Positions 1-64,000 of a stretch of DNA of 64,000 nucleotides are shown here, piece by piece. Within the stretch, counting starts at the first letter, position 1, and each line of letters begins with the position of its first letter. The notes under the pieces were generated by a model, which was given only the letters and a program-made list of their open reading frames with translations, was not told where the DNA came from and searched no databases. This stretch comes from Lunularia cruciata (taxonomy: Eukaryota; Streptophyta; Marchantiopsida; Lunulariales; Lunulariaceae): positions 49,924,333 to 49,988,332 of the forward strand of contig OX419756.1 of the NCBI GenBank assembly GCA_948567375.1, read 5' to 3'. The translations under genes were made by a program, and so were the position numbers.

Positions 1-1388
1 CTTTCTTCTTCCTCTTGCTCCTTGTAGAACTCAAGCCATCTCTAAGCTCCTTTCTCAAAGTAGGATTCAAAGCAATCAATTGGCCCATTGTGATGTTATC
101 CTTGTGACTACCGACATCCTCCAAGACATTATAGTTCTATTTTTGCTTTGATATCAAGAAGTTCTCCATCTCCAACTTCTTTCTTGGAGTCTTTGTTCTT
201 GATGGTATTGAAGTGCTTATGCAAGTGCTCCTAGTGGGCATAGGATTATCTTGTCTAGGAGTAAATCCTTGAGAAGAGTGCACATCCTTTGCAAAATGAG
301 CTCTCTTCTTCTCTTGTGCCAAAAGATCCAAATGAAGACCTTTGGAGTTTGAGCACTTTTCCTTCTCATACTTGCTCTCAACCACATCTATGGATGCTAT
401 TACCTTACCTTTGTTTGGATTAGGAGCCACTTGGGTTTCATTTCCTCCCTCTTTCCCTCTATTGGCTCCCTCATAACCCCTTCCTCCATGGTAAGTGGAA
501 TTTGGGCAATTCCTTTGGATATGGCCTCTTCTTCCACAACCAAACCAATTTATATCATTGAAATTGTTGGCTGGTTGGTCTCCTCTATATGGATAGTTTC
601 AATAACTCCTAGGCCCTCTCCCTACATTCTAATCCACCTCTCTCTTCTCCCATAGTTGCACTATATTGATCTTGAGATCTACAAGTTATTCAATGATGGT
701 TTGAAGTGGATCCTTTGGTAGGGGTGCAAGAACTAGAGCAACAACTACTTGTGATGCAACCTTCTCACCAAATTATCAGAAATTCCACCATTCTTTTAAC
801 CTTGAGGAGGATGCACAACCTCCTTCACCACCAAAGTACTCTCATCTTCTTCCAAACTCTCCTCCATACAAATTGCAATCTTGATAGCTTCAACCTTGGA
901 AGAAGGTTTCTCATATGTCACCTTGCTTCTAATTTGTGGTCTCAACTCTCCCACAAAATTCTTTGTGAGCATGGCCCCTATGCCAATTATAGTAGTCTCC
1001 ATATCATCCCCACCCTTCCTCAACACTATGAGAAATCTAGATTCTATCTTTTTCACTCTTTCCACATAAACTCTCACTTTCTCTCCATCGCCCTGCTTGA
1101 GAAAGGTAACCTCACTCATCAATCTCTCATAACTCTCATCAAGAAGAAAGTTCTCAATGAGTACTGAAGTCAAACTCTCCCATGATTCTTCTTGCCCATC
1201 TCTCCTCTCTTTTGGTATTCTCACTCATACCATGTAAGAGCTGCATCCTCAAAAAAGAAATTTGGTAATAATGAGGCCCACTCACTCTTCCTCCTCTCAT
1301 TTTTTCTTATGCAAGCTCTCTTGAAGTCTCTCACAAAGGCCTCCACATCTTCTCCATCCTTGCCAAAGAAAACCGGAAGTTTCTTCAT
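1..1388 (-). pseudogene. Family A gag fossil (partial, runs off window)
   Basis: Retrotransposon gag, the structural polyprotein that packages element RNA. The start is placed at 1388 by match to the plus-strand copy starting at 44767. The first part has the typical gag pattern of tryptophan and leucine (motif ESWESLTS) followed by a stretch rich in lysine and glutamate. Around 500-560 a CCHC zinc knuckle of the form CX2CX4HX4C (GCGRRGHIQRNC) gives the RNA-binding nucleocapsid part. Downstream sequence toward position 1 matches the spacer before protease in the other copy. Broken; a few breaks over the visible length. Confidence 0.75.
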
Positions 1389-2949
1389 CTTAACCCCTCA
1401 TTGTCTTTCTTTCTTGTTAACTTTTTTTCTTTTTTTCTTTTCTTTTCTCTCACTCTGTAACTAATAGAGTATATACATGACTAATACCATTTGAGAATAA
1501 TCCAACCTAGGAACACAAAAGGTTCAAGTTGTTCTAAGATTTCTATAGAAACATCAAATCCTAGAGTGCGTATTAATCAAAATCTTATCCATAAGTTGAA
1601 AGATTATCTTCATCACTAATCTTGAGAACTAGTAGGTAGTATTTCTATAGCTGTACTTAGACTCTCTCCAAGGTCCTTCACCAAAGTCTCCAAAAATACT
1701 TTTACTCCACTACACTCATGTCCTTTTGGAAGTCCTTCCACTCCACAAACCTCACACAACTCCTTGGTCTTACATCTTATCCCTTTCAATCTTGGTGAAG
1801 AAGATTTAACATGCAAACCCAAGTCAAGTAAGCCTCTCCTTTCCCTCAATATCTTGCTCTCAAAAGTCAATGTACATGAACTTTCCTTATGTCACTTCTC
1901 TCCACATAGAAAGCACTTAGACTCACCATTTTCTCCAAGAGGTGTAGGTTTTTGGATCCTCTCAAATTCTCTTCTAAACTCAAACACTCAAATTCTCTTC
2001 TAAACTCTCTTTTCCTCAAATCCATCCCTAAAATCACTTCAAACCCTTGGGGAACCTTGCATAGTCTCAATTTCCACTCTTGATGACCCTCTATGTTCCC
2101 AAGATGAATCTAAACAATCAAACATGTTTTTTGTTACTCTCAAACTCTTCATGCATGAGATCTCAACTCTACAAAATTGAACCCTTCCTCATAATGTCAC
2201 TCAAATCTCTCAATTGATATATCATAGTCCTCTAAAATTTTTTGCAGTTGATCAGAACTCTAGGGCATCCCTCCTTGAAAAATTTTGCAGCTTTTCATTG
2301 AGCCATTTGGCATGGGCATCTTTCTATTCAACACACATATTTCAGATTTTGTTTGAAAACCACTCCCCTCACTTTAAAAACTCATAACTATTTTTGCAAG
2401 AATGATCTCTCTCTAATTTTTCTATCTCTAATAGTTAGGATACAATGCACTTAATTTTATTGGAAAATTTTAGGACAATTCTTCAAAAATTGAAGAAATG
2501 GTAAACTCTATACAATTTTCCAGAAAGCATGTAGTTTACCCTATCAACTTTCAAAAATTCTAACCCAGTGTGCATAGTAGCTATCACAATAATTTCAGGT
2601 GTCCTAGCTGGAAGGTAACCCAAAATATCATGTGTAGAAATTTCAATTCAAGATCTCAAACTTGAATTGAAACTTGCCCAAACTCACCTTAATCCGCAAA
2701 ATCTACAATCCACCTCACACAATCTCTCCAAATCCTTTCATGTGTACGAGATGTACAAAATCACCTCAAAGACATCATAATGCACTACAGGGTATACAAA
2801 TGGGTCCAAGTTCTCTATCATAAGTTCAGCCGTCTCCTCTACTAAAGTTCTCTCCAAGTGAGCTCTCATAGCCTCCTTTTGTCTAATATAGAATTGTACA
2901 CATTACATTATCTTGCCTTCTAGAGAGGTCTCGGCAATAGAACCAAAAA
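1389..2949 (-). other. Family A leader with primer-binding-site-like stretch
   Basis: About 1.56 kb between LTR and gag start, without a convincing coding region. The first bases inside the LTR (about 2930-2949, read on minus) resemble a tRNA-Asp primer site (TGGCGCCGTTGCCGGGGA type) with mostly transition-type differences, about 11 of 18 matching. The gag-proximal half (about 1400-2100) aligns with the palindrome arms at 43634-44893. A short direct repeat of about 20 bp with 26-bp spacing lies at about 1961-2006. A leader this long is known in Tat/Athila-type elements. Confidence 0.6.
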
Positions 2950-3640
2950 TGTGAACCAACATGTCTCTCACTCAAGATGAACCTCTGATGGCTATTATGG
3001 TAGTGCACCATGGACTAAGAAGGCAAAGAACCCCAACTCTATCATACTCCTCCAAGGCTAACACTCCAAGACTCAAGACAGTGCTCACTAGAGAACTCAA
3101 TGAGAGAGAGATAGTTGCAAATGAAAGGATGATGAGTACCTCCTCACCCTTAATTTATATACTTGTGAAATAGTTACACACCAAAGTTACTATTTACCAT
3201 AGTAACTCAAGTAACTAGGCTAAAAGTCAAGTAAAGTCAAAAAGTAGAAAGGAATATCCATCCACATGGGCATATTCCACTAAGCATGTGATCTTATCTT
3301 GACCCAACTACTACGTCAAGGATTCCTTCACATGGGCTATCCTTGGATTATAGAAGAATACAAAACAAAAAGGCTTGCGGGCCCAAGAGTTCTCAACTCT
3401 TTCCTCAAAGCCAAACACCTAAGAATAATACCAAGTCAATACATTAGAATCCAAAATGTGGTGCTCATCTTTTCTACTTCCTCTAAAATAAGGTCCCCTT
3501 TATCTTAGCTATGACTAAGTTTAGCTAATCATGACTAATGTAGCACCATCCTTGATCTCTACATAAATAATATCTTTCAAGTATTTGTAATATTAAGCTA
3601 AATATCATAATACCACACACATGCACAAATGGGTGTTATA
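2950..3640 (-). repeat. 5' LTR of family A
   Basis: A 691-bp LTR in minus orientation, recognised by alignment with four other copies in the window. Its inner edge abuts a primer-site-like stretch. A TATA-like box shared by all copies sits about 200 bp from the 3' end of the LTR, giving a U3 of about 470 bp. The outer edge borders family B sequence. The termini are worn but recognisable as TG...CA type. Confidence 0.8.
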
Positions 3641-3815
3641 GGACCAACTGTGGTCTCTGAGATGGAAGTGGTACTACTCACACTGTACCATCCTCCCATA
3701 CACACAAAAGGTGTTTACCTTCCAATCTTAATCATTTGGCTTGCTGAAGGACACAATCTCTCTCCTTGGCGCCAATTGTGCTACCCACAAGACTAGTGCA
3801 AGGATAGTCCATCAC

Positions 3816-5082
3816 TTAGATGTCACAATGAATGTCTCTCTGAACTGTATCAATATCTTCACTCTTTGGATCTAAGACCTTAATTACTCCTCTTGTATGT
3901 GATGAGATAGATACCACCAAAGCCTCAAAAAATATACACAGAAAGTCCAATGCATGCCAATCTAGCACCATCTCCTCATCTGTCTCACCATGCCAACATG
4001 CTCCGGTTTGATCTTGTTGGGTGGGACATGGGTTTCTACTCAACCCATCTACATCATGGTTCACCACTCCAAGTTTGTGAACAACTATAAAATCAGAGCC
4101 CACCATGCAAGCTTCCCTAAAAGCTTGTTGGACTCCATCAACCACTTTAGCGGCTGATGATCAGTGATGAGAGTGAAGAGGTTACCAAATAGGTAACATC
4201 GGAAATGTGCTACTACCCAAACTGCTGCCAAGCACTCTCTCTCATATGAACTATACTTTGCCTTTACTGAATTGTTGGAGTGACTAGCATAGGCCACCAC
4301 AAACTCCTTCCCCTCATCATCATGATGGGTGAGAATTGCTCCAAGCCCCAACATACTCCAATCAATATGAACCTAAAATGGTCATCCTTTGATCGGTCTC
4401 CTCAAAACAAGAGCAGATGTCAACCTCTCCTTGAGCTCTACAAAAGCTCTCTCCTGCTCATCTTCCCAACACCACTCCTATGTAAGCTTGGTCAGCTTTG
4501 TCAAGGCCTTGGCAATGGCACTAAATCCTCTAACATAGCAGCAATAGAAGTTCACCACCCCAAGGATTGCTCACACTCTGCTCACATCCGTAGGCCAAGG
4601 AATACGTGCAATGGCCTCCACTTTGGTCTGCTGAACACCAAGTCCTTAGGGTAGATAGTGTGACCCAAATACTCAACCTGGTCATGGAAGAACCTACACT
4701 TCCTAGGATGTAATTTAAGTCCATGAGATCTCAACCTCTCAAACACCTCCAACATCTCTCATGCTTCTCCACAATAGTGCTATAGCCCAAAATGTCATCA
4801 ATATAGCACCAAGTAAAATCCAATACAACTAGGATCCTATCCTTGACCCTTTGGAACTTGGCAAGAGCATTCTTTAACCCAAACGATAAGAACCTTTACT
4901 AATATAACACATCCTTGCCGTGAGGATCAATAGCCCAAAATGTTGTCTTAGACTTGTACTCCTCTCTGATCCACAATTGATGATATCCCGCTCAAAGATC
5001 CAAAGTATTGAAGACCTTTGCATGCCTAATCACATCAAAAATCTCCTCCGGTGTAAGCATGGCATATCAATCAACCCTGGTC
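3816..5082 (-). pseudogene. Family B reverse transcriptase and RNase H fossil
   Basis: The minus strand encodes the C-terminal RT core and the RNase H of a gypsy polyprotein. Visible landmarks are the RT stretch FNTLDL followed by GYHQL, the catalytic box YIDDI and the thumb region (about 5040-4400). RNase H follows with YSSYERECLA and DHQPLKWLM (about 4354-4145), then the connection motif DVDGLSRNP near 4050. The sequence to 3641 is the start of the RNase H to integrase linker. RT copies element RNA and RNase H degrades it. Broken; several breaks. The upstream RT segment lies across the solo LTR at 5083-5766. Confidence 0.75.
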
Positions 5083-5766
5083 TGTAACACCCATTCGTGC
5101 ATGTGTGTGGTATTATGATATTTAGCTTAGTATTAAAAATACTTGAGAGATATTATTTATATAGAGATAAAGGATGGTTCTACATTAGTCATGATTAGCT
5201 AAACTTAGTCATACCTAAGATAGTGGGGACCTTACTTTAGAGGAAGTGGAAAAGATGAGCACCACTATTTTGGATGTTGACTTGGTATTATTCCTAGATG
5301 TTTGGCTTTGAGGAAAGAGTTGAGAACTCTTGGGCCTGCAAACCTTTTTGTTTTGGATTCTTCTATAGTCCAAGGATAGCCCATGTGAAGGAATCCTTGA
5401 CTTATTGATTGGGTCAAGATAAGATCACATGCTTAGTGGAATATGCCCATCTGGATGGATATTCCTTTCTACTTTTTGACTTTACTTGACTTTTAGCCTA
5501 GTAACTTGAGTTACTCTAGTAATTAGTAACTTTGGTGCATAATTATTTCACAAGTATATAAACAAGGGGTGAGGAAGTACTCATAATCTTTTCATTTGCA
5601 ACTATCTCTCTCTCATTGGGTCCTCTAGTGAGCAATGTCTTGAGTCTTGGAGTGTTAGCCTTGGAGAAGTGTGATGGAGTTGGGGTTCTTTGCCTTCTTA
5701 CTCCATGGTGTGCTACCATAATAGCCATCAGAGGTTCATCATGAGTGAGAGACAGGCCGGCTCACA
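5083..5766 (+). repeat. Solo LTR of family A inside family B
   Basis: A complete 684-bp LTR starting TGTAACACCC and ending GGCTCACA, flanked on both sides by GGTC as a short target duplication. No internal element sequence adjoins either side. Both flanks are family B pol sequence. A solo LTR arises by recombination between the two LTRs of an inserted element. It holds a clear TATA box (tatataaa, about 5555-5562) with about 200 bp of R plus U5 after it. It is the best-preserved family A LTR in the window. Confidence 0.85.
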
Positions 5767-7419
5767 GGTCTATCAATTGATAGGATGGTAATTTCCACAC
5801 ATCTGCTTATTTGTGTAGCTGCCATGAATATCTTTCTTGGCTGGCATCACTGTAGCTGATGCAAACTCTCCATGTGAGATCTCCACCAAACCAGCCTCAA
5901 AAAGGTCTCTACTCAAACTCTGAATCAATGTCCTCTCCATGTTACTATAGCAATAAGGACGTCAAAAAATTGGTGTATCGCTAGTCAGCTCAATCCATAT
6001 ACCAGGTCCTTTCAAAGCATTCAAATCCTTCATATTGAAGGCAAAACAACTTATGTAGCTCCTCAAGAACCTTCAAACTCTACATCTTTCCTCTCTAGTA
6101 AGCTTGGGACCAAGATTTGGCTCCCAAGTATCCTTTGTAACTATCACAAAGAGTGAAAGATGTATTGATTGGCTGCTACATTGGGCCCTTGGGAACAATA
6201 GTATCATGCTCCTGACGACTAGAGGTCCCAACCCTTGTGTGAAAAACTCCCTCCACTCTGGCTGCAAGCTCCACACGTCCTCTAGCTGTATCCCAAGTGG
6301 AACAAGGGTGTAATCTAAGTAGCTCATGCTCACCTGGATGGACTCAAAGTAGACCACTCTCCTTAGTAGCTACTGGTTGTGTCCCAAGAATACTACTCGA
6401 TCCATCGTCCCCAACATGTGCTTGAATCGTCTTGATAGGCATAGGGCTCACAAGTGTCCTATGTGTGGTGATGCCTATCAAGCACATCCTACGCTACTTT
6501 GCCAAGCCAAGGCTCACAATCCAGGTCAAACAATTCAAGTCCATAGCTTGACCTAACACTTGATGCCTAAATGCCTCTAACACTGCTTGAACAACGGTAA
6601 TATCAGTGCAAAAACCCATTGCATGCTCTCTCTCATGAACGTTGGGCTTCACCAATTGCTGTAATTGTGAGTCCCAAACCAGTCCAAGACCTCTCTCTCA
6701 AAAGCATGAGAACTTGGGAAACTCATAAGTGTGAGAAATGTGGCTCTAGGCTGTCCAACTAGGTTCACCATTGCCATAGGTGACCTATCAGCCACTACCA
6801 CTGTCTGAGATTGATGCCCAACATCCAAGATGTCATCCACAAGGATGTGGTCAAGTCACTAAATCCAATCATAAGCACGCTATAAAACCTCTCTATGTAA
6901 GAGGTTTGTCTACCAAAGACAAAGATGATGAGCCCGTGATCCTACTTGGCTGCATCTAAAAATACAACAAGTCCCATCCAAGAATGGACTTGATGTCTAC
7001 TTGCCACTACCAGGGTACAAAAATCACCCATCAAAGGAATGTTCTCCAAAAAGTAAGCTAGAGAAATGGACTGATGAACCTGGAGATGGCGTAGTATCCA
7101 TAAAATCTCCCAAAACACACCAAAACAAGGATCTTGAAGACCCAAACCTTGGCCAGCATGTGTATGTCCCTAACATGGCCATCCAAAAATCACCAAGTGA
7201 GCAGGCACATGTCTCTCTAGATCATGCACCCCCAATAAGGAAATGTCTATTGGTAAGGCCTTTCGGTAACCTTTGACTGTTGACATCAATAATAACTCAG
7301 GATACCAGTAGGCCAAGTGTGCCACATGATGTAGAGAGACTCACCTAGCAGTTTCATCTCTCTCCACATACAAGTACCTATGTACTTGTATACTCGCCTA
7401 TAATACCGCAGCTAGTCCG
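5767..7419 (-). pseudogene. Family B protease-RT linker and RT N-terminus fossil
   Basis: This block continues family B upstream of the RT core. It lies between two solo LTRs and reads on the minus strand, but it is so decayed that only scattered open stretches of 60-95 codons remain. I recognise no clean motif. Its assignment rests on position and on the continuity shown by the target duplications at both borders (GGTC at 5083/5766 and GTCCG/ATCCG at 7419/11494). Broken, many breaks. Confidence 0.5.
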
Positions 7420-8180
7420 TGTGACAACTCGGCAAATACTACTTTTGCGGTAATCAGGTAAGTAAAGTTTGTTCCCACAGAGATACTAGTCAGAAATGTC
7501 CAAATATGAAGTCAAATGTCACAATGTAGTTCTTCTTGGTTGCATCTTTAGTCTCTCAGGCAGCAACTACATCCAAAAGAGAGTAACAAGCATTGATTCG
7601 TAGTCTTGTCACGAATTAACACTTCTTAATCACAACTCTATCAAATCTTTCCAAATAATCTTGATTGTGATGATTCAGGCTCTCCCAAAAATGAGACTTC
7701 ACTAGAAAACAACTTTGCCTCAGAATTGTGTTATACCCCTCCACTGAAGGCACAACTTCCTTGTTGCTCAATGTTGTGTTGCACTCACAAATGCAGAATA
7801 CTACAAACACTACAATTCCTCTCACATCTGTCAAGGCATTTCTTTGATTGCACTTCACTCAGGATCAAACACACAGAATGAAGATCAAGGCTACAGAATC
7901 CAACATCCAACAAGCACATTGACTTGCACTTTGAATTTCTCCACACACTCACAAACACACACAAAATTGATACTCAAAATCAAGCTCAAGCAATGAGCAC
8001 TGCGTCACAACACTTTGCTTTATCTATTCTTAGAATAATGAGCATTGAACAACATCTCTTGCAAATGCCACTCTTAATTAGTGAAGCAAACGACAATTAC
8101 TAACAACTATATTGTTCTACAACAACTTTTCTTGCATGCAGATCCAAAATGAGAATGCACCTCTTCATATCTGCCTCTTC

Positions 8181-11142
8181 CTATCTCAAAACTATTACTA
8201 CTCCAATCCAATGTCTACTTCTTCCTTGGCTTCCAATCCCAAAGTAACTCACTACCCTATCCTTGGGTTTCACAACTACTAACTTTTCTACCAATTCTAA
8301 TGCTTCTTCATTCTGATCTACAATTCCACTAGTAGGTAATCTTTCTAAACCTTTATCTTCAAACCCACTCTTCTCTAATATCTCCAATGGTAATTCCAAA
8401 GAAATTTGCACTCCTATGTCATCTACTTTGGGTTTCACTCTTACATCCTTCCAAAGTTTATCTATTTCTAATTTCACTAAGTCTAATCTAATCGTGATAT
8501 TGTCTTCTACTTGCAATATCTTCTTATCTACACAAGTTTTGAAACTGATAAGTAAAGCGTTCAAGTCTTTATCCTTTGCATTTCTCCTCCTTGTCTCTTC
8601 AATTCGCACGTTGGCTTTTGTACTCAACATCACGTTCATCTTTGTTACTATCTCCTTCAATGGCTCCAATCTCATTCTTCTCTCCCGTTCTCGATCTACA
8701 AGCCAATCTTCTCTATACATTGCCAATTCCACTTTGAACTTGGCTTTCACTGTCTCCTTCTCCTTCCCCTTATGCACAATCTTCTCTTCCTGATTGCAAA
8801 GTAACTCTCTTAATCTTTCCTCCTCTCTATATCTTAGCGTTAACTCTCTTTGCCAGAGCTGCTTCTTCTCTTCTACACTCTCTATCACTCTATCAAGCTC
8901 TTGCTGCTTCTCTGCTACTCTCGCCATAGCATGGATAATCTCTAATCTTGAATCAACAAACTATTGTTTGAAGATTTCATACTCAGCTACTTGTCTTTCC
9001 CTTGCTATGTCATTTTGCTCTATGGTTCTCTCTCTACTCCCCACTTCTCTCTTCAAGTTCTTGATTACTTGATTTTGCACTACTGCATCCACTCGTAGCA
9101 CTTCCATTTCCTCCTCACCTTGGATTATACTCTTCTTCAATTCCGAGTTCTCTTCTTCCAATCAAGCTAACACCTGCAATACAGTCTTCACTTCCAAACA
9201 CATCGATTGCATTTCCCTCTTCTTGTGTTCTAACTTTACTAACAACGGGCACACAATCTCCCGCAGATAATCTACTCCTTCACTTGGAATTACTTTGGCT
9301 TGCTGACTTATATCCTTCTTCTTCTCTTCCTCACCCGACACTTGCCTTCTTAGCCACAATCGCCTTATAGGAATGGATTCTTTGCTCCCCAAACTTCCAC
9401 TCTCCACTTCTCTTACTTTACTTGGCCTGCTTCATACTTCATCTTATGTCTAGAATGGACTCCCCTCTGAATTGTAACTCTCTTTTCCTCCGGCTTTGGA
9501 ACTTTGTCTTCTAGTTTTGAGTTACCTTTCTCCTCTGTCTCCATCTTGGCTTCCTCCTCTTTGAGTACCAGCTGCATCTCTACTCCATCATCACTGGCAC
9601 TACTTGTGTCCCCATTCTGAAGCGTGAACTTGGGTTCTTCCTCCTTCTCCAAGTCTTCAGACTTGCACTCAGCCTCCTCTTCTGACTCTTTGTCCGATGA
9701 TGCAATTACCACCAGTTCTCTCCTTGGGGTTCACCTTTCTAGCTTTTTGAGGTCATGCCTTCTCTACTTCTTCTTCTCCTTGTTGACTCCTCTTCTTTGA
9801 CTTCAAAGTACTCACCTTCACTTGCACACTCTGCCCCGTCTGCTCGTAGTACTCTTTGCTACTCCTGGTTTGCAGGATGTACTACTGCTCCTCCGCATCA
9901 ACATCTCTTCTCAAGTTGGGGTGGAAAATGGACACCATCTTGTGTCTCTCTGCCGCATTGAGCAAGTTCAGCCCTCGATAGAAGTGGGCTACAAATGACA
10001 CAATATAATGTGGAGGTGACTTGTCTCACAAATTCCACACCATCTATCTCGTCCTCTGATGGAGACACTTTGCCCAATTAATTTGCTCTCATCTTATAGA
10101 AGAACACTGCTTGGTGCTTCATCACATAGTTTGTTCTCTCTGGCTTCAAGATCGCCATTAGAGCACTCACAATCCTCCTCTTGACAAGATCCTTATAGCT
10201 CTCCACTTTGTAGCCATTCTTTGTGCGCTTCAAAGAAAAGGCATCTCTTACTTCTTGGGTTTCTTTGGCTACTTCTCCCTTCCCCAAGAACGTGGCACCA
10301 TGCTCTACGCTTGCTTCTTTCCCAAGTACTAATCTCCAATCCGACTTTGTCCATCAAGCAAAATTTCCTCTCTTCCCTTCTTCCTTGAGGCCATCGAGAC
10401 ACTTACTCTTGATGATCTCGGTCATGACTTGTCTCACAAATTCCACACCATCTATCTCGTCCTCTGATGGAGACACTTTGCCCAATTAATTTGCTCTCAT
10501 CTTATAGAAGAACACTGCTTGGTGCTTCATCACATAGTTTGTTCTCTCTGGCTTCAAGATCGCCATTAGAGCACTCACAATCCTCCTCTTGACAAGATCC
10601 TTATAGCTCTCCACTTTGTAGCCATTCTTTATGCGCTTCAAAGAAAAGGCATCTCTTACTTCTTGGGTTTCTTTGGCTACTTCTCCCTTCCCCAAGAACA
10701 TGGCACCATGCTCTACGCTTGCTTCTTTCCCAAGTACTAATCTCCAATCCGACTTTGTCCATCAAGCAAAATTTCCTCTCTTCCCTTCTTCCTTGAGGCC
10801 ATCAAGACACTTACTCTTGATGATCTCGGTCATGGAACCTGGAAACATAACATTCTAGTTCCATGCCAAGAATGTGATTTGAAGCATGCTCAAGACCTCA
10901 ATTCTCACAATCACATCTAACCTCCAAATTGCATGATTTCTCAATGCAAATGTGGAGTTCTTCTTCCCACCTCCCACCTTTCTCTCTTCCACTCTAGGTT
11001 GGGGACTATTCTTCCTATTGATTCCCAGATTAACTCTCTCGACTTCCTCTTGACACACTAGTGGGTCTTTGACTACACTTCCCTTCCCACAATCTTTTAT
11101 AGGACAACTTCTTAACGGCGGTGGAAAATTGCTTATCATCAC
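8181..11142 (-). pseudogene. LTR-borne coiled-coil protein fossil, copy C1
   Basis: Remains of the family C LTR gene. In order: an N-terminal domain (start motif near 11142; motifs HAIWRLDVI, FLAWN, ESYKDLVKR, YVMKHQAVFF), an acidic region (about 9720-9420) and a long coiled coil (about 9400-8300; motif KKQLWQREL). It ends near 8181. No signal peptide, membrane segment or enzyme motif is visible. The N-terminal part carries the 408-bp tandem duplication at 10018-10833. Broken; several breaks. Function unknown. The coiled coil suggests self-assembly or partner binding (inference). Confidence 0.7.
10018..10833. repeat. 408-bp tandem duplication within LTR gene
   Basis: The stretch 10018-10425 is repeated immediately at 10426-10833. 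By eye I count three differences, two of them at CpG sites, so it is under 1 percent diverged and far younger than the LTR. The unit is a whole number of codons (136). No other family C copy in the window has it. The junction shows only a few bases of shared sequence. Confidence 0.9.
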
Positions 11143-11493
11143 TTCGTCTCTAGCCCAAATTTATAAGTGGCGTGTCTCCTTCATCTTTCTTCACTTTGAG
11201 TTTCTACCAAGAAATCACACCTCTTGCATGCTCATATCACTGTCAATTGTCCCTCATGCGTATGCCTACCATTTTTTGCCTTGGGTTGAGCACCCTTGAG
11301 ACAAAGTCCCCTTACTTTGGGTTGCATGCTGACAAGGCAATTCCAAGTACCTTGCCTTCTTACACAAAGTCACTTTACCTTGGGTTACACCTCGAGGACA
11401 CCTTTCTTTGCCTCCTTTTGCCATATAGGTGCAATTTGACATTGTCTATACACTTCCTCTTCAAAAATAAGAAAAAAAAAAGTGGGTACCACA

Positions 11494-14230
11494 ATCCGAT
11501 GCTAATCCCACCAAACAACTCCAATAGACATATCCCCTCTACTAGACACTGCCAAGCAATGAGTGTGGTATCTAAAGGTGTCAAAGTAATCGACTTTGGA
11601 GGCTCATCCTCACCCTCATCTCCTAATGGTACAAAGGCTCCACTCTAAGCATGTTACACCAACTGATCTACATGTTGTTGCAATGCCTCCTTTGAACTCC
11701 ACAATGGAATATCCAAGGTGGATGGAACAATCCTACTTGTACTCCAAATCCGAGTGATCTCCTTTGGTATTGGAGTATCCTCTGCATGGGCGTTCTACTC
11801 CAATAAGTTACTATGCCAAGTAACTACACTACTGAAAGCTAAAATTGATGTTGCCATGGTCCCGAATTGTAGGAGCCAAGACTACCACTACTGAAGTGTA
11901 CTGGTAGGTCCCTCACCAGACTGCCAACCTAGTCTATAAGAGGTTGTCTCCTCCCAATAGTCAATCTTGAAACCCATGGGGTATAACATTGCTCCCCCTA
12001 CTAGCACATCATATGACTCAACTATTGTCAAATAGCATGAGCTCTCACCACTAAGCTATTAGGCAAATGACTAGGCTGAACTTGGACAACAAGCTCCCTA
12101 CATGTGATGTATTGTGTCAAACCACCACCTACAGATATTTGCATCTAAAATGGACACCTCTCCATATTGATCTTCCATAACTCTAGACCGACTACTACAG
12201 CCTTCTCCAACATAAAGAGTTTTGCACCAGAGTCTAACAAGACTCTCCGTGGTATATAAACCTTCCCTAAAGGTCCCACCAAACAGAGAATCCCCCTTTG
12301 GTTATCCAAAAGGACAACACTAGGTGTGGACCGTGCTCTCTCAAAAGCCGGTCTAGTTGGCAACTCCTCCAATCTAGCCGTTGCTACCTGCCATAAACTA
12401 TTGGTCGCTGAATGGATCCCATGCTCCTCAACCAAGTCAATTCCACTATCAACCACCTCTGCTCTAATAGTCAGAACCGCATCATCCCTACTCCCACAAA
12501 GCATGGCAGCCAACCAAAACACTAGAGCTGGGTCAACTCTCAATGTAAACATGTCATTGGCTGAAAACAAAGGGCATCGTATAATCAGCTGAGCCGCCCC
12601 CAACATCATGCTAGACTTGATTTGTGTAGTAACAATGGTTGACTAGCAAGTAGTCTATCATGCACTCCTTCACCACCTACCACACCTGCACTCGGACGTC
12701 TAGGAGCCATGGATGTCATTTGTAATGCCTCAGATAGTGTGAAAGACTGGGGAAGTCTGACTTGTCTCCCAACCTCTCCTCTCTATGGGTCCAACTCCAC
12801 TAATGCTCCTCTAGGCTTTGGAGCACGTACTGTACTCCTAGTTACTACTATAGATGCATCCACTTGTGCTGCTCTGCACACGAAGTCCAAAGCATCTCTA
12901 TCACCAACATATGAGGGAGAAGCCTCAACACATAAATCTGATCTCCTCAGAGCAATAGCCATACTAACCAATCTATGCTCCAACTGCTCAATCCGAGTAG
13001 CCATAGTTGTATTAGAAGTAAGGGCAGGTACTGCATCTCTACTAGGTGTAGATCTTCTACCACCACCTTGTGATCCATGAATTGGAGCTCCTCTACTATC
13101 TGCTATAGCAACCCTACCACTCCGTAACTCTAGGTGTAGGTCAAAGCACCGGTCACTAGTGTGACCAATTTTGTGGTAATACTTACACTGCCTCTATGCT
13201 GGCTGTGATGCACTAGAGGTATCAGGTTTGCTGCCCTAAGTACACTCTCTCCTATGGTGAGTTCCACCACAAGTCCAACAAGCAACACCACTACTCATTG
13301 GCTGTTGGTGACCCAAAAATGAAGGTTAGAGTCTAGCTCCACTAGGCCCTCCACTCGCTCCATAGGATTTGGGCTATCCACCCTGTCCTCAAAAACCAAC
13401 CAAACATAGTGCACTTTGCTACACTCTAGAAGAAGTAACAATCGTGGATGAGGTTTCCCTACCAAATCTAGATGTCACCACCCTCTTCTCCACCATGTTG
13501 AGCTCAATATGCTCACCCAAATCAAAGACCATTGCCAGTAGGCAAAGTAGCCTATAACAACATAGCATCACAAACTCTATGTTGCAACTCCTTGTCGAGT
13601 ATCCCATACCAAAATTGGACTGCTTGGGCCTCAATAACTCCCTAAGTGAAATTGATCAGCCGCCTCATGCAAGTGTATGCCTTATGTAGGCTCTTTCTAG
13701 CCTTCCGCTAGAACTCCTACAAGCTCCTCATCTTGTCAGTCTACACTCCCTAGTAGTTCTACCTCAAACATTGGAAGAATTCCACCATGGGATTAAACCC
13801 GGTACCACACCACCTCCTATGGCGGTACCTCCACTCATAGTAGCACTATCTCCAACTAGTGCATCTCTACTAGCTCCACCAACACTACTTGAGCTAGAAC
13901 TCATGGATACAACCAATCTACTCTTGGCAACCAAGCTTGAAGTGATAGAGATATAGTTTGGAGACCAATATTACCTCTATAACTCAATCTCCTCCAAATG
14001 AGCTCTGCTAAACTCATGGTAGTTGTCCATTGGCAAATCCTCCAAATGATTAAAAAACCCTTCCATGCCACAAAAGGTGTAAACAAAGTCAGGTTCTGCA
14101 TCTATCACAGATCACACCAATTATCAAACTCTTGGATGAAGTCATCCAACTCAATGGTACCCATTGTACCAAAGTAACGCTTAGGGCCCTTGGAGGCCCT
14201 ATAAATCTTGTCCATGTCCCACAAAAATGG
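11494..14230 (-). pseudogene. Family B gag and protease fossil
   Basis: Minus-strand gag begins near 14215 (KRYFGTMGTIE-type opening). It contains two zinc-knuckle-like stretches around 13160-13300 (CWTCGGTHHRREC is one) and a variable-repeat-rich spacer. The aspartic protease follows with VLLDSGA near 12200-12230. The part from 12145 to 11494 continues toward the linker. Gag packages RNA and protease cleaves the polyprotein. The 5' end, with its leader and LTR, is missing because the integrase fragment of family A abuts here. Broken; several breaks. Confidence 0.7.
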
Positions 14231-14970
14231 TGCAGACACCCCAAGAGCTTGTCATGTTTGTCAAGCTTTTGCTAGAACGTCTACATCCACTCCACCACTT
14301 AGATCAATTCCATTGCTAGGACCTTTAGAGAAGTGGGGAATTGATTTTGTAGGTCCTCTCAATAGAACCCCGAGGAAAAATTGGTACATTGTGGTGGTTA
14401 CTGATTACCTTACCAAGTGGGTTGAGGCTAGACCATTGAGGGACAAGAATGAAGATGAAGTTGGTAGATTTCTTTATGAACGCATTATCACTAGGTTTGG
14501 ATGCCCTTTGGAGTTGGTTTCTGATAGAGGAGGAGAGTTTACAGGAAGCATTACTATAGTCATGCTACGACATTTCTCTATCACACATAGAGTAACTACA
14601 TCCTATAAGCCAAATTTCAATGGCTTGGGAGAGAGAACCAATCTGCATGATGTTGGCCAAAGATGTAGAAATAGAGGGGGTTAAACATCATTAGGACAAG
14701 AGGATTCATGCAGTTTTGTGGGAGTATAGGACAACCATGAAGACCTGGGAGTTGGAAGAGGCAAGAGCAGTTGCTATGGTTTGAGTAGAGCAAGCCCAAA
14801 GGAAACAAAAGGAGAGCTATGACAAGAGGTAAGGCAAGAAGAAGGTGGAGCCTTTCAAAGAAGGTGATTGGGTAATGTTGTTTGATTCTATTCGATTCAA
14901 GAGAGTGCAAATGAAGTTTTTGCTTAAGTACTTTGGACCTTTCATAGTGGAGAAGGTGTGGGGCAATTAC
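14230..14970 (+). mobile_element. Family A integrase fragment
   Basis: A plus-strand fragment of family A pol, covering the integrase from the end of its zinc-binding region (CHVCQAF) through the catalytic core (WGIDFVGP, VVTDYLTKW, ELVSDRGGEF) and its C-terminal extension. It aligns closely with 48300-49190 of the longer family A copy. It stops at the shared octamer GCAATTAC (14963-14970), where a family C LTR fragment in the other orientation takes over. The left border with family B gag is given to about 15 bp. Broken fragment. Confidence 0.8.
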
Positions 14971-16431
14971 TCCTCCCAATGATGCGAGTACCACTAGGTC
15001 CTTCTTCGGGTTCACTTTCGTGGTCTTCTGAGATCTCGTCACTGCTACTTCTTCTTTTGGTCGACTCTTCTTCTTTGACTTTTGAGCATTCACCACCAAT
15101 CTCACACTCTACTCCATTTTCATGTAGGACTCATCATTGCTCCTGATCTGAAGAATATATTGCTGCTCCTCCACATCAACATCTCTCCTTAAGTTGGGAT
15201 GGAAATGCAACACCATCTTGTGTCATTCTATCGGAGTCAACAGATTCCACCCCAAATAAAAATGGGCTGCAAATGGCACAATGTAGTGTGAAGGTGACTT
15301 ATCCCTCAAATTCCACACCATTTATCTTGTGCGTTGATGGTAGCACTTCACCTAATTGATTGGTTCTCATGCAAACATCTTATGGAAAAACACCGCTTGA
15401 TGTTTCATCACATAAGTGGTTTGCTCTGGCTTGAAGATAGCCATCATTGCTCCTATGATGCTCTCCTCACATGGTCCTTATAACTCTCAAGCTTATACCC
15501 ATTCTTTGTACATTTTGATGAAAAGGCATCTCGTACTTCTTGGGTTTCTTCAACTACCTTTCCTCTCTCCAAGAATGTGGCTCCTTGCTCCTCACCCGCC
15601 TCTCTTTTGAGTTCTAATCTCCAATCTGACTCTATCCATCGAGCCGGATTTCCTTTCTTACCTTCTGCCTTGGGTCCGTCCAGACAATTACTCTCAATGA
15701 TCTTGGTCATGAAACTTGGAAAACTAAGGTTCCAATTCCATGCTAGAAATATGATCCAAAGCCTGCTCAAGACTTTGATTCTTGCGATCACATCTAACCT
15801 CCAAATTGCATGATTTCTCTCTACAAATTCTGAGTTCTTCTTTCCACCTCTCATTTTACTCTCCTCCACTCTGGGTTTGTGATTTTTCTTCCGCCGAACT
15901 CTCGGACTAACAATCCTGACCTCCTCTCGATGCACAAGCACATCTCTTACTACACTCCCTTTTCCCCAATCTCTCTCAAGATGACTCCTTAATGGCAATG
16001 GGAAATTACTTGTCATCTCTTTGTCTCAATCCCAAATTTTATAGTAGCGTGTCTCCTCAGTCTTTCTTCACTTTGAGCTTCTACAAAGAAATCACACCTT
16101 TTGCATGCTCTTGTCAATTTCAATTCCCCCCCACTCATAGGCCAGCCATTTTTGTGTGTGGTGCCTTCTTGAATGTCCAACCCCGAGGGAAAGTTGTTAC
16201 ACTATCCTCGCCTGGGGTTGGTCACCCCAAGAGTTGAAGTTTTCTTACTTTAGGTTGAATGCTGACAAGACCAATCCGAGTACTTTATCGTTTGACACAA
16301 AGTCACTTTACCTTGGGTTGCAAACCAAAGACACCATTGTTTGCCTTTTGAAGGCCATACAGGTGCAATACAACTTCATCTCTACACTTCTTCTTCACAA
16401 ATAAGAAAAAAAAAAAAATGTAGGTACCACA
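14963..16431 (-). mobile_element. Family C LTR fragment, 5' part
   Basis: Minus-strand LTR start (outer edge at 16431, reading TGTGGTACC on minus) followed by a poly-T-rich stretch, the short U3 leader and the N-terminal part of the LTR gene down to the acidic region. The remaining LTR (coiled coil, TATA, R, U5) is absent; the sequence switches at 14963-14970 into a family A integrase fragment. The right border is family D integrase, so it was probably inserted into D. Broken. Confidence 0.8.
14975..16015 (-). pseudogene. LTR-borne protein fossil, N-terminal part, copy C2
   Basis: N-terminal domain of the family C LTR protein: a start motif near 16015 (MTSNFPLPLRSH), a basic stretch, then HAIWRLDVI, FLAWNWNLSF, DWRLEL and YKLESYKD. 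It aligns with the same domain in the copies at 11142, 21450, 34670 and 35112. The copy stops in the acidic middle because the fragment ends. Broken. Function not recognised. Confidence 0.7.
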
Positions 16432-18857
16432 CAAACCGACATACTTGTTGGGTATGTGTAGATGTCAACACCCTCCCTTCCACATAGTTAGACAGGTCTT
16501 CTCTAAGCCAATACTATATACTTTGCTCCTCACACTTTTAAAGGCATATGAACTAAGTCCAAAACCTACTGAAAATGAAGATTCAGCAAGTAGGTTTCAA
16601 CCCATCTCTGTGCCGTACCTTGGAGTAAATTTGACAAGTTTTTTAGGTCTCCACATAAAGCCATACCTCTGTATAAATCCCAGGCCACCAATACAACCCT
16701 CAAATGCACTTGTCAGTACCTTGAACTCCACAATGACCTGCAGCCTTTGCATCATGCGATTCTTGTAGTACTTTCTGCTTCATCTCTTCATCTCCCACCA
16801 CTCTCAATGGAATTCCAGCATGGTTATTGGGCATTTGCTAAAGATACCCGTTCTTCAACAAGAATTTGATGGACTTCCTCCTAACCTTCTCAAACTCTTC
16901 TTTGGTCCATTCTGAATTGTTCTCTAGAGAATTGAGATACTTCCAAACAACAAGAAGATCATTGGTGTATAGTTCTTCTCTAAAGGGTAGATTCAGATCT
17001 TGTTCATGTACATCTACCTTACAGTCATTTCCGGTTTCATCATAGCATGCTCTAGATAGCATATCAACCACTAGATTGTCCTTCCCAGCTATATATCTTA
17101 GCTCTGGATTAAACATCAGAATGAAAGCAATCCAATGCAACATTGCAATATCTGGAGTATCACAATTGGCAACCATCCCTAGCAGTGGCAAACAATCTAT
17201 CTCTAGGATGACATAGGCACTGATCAAGCAATTCCTATCCTGTTTTAATGCTATCTTGGCACCCCAAAACTCCCGCTTGATCTAAGGATACCTTTGTTGC
17301 CGTTCTTTGAAGATTCTTGCTCCAAACCTTGGTGCATATCTACTGCCATTTTCATCTTCTTGGCTCACAACCCATCCAGTAGCATAGGGACTCAAATCCA
17401 CTATAACTATGATTGGCCGCCCACAATTGTAGTCAAGCGGATGAAGCACCAGTGAGTTCTACAATGCTTCCTTTGACTTTGCCATAGCAATGGAATGCTC
17501 CGGCCTCCAGATGAACTTGATTCTCTTCTCAAAAGTTGGTAAAGCAGCTCTGCAACATGAGCAAAATGAGGTGTCCAGATATGATAGAAAACACATGCTT
17601 CCAAGAACCGCCTTACCTTTTGAACCAAGGAACAATCTCTGATCTTCCCTATAATGTCCACCTTCTTTGGATTTGGTTTCCACCCATATGAACCACATAG
17701 ATGTCCTACTACCAGAATTTCTCCAAGTCCAAATGCTGACTTCTCTCCATAAAGAGTCACTCTTGCCTCTATCAACCGCTTCAATATAGCTTCCACATCT
17801 CAAATGTGATCCATGAAAAACCTCCTTCTACCGCCATCCATCAAAGTTTCATCCTTCTCACCCGCTGTGCAACCCCTAATAGGTATATCATCTAGGAACG
17901 GATGGGTCTTTTCAAGAATGAAGGACTGCAAACTACGATTAATAGCACTTTGCATATATGCCACCAAGTTAGTAGCTTCCATCAGAAGAGTGCACATACA
18001 CATCAAGCCTAGCGGTGTCCGCATGGTGGTTATGTCACGGCTTCCTTTAGCAAAATAAAATTGATCATACCCTGAATATAGATCTCCAATAGAGTAAATC
18101 ACCCTCCCTACAAACTCCTCAGCAAAATTATCTACAACCGGTCCTACACCCAAATCTTGAATTGTTACCTTGTTTGGCTATTGCATATCCTGTATGAACC
18201 GCAACTTCACATTCTTCTTTCTGACCATGAACCAGTGATTTAAATATGGTGCTTCTAATGGCTCCAAAATTTTGGCTCTGACCTTCTTCTTCAACAGCTT
18301 TGTTAGTTGGAGCAAAAGCGCCTTTGGCACCGGTATTGGTCATAGATCCCAAGGTACATGAGGAACTATGAAAATGATCATCGGTGTGATTTCCTGTGGG
18401 TTCACACACCCAATCTTCTCAATCTTGAAAGCAAAAGCTTTCCCACATTAACTAATCATCTCTTTAAATGCTTGGCACTCAACCTTTGTGAGCAAACCAT
18501 CCCCTACAATTGTAAGTTCTACCAAGGTCTCCTCAGAAAAGGAATGACCAATATTCTTCACTTACCTCAACCTTGGCTCATCTCTAGTCCTGCATAGCAA
18601 TTTAGATGCATGGCAATGGAGCAGCAATGGGATGAACCTTTTTGTCTACTGTTTTGTACTTGGTATTGCACTCCACTTCATGAACCAATTCTGAAAGTGG
18701 ACCATAAAGCCCCTTCCCTATCTCAATCACAAATTCTCCTTTCTTCATTGCATTGATCACTTCCCAAACTGCTCTACCTTCTCCCAAATCTTCCAAAACT
18801 CCAATGATTGCCTCATTACCATCCATCTCTCTCTCTGTTTTCAGAAGTTGCTCCTTT
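16432..18857 (-). pseudogene. Family D RT, RNase H and integrase N-part fossil
   Basis: Read on minus from 18857. A pre-RT region comes first (VWEVINAMKKGEF), then the RT core (DLYSGYDQF near 18080; catalytic box FLDDIPI near 17890), RT thumb and connection (WKPNPKKVDII), RNase H end (PELRYIAGKDNLVVDMLSR near 17100), then the integrase zinc finger region (HDAKAAGHCG) and the beginning of the integrase core (KYIVLAREDL near 16520). These domains copy and insert element DNA. The RT box FLDDIPI and the integrase motif differ from families A and C, so D is a separate gypsy lineage. Broken; several breaks. Confidence 0.75.
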
Positions 18858-20784
18858 TGTGACAACCCGGAAAATATCACTTTTGCGGTAATCGGGTAAG
18901 TAAAGTTTGTTCCCACAGAGATACAAGTCATAAATGTCCAAATACAAAGTCAAATGTCACAATGTAGTTCTTCTTGGTTGTGTCTTTGATCTCTCAAGTA
19001 GCAACTACACCCAAAAGATAATAACAAACACTGATTCATAGTCTTGTCACAAATTAACACTTTTTAATCACAACTCCATCAAATCTTTCCAAATAATCTT
19101 GATTGTGATGATTCAGGCTTTCCCAAAAATAACACTTCATTGCAAAACAACTTCACCTCAAAATTGTGTTCTACTCCTCCACTGAAGGTACAACTTCCTT
19201 GATCAAAATTGCTTCACATCAACATTGCGTTACACTCACAAATGTAGAATACTACTAACACTATAATTCCTCTCAGATCTGTCAAGGCATTGCTCCGATT
19301 GCACTTCACTTAGGATCAAACACATAGAATGAAGATCAAGGCTGAAAAATCTAACATCCAGCAAACATACTGACTTGCACTTTGAAATTCTCCAAACACT
19401 CACAAACACACACAAAGTTGACACTCAAAATCAAGCTCAAACAACGAGCAGTGCTTCACAAGACATTGCTTTATCTATTCTCAAAAATAATGAGCACTAA
19501 ACAACATTTTCTTGCAAATGACACTCTTAAATAGTGAAGCAAACAACAGTTTTAACAACTATACCGTTTCCTAACAACTCTTCCTACTTGTAGATCCAAA
19601 ATGATAAACCATCTCTTCATATCTACCTCTTCATATCTACCTCTTCAAATCTCAAATTTGTTACAACTCCAATCTAATGTCTACTTCTTCCTCGGCTTCC
19701 AATCTCGAAGTAACTTCACTTACTACTCTGTCCTCGAGTTTCACAACTACTAAATCCTCTACCATTTCTAACAGTTCTTCATTCTAATTTACAATTCCTA
19801 CCATAGTTAATCCTTCTAAATCTGTACCTCCCAACTCACTCTTCTCTAAAGTGTCAAATCTCAAATCCAAAGACACTTGCACTCCTATATCTCTTACTTT
19901 GGGTCTAACTATGATCATTTGCTTTACTAATTCTACTATGTCATCATCAAGAATTGTAATTGAAAGCATGGGTACACTATTTATGCCTTCAATTTGCAAC
20001 CCACTTTCCCTTAATCACTCATGTAACTGACCCAAAGACACTTACTATCTGATCCTGCACTTCGGGCTCATTCTCTACTGCTATTTCTCTTCTAATTCTA
20101 TCCTATCTTCAATCAGAACTGAAATTGAAGTCATGGGTATCCTAAATATCTTCTTTCCTTACTCTAACTTCCTTTAACGCCTCTGGCAAGATTCCCAAAG
20201 TCACCTTCACTGCACTTTGAGGTCCGACTACCTTGGGTTGAATCATATTTGTCTTGAGGCAAAGTCCTTAGACTCAAAGTCATGTAAACCAAAGTCCAAA
20301 GTCCAAAGTCCAAAATCCAAAGTCTGAAGTCCCGAAGACACCAACCCGAAGACACTAAACTACTTTGTACATCTACTCCCAAAACTTCAAATGCTTGTTA
20401 CTTTTGCTACAGACCTCCAAACTCTACAATTTTGGATGCAACGGAAAGCCCTGAACAAGATGCTTCCAATGAAATATAGCATGAATGATTTGGACTTTTC
20501 TTCAATGAGATACAGCCCCCGCAGTAATCCTGACCTGTAACCTCCATTTCGATGCAAAGAAACCCTTCTTCAGCGTTTGGTCTGAGTTTTTTCCTCCTCT
20601 AACACGAAGTAAGCTTCTTTGGGTCTGATCAAATCCAAGTCCTTCTTCCTCCAATACAAAGTCAACTTCCTCAAGCCTGATCAAAACACAACTTTCCTTT
20701 CATTTCTTCTCCATTTGGTTTCAATTTGGTTTCAGCAAGGCACTTCTTTAAAACTCATCCAAAATGCAAAACGTGGGTACAACA
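18858..20784 (-). repeat. Short variant family C solo LTR inside family D
   Basis: The minus-strand LTR ends match family C (TGTGACAACCCGG on plus at 18858; start TGTTGTACCCACG on minus at 20784). They are flanked by CCTTT (18853-18857) and CCTTC (20785-20789), a probable target duplication with one difference. The R/U5 part, the TATA region (about 19526-19533) and the tail of the LTR gene (about 19690-20000) align with other copies. The remaining 5' part, about 20040-20784, does not resemble other family C LTRs. It is either a distinct subfamily or a rearranged copy of 1.93 kb. Broken. Confidence 0.75.
20289..20326. repeat. Heptamer tandem repeat
   Basis: About five to six copies of a 7-bp unit (CCAAAGT, slightly varied) within the unusual 5' part of the short family C LTR. 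Similar AAAGT words are scattered in the U3 of other family C LTRs, so the array may have grown from them by slippage (inference). Confidence 0.8.
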
Positions 20785-21028
20785 CCTTCCTTCTCATCTT
20801 TTTCTGCAAAAATCTTTGATGTGTTCTCTACATGCACAAAGCAAACAGTCCTATCTCTCTAGATTCCAACATAGAACCTATCAAAACAATCCTATTCACT
20901 GATTTTTATGTGGTGGAATGCTACGTATAGCACCTTGTTCTTCCACCTTCCCTGCCAAGGCGCCTAGTGGGAACCCCACCTTCCAGTAGGCTCTTCCAGA
21001 TCTCTTAACTCTCTCCTGTTCTTATCGC
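20785..21028 (-). pseudogene. Family D protease-RT spacer remnant
   Basis: A 244-bp island of family D between two family C insertions. Read on minus it keeps a short open stretch (YWKVGFPLGALAG) that continues the frame region before RT. Its borders are the target duplications of the two insertions, which is the main evidence for its identity. Confidence 0.55.
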
Positions 21029-21447
21029 TATGGTATCCACATAATTTTATTTTTCTTATTTATGGAGAAGAAGTGTACATAAAAAGTCGTATTGTGCCTA
21101 TCTGGCATTAGAAGGCAAAGAATGGTGTCTTTGGGTTGAAACCCAAGGTAAAGTGACTTTGTGTCAGAAGACAAAGTACTTGGATTTGCCCTATCACCCT
21201 GCAACCCAAAGTAAGGAGACTTCATCTCGAAGGTAATCAACCCAAGGCGAGGACAATGTAACAACTTTCCTTTGGGGTTGGACATTCAAGAAGGTATCGT
21301 GCACAAAAATGACTGACCTATGTATAGGAGGAAATTGATACTAACAAGAGCATGAAGAAGGTGTAATTTCTTGGTAGAAATTTGAAGTGAAGAGAGATGG
21401 AGGAAGTGCCCAACTATAAAAGTTGGGCTAGAGACAAAGCAATGACA

Positions 21448-23977
21448 AGTAATTTTCTATCGCCGTAAAGAAGTCATCTTGGGGGAGATTGTAGGAAGGG
21501 AATTGTAGTCGAAGACGCATAGGTGTATAGAGAGGAAGTCAAGACAGTTAGTCCGGGAAATAGTAAGAAGAGTAGCCTCCAACCCAAAGTGGATGAGAGA
21601 AAGATGGGAGGTGGGAAGAAGAACTCTGAATTCACAGTGAGAAATCCTGCAATTTGGAGGTTAGATGTGATCACGAGAATCAAAGTCTTGAGCAGGCTTT
21701 GGATCACATTCTTGGCATGGAATTGGAACATTAGCTTTCTAGGTTTCATGACTGAGATCATCAAGAGTAAGTGTCTTGATGGCCCTAAGGGAGAAGGGAA
21801 GAGAGGAAATCTGGCTCAATGGATAGAGTCGGATTGGAGGTTAGTACTTGGAAGAGAGGCGGGTGATGAGCAGGGATCCACGTTCTTGGGGAAGGGAGAA
21901 GTAGTTGAAGAAACCCAAGAGGTGAGAGATGCCTTCTCTTCAAAATGCACAAAGAATGGCTACAAGGTTGAGAGCTATAAGGACCCAATGAAGAGAGGCA
22001 TTGTGACAACAATGATGGTTATCTTGAAGCCGGAGCAAACCACTTATGTGATGAAACATCAAGCGGTATTCTTCCACAAGATGTTTGCAGGTCAATTGGG
22101 TAAAGTGTTTTCATTAGTGTGAGAGATAAATGGTGTGGAACATGTAAGACAAGTCACCTCCACACTACATTGTGCCGTTTGCAGCCCACTTCTATTTGGG
22201 ACTAAACTTGCTAAACACGGCGGAGAGACACAAGATGGTGTTGCATTTCTACCCTGATTTGAGAAGAGATGCTGATGCGGAGGAGCAATGATGAGTACTA
22301 CGCATAGACAGAGCAGAGTGTGCAGTTGAAGGTGAACACTCCAAAGTTGAAGAAGAGGAGTCGACAAGGCAAAGAAGAAGAAGCGGCAACAAGACCTTGA
22401 AAGACAAGGAAAGTAAACCTGGTGGTAATCGTGTCATCGGAAGAGGAGTCAGAAGGAGAGGCCGAGTGCAAGGAAGAAGACTTGGACAAGGGAGAAGAGC
22501 CCAAATTCACATTTCAGAGTGGGGAAACAAGCAACAAGAGTGAAGATGGAGGGGAGATGCAATTGGTACCCAAGGAGGACAAAGGAAAGATGGAAATAGA
22601 AGAAGAATGTAACCTACACATAGAAGAAGAAGTTCCAGGGCAGGAGGAGAAGAGGGTGACCATTCAACAAGGAGTTCACTCCAAAAGGAAGGCAAAGTAT
22701 GAAGCAAGACCAAGTAAGGTAAGAGAAGTGGAGAATGGAAGTTGGGGAGCAAAGAATCCATTCCCATAAGGCGATTGTGGCTAAGAAGGCGAGTATTGAG
22801 TGAAGAAGAGGCAAAAAAGGAGAAAAGTTTGCAAGTCAAGGTAAACCTAAGTGGAGGAGTAGAGTATTTGCGAGAGGTTGTGTGCATGTTGTTAGTAAAG
22901 TTGGAGCACAAGAAGAAGGAAATGCAGTTGATGTGTCCGGAGGTTAAGACTGTGTTGTAGGTGTTAGCATGCTTAGAAGAAGAGAACTCGGAGGTGAAGA
23001 AGAGTATAATTTGGGGTGAGGAGGAGAAGGAAGTACTATGAGTAGATGCAATAGTACAAAATCAAGTAATTGAAAACTTGAAGAGAGAAGTGGGGAGTAG
23101 AGAAAGAATCATAGAGCAAAATGTCATAGCAAGGGAAAGGCGTATAGCGGAGTATGAAATCTTGAAACAATAGTTTGCTGATTCTTGATTAGAGATTGTT
23201 CATGCTATGGCAAGAGTAGCAAAGAAGGAGCTTGATAAAGTGATGAAGAATGTAGAAGAAAAGAGGCAGCTTTGGTAAAGAGAGTTGACAACTAGGTATA
23301 GAGAAGAAGAAAGACTAAGAGAGTTACTCCGTAATCTAGAGGAGAAGATTGTGCAAAAGGAGAAGGAAAAGGAGATAGTGAAAGCCGAGTTCAAGGCAAA
23401 ACTGGCAATGTATAGGGAAGATTGGCTTGCAGATCAAGAATGCGAGAGAAAAGTGAGACTTGAGCCATTGAAGGAGATTGTAACAAAGATGAATGCGATG
23501 CTGAGTACAAAAGCCAGTGTCCGAATCAAAGAAATACGATTGCATAAGTTGAAGTTGTTAGTGCAAGAGACGAGGAGGAGAAACACAAAGGATAAAGACT
23601 TGAATGCCTTGTTGATTAGTCTCCAAACTTGTGTAGATATGAAGATATTAGAAGTGGAAGATAATATCACGATTAGATTAGACTTGGTAAAATTGGAGAT
23701 AGATAAACTTCGGAAGGATGTAAGAGCGAGACCTAGAGTAGATGACATAGGAGTGCAAATATCTTTGGAATTACCAGTTCAGATATTAGAGAAGAGTGGG
23801 TCAGGAGATAGAGATTTTGGAAGGTTGCTTGTGATGAGAATTGTAGATCAAGAAGGAGAAAAGTTAGAATTGATGGAAGAATTAGTAGTTGTGAAACCCA
23901 AGGATACATTAGTATGTGAGGTTACTTTGAGATTCGGATTGGAAGCCCAGGAAGAGGTAAACATTGGGTTGGAGTAG
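21448..23977 (+). pseudogene. LTR-borne coiled-coil protein fossil, 5' LTR copy
   Basis: Reading-frame remains of about 840 codons in U3. The N-terminal domain of about 270 residues has motifs NFLS near the start, KMGGGKKNSEF, AIWRLDVI, FLAWNWN, SDWRLVLGREAG and YVMKHQAVFFHKMF. A glutamate- and aspartate-rich middle spans about 22430-22700. A heptad-rich coiled coil spans about 22740-23900 (EERLRELLRNLEEKIVQKEK, DLVKLEIDKLRKDV), with a short acidic C-terminus. No zinc finger, protease, signal peptide or membrane span is visible. It lies between the LTR start and the LTR TATA box, so it is not driven by the mapped TATA box of its own LTR. Broken; several breaks. Not a protein I recognise. Confidence 0.75.
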
Positions 23978-24096
23978 TAACAATTTTGAGATTTGAAGAG
24001 GCAGATATGAAGAGGCGCATTGTCATTTTAGATCTAGAGGTAGGAAGAGTTGTTAGGAAATGGTATAGTTGTTAGATAACTACTAAAGTGCTTCAT

Positions 24097-24104
24097 TATT
24101 TAAA
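24097..24104 (+). promoter_or_regulatory. TATA box of family C LTR
   Basis: TATTTAAA within a well-conserved block (CTTCA-TATTTAAA-GGTGGCATT), followed by about 670 bp to the LTR end. The same block is found in the other copies near 8075, 19530, 31970 and 37530. Its conservation and its distance from the primer site suit the promoter of the genomic transcript; the start site itself is not visible. Confidence 0.6.
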
Positions 24105-24776
24105 GGTGGCATTCGTAGTCATATGTTGTTCAGTGCTCATAATTTTGAGAATAGATAAAGCAAAGTGCTATGAAGCAATGCTTGTTGTTTGAGCTTAATT
24201 ACGAGTATTAATTTTTTGTCTATGTTTGTGAGTGTTAGAAGAATTTTGAAGTGCAAATCATTGTGTTTGTTGGATGTTGGATTCCGCAACCTTGATCTTC
24301 ATTTTGTGTGTTTGATCCTGACTTAAGTGCAATCGGAGCAATGCCTTGGTAGATCTGAGAGGAATTGTAGTGTTGGTAATATTTTGCATTTGTGAGTGCA
24401 GTGTAGAGTTGATATGAAGCAATTTTGATCAAGGAAGTCGTGCCTTCAGTGGAGGGGTGGAACACAATTCTGGAGCAAAGTTGTTTTGCAATGAAGTGCC
24501 ACTTTTGGGAGGGCCTGAATCATCACAATCAAGATTGTTTGGAAAGATTTGATGGAGGTGTGATTATGTGTGACAAATTGTTGTGACAAGACTACGAGTC
24601 AGTGCTTGTTACTCTCTTCTGGGTATAGTTGCTACCAAAGAGATTAAAGATGAAATCAAGAAGGACTACATTGTAACATTTGACATTGTATTTGACCAAT
24701 TCTGAATAGTATCTCTGTGTGAACAAACTTTACTTACCTGATTACCGCAAAAGTGATATTTGCCAGGTTGTCACAT

Positions 24777-24795
24777 GATTTTTGGCACTGCTGTT
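24777..24795 (+). other. Primer-binding site of family C (tRNA-Asp-like)
   Basis: Right after the LTR end, the stretch TTTGGCACTGCTGTTGGG aligns with the complement of a plant tRNA-Asp 3' end (TGGCGCCGTTGCCGGGGA). All the differences I see are transitions. tRNA-Asp-type primer sites are known in Tat/Athila elements, which agrees with the RT type. It marks where minus-strand DNA synthesis would begin. Confidence 0.65.
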
Positions 24796-25354
24796 GGGAA
24801 TTCAAATCTTGGAAGTGGAAGAATACAAAGCCAAGATTGAATTTGGGTGTTAAAGCAATATGAATGTCTGGATTGAGAGAACAATGGGAAGAGAGAGTTT
24901 GAAGATGAATGTTGCATTGTGAAGAAGAAGAACGCTTGAAGATCCAATCTACTTTTGATGAAACCAAATGAGAGGCGTTGGACTTTCAACTTCTTCACAA
25001 AGTGCAAGAAGCCTTGCAAGAACTTGACAAAAAGAATCACAAAGGCAATTGGCAAGGCTACTTTGCATCTCCATCTTCCAAGAAGAAGAAAGACTCAAGA
25101 AGGCAAACATATTTGTTAGAACCCAATACACCAACTTCCCTAAAGCTATAAAGGAAGTCGCATTTCTAAAGAACTTTGTTTGAGAAAAGACAGCATAAAC
25201 ACTAACAGAAGAAGAGTGTCAACACCTTCTACGCACGATTCCTTGATTGTCTTGAAGGAATTTTGAAGAACACTTTGAAGGTGTTGAACCTGATTCTTCC
25301 ACTTGGGTTGAAGTCAACACACTCAGAGAAGAAATTTTTGAGGAAGACCCTATT
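24796..25354 (+). other. Family C leader, no coding signal seen
   Basis: About 560 bp between primer site and gag, with many short oligopurine stretches (gaagaag). I see no conserved open frame or known motif. Leaders of this kind carry packaging signals in related elements, but none can be pointed to here. Confidence 0.5.
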
Positions 25355-26745
25355 GTGAACTTGACTTATTGGAACCCATGGGCTGTCAACACGGCATTGA
25401 TACCAACTAGCTCCTCAGTTTTGTCAAGTTCAAACTTACCACATCCAATTCCACCAAGTCAAATGATGACTTCATTACTTGTCACCCGACATGCCTATCA
25501 AAAGTACAAGGGGATAGAACAAGACAAAGATCCCGATGAGTTCATCAAAGAATTTGAGGTCATATCCTTTGCCAACAAGGAACATGACTTGGCGGATCAA
25601 CTGAGGATTTTCCCAAGTTTGCTCCAAAAGAAAGCTCGGAGCCGGTACACCCATGTAACCCCAAAGGGGTTCATACCAGCGGACTGGGCGGACTTGAGAA
25701 ACAATTTCCTGGAATGCTTTTAGGAAGTTGACTACGACATGAGTGTCTTTGCGGCGCTCAAAAATTTGGATAGAGGCAAGAAGGGGAAGTTGAGAGACTA
25801 CTTTGAGCGGTTCATGACACTTTTGAACCAAGTCCCAACGCAATCGGGTGTGGTGGGTTACTCCAATGCCCAAGCCATTACCTGGTTCCTAGGAGGATTT
25901 TCACCAGAGATTTGGATCTTTGCCAAGAAGAAGAATGTAACTTCCCTGGACAAGGTACTCAAACACGTTGTCTGCTATGGGGGAGCTCACTCTCACTCTG
26001 CCAGCATTCAAAGAAACTAAGAGAAGAAGGCAAGAAGCCCAAAAGGAGAGCTTCTCACAATACATTCCCTTCTTTGGAGGAATTCTCCACATCTTTGAGT
26101 TCTTTTTTGGAATCCAAAGAAGAATTAAAGCCAAGAAGAATATGAAGACGTGGAGGCAAGAAACCATTGACACCCCAAGCAAAGAGTGTACATAAGGTAG
26201 ATACCAAGCTGGATGCCCTTATAAAGGAGTTTTTGGATTTTTAGATCCAGATGATTGGAGCAAAGGACCAAAGGAAGCCTCCATCATTTTGCAGATCCAA
26301 TGTATGGTGCACCGTGTGTGGCAAGTCAGGCCATGCAAATATGGAATGCAATACTCATAATGCATTTCCAGTGCAGCAGATTGATTGGGTTCCGGGATGG
26401 AACCAGAAAGAGGAAGAGGAGGCATTGTACCAAACCCAAGGGGTACCACCTCAGGCAAGCACATCGTTCCAAGGTCCGAGGTATGGACCAAGGGAGTATA
26501 ACCCCAATGCTCCCCCATGAAGACCACCGATGAGCAACCAAAATTGACCTCAGAATGTTGCACCCGGAGCATGCTACAATTGTGGCTTGATGGAACATTG
26601 GTCTCCAAACTATCTGGAGCCAAGACGGAAAATTGGGTATGTTCCCCTATATGGAAATTGCAAAGGATCGGGTCATATGGGCAACCAATGCCCTCATCCA
26701 CCAAACCCAAAGCCGCCTATAAAATATGTATAGACCCCAGCTGAG
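25355..26745 (+). pseudogene. Family C gag fossil with zinc knuckles
   Basis: The N-terminal part is a retrotransposon gag core of the plant type (DPDEFIKEFE, ARSRYTHVTP, WADLRNNFLECF), which forms the particle. The C-terminal part has a clear CCHC knuckle (CTVCGKSGHANMEC near 26315) and two further knuckle-like stretches (CYNCGLMEHW and GNCKGSGHMGNQC near 26575-26690) followed by a proline-rich end. Three knuckles in series is more than the usual one or two. Broken; a few breaks. Confidence 0.8.
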
Positions 26746-27060
26746 CGTGCTATGCTTTAGGCAAAGAGTGACACCAATGTAAATTATATAACACTTGAGG
26801 AGGAGAGACCTCAAGAAGGGTGCCCGGCCTCTAAAGAAGAATGGCTGGACCTCAAAATTTTGAAGGTTGAGACACACGCAAGTAAGAAGAAGCGTGATCT
26901 CAAAGAATTGAGTACGACCTCTTAGTCCTCACAAAAGGTGAAGAGGCTGCGCCCAAAGTCAATCCTTTCTGCCGAGGAGGAAAAGATTTTTGCAAAAGCC
27001 AGAGCTAAAGCCTTGCAGAAAGAGCTCAAGGAAGCGGTACTCAACACTTAGGAACTGAGT

Positions 27061-28116
27061 TTGGAGGAGGAGACAAAGACAAAGCCTCTAGTTTTTCTGG
27101 CAGACATCCAATCCAAAGTAAAGGATCTGATCCAAGCCAAGGTGTGCCAACCCAAGGAACCTCGGGTCAAGACCACTAGTACACCCATCACTATCATGAA
27201 GCGTCTCAAAGTCAAATTTGAACATGGAGAGACTTCAAACCCAAAGTTGAAGGCAAAGATGGTGAAATTAGGGGAAGTACCTCAATATGATATTGTAGCA
27301 GATTTGGCATCCACAACTGCAAATGTCACATTCAAGCAACTATGGAAGATAATAAGCTATACAAGAGGCATCAAAATTCAGCCCTCAAGAAAGTAAGGGT
27401 GATGTCTAAGAAAGACCTGCCCACCATTTATCATATTGAACAAGAGGATCTAGGATCTCCTGAGGTTGATGCAGAGATTGCAAGGTGTATGCATGATCAC
27501 ATTGTTACACATTGATTTGGGTTCAGGTGTGAATGCCATGACCAAAGATACTACAAATTGGCTGGGGTGTCATATGTTTGAGCCAACACCCCGAGTCTTG
27601 ACATTTGCAGACCAAACCAAGAGACGGCAATTGGGCATGCTATCAAACATTACTACAATCATTGGAGGGGTGCCCTTCAAATTGAATTATATTGTGTTGC
27701 GACCAGTGACCAAAACTGGTTACCCATTATTGATTGGAAGACCTTGGTTGTACACTACCCAAGTTGTGGTGGATAAGTACCAACAGAAGCTGCAGTTCAA
27801 GGACATTTTGTCCGAAGACCAGAAGCTGGTGATTGTGAATTGGACAAAGGTTCCCCATCTTGGGGAAACAAGTTTGTCAGAAGACGAGGATGGATCTAAA
27901 GACACATCGTCTTTGTCCTTAGAAGACTTTGAAGACAAAGTCCAAGTCAATTACTTGGAATGTTACGAGGTGGATGCAAAAGACAAAGACCCATATGACC
28001 TTGCCTCAGGTGAACATGACTTAGAGGGAGGAGGTTTGATGGTAGCTCAACTGAGATTAAGCCAAGTCATGTCAAAGGAGTCATCAACCCCGATGATTGT
28101 CAAGATGTTGTCTTGA
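27061..28116 (+). pseudogene. Family C protease region fossil
   Basis: Gag-protease linker rich in lysine and glutamate (27061-27400), then a retropepsin-like aspartic protease. It shows the active-site stretch HIDLGSGVNAM near 27505 and the downstream flap and helix YPLLIGRPWLY near 27725. An acidic linker leads to RT. The protease matures the polyprotein. Broken; a few breaks. Confidence 0.75.
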
Positions 28117-28289
28117 CTGAAGGAGATTTTTTGAATACAATCACTTGGCAGGATACACAGCACTATTCATAGAATTCTAGGATGTATTTGCCTGGTCTAT
28201 TGATCAAATGCCAGGTATTCCACAAGAATTTGGAGACACCGGATTGATTTGGTTGAAGGCGCAATTCTGGTTTTGCAGAGATAATACTG

Positions 28290-29545
28290 CTTGAACCCAA
28301 AGCACTCGCTTTTGGTGAAAGATGAAATTGACAAGTACTTGGGGGACGGAATAATCTTTCTTGTCTTAAGTAGTGAATGGGTTTCACCCATTGTCATTGC
28401 GTCTAAGAAGAAAACGGGAAAGATCCAAGTGTGCCAAGATTTTTGCAAGTTAAATGTAGTCACAAGGAAGGATCATCATCCCTTGCCTTTTACCAATACA
28501 ATTTTGGACCAAGTAGTTGGTCACGCTTGTTACAATTTTCTCGATGGATTTTCAAGGTACAATCAAGTATCCATCCAAGAAGAAGACAAGGACAAAACCA
28601 CATCCACTACCAATTGGGGCACTTTTGCTTACAATCAAATACCCTTTGGGTTGTGTAATGCTCCCGCTACTTTCCAGCGGATGATGAATTCAATCTTCAA
28701 GGATTTCCTATGCAAATTTGTGTAAGTCTTCATTGATGATTTTTGTGTGTTTGGGCAAAGAGATGAACATTTGGATTACCTTTGCCAAACTTTTGAAAGG
28801 TGTCGTTTTTCCGGTCTATCATTACACCTGGAGAAATGTTTCTTTGCAATGAAGGAGGGAATTCTTCTGGGGCATTGGATGTCAAGCAAGGTTTTGAAGT
28901 TGATGCCAAGAAGGTTAAAGTAATCTCAGCTTTGGAATCTCTAAAGAACATTTGGGAGCTAAGAGCCTTCTTGGGACATGTCGGATACTATAGACGATTT
29001 GTTTCAAACTACATGGTGCTTGTTGCATCCCTTATAAAGCTTTTGAAGATATCCAAAGACTACCTATGGGAAGCAAGTCAAGAAGAAGCTTTCCAGGTAT
29101 TGAAGAAGAAACTGGTTGAAGCACCAATTATGAGAGCCCCAACTTGGGATGCCCCTTTTCATGTATATGTGGATACTTCATCTATGGCAATTGGAGTAGT
29201 CTTAAGTCAAAAAGACAACAAGAAGAAGGATTACCCATCTATTACGCCAGCCAAAAACTTTTAGTTTCAGAAAAGAACTATTCGATGATTGAAAGAGAAG
29301 CACTTGGAATGGTGTATGCATGCAAGAAATTTTGCCACTACCTGCTAGGATACGAGTTTGTCTTCTATGTTGACCATTACGCATTGCAACATTTGGTCAA
29401 GAAGGCAGATTTGTCCAAGCAAATTGCAAGATGGATCTTGTTGTTACAAGAATTCACATATACTGTACAAGTATGGAAAGGAGCTTCACATTTGAATGCG
29501 GACTTCCTGTCCAAGTTGGAAACTCAAGACCAGGAATGGGAGATT
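28290..29545 (+). pseudogene. Family C reverse transcriptase and RNase H fossil
   Basis: The RT fingers (WVSPIVIASKKKTGKIQ), palm (YNFLDGFSRYNQVSI, GTFAYNQIPFGLCNAPATFQ) and catalytic box FIDDF lie between about 28370 and 28750. The thumb (RAFLGHVGYYRRFV) and RNase H (AIGVVLSQKD, NYSMIEREALGMVYACKKF, HYALQHLVKKADL, LNADFLSKLE) follow to about 29545. The palm wording is typical of Tat/Athila-type plant gypsy elements. Broken; several breaks. Confidence 0.8.
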
Positions 29546-29779
29546 GACGATCGGTTCCATGATGAAGAGTTATATCAATTGATAGCAATGCAAAGTATGA
29601 GGTATGCAGCCAAATATCATTATCTACATACTCTTCAATGTCCTAAAGGGCTGGACCCGGGAGCAGAGGGCAGTCTTTCTCAAGAAAATGGGGCTGTATT
29701 AGCTGAAACACAACATTTTATTCAAGATGGGCAAAGACAAAGTACTTTGGTGATGCTTGGAGTCATATGAAGTCGGAGG

Positions 29780-30620
29780 CGTAGTTGAGTCTTTACACTC
29801 CATAGCATCGGGAGAACACTATGCCTTGAAGAATACTATAAAGATTCTTTCCTCGGGGGACTGGTGGCTTATGATGTACAAAGACACGCATGCCTATATC
29901 CAAAGTTGTGACGCTTGTTAGAGAACGGGAAAGCCGACGGCTACTTCCTAATGACCTTTGAGACCAATGTTACCATTGGTCCCATTTGAGAAATGGGGAA
30001 TTGATTTTGTGGGACCAATACAACCCGTAACCCGAGTAACAAGAAAATGCTACATTTTGGTTTGCACTAATTATGCTACCAAGATGGTCAAAGCTAAAGC
30101 AACTCGCAAAGATGATGCAAAAATAGTGGCGGAATTTTTCTTTTGAAATTTCATCTCTCGATACGGATGTCCTTTGGAATTGGTCAGTGATAGAGGGACA
30201 CATTTCTTGAATTTTGTGATGGAGGCATTAACCAAATACTTTTATATTAAACATCTGAAGACGACTCCTTATAATCCAAAAGCAAATGGCTTAACAGGAA
30301 AGATGAATGGGTTACTCTGCAAAATTCTGAATAAGGTGACTGTCAATTATGCTTATGATTGGGATACAAAATTACCAGCCATGTTGTGGGCATATCGAAT
30401 GACAAAAAAGATCACAACCAAGAAAACTCCATACTTCTTGACATACGGCTTGCACCCCATACTACTAGTTGAATTTGAAGTACCAACATATCGGATTCTT
30501 TGTGAGGAACAATTGTCAGAAGAAGAAAGTCAGGATCTTCAAATCCATCAATTGATGTGGTTAGAAGAGAAAAGAGACGATGCAATGCAAACCACAAAAG
30601 AAGTACAAGAATAGAGGAGA
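29780..30620 (+). pseudogene. Family C integrase fossil
   Basis: The end of the zinc-binding domain (SCDAC near 29915) is followed by the DDE core: FEKWGIDFVGPI near 29990, a strand rich in NYATKMVKAKA, ELVSDRGTHF near 30180, and the C-terminal helix region TTPYNPKANGLTGKMN (near 30265). The C-terminal part has LTYGLHP and runs to about 30620. It inserts element DNA into the host genome. No chromodomain is visible. Broken; a few breaks. Confidence 0.8.
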
Positions 30621-30903
30621 GTCAGGCACGATAAGCACATCAAGCCTGTGATTGTTTGCAAAGGAGATTTGGTTTTGTTATGCGATAATCGCCAAATATT
30701 TTTTTGAGGCAAACTGCATTTGAGATGGATGAGGCTCTATTGAGTCCTTCATCTTTACGACAATGGGTCCATTCAACTTGCAGACTTGGAAGTACAACCA
30801 TTTGCCACTCGAGTAAATGGGTGGAGAGTTTGGAGATATTGGACCATAGACTCGAAGGTCTCCAAGACACCCAAGGTCTATGTTCACGGGGACACTCACA
30901 TTT
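30621..30903 (+). other. Family C integrase-PPT linker
   Basis: About 280 bp between the integrase tail and the polypurine tract. It carries the end of the pol frame (a motif like HIKPVIVCKGDLVLLCDN, near 30640) and then non-coding sequence. No separate gene is visible here. Confidence 0.5.
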
Positions 30904-30914
30904 GAGGGAGGGGG
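30904..30914 (+). other. Polypurine tract of family C
   Basis: GAGGGAGGGGG lies 2 bp before the 3' LTR start at 30917. This is the expected plus-strand primer. It fixes the LTR border and shows that the coiled-coil gene downstream is inside the LTR and not internal to the element. Confidence 0.8.
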
Positions 30915-31965
30915 TATTTGGTACCCACATTTTTTTTATTCTTATTTATGGAGAAGAAGTGTAAAGAAGAAGTCATATTGTGCCTATATGGCATTAGAAG
31001 GCAAAGAATGGTGTCTTCAGGTTGAAACCTGAGGTAAAGTGACTTCGTGTCAAAAGACAAAGTACTCGGATTTGCCTTGTCCACCTGTAACCTGAAGTAA
31101 GGAGACTTTGTCTTGCAGTTGCTCAACCCAAGGTGAGAATAGTGTAACAACTTTCCTTCGGGGTTGGACATTCAAGAAGGTACTATGCACAAAAACAGCT
31201 GGCCTATGAACAAGAGGAAATTGATAGTGACAGGAGCATGAAGAAGGTGTGATTTCATAGTATAAATTTGAAGTGAAGAGAGACAGAGGAAGCACATTGT
31301 GACAACCCGGAAAATATCACTTTTGCAGTAATTGGGTAAGTAAAGTTCGTTCCCGCAGAGATACGAGTCAGAATTGGTCAAATACGAAGCAAAGTAACAA
31401 TTTCAATTCTTCTTGAGTTCTTCTTTAGTCTCTCAAGTAGAAACCACACCCAAAAGAGAGTAACAAGCACTGACTCGCAGTCTTGTCACAACTTAACACT
31501 CCATAATCACAACTCCATCAAATCTTTCCAAATAATCTTGATTGTGATGATTCAGGCTCTCCCAAAAACGGCACTTCACTGCAAAACGACTTCGCCTCAG
31601 AATTGTGTTCCACCCCTCCACTGAAGGCACAACTTCCTTGATCAAAATTGCTTCACATCAACTTCACATTGTACTCCCAAATGCAAAATACTACCAACAC
31701 TACAATTCCTCTCAGATCTGCCAAGGCATTGCTTCGATTGCACTTCACTCAGGATCAAACACACAAAATGAAGATCAAGGCTATAGATCCAACATCCAAC
31801 AAGCACTCTGACTTGCACTTCGAATTTCTCCAAACATTCACAAACACAATTGTGAAATTGATACTCGGAATCAAGCTCAAGCGACGAGCACTGCTTCACA
31901 ACACTTTGCTTTATCTATTCTCAGAAACAATGAGCATTGAACAACAATTTCCTGCGAATGCCACT

Positions 31966-31973
31966 CTTAAATA
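31966..31973 (-). promoter_or_regulatory. TATA box of nested family C LTR
   Basis: TATTTAAG on the minus strand inside the conserved block also seen at 24097. About 670 bp of R plus U5 follow to the LTR end at 31298. It lies downstream of the LTR gene on the same strand. Confidence 0.55.
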
Positions 31974-32089
31974 GTGAAGCAATCGACAGTTCTAACAACT
32001 ATACCGTTCTACAACAACTATTCTAACCTGCAGATCCAAAATGACAATGCACCTCTTCATATCTGCCCCTTCAAATCTCAAATCGGTTT

Positions 32090-34680
32090 CTACTCCGATC
32101 CAATGTCTACTTCTTCCTCGGCTTTCAAACCTGAACCCGAAGTAATCTTACTTCCTACTACATTTTCCTCGGGTTTCATATCTCCTACTTCTTCGACCAG
32201 ATCTAGCAATTCTCTTTCCTGATCTGAAATTGCACTAGTGTGTAGTCTATCTAACTCTTCATCTTTCGACCCACTCTTCTCTAATGTCTCTGAGGGCAAC
32301 TCCGAAGACATTTGGATTCCTATGTTATCTACTTTGGGTTTTGCCTTAACATCCTGCTGAAGCTCTTCTAGCTCTATTCTCACTAAGTCTAATCTAATTG
32401 AGATGTTATCCTCTACCTCTAAAATCTTTCTGTCTACACGAGTTCTGAGACTAATTAACAGGGCATTCAAATCATTATCTTTCGCTTGTCTTTGCCTCGT
32501 CTCCTGCACCAACAACTTCAACTCGTGCAGTCGCACTTCTTCAATTCGAACGTTGGCTTCTGTACTTAACACTACGTTTACTCTGAGGACTATTTCCTTC
32601 AATGGCTCCAATCTTGTCTTTCGTTCTCGTTCCTGATCTGCAAGCCATTCCTCTCTGTACATTGCCAACTCTTCTTCAAACTTGGCCTTCACCGCTTCCT
32701 TCTCTTTCTCCTTCTGTACGATTTTCTCTTCCTGATTACAAAGTAATTCTTGTAATCTCTCTTCTTCTCTATACCCCACAGACAACTCTCTTTGCCAGAG
32801 TTGCTTCTTCTCCTCCATACTCTCCATCACTCGATTGAGCTCTTGATCCTTTGATGCTACCCTCACCATAGCATGGATAAGCTCTACTCTTGAATCAGCA
32901 AACTGCTGCTTCAAGATTTTGAATTTAGCTACTTGTCTCTCCCTTGCAATGTCACTCTTCCTCGCAAGATCCTCTTGATAACTCACTTCTCTCTTTAGGT
33001 CTTTGATTACCTGACTTCTCTCTACTGCTTCTGCTCGTAGTACTTCTCTCTCCTCCTCACCTTGGGTTACACGCTTCTTCAACTACGAGTTCTCTTCTTC
33101 TAATCTTGATAAGACCTGCAAAACAGTCTTTACCTCTGGACAAGTAGACTGCATCTCCTTCTTCTTATGTTCCAACTTCACCAACAGCGGGCACACTACT
33201 TCTTGCAGGTAATCTACTCCATTACGGGCAACTTCTTCCTCCCGCGGAGTGGTCTCTCTTCTTTCTTCGTGTTCTCCCGATACTCGCCTTCTTCTCTGGA
33301 GTCTTCATATCGGAATTGATGCCTCACTGCCCGAGCTTTCTTCTACCTCTTCCTTCACTCTACTTAGCCCCGCTTCACACTTTGCCTTACGTCTCAAGCA
33401 AACTCCTCGCTGTACTGCAATCTTCTTCTCCTCGAGCACCGGTACTACGTCTTCTAGCGCCGCATTGTCTTTGGCTTCTACTTTGGCTTGCACTTCTTCT
33501 TTGTATTCTTCAGCCGCTGGTGCCGAGGTCATTTCTCCACCGTCTTCATTGTCACTGCTAGTATCTCCACTCTGCAGTGGTAGCTCAGGTTCCTCCTCAC
33601 GTTCCGAGTCCTCCGTCTTGAGCTTGGCTTCGCCTTCTGAGTCTTCATCTTCTGACTCAATCACCACCATTCCTTGCCTCGGGTTATTTTTTTGCATCTT
33701 CCAAGGTTTCTTGTTTTCTTTGGCTTCTACTTGCCGAGTTCTCTTCTTTGTTGGGGTACTTACAATGACCTCCACGTTTTTCCCTGTCTTCGCGTAGTAG
33801 TCGTCCGTGCTCCGGATTTGGAGAATATATTGCTGCTCCTCCGTGTCGACTTCTCTTCTCAAGTCAAGATGGGAATGAGACACCATTCTATTGCGCTCCG
33901 CCAAATTGAGCAAATTCAACCCGAGGTAGAAATGTGCTGCAAATGGTACAATGTAGTGGAGAGGCAACTTGTCCCGCAGATTCCACACCATCTGCCTTGT
34001 TCTCCCGTGAAAACACCTTGCCCAGTTGATCGGTTCTCATGCAAATAACTTGTGAAAGAACACCGCTTGGTGTTTCATCACATAAGTGGTTCTCTCCGAC
34101 TTCAGGATGGCCATTAGTGCACTCACAATTCCTCTCCTCATAGGGTCTTTGTAGCTTTCCACTTTGTACCCATTCTTCGTTCTCTTCGACAAGAAGGCAT
34201 CTCTCACCTCTTGTGTTTCTTGGGCTATCTCTCCTTTCCCCAAGAACATGGCTCCCTGCTCCGAACCCGCCTCCTTCCCGAGTACGAGTCTCCAATCCGA
34301 CTCTGTCCAGCGAGCCGGATTTCCTCTCTTCCCTTCTTCCTCGGGACCATCAAGACATTTACTCTCGATGATTTCTGTCATGAATCCTGGAAAACTTACG
34401 TTCCAGTTCCATGCCAGAAAAGTGATCCAAAGTCGGCTCAAGACTTCGATCCTCGCTACTACATCTAATCTCCAAATTGCATGATTTCTCACTGCAAATT
34501 CGGAGTTCTTCTTCCCTCCTCCCATCTCTTTGGCTTTCTTACTGTCTCTCAATTTCTCTCTTGCAACTTCTCCCTTGCGCACTAACACAAGTCCAACTCT
34601 ATTTCCCTTTCCCCGATCACTTGAAAGACGACTCCTCAACAGCGAAGGAAAATTGCTTGACATTTTGTTGTTGCAGTTTC
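32090..34680 (-). pseudogene. LTR-borne coiled-coil protein fossil, best-preserved copy
   Basis: Read on minus from about 34680 (MSSNFPSLLRSRL) to a stop at 32090. The N-terminal domain (about 34680-33850) has MGGGKKNSEFAVRNHAIW, FLAWNWNVSFPGFM, ESDWRLVLGKEAG, YVMKHQAVFFHKLF and HYIVPFAAHFYLGLNLL. The acidic middle (about 33720-33480) is rich in E, D and S. The coiled coil covers about 330 residues (about 33080-32100) with heptads such as KKQLWQRELSVGYREEERLQ and QEEKIVQKEKEKEAVKAKF. The C-terminus is short and acidic. No hydrophobic span suggests an envelope protein. Family unknown to me; a structural or regulatory role is only a guess. Broken; few breaks. Confidence 0.75.
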
Positions 34681-35111
34681 GATTTTTATAGAGTTTCACT
34701 TCTTTGTCTTCCGTCACTTCGAGTTTCTATTGAGAAATCACACCTCCGGCATGCACCTGTCACTGTCAATCAACCTTCGTGCGTATGAGCCGCTAGTTTT
34801 GAAACGGCCCCTTCTTGAATTTCTTGCCCCGATGAAAGGTTGTTATACTGTCTTTGCCTTGGGTTGAGCTCCCCCCGATCCAAAGACAAGTTACTTCGTA
34901 TTGTATGCTGACACAGCATTTCCGAGTACTTCGCCTTATGACCCAAAGTCACTTTACTTCGGGTTTCATCCCAAAGACAATTTTCTTCGCCTTCTTTGGC
35001 CATACTGGCGCAATCCGACTTCTTTATACACTTCTTCTCCTTTATTTTGAAAAAAAACAAAAAATGTGGGCACCACACATGCTACTATAAAGTCAGGCTA
35101 GAGATGAAGTG

Positions 35112-37410
35112 ATGACAAGAAATTTTCCATCGCCATTAAGAAGTCATCTTGTGGGAGATCGTGGGAAGGGAAGTGTAGTCAAAGATGCATTGGTGTGTAG
35201 AGAGGAAGTCAGGACAGTTAGTCCGAGAATTAGTAGGAAGAGTAGCCCCCAACGTAGAGTGGAAGAAAGAAAGATGGGAGGTGGGAAGAAGAACTCTGAA
35301 TTTGTAGTGAGACATCATGCAATTTGGTGGTTAGATGTGATCATGAGAATCAAAGTCTTGAGCAGGCCTCAGATCACATTCTTGGCATGGAATTGGAACA
35401 TTAGCTTTCCAGGTTTCATGAATGAGATCATCATAGTAAGTGTCTCGATGGCTCCAAGGGAGAAGGGAAGAGAGGAAATCCAACTTGATGGACAGAGTCG
35501 GATTGGAGGTTAGTACTCAAAAGAGAGGCGGGTGATGAGCAAGGATCCACGTTCATGGGGAAGCGAGAAGTAGTTGAAGAAACCCAAGAGGTGAGAGATG
35601 CCTTCTCTTCAAAACGCACAAAGAATAGCTACAAGGTCAAGAGCTATAAGGACCCAATGAAGAGAGGCATCATGGCAACAATGATTGTTAACTTGAAACC
35701 GGAGCAAACCACTTATATGATGAAACATCAAGTAGTATTCTTCCACAAGATGTTTGCAGGAGAGCCAATCAATTGGGCAAAGTGTTTTCATCAGCGTGCA
35801 AGACAGATGGTGTGGAACTTGCAAGACAAGTCACGTCCACATTACATTGTGGCATTTATAGCCCACTTCTATTTGGGACTGAACTTGTTGAACGTGGCGG
35901 AGAGACACAAGATGGTGTTGCACTTCCACCCTGATTTGAGAAGAGATGCTAATGCGGAGGAGCAGCATTACATCTTGCAGAAAAGGAGCAATGATGAGTA
36001 CTACGCATAGATGGGAGAGAGTGTGCAGTTGAAGGTGAACACTCTGAAGTTGAAGAAGAGGAGTTGACAAGGCAATGAAGAAGAAGCGGTGACAAGACCT
36101 TGGAAGACAAGGAAAGTAAACCCAAGGAGAGACTTGGTGGTAATCGCAGTGAAGTGGGACCAAGTAAGGTAATAGAAGTGGAGAATGGAAGTTTGGGGAG
36201 CAAAGAATCCATTCCCATAAGGCAATTGTGGCTGAGAAGGCGAGTATTGAGTGAAGAAGAGGCAAAGGAGGAGAAAAGTCCACAAGTTGAGGTAAACCCA
36301 AGTGGAGGAGTAGAGTATTTGTGGGAGGTTGGGTGCCCGTTGTTAGTAAAGTTGGAGCACAAGAAGAAGGAAATGCAGCCAATGTGTCCGAAGGTGAAGA
36401 CTATGTTGCAAGTGTTAGCACACTTAGAAGAAGAGAACTTGGAGTTGAAGAAGAGTATAATTTGGGGTGAGGAGGAGAAGCAAGTACTATGAGTAGATGC
36501 AGTAGTAAAAAATCAAGTAATTGAAAACTTGAAGAGAGAAGTGGGGAGTAGAGAGAGAATCATAGAGCAGAATGTCAAACCAAGGGAAAGGCAAATAGAA
36601 GAGTATGAAATCTTGAAACAACAGTTTGTTGATTCTTGATTAGAGATTATTCATGTTATGGCAAGAGTAGTAGAGAAGGAGCAAGAGCTTGATAGAGTGA
36701 TAAAGAGTGTAGAAGAAAAGAAGCAGCTTTGGCAAAGAGAGTTGATAGAGACGTATAGAGTAGAAGAAACATTGAGAGAGTTACTCCGTAATCTAGAGGA
36801 GAAGATTGTGCAAAAGGAGAAGGGAAAGGAGACAATGAAAGCCAAGTTTAAGGCTGAACTTGCAATGTATAGGGAAGATTGGCTTGCAGATCAAGAACTG
36901 GAGAGAAGAATGAGACTTAAGCCATTGAAGGAGATTGTATAAAAGCCAGTGTTTGGACCAAAGAAACGTGATTGCACAAGTTGAAGTTGTTGGTGCAAGC
37001 AATGAGGAGGAGAAATGCAAAGGATAAAGACTTGAATGCCTTATCGATTAGTCTCCAAACTTGTGTAGATATGAAGATATTAGAAGTGGAAGATAATATC
37101 ATGATTTGATAAGACTTGGTAAAATTGGAGATAGATAAACTTTGGAAGGATGTAAGAGCAAAATCTGAAGTAGATGACATAGGAGTACAAATATCTTTGG
37201 AACTACCAGTGGAGATATTAGAGAAGAGTGGGTCAGGAGATAAAGATTTAGGAAGGTTACATGTGATGGGAATTGTAGATCAAGAAGGAGAAAAGTTAGA
37301 ATTGGTAGAAGAATCAATAGTTGTGAAACCCAAGGATATAGTAGTATGTGAGGTTACTTCAGGATCAGGATTGGATGCCAAGGAAGAGGTAGAAATTGGA
37401 TTGGAGTAGT
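35112..37410 (+). pseudogene. LTR-borne coiled-coil protein fossil, 3' LTR copy
   Basis: Same gene as in the 5' LTR: a start motif near 35112 (MTRNFPSPLRSHL), N-terminal domain, a shortened acidic middle near 36000-36150, then the coiled coil (about 36170-37300; KKQLWQRELIETYR) and a C-terminus ending in an acidic tail near 37410. In this position it follows gag-pol and the polypurine tract on the genomic strand. Broken; more decayed than the nested copy. Confidence 0.72.
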
Positions 37411-38179
37411 AGAAGTTTTGAGATTTGAAGAGGCAAATAGGAAGAGCTGCATTGTCATTTTGGATCTACAAGTAGGAAGAGTTGTAAGGAAACAATACAG
37501 TTGTTAGATAACTACTGAAGTGCTTCACTATTTTAAGGTGGCATTTGTAGTCATTTGTTGTTTAGTGCTCATAATTCTGAGAATAGATAAAGCAAAGTGT
37601 TGTGAAGCAATTCTTGTTGTTTGAGCTTAATTCCAAGTATCAATTTTTTGTCTATGTTTGTGAGTGTTGGGAGAATTTCAAAGTGCAAATCATTGTGTTT
37701 GTTGGATGATGGATTCTGTAGCCTTGATCTTCATTCTGTGTGTTTGATCTTGAGTGAAGTGCAATTGGATCAATGCCTTGACAGATCTGAGAGGAATTGT
37801 AGTGTTGGTAGTATTCTGCATTTGTGAGTGCAATGCAAAGTTGATGTGAAGCAATTTTGATCAAGAAAGTTGTGCCTTCAATGGAGGGGTGGAACACAAT
37901 TCTAAGGCAAAGTCATTTGTAGTAAAGTGCCATTTTTGGGAGGGTTTGAATCATCACAATCAAGTTTGTTTGGAAATATTTGATGGAGTTGTGATTATGT
38001 GTGACAAATTATTGTGACAAGATTGCAAGTCAATGCTTGTTACTCTCTTCTTGGTGTAGTTGCTACCTGAGAGATTAAAGACAAAATCAAGAAGGACTAC
38101 ATTGTGATATTTGACTTTGTATTTGACCAATTTTGACTTACCTGATTATTGCAAAAGTGATATTTGTTGGGTTGCCATA

Positions 38180-40322
38180 ATTGCTACCCGGAAAAACAGT
38201 AGGGAATGCACTATTCTGGCCCCATTTTGACTCTTGACCTTTGCTACGTGAGTCCCATCATTCAAGACTTTGCTCTCCATCCTAAAGTGAGTGATAAAGG
38301 GTTGTCCTAGTATGACCGGAAAGTGCAAGGTATTGTGTACAAACATGTTGATCTGTTCTACATTCCCAATCTTGATCTTGACATCAAGACAAGCTCCCCA
38401 CAATGCATTCCTGGTTCTTTTCACTGAATTTACCTTCTAGTCAATGTCACGGTCCACCTTCCAACGACCTTCTTCATAGGTAGCCTTTGACATGAGGTTA
38501 ACTTCAGATCCTGAGTCGATCAGCGCTCTCACGGATGCTTCACCCCCTGCATCTCAATCTCACACTTGCTCTAGCTTCTCACCCAGAAGGAATCTTGCAC
38601 CTCTTTGGACAAGGGCACAAAAGACCTTTCCTCCTCAAGAGCAGCATCCTAGACGTGTGCTTCTCTGGTGTCATCTTCTGGTTTTTCTTGTTCAAGTTCT
38701 AGGTCATAAGTGCTTACTTCTTCTTTTGTCTCACTCCCATCCTCATACAACAAAGATGTGTGAGGTCCTTCCTTGTAGAACCACTTCTTCTTTTCCTTGA
38801 CTAGGATAAGATCCTGCACATCTTTCCGCAAACTACCAAAGAACTCCTCATTTGTGAACCCTCTCACCTCTTGTTTCTAGAACTTCTTAGCAATTTCATA
38901 AGGATTGAGTTCCATCTCTATATCTTGGCTCAATAGCAAACCCATCCTTTCCTAGGAGATCTCTCTCCAAGTTTCTGATTTGCTGCTCCATCTACATCCA
39001 TTTGGGACTCCTCTTCACCACTCGAACTTTGGTCCTTACCCCTCTGAGTGTCGCTAAACTGCACTTCCTTCCTTCTGATCTCCCTTCTCTCTAGTTCCAC
39101 TTGCTATTGCTTCTCCTTTGCTTGTCCCTCACTTTCTGCCCGCTGATAAGCCTTCTGCTTCTCCTCAACCATTGCGTCCCAAGTAGCACCAACTGCTATT
39201 GTGATAGTTGTTATTGCTACCAATACATCCCATCCTAATTTCCTCTAGACCTGCTCTACATGTCTCTTCTTCTCCACTTCACCTAAGTCTGCACCTTGTT
39301 TCATCTCACCCACTACACTATACACATTAGGCTCAAAAGCAGCAACTGCCATACCTACTTCATGTTTGCCCATGTGTCTCTCCAGCAGAGCCTTCATGCT
39401 CCCTCTATTCCCATTCAGCAGTATTGGCTCCCCGGTATCATAGACGGCTATCTATTTCATTCCAGGTTTCCGAACAAACTTCATCCATTGGTTGTGCAAT
39501 GCTTCTGATAGCTCCTGACAATCCCTTTTGGCATGACTCTTACTGTCACACCACATGCACCCATAGGGCTGCTTCCTCTCTCCACTTGTTTTTGTAGTGC
39601 TACTTCCACTCTGCAATTGGTCGACCTTGGTGGTCAGAATCTTCACTCCTTCCATCAGCCGTGAAATCTCATCAACTGCTCCCTCTTTGGTCACCTCATT
39701 CACTTGCTGTTTCACCTTCTCTTGGCTGGATCCAACAGGACTGCTCCAAACCGGTGCCTTGGCTATAGATTCCTCACCTAGTTCCCTCTGTCTCCTCCTA
39801 CGGCTCACCCAGACAACAGCCTCCTCAATCTTCTTATACTCAATTGTTCCCAAGCAATCAGGTTGAAGCAAGTCAAGCGCATACTCCAACTCATCTTGCA
39901 AACGACTATCTGCAGCTCGTAGGAAATAGTTAGACCACCGTAATTTTATTGCCTCAGCCTTGGATGTTGACAATTGTGCTAGCCTTTTATTAAACTCCCT
40001 TAGGAGATCTTGTGGCCCCAAGATCTTGCTCCAATTGCTCACCCAGTCCAAGAACATGGCTTGGCTGACCCGATCTGCATCTTGTAGCAGGAATTCTTCT
40101 TTCATCATCTGTGAGAATTCCTCCCATGTTGTAGCCTCTTCCACTAAATTCTCAACCATCTTCCTGATTTTGAGCTCCACCAGCATAGGGAACCTTGCAA
40201 TGGCAACCTTCTCATCAAGGTCATGAAGCTTAACCTCTCTCCAGTAGACCTTCAAGTACTTGGTCACATCCTTACTGTCAAACTCTCCCTGTTGGTCCAC
40301 CACTGTGTGTTGACACTTCATG
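38180..40322 (-). pseudogene. Family D gag and protease fossil
   Basis: Gag starts near 40322 on minus (MKCQHTVVDQQGEF) and keeps about 290 codons open: a helix-rich capsid-like region (EVKLHDLDEKVAIARFPMLV, WEEFSQMMKEEF, LLREFNKRLAQL), a basic stretch, and a CCHC knuckle CMWCDSKSHAKRDC near 39550. A low-complexity spacer follows (39450-38650). Then comes the protease, with active-site stretch LIDSGSEVNLMS near 38510 and the tail HFPVILGQPFITHF near 38300. The best-preserved gag in the window. Its left border is the right end of the family C element. Broken overall; a few breaks. Confidence 0.8.
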
Positions 40323-40579
40323 ACTTGGGAAGACTACGCCTTCACTCTATCTCTCTCTCTTCATCCTGATTCTTCATGGCTCTCATGGCCACCATGACAA
40401 TCAGCAAGAGCTCTTGCTTCCTTGACATAGCTGAGGATGAAGATTCAAGCACCATCCTTACCTTAAATCAGCTATTAACACCCGACTCAGCCCCAATCTG
40501 CTCTTAACTTCTCCCTCAACTCAACTCTTCCTAATGTCTAAGCACAAGCCTCAAGATTCCCCAACATGGTTGCCACTTA
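40323..40579 (-). other. Family D leader and primer-binding site
   Basis: A short leader of about 250 bp. Beside the LTR edge, the minus strand reads TGGCAACCATGTTGGGGA (about 40558-40575), four bases in from the LTR. TGG at the start and GGGGA at the end match the usual form of a primer site complementary to a tRNA 3' end. The tRNA is not certain (Asp-like). Confidence 0.55.
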
Positions 40580-40851
40580 TGTCGTGGGGTTTTTCTGGTC
40601 TCAAGAGTGCACCAGGCACCTGGCTGCTCATACTTAGATTGCTCTTGTTTGTCAATGACTCGAGACTTCTCGTAGTCCAACACTCTCTCACTCACTCTGA
40701 TATGGTCAACAATCTCATCCCTGATAGGGCAGGTTGTTCTAATTGCTCCCAAGGGTAGGCTTCTCCTGGGGGGTGTATGTTGGATCTTGCAGATTAATGT
40801 TGATCTTTGCAGAACTGTTGTGTTCAGTTGTGTTTGGCCTTGTGGCTCTAC

Positions 40852-40861
40852 TCCTATATAG
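40852..40861 (-). promoter_or_regulatory. TATA-like box of family D LTR
   Basis: Minus strand CTATATAGG in the LTR about 270 bp before its end. Position suits the promoter of the element's transcript. Supported by sequence and spacing only. Confidence 0.45.
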
Positions 40862-41939
40862 TCTTGTTTCCAATTATCTTTTATGCTTGGATTTGTGGTT
40901 TTCCTTCAGACAGATTTCTAGGACGGGTTCTGATGAGACTTATGGAATAGTCACAAGTGAACTAACTGTGATCAAACCCAGGTGTCCAGATCATTGAATT
41001 GTGTCAATCACATAGACTGGACCAAGAGCTCCTAAAATGGAGTCCTTCCCTTGACAATATTTGTAATTTAGAGTGCACACATTTTTTCACGAATCATCAT
41101 TTTAACCCGTCATGCAGTTATAAGTTGGACAAAGGCAAACAACTTGTTTTATGCAGTGACCATGCCTAGCTCATCAGCTGTCCAATCAACTCATTCCAGC
41201 AAATCTTTCCATCCTTGTCCAATCATAGACAAACAACCTTCTCAACCTAGTCTCTTTTATGCCATGTCACAGTCAAGACAAGATAACTATAGAAAATTTG
41301 TTGGTCTCCTCTACTAGCATGACCAAGCATTTCTCTCTTCCTTTTGCCTAGCCTTTCCCTCTCAAAGTTCCCCTGTCTGGATCTCACTTTCTCATTTGAT
41401 GCATCATCTCTCTTCCTTCCCTTTGCTCATGGAAGCAATATCTCTCACCTTCAAAGTTCCCTGCCATAATCCTTCAGCATGTTAGGAAAACAAGGAATTC
41501 TTCTCTCCTTCTGCTTCTGCATAGCCAATTGCCTTCCTTCTGAGATTTCTCTCCTCTACAGCCTCCGTCAAAACCTTCACTTTCTTTCCTTAAATCCTCT
41601 TTGGCCTTGTTACAACCAAGGACCTCCTTTGAGCATCCCTTAAGCCTTCTTGGTCATGCAAAACTCTTCCCAAACCTTTACCTTTTTGTATCAGCCAAGG
41701 GTCTCCTCTGCAACATTTTTCAACCCTTTCACCGGCCTCTCATAACCAAAGGCATCCTTCCAAGCATCCTCCTAAATCCTTACTCCTGGTCTTGCCACTG
41801 CCAAACCCTCTCTGATATACTCCTTCAACCACTACTGTTCAGTCCTCAGCAAACAGCCTCTCGAGACATACCCTGAATCTTCTTTGGCCTTGTTACAGCC
41901 AAAGACCTCCTTCCTCACCACTCAAAGCTTCTCCCTAAA

Positions 41940-42215
41940 CCCTTAAATGTCCATTCACTACCAAAGACTCCTCTTTGATCTCTCAAAGCATTCTTCAAAG
42001 CCCTTAAGTGTCCATTCACTGCCAAAGACTCCTCTTTGATCTCTCAAAGCATTCTTTAAAGCTCTAATGTCAATTCATAGTCAAGAGCTCCTCTTTGATC
42101 TCTCAAAGCATTCTCTAGAGCTATAATGTCAATTCATTGTCAAGAGCTCCTCTCTGATCTCTCAAAGCATTCTCCAAAGCTATCATGTCAATTCAATGTC
42201 AAGAGCTCCTCTCTC
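41940..42215. repeat. 60-bp tandem repeat, about 4.5 copies
   Basis: A unit of about 60 bp built from TCAATTCA...CAAGAGCTCCTCT and GATCTCTCAAAGCATTCT repeats four to five times with moderate divergence. It lies within the U3 of the family D LTR. Repeated U3 units are often enhancer-like in LTRs (general knowledge); no function is shown here. Confidence 0.8.
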
Positions 42216-42303
42216 CTCCTTGCATTTTCCTCTCAAGCCTTCATTCAAAATTTCATTCTCTTCTCAAGTTCCTAGCTCCTGCACATTTACATTGTCCTTC
42301 AAG

Positions 42304-42421
<118 letters not shown>

Positions 42422-42574
42422 TCATTCCTTACATTCACCTTTGTGAAAAAAACCCTCTCTCCTCCCTGCAGTTTCCTCTCAAGTCTTCATCCTAAATTTC
42501 TCCATTCTGTTCTAGCCAGCACTAATCCACTCTCCTTAGAGGATTTACCTTTCTTCCCACTCAACCCTCAGTCC

Positions 42575-42720
42575 TCTTGAAGCATGACTCTCCCAGCTCA
42601 GACCAGATCAGGCCCTTTCTCTTGAAGTATGACTCTCCCAGCTCAGACCAAATCAGGCCTTTTCTCTTGAAGTATGACTCTCCCAGCTCAGACCAGATCA
42701 TGCCTTTTCTCTCAAAGTAT
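42575..42720. repeat. 45-bp tandem repeat, three copies
   Basis: A unit of 44-45 bp (ATGACTCTCCCAGCTCAGAC core) in three closely similar copies, with the start of a fourth. Part of the family D U3. Confidence 0.85.
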
Positions 42721-43221
42721 GACCCTTCATGTCCTGCACAGCCTTATCCCATTTGAATTTCACTTCCTTGTCATTGGTTCTCAGTTCATGCACAGCACTC
42801 ACGTTCAAAAATCTCATATCCTGGCAACCAGCCCCTTCACCTTGAATTTGCCAGCCCTTCACTTCAAAATTGCCCTCTCTCTTCTATATCCAGGCAGGCC
42901 TTTTCTCCTTTTGGAGAATCCCTTATCAATTCCTGTCTAAACCCTCTATTCAGGTGCTGGTCTTCTCTCAAAAACCTTTCCCTTACTGCCATGTCACAGC
43001 TTCAGCAAGATCTCCTCTCAAACATTTCTCATTAACCCTTACTACCTTGACTCACAAAAACCTTTACAACTAGGTCTCTCTTCTTGAAATTTCTCCTGCA
43101 ATCACTTCTCCAATGCCTTCTCTTTTGACTTCTTTTCTTCCTTCCCTTTGTCCAGACTCTTAAACTCCTCCTTCAAGAAAATTCCCCAGACCTCTGTCCA
43201 GCCAAAAAAATTCCACTAAAC

Positions 43222-43630
43222 CCCTATGGCCTGTCAATTGGCAAAGACCTTCCAAAACTTTCTCTCCACACTCCAGGTCACTCGAAGCATCCTCCAAACC
43301 CTTCACTGTCCTGTCATCAGCCTAAAGCCTACTCTGTCCACTCAAAGCATTTTCACTAAACCCTTATGGCATGTTAATTGCCACAAAGACCTCCTCTGTC
43401 CACTCAAAAGGATTTCACTAAACCCCTATCACATGTCAACTCCCAAAGACCTCCTGAAACTTTCTCTCCACACTCTTGGTCACTCAAAGCGTCCTCCAAA
43501 CCCTTCACTATCATGTCATTAGCCAAAAGCCTCCTCTATCCACTCAAAGCATTTTCACTAAACCTTTATGGCCTGTCAATTGCCAAAGACCTCCTGAAAA
43601 CTTTCTCTCCACAATCCTGGTCACTCTAAA
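43222..43630. repeat. About 200-bp tandem repeat with shorter subunits
   Basis: Two long units built from shorter related blocks (CTCAAAGCATTTTCACTAAAC, GCCAAAGACCTCCTGAAA, CTTTCTCTCCACA). Subunits of about 70 bp repeat inside. The second unit ends at the family A palindrome. Same pyrimidine-rich style as the other arrays in this LTR. Confidence 0.7.
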
Positions 43631-43633
43631 AAA

Positions 43634-44893
43634 CTAGTAATAATGAGGCCCACTCATTCTTCCTCCTCTCATTGTTTCTTATGCAAGCTCTCTTGAAGTC
43701 TCTCATAAGGGCCCTCACATCTTCTTCATCCTTGCCAAAGAAAACCAGAAGTTTCCCCATCTTAGCCCCTCACTATCTTTCTCTTTTCTTGCAATCTTTT
43801 TTTCCCTTTTTTTCTCTCACTCTATAACTTATAGAGTATATATGTGATTAACACCATTTTAGAGTAATCCACCCAAGGAACAAAAAAGGTTCAGGTTTCT
43901 TTAATATTTCTACAGCAAGATCAAATCTTAGAGTGCATATTCAAACCCTCATGGATAGTTTATCCATAAGTTGAAAGATTATCTTCATCACTAATCTTGA
44001 TAGTAGCTGATGAAGGTGGTAGTATTTCTATAGCTTTACTAAGACTCTCTCCTATATCCTTCACCAAAGTCTCCAAAAGTGCTATTACTCTACTATACTC
44101 ATGTCCTTTTGGAGTCCTTCCACTTCACAAACCTCACACAACTTCTTGGTCTCCTCCCTCCTAATCTTGGTAAAGAAGGTCCAACATGCAAATCCAAGTC
44201 AAGTAAGTCTTTCCTTTCACTCAATCTCTTGCTTTCAAAGGTCAATGATTTTTATGTAGAAAGAAGGAACATACATGTCTATTGACCTTTGAAAGCAAGA
44301 GATTGAGTGAAAGGAAAGACTTACTTGACTTGGATTTGCATGTTGGACCTTCTTTACCAAGATTGGGAGGTAGGAGACCAAGGAGTTGTGTGAGGTTTGT
44401 GAAGTGGAAGGACTCCAAAAGGACATGAGTATAGTAGAGTAATAGCACTTTTGGAGACTTTGGTGAAGGATATAGGAGAGAGTCTTAGTAAAGCTATAGA
44501 AATACTACCACCTTCATCAGCTACTATCAAGATTAGTGATGAAGATAATCTTTCAACTTATGGATAAACTATCCATGAGGGTTTGAATATGCACTCTAAG
44601 ATTTGATCTTGCTGTAGAAATCTTAGAGAAACCTGAACCTTTTTTGTTCCTTGGGTGGATTACTCTAAAATGGTGTTAGTCACATATATACTCTATAAGT
44701 TATAGAGTGAGAGAAAAAAAAGGAAAAAAAGATTGCAAGAAAAGAGAAAGATAGTGAGGGGCTAAGATGGGGAAACTTCTGGTTTTCTTTGGCAAGGATG
44801 AAGAAGATGTGAGGGCCCTTATGAGAGACTTCAAGAGAGCTTACATAAGAAACAATGAGAGGAGGAAGAATGAGTGGGCCTCATTATTACTAG
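43634..44893. repeat. 1.26-kb near-perfect palindrome
   Basis: Left arm 43634-44246 is the reverse complement of right arm 44281-44893, with a 34-bp spacer. The pairing stays in register end to end (paired positions sum to 88527), so the arms have no net indels, and I see only scattered mismatches. The right arm is the family A leader and the first 127 bp of gag in normal order; the left arm is an inverted copy of it. The copy at 1-3640 has no such inversion. Confidence 0.93.
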
Positions 44894-46190
44894 ATTTCTT
44901 TGAAGATGCAACCCTTACATGGTATGAGTCAGAATACCAAAAGAGAGAGAGGAAAGATAGGCAAGAAGAGTCTTGGGAGAGTTTGACTTCATCACTCATT
45001 GAGAACTTTCTTTCAAATGAGAGTTATGAGAGATTGATGAGTGATGTTACCTTCTTCAAACAAGGAGAGAAAGTGAGAGTCTATGTAGAAAGAGTGGAGA
45101 AGCTAGAGTCCAAATTTTGCATAGTATTGAGGAAGGGTGGAGATGTGTGGAGACTAATATGATTGGCATAAGAGCCATGCTCACCAAGAACTTTGTGAGA
45201 GGGTTGAGACCACAAGTTAGAACCAAGGTGAGATATAAGAAACCTTCTTACAAAGTTGAAGCTATCAAGATTGCAATTTGTATGGAGGAGAGTTTGGAAG
45301 GAGATGAGAGTGATTTGGTGGTGAAGAAGGTTGTGCATCCTCCTCAAGGCTACAAATAGGGTGGAAATTTTGATGCTTTGGTGGTAAGGATTGCACTAGA
45401 AGTAGTAGTTGCTCCGGTTCTTGCACCTCTACCAAAAGATCCACTTCAAACTATCACAAAACAACTTGCAAATTTCAAGATCAGTGTAGTGCAACTATGG
45501 GAGAAGAGAGAGGTGGATCCAAATATAGGAAGGAGGCCTAGGAGTTATGGAAACTATCCATATAGAGGAGGCCAACCAACCAATAATTTTAATGATAGAA
45601 ATTGTTTTGGTTGTGGAAGAAGATGTCATATCCAAAGGAATTGCCCAAATTCCACTTACCATGGAGGAAGGAGTTATGAGGGAGCCAATAGAGGGCAAGA
45701 GAGAGGGAGTGAAACCCAAGTGGCTTCTAATCCAAAAAAAGATAAGGAGAAAGTATCCATAGATGTGGTTGATAGTAAGTATGAGAAGGAGGATTGGTCA
45801 ACTCCAAAGGTCTTAATTTAGATGTTTTGGCACAAGAGAAAAAAGAGAGCTCAGTTTGAAAAGGATGTACACTCTTCTCAAGGATACTCCAATGCCTACT
45901 AGAAGCACTCATACTAGCACTTCAACACCATCCACAACAAAGACTCCAAGGAAGAAGTTGGAGATGGAGGACTTCTTGATCTCAAAGCAGCAATGGAACT
46001 ACAATGTGTTGGAGGATGTTGGTAAACAAGGCTAACATCACAATGGGCCAATTGATCACTTTGAATCCTACCTTGAGAAATGATCTTAAAGGTGGTTTGA
46101 GTTCTACAAAGAGCAAGAGGAAGAAGAAAGAAAAAGCTCCAATATCAATGGGGGTGGTGGATGCCAAACCAGCACCATGGGAGGCTTATT
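44767..46190 (+). pseudogene. Family A gag fossil
   Basis: The start at 44767 (MGKLLVFFGKDEEDV) gives a gag core with WASLLLDFFEDATLTWYE, ESWESLTSSLIENF and KVRVYVERVEKLESKF. A nucleocapsid part follows with the knuckle CFGCGRRCHIQRNC near 45605. The tail to about 46190 is basic. The first 127 bp also form part of the palindrome's right arm. Matches the gag at 1-1388. Broken; a few breaks. Confidence 0.78.
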
Positions 46191-46199
46191 AATATGTCT

Positions 46200-48095
46200 C
46201 CAAGATTGATGTGAGAGTGAATGGTCACAATATCAAGGATACACTTGTTGATGGAGGATCTATATTGAATTCTATATCAGAGAGGTTGATGAAGAAGTTG
46301 GGTATGGTTGAGAGCAGCACGCACAATTGATTGATGGCACAAAGGGTACTTTAGGATTGGGCCTTCAAACCATAGAGTTATAGTTCCTATCACTAACACC
46401 ACCAACACTTCACATTCACATACACCATCTTTTGATTATCAAGAATCAAATTCAAAAGAAGGAGCTTTAAGTGTGGATAGAAGCATGGATAAAGAGACTT
46501 CCATGGAGGAGGATGAATCTGAATCTAATTTAGATGTGTATCTCTTGTGTGCTATGGATTTTGCAACTAAGCTAGAGATTGTGAAGGTACTAAATAAATT
46601 GCAATTGACACTTGAGGAGATAGAGAGAAGGTTATCTACCCTCAAGTATGGTCCAAATGTTACCAAGGAAGAGAAGGTAAGATTTGAGGAGATTTTCCAC
46701 AAGTTCATCCATGTGTTTGCTTTCAGTTACAAGGATCTAAAGAAAGCTACCTTGGAGGAGCACAAGATTGAGGTGAAGTCACATGCAAGACCAATCTGCC
46801 CAAATAAATGTTGCATTAGTCCACCAATATCTTTGGTTATGAAAGAGGAGATTGATAAGCTCACGGAGGCCGGATTTATCTTTGAGGTGGATAATTCAGA
46901 ATAGTTGTCTCCAATTATGATTGTGAAGAAAAAGAATGGCAAGCTTTAGGTATGTGTGGATTACAAGAAGCTCAATGTTGTTGATTAGAAGGACTCTTAC
47001 CATTTACCATTCATTGATGAGATCTTGGAAGAGGTTGTAGATCATGAGAGGTATAGTTTTGGAGATATAACTTTATAGTGGGTATAACCAAATCAAGATT
47101 GCACAAGAGTATCAACAACTTGCTACATTCACCACACCTTGGGGAACTTATGCTTTAAAGGTCATGCCTTTTGGGCTCCACAATGTTCCAGCCACATTCC
47201 AATAGTTCATGAACAAGGTGTTTGAACCTTTTATTGAGAAATTGTGAGAGACTTCATTGATGACTTTTATGTTTGGGAGCAAAGAGGAGCACTTTGAGCA
47301 CCTGATCAAGGTCTTGCAATGCTTGGATGAAGCAATTGCATTACTCAACCCGAAGAATTGCATTCTTGGTTGTGAAGAAGGTCTAGTTTTGGGGGACATC
47401 ATCTCCAAGGATGGAATAGCAATTGACCTAAGAAGGTGAGGAAAATCTCAAACCTTCCATTCCCTTCAAGCTTGACAAAGTTACACCAATTCTTGGAGAT
47501 GGTTGGGTACTATAGGAGATTCATCTTCTCATTTTCCCTCAAGGTTTATGCATTTACCATCTACATGAAGAAGATTGCAGAATACATGAAGAGTTTGTAG
47601 GACAAGGAGGCTCTCAAAGCTTTTGAGGAGCTCAAGCAATCCCTTGTTGTAGCTCCAATTCTAGCTAAACTTGATTGGAGTAAGCCTTTCATTCTCTACA
47701 TTGATGATTCAAATGTAGTTATAGGATGCACTCTTAGTCAATTAGACTAAGATGTGAATGATCATCCAATAGCTTATGGTAGTAGGTAAATGGTTTCAAT
47801 AGAAAAGAACTACTCTATCACAGAGAGAGAAGGGTTGGCAATGATCTTTGGTCTAAATAATTTTAGACACTAATTGATTGGAGGGAAAACCACCATTTTC
47901 ATGGATCACAAGGCTTTGAAGTACATCTTCAACAAGCCTAATGTGGAAGGGAGGCTAGCAAGGTGGATGATACTTTTGTTTGAGTATGACTACACCATTG
48001 AGGATAGACCAAGGAAGAAACATGCAAATGCTGATTTATTATCTAGAGCTTATAATCTTGATGAAGATGAGCTAATGGATGATTCCACTAGCTGA
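46200..48095 (+). pseudogene. Family A protease, RT and RNase H fossil
   Basis: Protease with TLVDGGSILNSISERLM near 46240-46290, a long acidic linker, then RT. Its fingers and palm run from DKLTEAGFIF near 46855 through GYNQIKIAQE (near 47080) and GTYALKVMPFGL (near 47145), then the catalytic region and thumb. RNase H shows KNYSITEREGLAMIFGLNNF, MDHKALKYIFNKPN and HANADLLSRAYNL, ending at 48095. The motif set belongs to the Tat/Athila side of plant gypsy elements, as does family C. Broken; many breaks. Confidence 0.75.
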
Positions 48096-48099
48096 ATGA

Positions 48100-49265
48100 T
48101 TCTTGGATGAGAATATTCTTTTTCACCAAGGAGAAAATGGTCTACTTCAAAGAGTAGTGGGAAAGAAAGAGTCTATCTTACTCATAAAGGAGTTTCATGA
48201 AAGTTTAGTATATGGAAGACACCTTGCAAGAAGCGTGATTGCTTTCAAGATTCTAGATGTAGGTTACCATTGGAGGAGGATTTTCAAGGATTGTCTTGAT
48301 TATTGCAAAGCTTATAATTTTTATCAAGTTTTGCAAGAAAGTGTCTTCCACTCCACCATTTAGATCAATTCTATTGCTAGGATCTTTTGAGAAGTGGAGA
48401 ATTGATTTTGTAGGTCCTCTCAATAGATCTCCAAAGAAAAATGGTACATTACGGTAGTTAATTTTTATCTTACCAAGTGGGTGAAGCTAGACCATTGAGG
48501 GATAAGAATGAAGATGAAGTTGGGAGATTTCTTTAAGAATGCATTATCACCAGGTTTGCCTTTGGAGTTAATTTTTGATAGATGATGAGAGCTTGCAAGA
48601 AGCATTACTACAAACATGTTACAATATGTCTCTATCACATATAGAGTAACTAAATCCTTTAAGCCAAATTCCAATAATAGCTTGTCAAAGAGAACCAATT
48701 AGACCTTATGTATGATGCTGGCCAAAGATGCAAAAATAAAGGGAGCTAAACATCATTGGGACAAGAGGATTCATGCAATTTTGTGGGAGTATAGGACAAC
48801 CATTAAGACTTCCATTGGATATTCTCCATTTCAATTGGTATTTGATATTGATTCTAGCTTAGCTATTCACTTTGATCTTCCCACCTTCCAAAATATTCAC
48901 TCAAAATTGAAGAAAGCACAAGGAGGTGATGCAAAGAAGTCAAGGAAGGATCAAATTATGGAATTGGAAGAGGCAAGACCAATTGCTATGGTTTGAGTGG
49001 AGCAAACCCAAAAGAAACAAAAAGAGAGCTATGACAAGAGGCAAGGTAAGAAGAAGGTGGAGCCTTTCAAAGAAGGTGATCGGGTAATGTCTTTTGATTC
49101 CATTTGATTCAAGACATTGCAAAACAAGATTTTGCCTAAGTACTTTGGACCTTTCATAGTGAGGAAGGTGTGGGGCAATTACACCTATGATCTCAAGGAG
49201 TTGTGAGGAAGACACTTTGATAGCATTAACCATGATAAGTTGAAGATGTATCATAGAAGGTAGAG
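48100..49265 (+). pseudogene. Family A integrase fossil
   Basis: Zinc-binding domain (YHWRRIFKDCLDYCKAY near 48280), DDE core region (48380-48670, WRIDFVGPLNRSPK-like wording), core end and C-terminal domain (HHWDKRIHAILWEYRTTIK near 48750; GYSPFQLVFDI). A conserved tail (KYFGPFIV-like) ends near 49265. Aligns with the fragment at 14230-14970. Broken; several breaks. Confidence 0.75.
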
Positions 49266-49311
49266 AGACCTTCACTTTGAAGACAAAGTGAAATCTTAGT
49301 CCGAGGGTAAA

Positions 49312-49993
49312 TATAACACCCATTTGTGCAGGTATGTGTTATTGAGATATTTAGTTTAGTACTTGAGAGATATTATTTATATAGAGATAAAGGATGGTTC
49401 TACATTAGTCATGATTAGCTAAAGTTAGTCCTAGCTAAGATAAAGGGGATTTACTTTAGAGAAAGTGGAAAAGATAAGCACCATTATTTTGGATTCTAGT
49501 GTGTTGACTTGGTATGATTCCTAGATGTTTGGCTTTGAGGAAAGAATTGAGAACTCTTGGATCCACAAGCCTTTTTGTTTATGGATTCTTCTATAGTCCA
49601 AGGATAGCCCATGTGAAATAATCCTTGACTTAGTGGTTGGGTCAAGATAAAACCACATGCTTAGGAGAATATTCCCATGAGTATGGATATTCCTTTAGAC
49701 TTTTGATTTTATTTGATTTTTAGCCTAAGAACTTGAGTTACTCTAGTAATTAGTAACTTTGGTATGTGACTATTTCACAAGTATATAAACTAAGGGTGAG
49801 GAGTTATTGATCATCCTTTCATTTGCAACTATCTCTTTCTCATTGAGTTCTCTAGTGAGCAATGGTTTGAGTCTTGGAGTGTTAGCCTTGGAAGAGTATG
49901 ATGGAGTTGGGGTTCCCTGCCTTCTTAGTCCATGATGCGCTACCATAATAGCCATCATAGGTTCATCTTGAGTGAGAAATAAGCCGACTCACA
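49312..49993 (+). repeat. 3' LTR of the family A element
   Basis: A 682-bp LTR directly following the integrase tail and a weak purine-rich stretch (about 49300-49310). Aligns end to end with the solo LTR at 5083-5766, including a TATA box (tatataaa, about 49784). The outer edge is followed by GTGCA and copia sequence; no left partner exists to test for a target duplication. Confidence 0.85.
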
Positions 49994-50139
49994 GTGCAGT
50001 CTTACTATCTAGCTATTGTTGGAGGACAATTGATGTTATGCATAACCTTAACTTTTTGGAAATGACAATCTTTGTCAACATATTAGTAGAGTTTTTGGCA
50101 TCTTGAATCTTTTCAAGGGACAAACTGCCATCTTCAAGT

Positions 50140-51480
50140 AACTGTCAGCTGAAATGATATCTCAATTGTATGCATTTTGTTCTAGCATGGAACATTGGAT
50201 TCTTTGCTAAGTGAATGGCACTTTGACTATTTGAAAATAAAACACTACAATTTTTCTCTCTTCCTAGCTCCTTTAGAAGGTTTTGTAACCAAATCATCTC
50301 CTTGCTAGCTTTTGTAATTGCAACACATTTTGCCTTAGTTGTGGATAAAGCAACAAATTTTTGCAAACTATAAGAACCAACTCATTACTATCCCACCTAT
50401 GGTATAAACATACCCTATGGTATCCATATCACCTCCCAGGTCTACATCCACAAAACCTTGTAATGTATGGTTGCTTGTGTTGTAACACAAACCTATATAT
50501 TTGGTGCCTTTCAAATATCTAAAAATCTATTTGACAGCCTCCCAATGTTGTCTTCTTGAATTGGCCATGTACTTGATCACAACTCCCATTGCATGTGCAA
50601 TATCTGGTCTAGTACATGTCATTGCATACATTAGGCTACCTACAACTAAAGCATACGGTAACTTTGACATATCCTTTAGCTCTTCATCATCCTTGGTGAC
50701 TGTGCCTTTGATAGCTTAAAGTGATTTGCCAAAGGTGGCTTCATAGGATTTGCATCTATCATGTTGAACCTTTCTAGCACCTTTCTTATGTAGCTACCTT
50801 GAGAGAGCTTTAACATTCTAGCCACCCTATCCCTTTCAATCTTCAGCCCAAGTATTTGCTTTGATGCACTCATGTCTTTCATTGCAAACTCTCTTGATAG
50901 TTCTTTCTTCTATCTCTCAACCTCTAGTAAGTTTGGTCCAACTATCAGCACGTCATCAACATACAAAAGTAACATGATAAAGTTATTATCAAGAGACTTG
51001 GTATAACAGCAATGATCCTCTTGACATCATGTGAATTAATTATTGATCATGAACTTGTCAAATTTCCTCTACCATAATCTTGGTACTTGTTTCAGACCAT
51101 ATAGGATTTTTTGCAACTTGCATACCAAGCTCTCCTTGCCAAGGATTGCAAAGCAAACAGGTTGTTGCATGTAGATGTCTTCATCAATCTCACCATGTAG
51201 AAAAGCAATAGTGACATCCATTTGCTCTAAATATAGGTCTTCTACCTCCATTATATTGAGAACCACTCTAATTGTTGAGTGCTTGACTACTGGTGAAAAA
51301 ATCTTAGTGTAATCAATCCCCTCCTTCTATTGGAAGCCTTTTAGAACTAACCTTACCTTGAACCATTTGCTACCATTGTGCTCCTCCTTTACCTTGTAGA
51401 CCCACTTATTATGTAATTCCTTCTTGCCTTTTGGTAGTAAGCTAAGCTCTCAAGTTTGATTTTTATCCAAGGACTTCATC
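50140..51480 (-). pseudogene. Copia E reverse transcriptase and RNase H fossil
   Basis: Read on minus: RT opens near 51420, with DVTIAFLHGEIDEDIYMQQP near 51210 and LVCKLQKILYGLKQ near 51110. The catalytic region follows near 50950, then MKDMSASKQILGLKIERD near 50870. RNase H is at 50370-50140 (VALSTTKAKCVAITKASKE, SNSQSAIHLAKNPMFHARTK). These are standard copia landmarks. Broken; a few breaks. Confidence 0.83.
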
Positions 51481-51779
51481 TTGTCCTTCATGGCAAGCTC
51501 TCACTCATCAAGGCTTCACTTTGCATGGCTTCTTCATAACATTTAGGTTCACTTCCATTTGTCAATAGCAAGTAATGTAGAGAGAGAGAGCACCTCATTG
51601 GTGGTTTTGTGATTCTTGTAGATCTCCTCAATTGTGGTGCACATGGTTGAGGTTATGGCAAAGTACTTTCTGAGCTCTTAGGATTTCCCCCCAAACGCTT
51701 ATGATATAACATCTTCTTATTTTATCTCCTACAGCTCAAATTGATTTTATTCTTTGCTTTGCTCATCTACACCATCAAA

Positions 51780-52700
51780 ATTTAGAGGTTTCTATCCTTG
51801 TAAAGAAGACACTCATTGAATATCACATCTTTTCTTTTGATGATTTTCTTGTTCTCGACATCCCAAAACTTGTATCCAAAGTCATCTGCACCATATCCAA
51901 TAAAGAAGCACTTCTTGGACGTTGCATCTAACTTGTCCCTTTTCTTTGCATTGGCATGCACATAAGAGACACACTCAAAGACTCTCAAGTGCAACAAACT
52001 CATCGGTTTTCCTATCCACTCCTCTTTGGGCAACTTGTGGTCTAAGGGAACTGATGGGCCCCTATTTATCAAGTATGTTGCAATGTTGATTGCTTTAGCC
52101 CAAAACACCTTGGGCAGACTAGCATGGATCTTCATGCTATTGGCTCTTTCATTTATAGTTTGATTGTTGCACTCAGCCACTCCATTCTGCTATGGTGTGC
52201 TCTATAAGGTCTTCTCCATTCTGATTCCATGTACTGCACAAAATTCCTTGAACTCACTACTATCACACTCACCACCATTGTTATATATTAATCACTTTAG
52301 CTTTGCACTAGACTCATTTTAGACCAGACTTTTCCACTTCTTGAAAGTAGCAAATACCTTTGATTGGTGCTTCAAGAAATATACCCAAACCTTCCTGGTT
52401 GAGTCATCTATAAACGTGACATAATATTGTGAACCCCAAAGAGATGAAATTGGAGAAGGACCCCACACATTTGTGTGTACAAGCTCCAGCTTCCTTGTCC
52501 TAGGTGCTCTTTCACCCTTCAAGAAGCTTACCATTTTCTGTTTCCCAAATATGCAATCTTCACAAAAGCCTAGATCAACAGTTCTCAAATATGGTAGCTT
52601 GTCCTTCTTCATATCACCTTCATGCCTTTTTCACTCATATGTCCAAGCTTGCAATGCCAAAGATTACTCTTTGATATTTTTTCTAAAAAGTGCCACGATG
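51780..52700 (-). pseudogene. Copia E integrase fossil
   Basis: GAG-pre-integrase and zinc region (FCEDCIFGKQK near 52560), integrase core (ELVHTNVWGPSPISSLWGSQ, YYVTFIDDSTRKVWVYFLK), then the core end (WAKAINIATYLINRGPS near 52080) and C-terminal part (FIGYGADDFGYKFWD near 51890). Typical of Tnt1/Tork-type copia. Broken; a few breaks. Confidence 0.83.
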
Positions 52701-52704
52701 TCTT

Positions 52705-53880
52705 TGGTATTTTTGGTCATGTAGAGAGTCCCCAGCTTGTTCCCCTGTGCAACCACCATAACTCCTTTGGTGATTTTCCATGAACCACCTACAAAGGTTG
52801 TGACATAGCCTTCATTGCCAAGTTGCCCAATTGAGATTAGATTCCTCTTCAAGTCTGGAACATGCCTAACATTCTTCAGTTTCCACACGAACTGATTTGG
52901 CATTTTAATATAAATGTTACCTCTCCCCAAAATATAGAAAGGCTCATTTTCTGCAAGATAAAAAATTTAAAATTCACTAGCAATGTAATTTAACATACAC
53001 TTCTTTCATGAGGTAGAGTGAAAAGAAGCTCCTAAATCAAAAATCCATGACTCCATAAGTCTATCTGCATTAAGGATCAAAACATCATTGACTTCCTCTA
53101 CAGCTGCATTCACTAAATCCTCATTCTACCCCTTGCTTTGATTCTTCTTTATGAGCCAACATTTCTTTCTTGTGTGCCCCTTCTTACCACAATGCCAACA
53201 TCCATCACCTTTTGATTTGGACTTGCTTCTCTTTCTTGAACTTGGATCTACTTTGATTGTCACTATGTTGGGTAGTTCTTCCTTTGGTTTCAAGAGTATT
53301 CAGGGCCAATCCAAAGTTTATGCTCAACTCTCTTGTTCTAATATATTCAATGAGTATCAGATTTTGGACCTCCTCAAACCTCAATTTGTTTGACCCACAA
53401 GAACTGCATACTGCAATTACAATTGCACTACAACTTTCAAGTAAAGAGGATAGGAGAATTAAAGCATGCACTTCATCCTTACAACTAATTTCCACTAATT
53501 TTAATTAGCTCATGATCAGGTTGAACTCATTAATATGTCTATAACAAAGTGACCTTCATTCATCTTTGGGTTGAAAAGATGACGCATCAAGTACACCTTG
53601 TTTGAAGCTAATGGTTTTTCATACATGTTAGACAAAGCTTTTAGTAGACCTGCAATAGTCTTCTCCTCTAGGACATTGAGCCCCACATTTCAAGCTAATG
53701 TCAAGAAAACAACTATTAAAGCTTGTCTATCCATTAAATCCCAATCTTCATGCAACACCTTTGAGAGGTACATGAAGCTTTTTCTGATCCTCAATTTGCA
53801 TTTTCTAGAAACCAAAGTCTTTACCATTGACTCTATCTATCTTGACCTTTCCTTCCTCTCCTACCATTGCTCTCACTCTT
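52705..53880 (-). pseudogene. Copia E gag and protease fossil
   Basis: Gag with capsid-like helices (near 53750-53400), a CCHC knuckle CWHCGKKGHTRKKC near 53165-53205, and protease with ESWIFDLGASFHSTS near 53040. The latter part (NQFVWKLKNVRHVPDLKRNL, near 52880) is the standard copia protease to integrase stretch. The spacing to the primer site fits a short leader. Broken; several breaks. Confidence 0.75.
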
Positions 53881-53896
53881 TCCTTCAAACCTATTT

Positions 53897-54396
53897 CTCT
53901 GATACCAATTGTTGGGGATCTCTACTCATTTATCTATTCCTTTTACTACATCCATGGCAACAAAGATCCATGATTTTTATTGCCTCTCAATACAGGTTAC
54001 AGAGATGACTAGGGAGCTCTATCCCAACCAACTCTTTCCCTATCAAGTTTATTCCTATGTTTATCTTGGTCCGCCTTCTCCTGATTATCTCCTACTCATC
54101 TTATCAAAATCAAACCTCACCTAGCTAGCTTCATGAAAATCAAAGTTACCAAAAGTTCCCATTGATTCTTTTTTCACATATGCACCTCACTTCAACTCCT
54201 TGCAAAGCTCACTCTCCAGGTCATAGGGTTACAATTTCAGAAAAAAAAAAACCAAAAAAAGACACATTCATAGTGTCACATCTATATCCTAGATTTTCAA
54301 ACACCTATCTAAGCCTTGGATAATATATCTTGTGGATGATCTGAGCCACAAATCTCAACATCATAGATGGGATAAATTGGATGGATCAGGCTCCAC
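53897..54396 (-). repeat. Copia E 5' LTR and tRNA-iMet primer site
   Basis: Primer site TGGTATCAGAG on minus (about 53897-53908) matches initiator-Met tRNA, the usual plant copia primer. The LTR extends from 53910 to about 54396 (487 bp), reading TGTGGAGCCTGATCC at its start and CCCCAACA at its end on minus. It is followed on the right by a family A solo LTR. No target duplication can be tested. Confidence 0.75.
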
Positions 54397-54397
54397 A

Positions 54398-55027
54398 TTG
54401 TAAAAACTATTCATATAGAGATAAAGGATGGTTCTACATTAATCATGATTAGCTAAATTTAGTCATAGTTAAGATAAAGAGGACCTTACTTTAGGAGACG
54501 TGGAAAAAATGAGCACCATTATTTTGGATTCTAGTGTAAGGACTTGGTATTATTCCTTGATGTTTGGCTTTGAAGGAATAGTTGAGAACTCTTGGATCCA
54601 CAAGCCTTTTTGCTTTAGATTCTTCTATAGTCCAAGGATAGCCCATGTGCAAGAATCTTTGACTTAATAGTTGGGTCAAGATAACACCACATGCTTAGGA
54701 GAATATTCCCATGAGTATGGATATTCCTTTAGACTTTTGAATTTATTTGAATTTTAGCCTACTAACTTGAGTTACTCTAGTAATTATTAACTTTGATGTG
54801 TAACTATTTCACAAGTATATAAACTAGGGATGAGTAGATACTCATCATCCTTTCATTTACAACTATCTTTCTCTCATTGAGTTCTTTAGTGAGCAATGGT
54901 TAGAGTCTTGGAGTGTTAGCCTTGGAGGAGTATGATGGAGTTGGGGTTCCTTGCCTTCTTAGTCCATGATGTGCTACCATAATAGCCACTGGAGGCTTAT
55001 TTTGAGTGAGAGATAGGCCGGTTCATA
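54398..55027 (+). repeat. Solo LTR of family A, shortened
   Basis: A 630-bp family A LTR in plus orientation, matching 5083-5766 but lacking some 55 bp near its start. It keeps the TATA box (about 54818) and the end. No element sequence follows on either side. Flanks show no convincing target duplication. Confidence 0.8.
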
Positions 55028-55169
55028 GGACAAAGTCCAATGACCATCACTTGGAGTCTCTTAGCTAGAGTAGGTGTGGCTTGATTTTAATCAATGTTTG
55101 ATTGTTGGCAGAGTTTTGAGTGCGAGATCAAGTTTAGATCCAATTTGAGTGTGACTCAAGTGGAAGAGT

Positions 55170-56383
55170 GAATTTTAAACTGCCACAATAATCAGTTCTG
55201 TTTGATTGAACTCAAAACCACCTAGAGAAGTAATATTCTCTGCCTGGTCTATGTAAAGCATTGACCATGTATACTACCGCTTGTGTTAAACCTAATCAAT
55301 GTACGGTCTCAGGTCTCATCACTTCATTCCACCCTCAGTTCCCTCCAATGGCGAGAGAGAGAGAGAGAGATGTTACTTGCTTCTCTCAACCGGCAGCACC
55401 CAGGAGTAAGAAAAAAAGTTCACCTCATTGCATGTGAACATAATTGAACTTGTCACCCAGCTACCCAGCCATACTTACACGAGTAACATCCATCTGCATC
55501 TGCATCTGCATCCGTCCTTCAGATTTTAAAGTTCTCAAAGGTCTCAAACAGACGATATTCATCTTGCTCCAGTAAGTGATGTCAAATTTCATACATACAT
55601 AATCGGAACATCATCGAAATTATAACCCAAGCTTATTACCATCATTTTCAAACTCCATACTTAAACTCTCCAGGTTCAAACTGACATCTTTCCCACACCT
55701 GTACGGTAAACATCAGCATCCAGATGTGCTGGGGGTTGCAATTCGCGACTTGGAATGGGCAAAACCAAAATTATTTTATTTCTTTCATAGCTCGGGTCAT
55801 GTCTTCAGTTTAATACAACTTCTGTACAGCTTAGTCGACATACTCCCACAACAGGGCAGCAGCTTCTGAAAGGATTTAGAATGCCATGAAGCATGGCGAG
55901 GAATTTGTCAGCACACGGGTAAGACTCGGAGCTAGCATTCATGTACAGCTACAATAAATATGATGGAGGTTGATTGTGGAACGGGTTGTTATTTTCCCAC
56001 GGCGGTATCACTCACTCCACTCAGGTTCAGTCTCAAAGACCGTCTTCATGGAGCAAGGTTTACATGGTCTCTCGTGGAGCAAGGTGACAGACTGTAAACT
56101 AAAGTAAGCGCTTGATTGATCAGGAAGATGCGGCAAGGTACTGCAGATCGTTGATAGCGTTGAAGTCCGTGGAAGGATGTGAATGCAGCAGGATGGTCAG
56201 TTCATCCACGACATAACTCAGTAGCTCAAAGCTTACTCTAGAATTTGCCACAATAGATTAGCCTCCCCCAGACAAAGTGAAGGTAGCAGCAATTGTAGTT
56301 GCCACCCAGGTGAAATCCGTTAACTGATGTATGATAGTGTATCCGTAAACTGATGAATTGATTATTGTGGCACTTTAAAATTC
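55170..56383. repeat. 29-bp inverted repeat bounding 1.2 kb
   Basis: 55170-55198 and 56355-56383 are inverted copies with 27 of 29 bases matching (GAATTTTAAA...CCACAATAATC core). A related stretch in the left-arm orientation lies at 56241-56260. Terminal inverted repeats of a non-autonomous DNA transposon are one reading. No transposase is present and no flanking target duplication was established, so the class stays open. Confidence 0.6.
55771..56240 (-). pseudogene. Possible 3' exon end and 3' UTR of a host gene
   Basis: On minus, a splice-acceptor-like TTCTAG near 56239 leads into an open stretch of about 38 codons ending in TGA at 56122-56120 (VSFELLSYVVDELTILLHSH, then DFNAINDLQYLAASS). 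The sequence after it looks like a plant 3' UTR, with AATAAA at 55780-55775. Extended upstream the same frame stays open to about 56320 apart from one in-frame stop (TAA at 56260-56258), which an intron could explain. I do not recognise the protein. It may be a captured or orphaned gene end, or chance. Confidence 0.3.
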
Positions 56384-56458
56384 ATGTATGACTTATGTGT
56401 GAGTTTTGTTTCTATAGTTTATGATGTTGAAAAAATATATATACACGTTGTGAGCCGG

Positions 56459-57136
56459 CATGTCTCTCACTCAAGATGAACCTCTGATGGTTATTATGGT
56501 AGTGCACCATGGACTAAGAAGGCAAGGAAACCCAACTCTATTATACTCTTCCAAGGCTAACACTCCAAGACTCAAATCATTGCTCACTAGAGAACTCAAT
56601 GATAGAGATAGTTGCAAATGAAAGGATAGTCAGTACCTCTTCACCCCTAGTTTATATACTTGTGAAATAGTTACACACCAAAGTTAGTAATTACTAGAAT
56701 AACTCAAGTTCCTAGGCCAAAAGTCAAATAAAGTCAAAAGTCTAAAAGAAAATCCATACTCATGGGAATATTCTCCTAAGCATGTGGTCTTATCTTGACC
56801 CAACCACTAAGTCAAGGATTACTTCACATGGGCTATCCTTGGACTATAGAAGAATTCAAAGCATAAAGGCTTGTGGGTCCAAGAGTTCTCAACTTTTTCC
56901 TCAAAGCCAAACACCTAGGAATAATACCAAGTTCATACACTAGAATCCAAAATAGTGGTGTTCATCTTTTCCACTTCCTCTAAAGTAAATCCCCTTTATC
57001 TTAACTATGAATAACTTTAGCTAATCATGATTAATATGGAACCATACTTTATCTTTATATAAATAATATATCTCAAGTACTTGTAAAATCAGACTAAATA
57101 TCTCAATAGCACATACATGTACAAATGGATGTTACA
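56459..57136 (-). repeat. Solo LTR of family A (minus)
   Basis: A 678-bp family A LTR in minus orientation (TGTGAGCCGG on plus at its left edge). Complete at both ends, with no adjoining element sequence. Inverted relative to the solo LTR at 54398. No clear target duplication: left CACGT, right TAACA. Confidence 0.83.
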
Positions 57137-58441
57137 TAACACTTATAATGCAAGAATGCAAGAAAGGCACAAAATAGTATTTCTAGAGTGTGGGGCAAAG
57201 GTCAATTATATGTTCAACTACAACTTGAAAGCTTTACTCATTGCTTGCTATTATAAGCTAGTGATAAAATTTGTCTCTTTACCTACCAATGTAGGATTCT
57301 TGTGATACTTAGAGTGGTCGGAATTGCTCCTTTGTCAAGGCTCATCATTCTGGATATTATTGTTCTCAAGAGAACTTACAATCACCTAGTACATGATAGC
57401 AAATCCTGATATACAAATTTTCCCAAATTTTGATGGCAAATTTTATGTAACATTAGGCTTGCCCTTGAGATACTCCAAGAATTACAAAGAATATAACTAG
57501 CTTTTATGGTCATGAACTATTCTATCAAGGTAGCAACTTATGCTTCTTTGCCACAAGAGTGGAATTCTTGGAAGATATCTCCCTGTTCTTGGTTGTCAAA
57601 ATGACATTGTGCTGCAAAAGACTTATTGTGCATCAGGTTGTGAGGGACTTTTTGTTAGTTGGATTATTTTTTTGTTCAAGTTAAACATGTTCCCAACTTT
57701 TTGAGTTTAACCTTAGTTTTGAACCCTAAGTTTTAATTTTTGGCACATGAGTTTTTCACAAGTTTTAAATCAATGTTTTACTTTGCAGATGACATTAATA
57801 GTTATAAGTTTATAGGATAAAAAGTTTTGGCTACTTAAGGCTGCCATTTAATATAAATATCCATTCAATAACATAAAAGACAAAGAAGTTGATAGAGCTA
57901 CTTTCTTTTATGTAACTTTGCTTAATTCTGAATTTTGGGATAATTCTTTGCACAATACATATGGAAAAATCTTTGTAGGGAGTGAGATTGAGTGTCTTGT
58001 GTTTGAATCCTTGGTATTTGTAGCCTGGTGTGTTTGATCCTTGGTATAATCCTCATAAAGAAATAACTTGATAGAACTTAAGTGATCTTCAATATTTATA
58101 GTACTCTATAGAAGCAAAGATAAAGAGGGATCATAGAGGCAAAGAATCTTTAGAAAAAGACATGCCTTTGGTGAAGTGTACAACATCTTTTTTGGAATAT
58201 GAATCTTTGTAGTGAAAACACACTTCATGTCATAATGAACCATCACATTTAGAGTCTAGTTGGAATTCATCTTACATAATTGCAATCCTTTATTTTCATC
58301 TTCCTATAGTGCACTTTCTTGGTACCATGGCCTTTGATGGGGAGTGGTTTTTGCCCAAGATATGAAAAAATAAAACAGTTACAAATTCATTGTAACATTT
58401 TCTTTCATGTTTGATCAATTTTTTAATTTTATTCTTGTGTA

Positions 58442-58469
58442 AACAACCTCATGAAATCATGAGGTTGTT
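58442..58469. repeat. Perfect 13-bp hairpin
   Basis: AACAACCTCATGA and its reverse complement are separated by two bases (58442-58454 and 58457-58469). A second small inverted repeat (GGTTG/CAACC) follows at 58462-58475. Poly-T-rich sequence lies downstream. Could be a transposon end or fold-back remnant. Confidence 0.8.
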
Positions 58470-58620
58470 CACAACCACTTTCTTTTTTTTCTATTATACC
58501 ACTTATTTTTTTACTATTATACCACCTTTTTTCTATTATTACACTATTTATTAGAAGCTTAATTATTTAAATCAATTTGAACCAAAATTGTAAATAGATT
58601 GATAGTATTTTGACAATCCT

Positions 58621-58840
58621 TTTACAAATTTTAGAGCTTATTAAAACTTCATATTCTCATAAAGGTATGGTAACATACGTTTATGCAAATATGAAGTTTT
58701 AATAAGCTCTAAACATACTATTTTTCTAGTTCTCATAGTTTTACAAATTTTAGAGCTTATTAAGACTTCATGGTTGCACAAAGGTATGGTAACAAACTCT
58801 TTTCTAGTTCTCATAGTTGATTTTTCTTTTTGGTTGATGA
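58621..58840. repeat. Nested inverted and direct repeats
   Basis: A perfect 23-bp inverted repeat (58633-58655 and 58688-58710, AGAGCTTATTAAAACTTCAT core). A direct repeat of the left half also starts 119 bp later at 58740, again followed by AAAGGTATGGTAACA. The unit CTAGTTCTCATAG also occurs twice (about 58726 and 58805). This looks like a small fold-back element duplicated in tandem. Confidence 0.75.
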
Positions 58841-59189
58841 AAGGGAGTTTTTAAACTTCACTAGTTATTCAATCATACCATTAAGCATGCTAAAATTAGT
58901 AACTTATTTGTGATTAATAATAGTATATGAATGTACCAATCTTATAATTCTGAAGTACATAGACTGAGGTAATAGATAGAAAATAAATTTAATTATCACT
59001 AATTTAGATTTATATATCTAATAGGATTATAAGATAGTTCAAATATAGATAGTTCAAATCAATACAAATCAAACTCAAAATATGATCAATATATTTAGTT
59101 GTTATGGATATGGAAAAAATAAAAGACCTGAAATTTTTAGTTTAAAATTCTAATAAGTAATATGAAGAGATAATGTAATGTTTCTAGAA

Positions 59190-59700
59190 CATGAGAAACA
59201 TAAGAGAAGAAATGAAAAACTTTGATATTCAATACTACAATGTCCCAAAGGAGCACTTTGTCTTTATTATATAGCAAAGAATATCCACTCAAACAAAACT
59301 CCACTTTAAATCAGACGTATATATTGGTGACATGTCAAGGAGCTCCACCCTTAGATTAGTTATATGGAAGAGTGTCATGTTGATCCTTGTCCTATCTGGT
59401 TTGTCAAACAAGTTTGACCAAAGGGAATCTTTAGAGAAATTTCTTGTAGGGAATTTAGAATAGCATGGGTGAGGTATAGTTGGAAAGCTCTTGATGAGAC
59501 TAAGAATAGGGGCCTAATTCATCTATTTATGCCTCTAAAATTGACTCTAAAATTTTCATGGTATTTTCAATTTCTACCCTATTAGTTGAAGTATTCTTTT
59601 GGTGACACCTCTATCTGATCTACTTAGTCCATCATATATAACATGTTTCAAGATGTTACAAAGTCAATTTCCACCTCTAGATAATATATCTCGCTAATAG
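59190..59700 (-). repeat. Family F LTR copy (solo or flanking)
   Basis: About 500 bp that aligns, in the same orientation, with the chromovirus 3' LTR at about 60256-60850 (shared blocks such as CCTTGTCCTATCT and TTTTGGTGACAC). It lies about 560 bp beyond the F element, so it is a second, separate LTR of the family, more diverged and lacking some internal sequence. Ends are approximate. Confidence 0.65.
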
Positions 59701-59805
59701 TATTATAGATAAACACATTTAATATAGTTTATAATTTAAGTATTATCTAGCTAATGGTATTATAGATAAATACATTTGAAATAGTTCTATAATTTAAGTA
59801 TTAAC
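59694..59805. repeat. 57-bp tandem duplication, AT-rich
   Basis: The stretch from 59694 (CTAATAGTATTATAGATAAA) repeats at 59751 with a few differences. Non-coding and AT-rich. The rest of 59806-60255 is AT-rich filler with no feature seen. Confidence 0.75.
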
Positions 59806-60255
59806 TAAAATAATTGGAGGTAAAGAGTACACAAATGAGTTTAAGCTAATCTTTCAAAATTAAACAAAATTGTAATAATACTAAGCTAGAATTTAGATTA
59901 GTAGTGCAAGAAGAGTTTAAATAGATCTTCTATTGAAAATCAATTCTACTTTAGAAATTTGATTTCAAATATGTTGATATAAATTTTATGTTATTAAATA
60001 AATAAAATAAAATTTTGAGATAATAAATAATATATATATTATATTTTCTTTGAAATAAATTTTTTCTTACTCACTTACTTAAAGAAGTATAATATATTAA
60101 GCTTAAAGAAGCAAGCAAGTTTAGAGAGCTTGTAGCATTTATTCTTCTAATATATTTTCTCTTTAAAAAAAGATTGAGACATTAGGCTCATATCTTGAAT
60201 TATATTAAATTAATTTGATGAAGATAAACTCATGATAATTTGTAGTGAATAATTG

Positions 60256-60845
60256 TGTAATACACCGAGGACAAGAAAATTCTCCAAGAGAGAAAATGCA
60301 AGTTTTACACACAATACTCCGATGCCCCAAAGGAGCACCTTCTTTTTATTATGTAGCAAAGAGGATCTACTCAAAGGAAGCTCCACCTTGGATTGAATAC
60401 ATGGATTGGTGACCTGTCAGCGAGCTCCATCCTTGGATTAGTTGTTTGGATGGGGTGACATGTCAATCCTTGTCCTATCTAATTGGTCAAATGGGTTTGA
60501 CCAACAAGAGTCTTTAGGGAATCTTCTTATAAGAAGCTCAAAATTGCATGGATGAGGTACCATTTGAAAGCTATCAATGAGACAAATCATAGGGGGGAGA
60601 AGGCAAGCCTATTCTTATTGAGGGGGTATGCATTATATTTTTGAGGCCTAATTCATCCGTTTAGGCCTTCAAAATTGACTCCAAAGTTTTCAAGCTATTT
60701 TTGGCCTTTGCCCCATTAGTAGGAGTACTCTTTTGGTGACACTTCAGTCTTCCTAGCCCATTGTACACAACATTCTTCTAGATGTTACCAAGTCAGTTTT
60801 CACCTCCAAGTAATATGTCTAGCTACTTGTACTTATAGACCTCTC
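60256..60845 (-). repeat. 3' LTR of chromovirus F
   Basis: About 590 bp following the purine tract. Its outer end is near 60256 (reading GGTGTATTACA on minus). The copy at 59190-59700 confirms that it is an LTR. The exact inner border is uncertain by about 10 bp. Confidence 0.65.
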
Positions 60846-60914
60846 CCTTTTAAGATGCAACGTCTTCATTACAAAGTTGTTGCTCAAAAGATTGGACTAA
60901 CATTGGTGTGTTGG

Positions 60915-61210
60915 TCAAGTTGGTTTTTGGCTCTCATGTTGCCTCATATAGTGGGTACTCTTTCCAATGGACCAGATATTCCACACCCGGATGGCGAGTA
61001 CCACGGATGCATTTTTAGAGAATGTGCTTGACCTCATACTCCTTTGCCTCATCAACAAGTGTTGGACAAGGTCAACTTTCTTGGATCAAGTGGGGATGAT
61101 TGGGAAGCATATCAACATAATAAGGAAACATGAAACCCCGGGTGGATCTTCATATGTGGCGGTAGCTCAAGGTGATAAGCCATGGTGCCGATGCAACAAA
61201 GGATGAAGAA
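60915..61210 (-). pseudogene. Chromovirus F integrase tail and chromodomain fossil
   Basis: On minus, the wording EYEVKHIL, then TRHPGVEYLVHWKEYP and EPKTNLTN is a chromodomain, a fold that binds histone marks and steers insertion into heterochromatin in chromoviruses (family knowledge). It directly follows the integrase C-terminal region. Broken. Confidence 0.75.
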
Positions 61211-61379
61211 AGGTCCAATGAAACAAGGTCTGAGCTTATGAGGACCAACTAACTTGAGGTTGGTGGCTAACAGCCAAACTTGATCTCCCATATTTTAGAG
61301 TATGTGTTGGTGGTGTGCAACTGCATACTGCTTTTGCCAAATTTGAGCAATCTACAACATGTGTTTGGCGTTCTCCACA

Positions 61380-62160
61380 CCCTATTGGATTCAAGAAACA
61401 AAAGTGTTGATAGTGTCAACCTTAGTAGCCATTGGATGAACCTTCATCAAGCTTGAAGGTGTGAAAGGATGCTCTCCATACATGAAGAAGAATAGTGTGA
61501 CTTGTGTAGAAGCATTCACTGAATTGTTGTAAGAAAATTCCACCAATGGGAGTAAGGTGTCCCAGCTTTCTTGCTCATCCAAAGTAAAGCATACCCTTTA
61601 TGTTTGTCCATTGGTCTATGGATGGTAAGCTATGGACATGGCCAATTTGATTTTGAAGAACCCAAAGAGTGTTCTCCAAGATAAACTAGTGAATTGAGTG
61701 CTTCTATCTATGATGAGCACTCAAGACAAGCCATGGTGGGAAAAGATTGCATCTAAGTACAATTGTGCTAGTTGTGGGGAAATCATATCCTTAGTGGTAG
61801 GATGCACATTAATCATTTTTTTGAGTTGGTCAACAAAGACTATGATGGAGTCAAACCCAGAGGTGGTCTTGGGCAATTCATAAACAGAATCCATGCTTAC
61901 CTGTTCCCAACATTGTGTAGGAGTGGGGAGAGGTAGGAGGAGTCTTGTTGGAGCTTCATTAGAAGCCTTATTTTGTTGAAAAAGTAGGCAGATCCAAACA
62001 TATTCCATCACATTGTTGCTCATCTTGAGCCAATAGTAATGGTGCTTAACCACATCCAAGGTCTTGTCCACTCCAACAAGACTTGCAATGGCAAAATCAT
62101 GACATTTTGCTAGGATGGTGGTTCTTAGATCTGTGTCATCCAAGATCCATAACATGCCAT
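61380..62160 (-). pseudogene. Chromovirus F integrase fossil
   Basis: Zinc-binding domain with HDFAIASLVGVDKTL, HHYYWLKM and CLLFQQNK (about 62110-61970). The DDE core starts with QVSMDSVYELPKTTSGFDSI (about 61890) and continues to TKDMISPQLAQLYLDAIFSHH near 61730. The later part has ESWDTLLPLVEFSYNN and YGEHPFTP (61580-61460). Broken; a few breaks. Confidence 0.8.
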
Positions 62161-62329
62161 CACAAAAGGTGATTCCTTGGGTGTTGGTGATGCCTTTGGA
62201 TGACTGAGCACCTACAATCTATGGATCAATTTTTGTAGCAATAAGAATCTTGGGCCAAAATTTAGGGTTCATCTTGACTTCCACCACCAAATTGTTTGTC
62301 ATCGGCATTTGGTGAATGCATCTGCAAGT

Positions 62330-63560
62330 TGCTTCTTGCCTTCCACATATCTGATTGTCATGTTGAATTGTTGTCTCTACTCTACCCACCAAATCTATAG
62401 ATGAGAAAGATATTTTTGTGTCTTAAGGTAGACTAGAGGTTTGTGTTTTGTCTCTACCACAAATGCCTTTTCACCTATATAGTGCTTCCAATGCTTGGTT
62501 GCAAGGACAATAGCCAGCTCTTCTCATTCAGTGGTATGATAGTTGCATTTTGTCGGTAATAACTTATGAGAGAAATATGCAATGGGGCGCCATCCATCCT
62601 ACCATTTTTGTTGTGGGACTGCTCCTATTGCTACACCTGATGCATCTATAGCCATCTTGATTGGACATTTTGGATCATACCATTTCAAGATTGGTGCATG
62701 TAGTAATGCATCTTTCAATTATTGAAAGGCCAATTCTTGTATGGTTCCTCATATCCACTTCTTTCCCTTGCCCAATACTGTTGTTAGAGGTTGTGAAATC
62801 CTGGAGAAGTCCTTGACAAATTGACAATAAAACCCTATCAATCCTTAGAAACTCTTGAGTTGAGTTTGATCTTTTGGAGCACTCTATTTTTTAATGACTT
62901 CTATTTTATTTGTTAACACTTGGATACCTTCTGCACTTACTCTATACCCTTAGTAGTCTACTTTAGATTTGCCAAACTTGCACTTTGAGATTTTGGTATA
63001 CAATTGATTCTATCATAGAATCTGGAGGACCTCTCGTAGATGTTGCTTGTGCTCTATCAACGTCCTGTTGTAGACTAAGATGTTGTTGAGAAAAATGATA
63101 ATAGATTTATCCAAGTATGGATAAAATATGTCATTCATCAAACTCATGAAAGTGGTTGGCGCGTTGGTGAGGCCAAATGGCATCACCAAGTACTCAAGTG
63201 ACCATACCTTGTTCAAAAGGCCATTTTGTGTATATCTTCTTCCGCAATTCTGATTTGGTTATAACCACCCCGCAAATCAAGTTTGGTGAAGTACCTTGCT
63301 CCATTGAGTTGATCAAACAAGTCATCCATGCAAGGTAATGGATATTTTTTCTTCACCGTTTGTTGATTCAGTCCCCGATATTCAATGCACATGTGCATTG
63401 TTTGTCCTTCTTCACAAACAATACAAGAGTCCCATATGGTGATATGTTGGGTTGGATAATATTTACAAAATATCCTCAAATTGAGCCTTACATTCTTCAG
63501 ATTGATGAGGTGATAGTAGATATGGGGCCTTACAAGGAGGTGTCTTCCCAAGAAGTATCA
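62330..63560 (-). pseudogene. Chromovirus F RT and RNase H fossil
   Basis: RT fingers and palm: MCIEYRGLNQQTVKKKYPLP near 63380, then [20 protein letters not shown] and [20 protein letters not shown] near 63180. The catalytic box region follows near 63090 and the thumb to about 62900. RNase H follows (DASGVAIGA near 62650, HWKHYIGEK near 62490), with an end at LADAF near 62330. Broken; several breaks. Confidence 0.78.
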
Positions 63561-63564
63561 CAAT

Positions 63565-64000
63565 TTTATGATCTACTCTCCTTTTTGGTGGTAAACTTGT
63601 GGGTAATTCATCCAAAAAGACATCTTGGAACTCATTTACTACATCTTTCAATTTCTCAAGAATTTTTCCATTGTGTTGGGCACTATGGACTTCTCTTATT
63701 AAACCATGAAACATCTATCTATCTTACCAACAGATGTGGTCCTTATGATATATAGAGGTAGCTCTTGCCTTGTGATCTTCTTTTAACCCCAAAGATCTTC
63801 CATTGACTAGTTTTCACTACTTTCTTACTCCAATCCACTATGGGGTTGTAGTGCTCCATCACGGCATACCTAAGATCACATCATAATGAGCTAGTGGTAT
63901 CATTACCCACTCAATTGCCTCTTGATACCTTCCTATAGAGAGTATTACTTTTTTAGGTAATGACTCAATCCTCTCTATCTGACCATTAGGTAACTCTACT
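63565..64000 (-). pseudogene. Chromovirus F protease end and pre-RT linker fossil
   Basis: On minus, LAHYDVILGMP near 63880 is the typical C-terminal protease stretch of chromoviruses, followed by IVDWSKKVVKTSQWKIFG near 63830. The linker then runs to the RT start (LKDVVNEFQDVFLDELPTSL near 63640). The active site and gag lie beyond the window. Broken. Confidence 0.72.

Follow-up and report, generated by a model that had tools for sequence, protein, structure and literature searches.

A selected gene within the long terminal repeats of a Ty3/gypsy retrotransposon family of the liverwort Lunularia cruciata

Extra genes of known retroelements and the liverwort family

A gene placed inside the long terminal repeat (LTR) is an arrangement of few animal retroviruses: sag of MMTV and nef of HIV and SIV lie in U3, after pol on the genomic RNA, and are present in both LTRs of the provirus. 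For plants the arrangement is apparently undescribed; LTRs are usually seen as control regions without coding capacity, and those left solo as dead footprints. According to the accessible part of a review, the extra open reading frames (ORFs) of plant elements are internal and mostly lie between pol and the 3' LTR (PMC7264820), which agrees with an earlier note on this DNA that had described such genes as usually internal; in the accessible text of a survey of 80 species they are sorted as upstream or downstream of gag-pol (PMC6317226). The Tat elements (Grande with its gene23, RIRE2, Retand) have an extra gene downstream of pol, and the extra protein of Grande is described as nuclear in the available portion of the review (PMC7264820). 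Where members of the Athila/Calypso/Diaspora (OTA) group have an env-like ORF, it is likewise internal, after pol, in the same part of that source (PMC7264820). Diaspora has a gag-pol of 1892 codons and LTRs of 2.5 kb, and a gene in the LTR is unmentioned in the accessible text of the paper (PMC1142308). The open-licence literature, judged by titles and the starts of abstracts among the matches listed, yielded no plant family with an LTR-borne gene, and within that scope the earlier note's statement that none has been described stands. For L. cruciata, the part of the genome report that is available gives an assembly of 580 Mb and bursts of Ty3/Gypsy elements (PMC9985172). In the present analysis the best named pol matches, together with one radial-spoke gene, suggest a host that is a land plant whose sperm are motile, and probably a liverwort.

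The window analysed here, a stretch of 64,000 nucleotides of this genome, contains at 21029-38179 a Ty3/gypsy retrotransposon with LTRs of 3.75 kb, delimited by self-alignment, alignment of copies and reading of the boundaries. The window element and seven others of its family show paired TG..CA LTRs, a primer binding site, a polypurine tract (PPT; five of the seven) and a target duplication (perfect in five of the seven), and the domain order gag, protease, reverse transcriptase (RT), RNase H, integrase was recovered in pieces of L015, L016, L018, L021 and L022, the protease being weak. With the Athila/Calypso/Diaspora group the family shares the order of gag and pol, long LTRs and a primer site a few bases past the LTR that may be tRNA-Asp-like; a further likeness is that no chromodomain was detected in the liverwort family, and this Pfam result, none in L016:1347-2549 and L022:1479-2579, is one that a divergent chromodomain can escape. 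Use of a tRNA-Asp primer is described for the Calypso/Diaspora group in the accessible text of the Diaspora paper (PMC1142308), by which the liverwort site was judged. The second RNase H (aRH) that is a criterion for Tat elements was not detected in the liverwort family, nor was a match to Transposase_28.

The extra ORF itself is conserved, lies outside gag-pol and, with 857 aa, exceeds the customary length of at least 250 codons; it has also evolved under selection. It resembles those of Tat elements in lying downstream of pol; theirs, however, are internal and antisense, whereas the liverwort gene is in sense and in the LTR. Its position within the LTRs likewise departs from the internal region given for extra ORFs in the available part of the review (PMC7264820), and an env-like character is not indicated, as a Kyte-Doolittle scan gave no transmembrane segments. 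LTRs of ~3 kb or more together with an extra ORF are shared with Retrosat2, RIRE3 and RIRE8 of rice, as described in the accessible part of PMC3485330. By position the closest analogues would be sag and nef, which share the location in U3; nef, however, overlaps U3 only partly, both belong to vertebrate retroviruses with env, and the likeness is positional, a relation in sequence not being expected. The liverwort family could serve as a plant test case for the retroviral placement of accessory genes in U3.

Anatomy of the window element and its relatives

The 5' LTR (21029-24775, plus strand) runs from TATGG to GTTGTCACA and holds a decayed gene. The earlier note had seen a large reading frame of about 840 codons in the LTRs, and the remains of a gene of ~845 codons, from first ATG to stop, are indeed found at 21442-23977 (plus strand), broken by stops and frameshifts, with a conserved second Met (MGGGKK) at 21604. 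Downstream of the gene lies a TATA-like box, TATTTAA (24097-24103, plus strand), a candidate start signal for the genomic RNA. Among 12 other LTRs inspected, such a box occurs in 10 at LTR position 3077-3124, ~115 nt past the gene stop, and was not found in L013 and L029; with the box 3' of the gene, the gene would fall in U3. The primer binding site (24783-24800, plus strand) starts 7 nt past the LTR end and is mutated in the window copy. In the decayed gag-pol of the internal region (24776-30914, plus strand), RT and RNase H were recognised by Pfam and integrase gave a weak match (E 0.045); relatives of this region show gag, CCHC, a weak protease, RT, RNase H and integrase. Boundary reading places the PPT at 30904-30914 (plus strand), where it is overlapped by a TGA (30903-30905) that is the counterpart of the pol stop. 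The LTR end, primer site and PPT proposed in the earlier note proved correct to within a few bases, as did the flanks of the element, ATCGC and ATTGC, which are identical at four of five bases.

The 3' LTR (plus strand; self-alignment and boundary reading) consists of two pieces, 30917-31297 and 35078-38179, the latter with gene remains at 35112-37409. It is split by a complete LTR of the same family nested in antisense (31298-35077, minus strand), whose flanks, CACAT and CATGC, match at two of five bases in their present state; two uninterrupted copies, at 7420-11493 and 14983-16436, read CACGC at this target site. The nested LTR contains the best-preserved gene copy of the window (32090-34663, minus strand), interrupted by a single in-frame stop (34037-34039) and by a single change of frame (between 33305 and 33082). 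The first of the two uninterrupted copies is a complete solo LTR (7420-11493, minus strand; flanks CGGAT and CGGAC; gene remains at 8198-11139), again delimited by self-alignment and boundary reading, which owes its length of 4.07 kb to an internal tandem duplication of 410 bp. The second (14983-16436, minus strand) is a partial LTR: its 5' part is present, and with it the beginning of the gene. An older LTR of a short class (18858-20800, upper end approximate, minus strand) retains nothing of the gene but its 3' end.

A search of the 566-Mb genome gave 121 scored matches to the C-terminal piece of the gene, among which eight same-strand pairs with a spacing of ~8 to 10 kb were chosen. Seven of the eight fetched pairs have the structure LTR-internal-LTR and the remaining one consists of two solo LTRs, a count obtained through gene-containing queries, by which gene-less elements are unreachable. 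The borders proposed for the window element recur in these copies: the primer-site junction in all seven elements, the PPT junction in five (both junctions are intact in five; the PPT stretch is absent from L013/L014 and L017/L018) and perfect 5-bp target duplications in five. The primer site reads TGGCGCCGCTGCCGGGGA in three of the seven and differs by one base in the other four. L015/L016 belongs to a longer LTR array, and L017/L018 has a 3' half without PPT and LTR start and a 5' LTR that was matched partially; both are counted within the seven of eight and outside the five perfect duplications. Between paired LTRs, K2P distances range from 0.027 to 0.060. At all seven junctions read (L012, L016, L022, L023, L025, L029, L030) 11 nt separate the end of the pol stop from the LTR, so that the gene lies wholly in U3 and in sense; the window and the independent copies agree on the location between gag-pol and the TATA box that the earlier note had proposed.

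A query of 1401 bases, spanning the end of pol, the PPT, the LTR start and the gene, was covered completely, or in all but its first two bases, by 40 scored candidates out of 8029 (42 rows, two of them short extra matches beside another), which is an existence count rather than a rate, as the query contains the gene and one of the 40 is the query itself. The family is large, given that LTR and gene queries returned 8,128, 19,121 and 21,128 first-look candidates, which are mostly unscored and are not copy counts. Solo LTRs include the gene as well. Perfect duplications flank five of nine LTRs classed as solo (L019, L020, L027, L028, L039), and flanks matching at four of five bases were found for L049 and for 7420-11493 of the window, all of these with the gene; the flanks match at one of five bases in L032 and at two of five in the nested LTR. 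L027-L030 had been chosen for their long frames.

To these we added 20 LTRs sampled by similarity to the U5 end, which is less biased than a choice by the gene. All three gene pieces lie within the LTR in eight of the 20 (L032, L037-L041, L046, L049), and L044 has a diverged version of the gene (39% identical where compared) in a 5' LTR adjoining a primer site. The gene is partial in five (L031, L035, L036, L045, L048), L035 being counted here because its N-terminal piece falls outside the LTR end. Six (L033, L034, L042, L043, L047, L050) belong to an older class of ~1.9 kb in which the gene is reduced to its 3' end, L034 as a truncated member. Given the short class and the partial copies, an LTR can have moved without the gene.

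Copies of the short class are 78-84% identical to L043, and neither a long frame nor codon phase was seen in those read. Since the 3' end of the gene is kept and codon phase is absent, this class looks like an old deletion derivative of the gene-bearing LTR, now decayed, and descent the other way, from a gene-free ancestor, would be less likely. L050 was considered as a case of an ancestral internal gene and rejected: its flanks are those of a short solo LTR with the duplication AACTC, which sits inside an older gene-bearing copy. The earlier note had named short LTRs with an internal gene as the case that would speak against it; short LTRs exist, and no element in which the gene lies between the LTRs was found among the loci read, which include no complete short-LTR element.

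Selection on the LTR gene and competing explanations

LTR copies were aligned with the pieces of the split LTR kept separate, and differences were counted per codon position. In all nine copy pairs from different insertions, which are non-independent in that they derive from five copies and four insertions, dN/dS is 0.16-0.26 in the gene frame and 0.62-1.07 in the two shifted frames, at a synonymous divergence of 0.5 to 1.4. The two LTRs of the window element itself differ at 67, 68 and 61 sites by codon position, with a formal ratio of 0.61; this flat distribution is expected for changes after insertion. The low ratios between insertions, set against the flat pair within one element, argue for a selected protein gene.

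Between the nested LTR and the 5' LTR, differences by codon position are near flat upstream of the ATG (0.33/0.34/0.33) and after the stop (0.16/0.16/0.16), whereas the N-terminal part of the gene (codons 44-208) gives 0.13/0.10/0.31, and pol and gag of the window compared with L015/L016 give 0.11/0.09/0.26 and 0.12/0.13/0.32, respectively. Constraint is weaker than in pol in the middle of the gene (0.24/0.29/0.52) and in its C-terminal part (0.28/0.18/0.39). One non-coding control, the leader before gag, is not flat (0.27/0.19/0.16, with ~150 sites each). Judged from these alignments, the LTR gene is one that has evolved under purifying selection, with an N-terminal constraint equal to that of pol and less in the remainder. 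Codons 1-43 are under weak constraint, which suggests that the true start may be the conserved second Met, from which the gene may be translated. The LTR of L029 has an uninterrupted frame of 857 aa, and open frames of 862-878 aa, stop-free over the matched stretch, were found in 11 of 150 scored gene matches, L029 included, whose sequence is the one that was read. Anatomy and selection together make it highly probable that this is a non-chromoviral Ty3/gypsy family with an accessory gene of ~857 codons in the U3 of its LTRs.

Alternatively, the gene could be a functionless passenger that entered the LTR by a single insertion, either of another transposon or of a host gene, and has hitch-hiked since, which would fit with the searches that detected no homologue and no Pfam domain and with the short-LTR relatives that moved without the full gene. 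Such a passenger would be expected to drift; however, purifying selection is seen between copies, several of them separated by over one substitution per synonymous site, with an N-terminal part that behaves like pol, and the 5' LTR of L044 has retained its diverged version by the primer site, making this explanation improbable. We regard it as very improbable that the long U3 acts only in cis, as structured RNA or DNA, with an incidental open frame: some stretches of the LTR ahead of the gene are conserved among copies, but the codon-position pattern is limited to one frame and one interval, and the long open frames recur. That the LTR borders are misplaced and a usual internal gene separates pol from a short 3' LTR, as in most plant elements with an extra ORF in the accessible part of PMC7264820 and as the presence of a short-LTR class might suggest, can practically be set aside, because in the same elements the gene both precedes the primer site in the 5' LTR and follows the PPT in the 3' LTR, pol terminates at the PPT, and the paired LTRs and the solo LTRs (five of nine with perfect duplications, two more matching at four of five bases) contradict it.

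Expression and the encoded protein

If the gene is an accessory gene of U3, the genomic RNA would start past it in the 5' LTR, run through gag-pol and into the 3' LTR, and would have a single copy of the gene at the 3' terminus; the transfer of U3 in reverse transcription would then copy it to both ends of a new insertion. A separate message might be initiated at a TATAAA just ahead of the gene or be produced by splicing. Of 30 LTRs aligned, 25 have this TATAAA in the same column, and in 16 it lies 27 nt ahead of the first ATG; a promoter of the gene's own is plausible there. The motif falls outside all five runs of conserved columns (at least 9 columns, 90% conserved) in the stretch before the gene, so that its conservation is unexceptional, and it is so near the first ATG that a transcript starting there would be nearly leaderless.

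As a solo LTR retains the whole gene, recombination between LTRs would not remove it, and what it leaves behind affects the annotation and counting of such elements. One could go further and suppose that the LTR-resident gene has its own promoter and that solo LTRs are self-contained cassettes supplying a nuclear factor in trans. The factor would then be supplied long after the full elements are gone, perhaps against silencing, and amplification of the family in its liverwort host could have been helped. This extension is tentative, and the unremarkable conservation of the TATAAA makes it less probable.

The encoded protein has a basic N-terminal part, an acidic middle and two stretches resembling bipartite nuclear localisation signals, with a strong 3.5-residue (heptad) periodicity at 441-560 only. 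It looks soluble, as the simple Kyte-Doolittle scan gave no membrane segment (hydropathy maximum 1.32 over 19 residues). If a role is to be proposed, the protein would most likely be a nuclear accessory factor that helps its own family to be expressed, exported or integrated or to escape silencing; this role, judged from composition, is possible rather than probable. A resemblance to Transposase_32 is unsupported by Pfam, where comparison of sequence with profile gave no match to the plant mobile domain, Transposase_28, ATHILA ORF-1 or Transposase_32, and no family came near the cut-off (the lowest E was 0.012, for a single member out of 18). A profile search of the PDB with the N-terminal part returned no matches. 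The structure predicted for the first 352 residues had a pLDDT of 38.9, too low for its fold to be searched with. In the protein database, at the set limits of a search that relies on shared words of five residues, no homologue was found for the middle piece (977 candidates) or for the whole 857 aa (7986 scored candidates). The pol control gave 4539 matches among 7987, the best named ones being liverwort proteins (Riccia sorocarpa, 69%; Calypogeia fissa, 53%), with many other matches unnamed.

Long and short LTRs of the gypsy family

An older class of LTRs, about 1.9 kb long, includes six loci from the U5-based sample (L033, L034, L042, L043, L047 and L050) and window positions about 18858-20800; it has the U5 and both LTR ends in common with the long family, and it retains leftovers of the C-terminal unit of the LTR-borne accessory gene, in some cases repeated. 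L015/L016, an LTR pair of the long family fetched by its gene match, lies in an array in which one LTR has a PPT before it and a primer site after it, an order that looks like the outcome of recombination between the LTRs of adjacent elements.

Within the solo LTR at 7420-11493, the gene contains a 410-bp tandem duplication (10017-10834), whose two units are 99% identical in the window self-comparison; this duplication is much younger than the LTR that hosts it.

Other repeats in the window

Self-comparison also revealed a repeat of ~1.9 kb in two mutually inverted copies (1-1893 and 44259-46130; 85% identical), the latter including open frames (44758-45821) that look gag-like by eye, and a repeat of ~620-700 bp, with five copies in both orientations (2950-3646, 5078-5768, 49311-49994, 54398-55029 and 56449-57141) that are 86-91% identical to each other.
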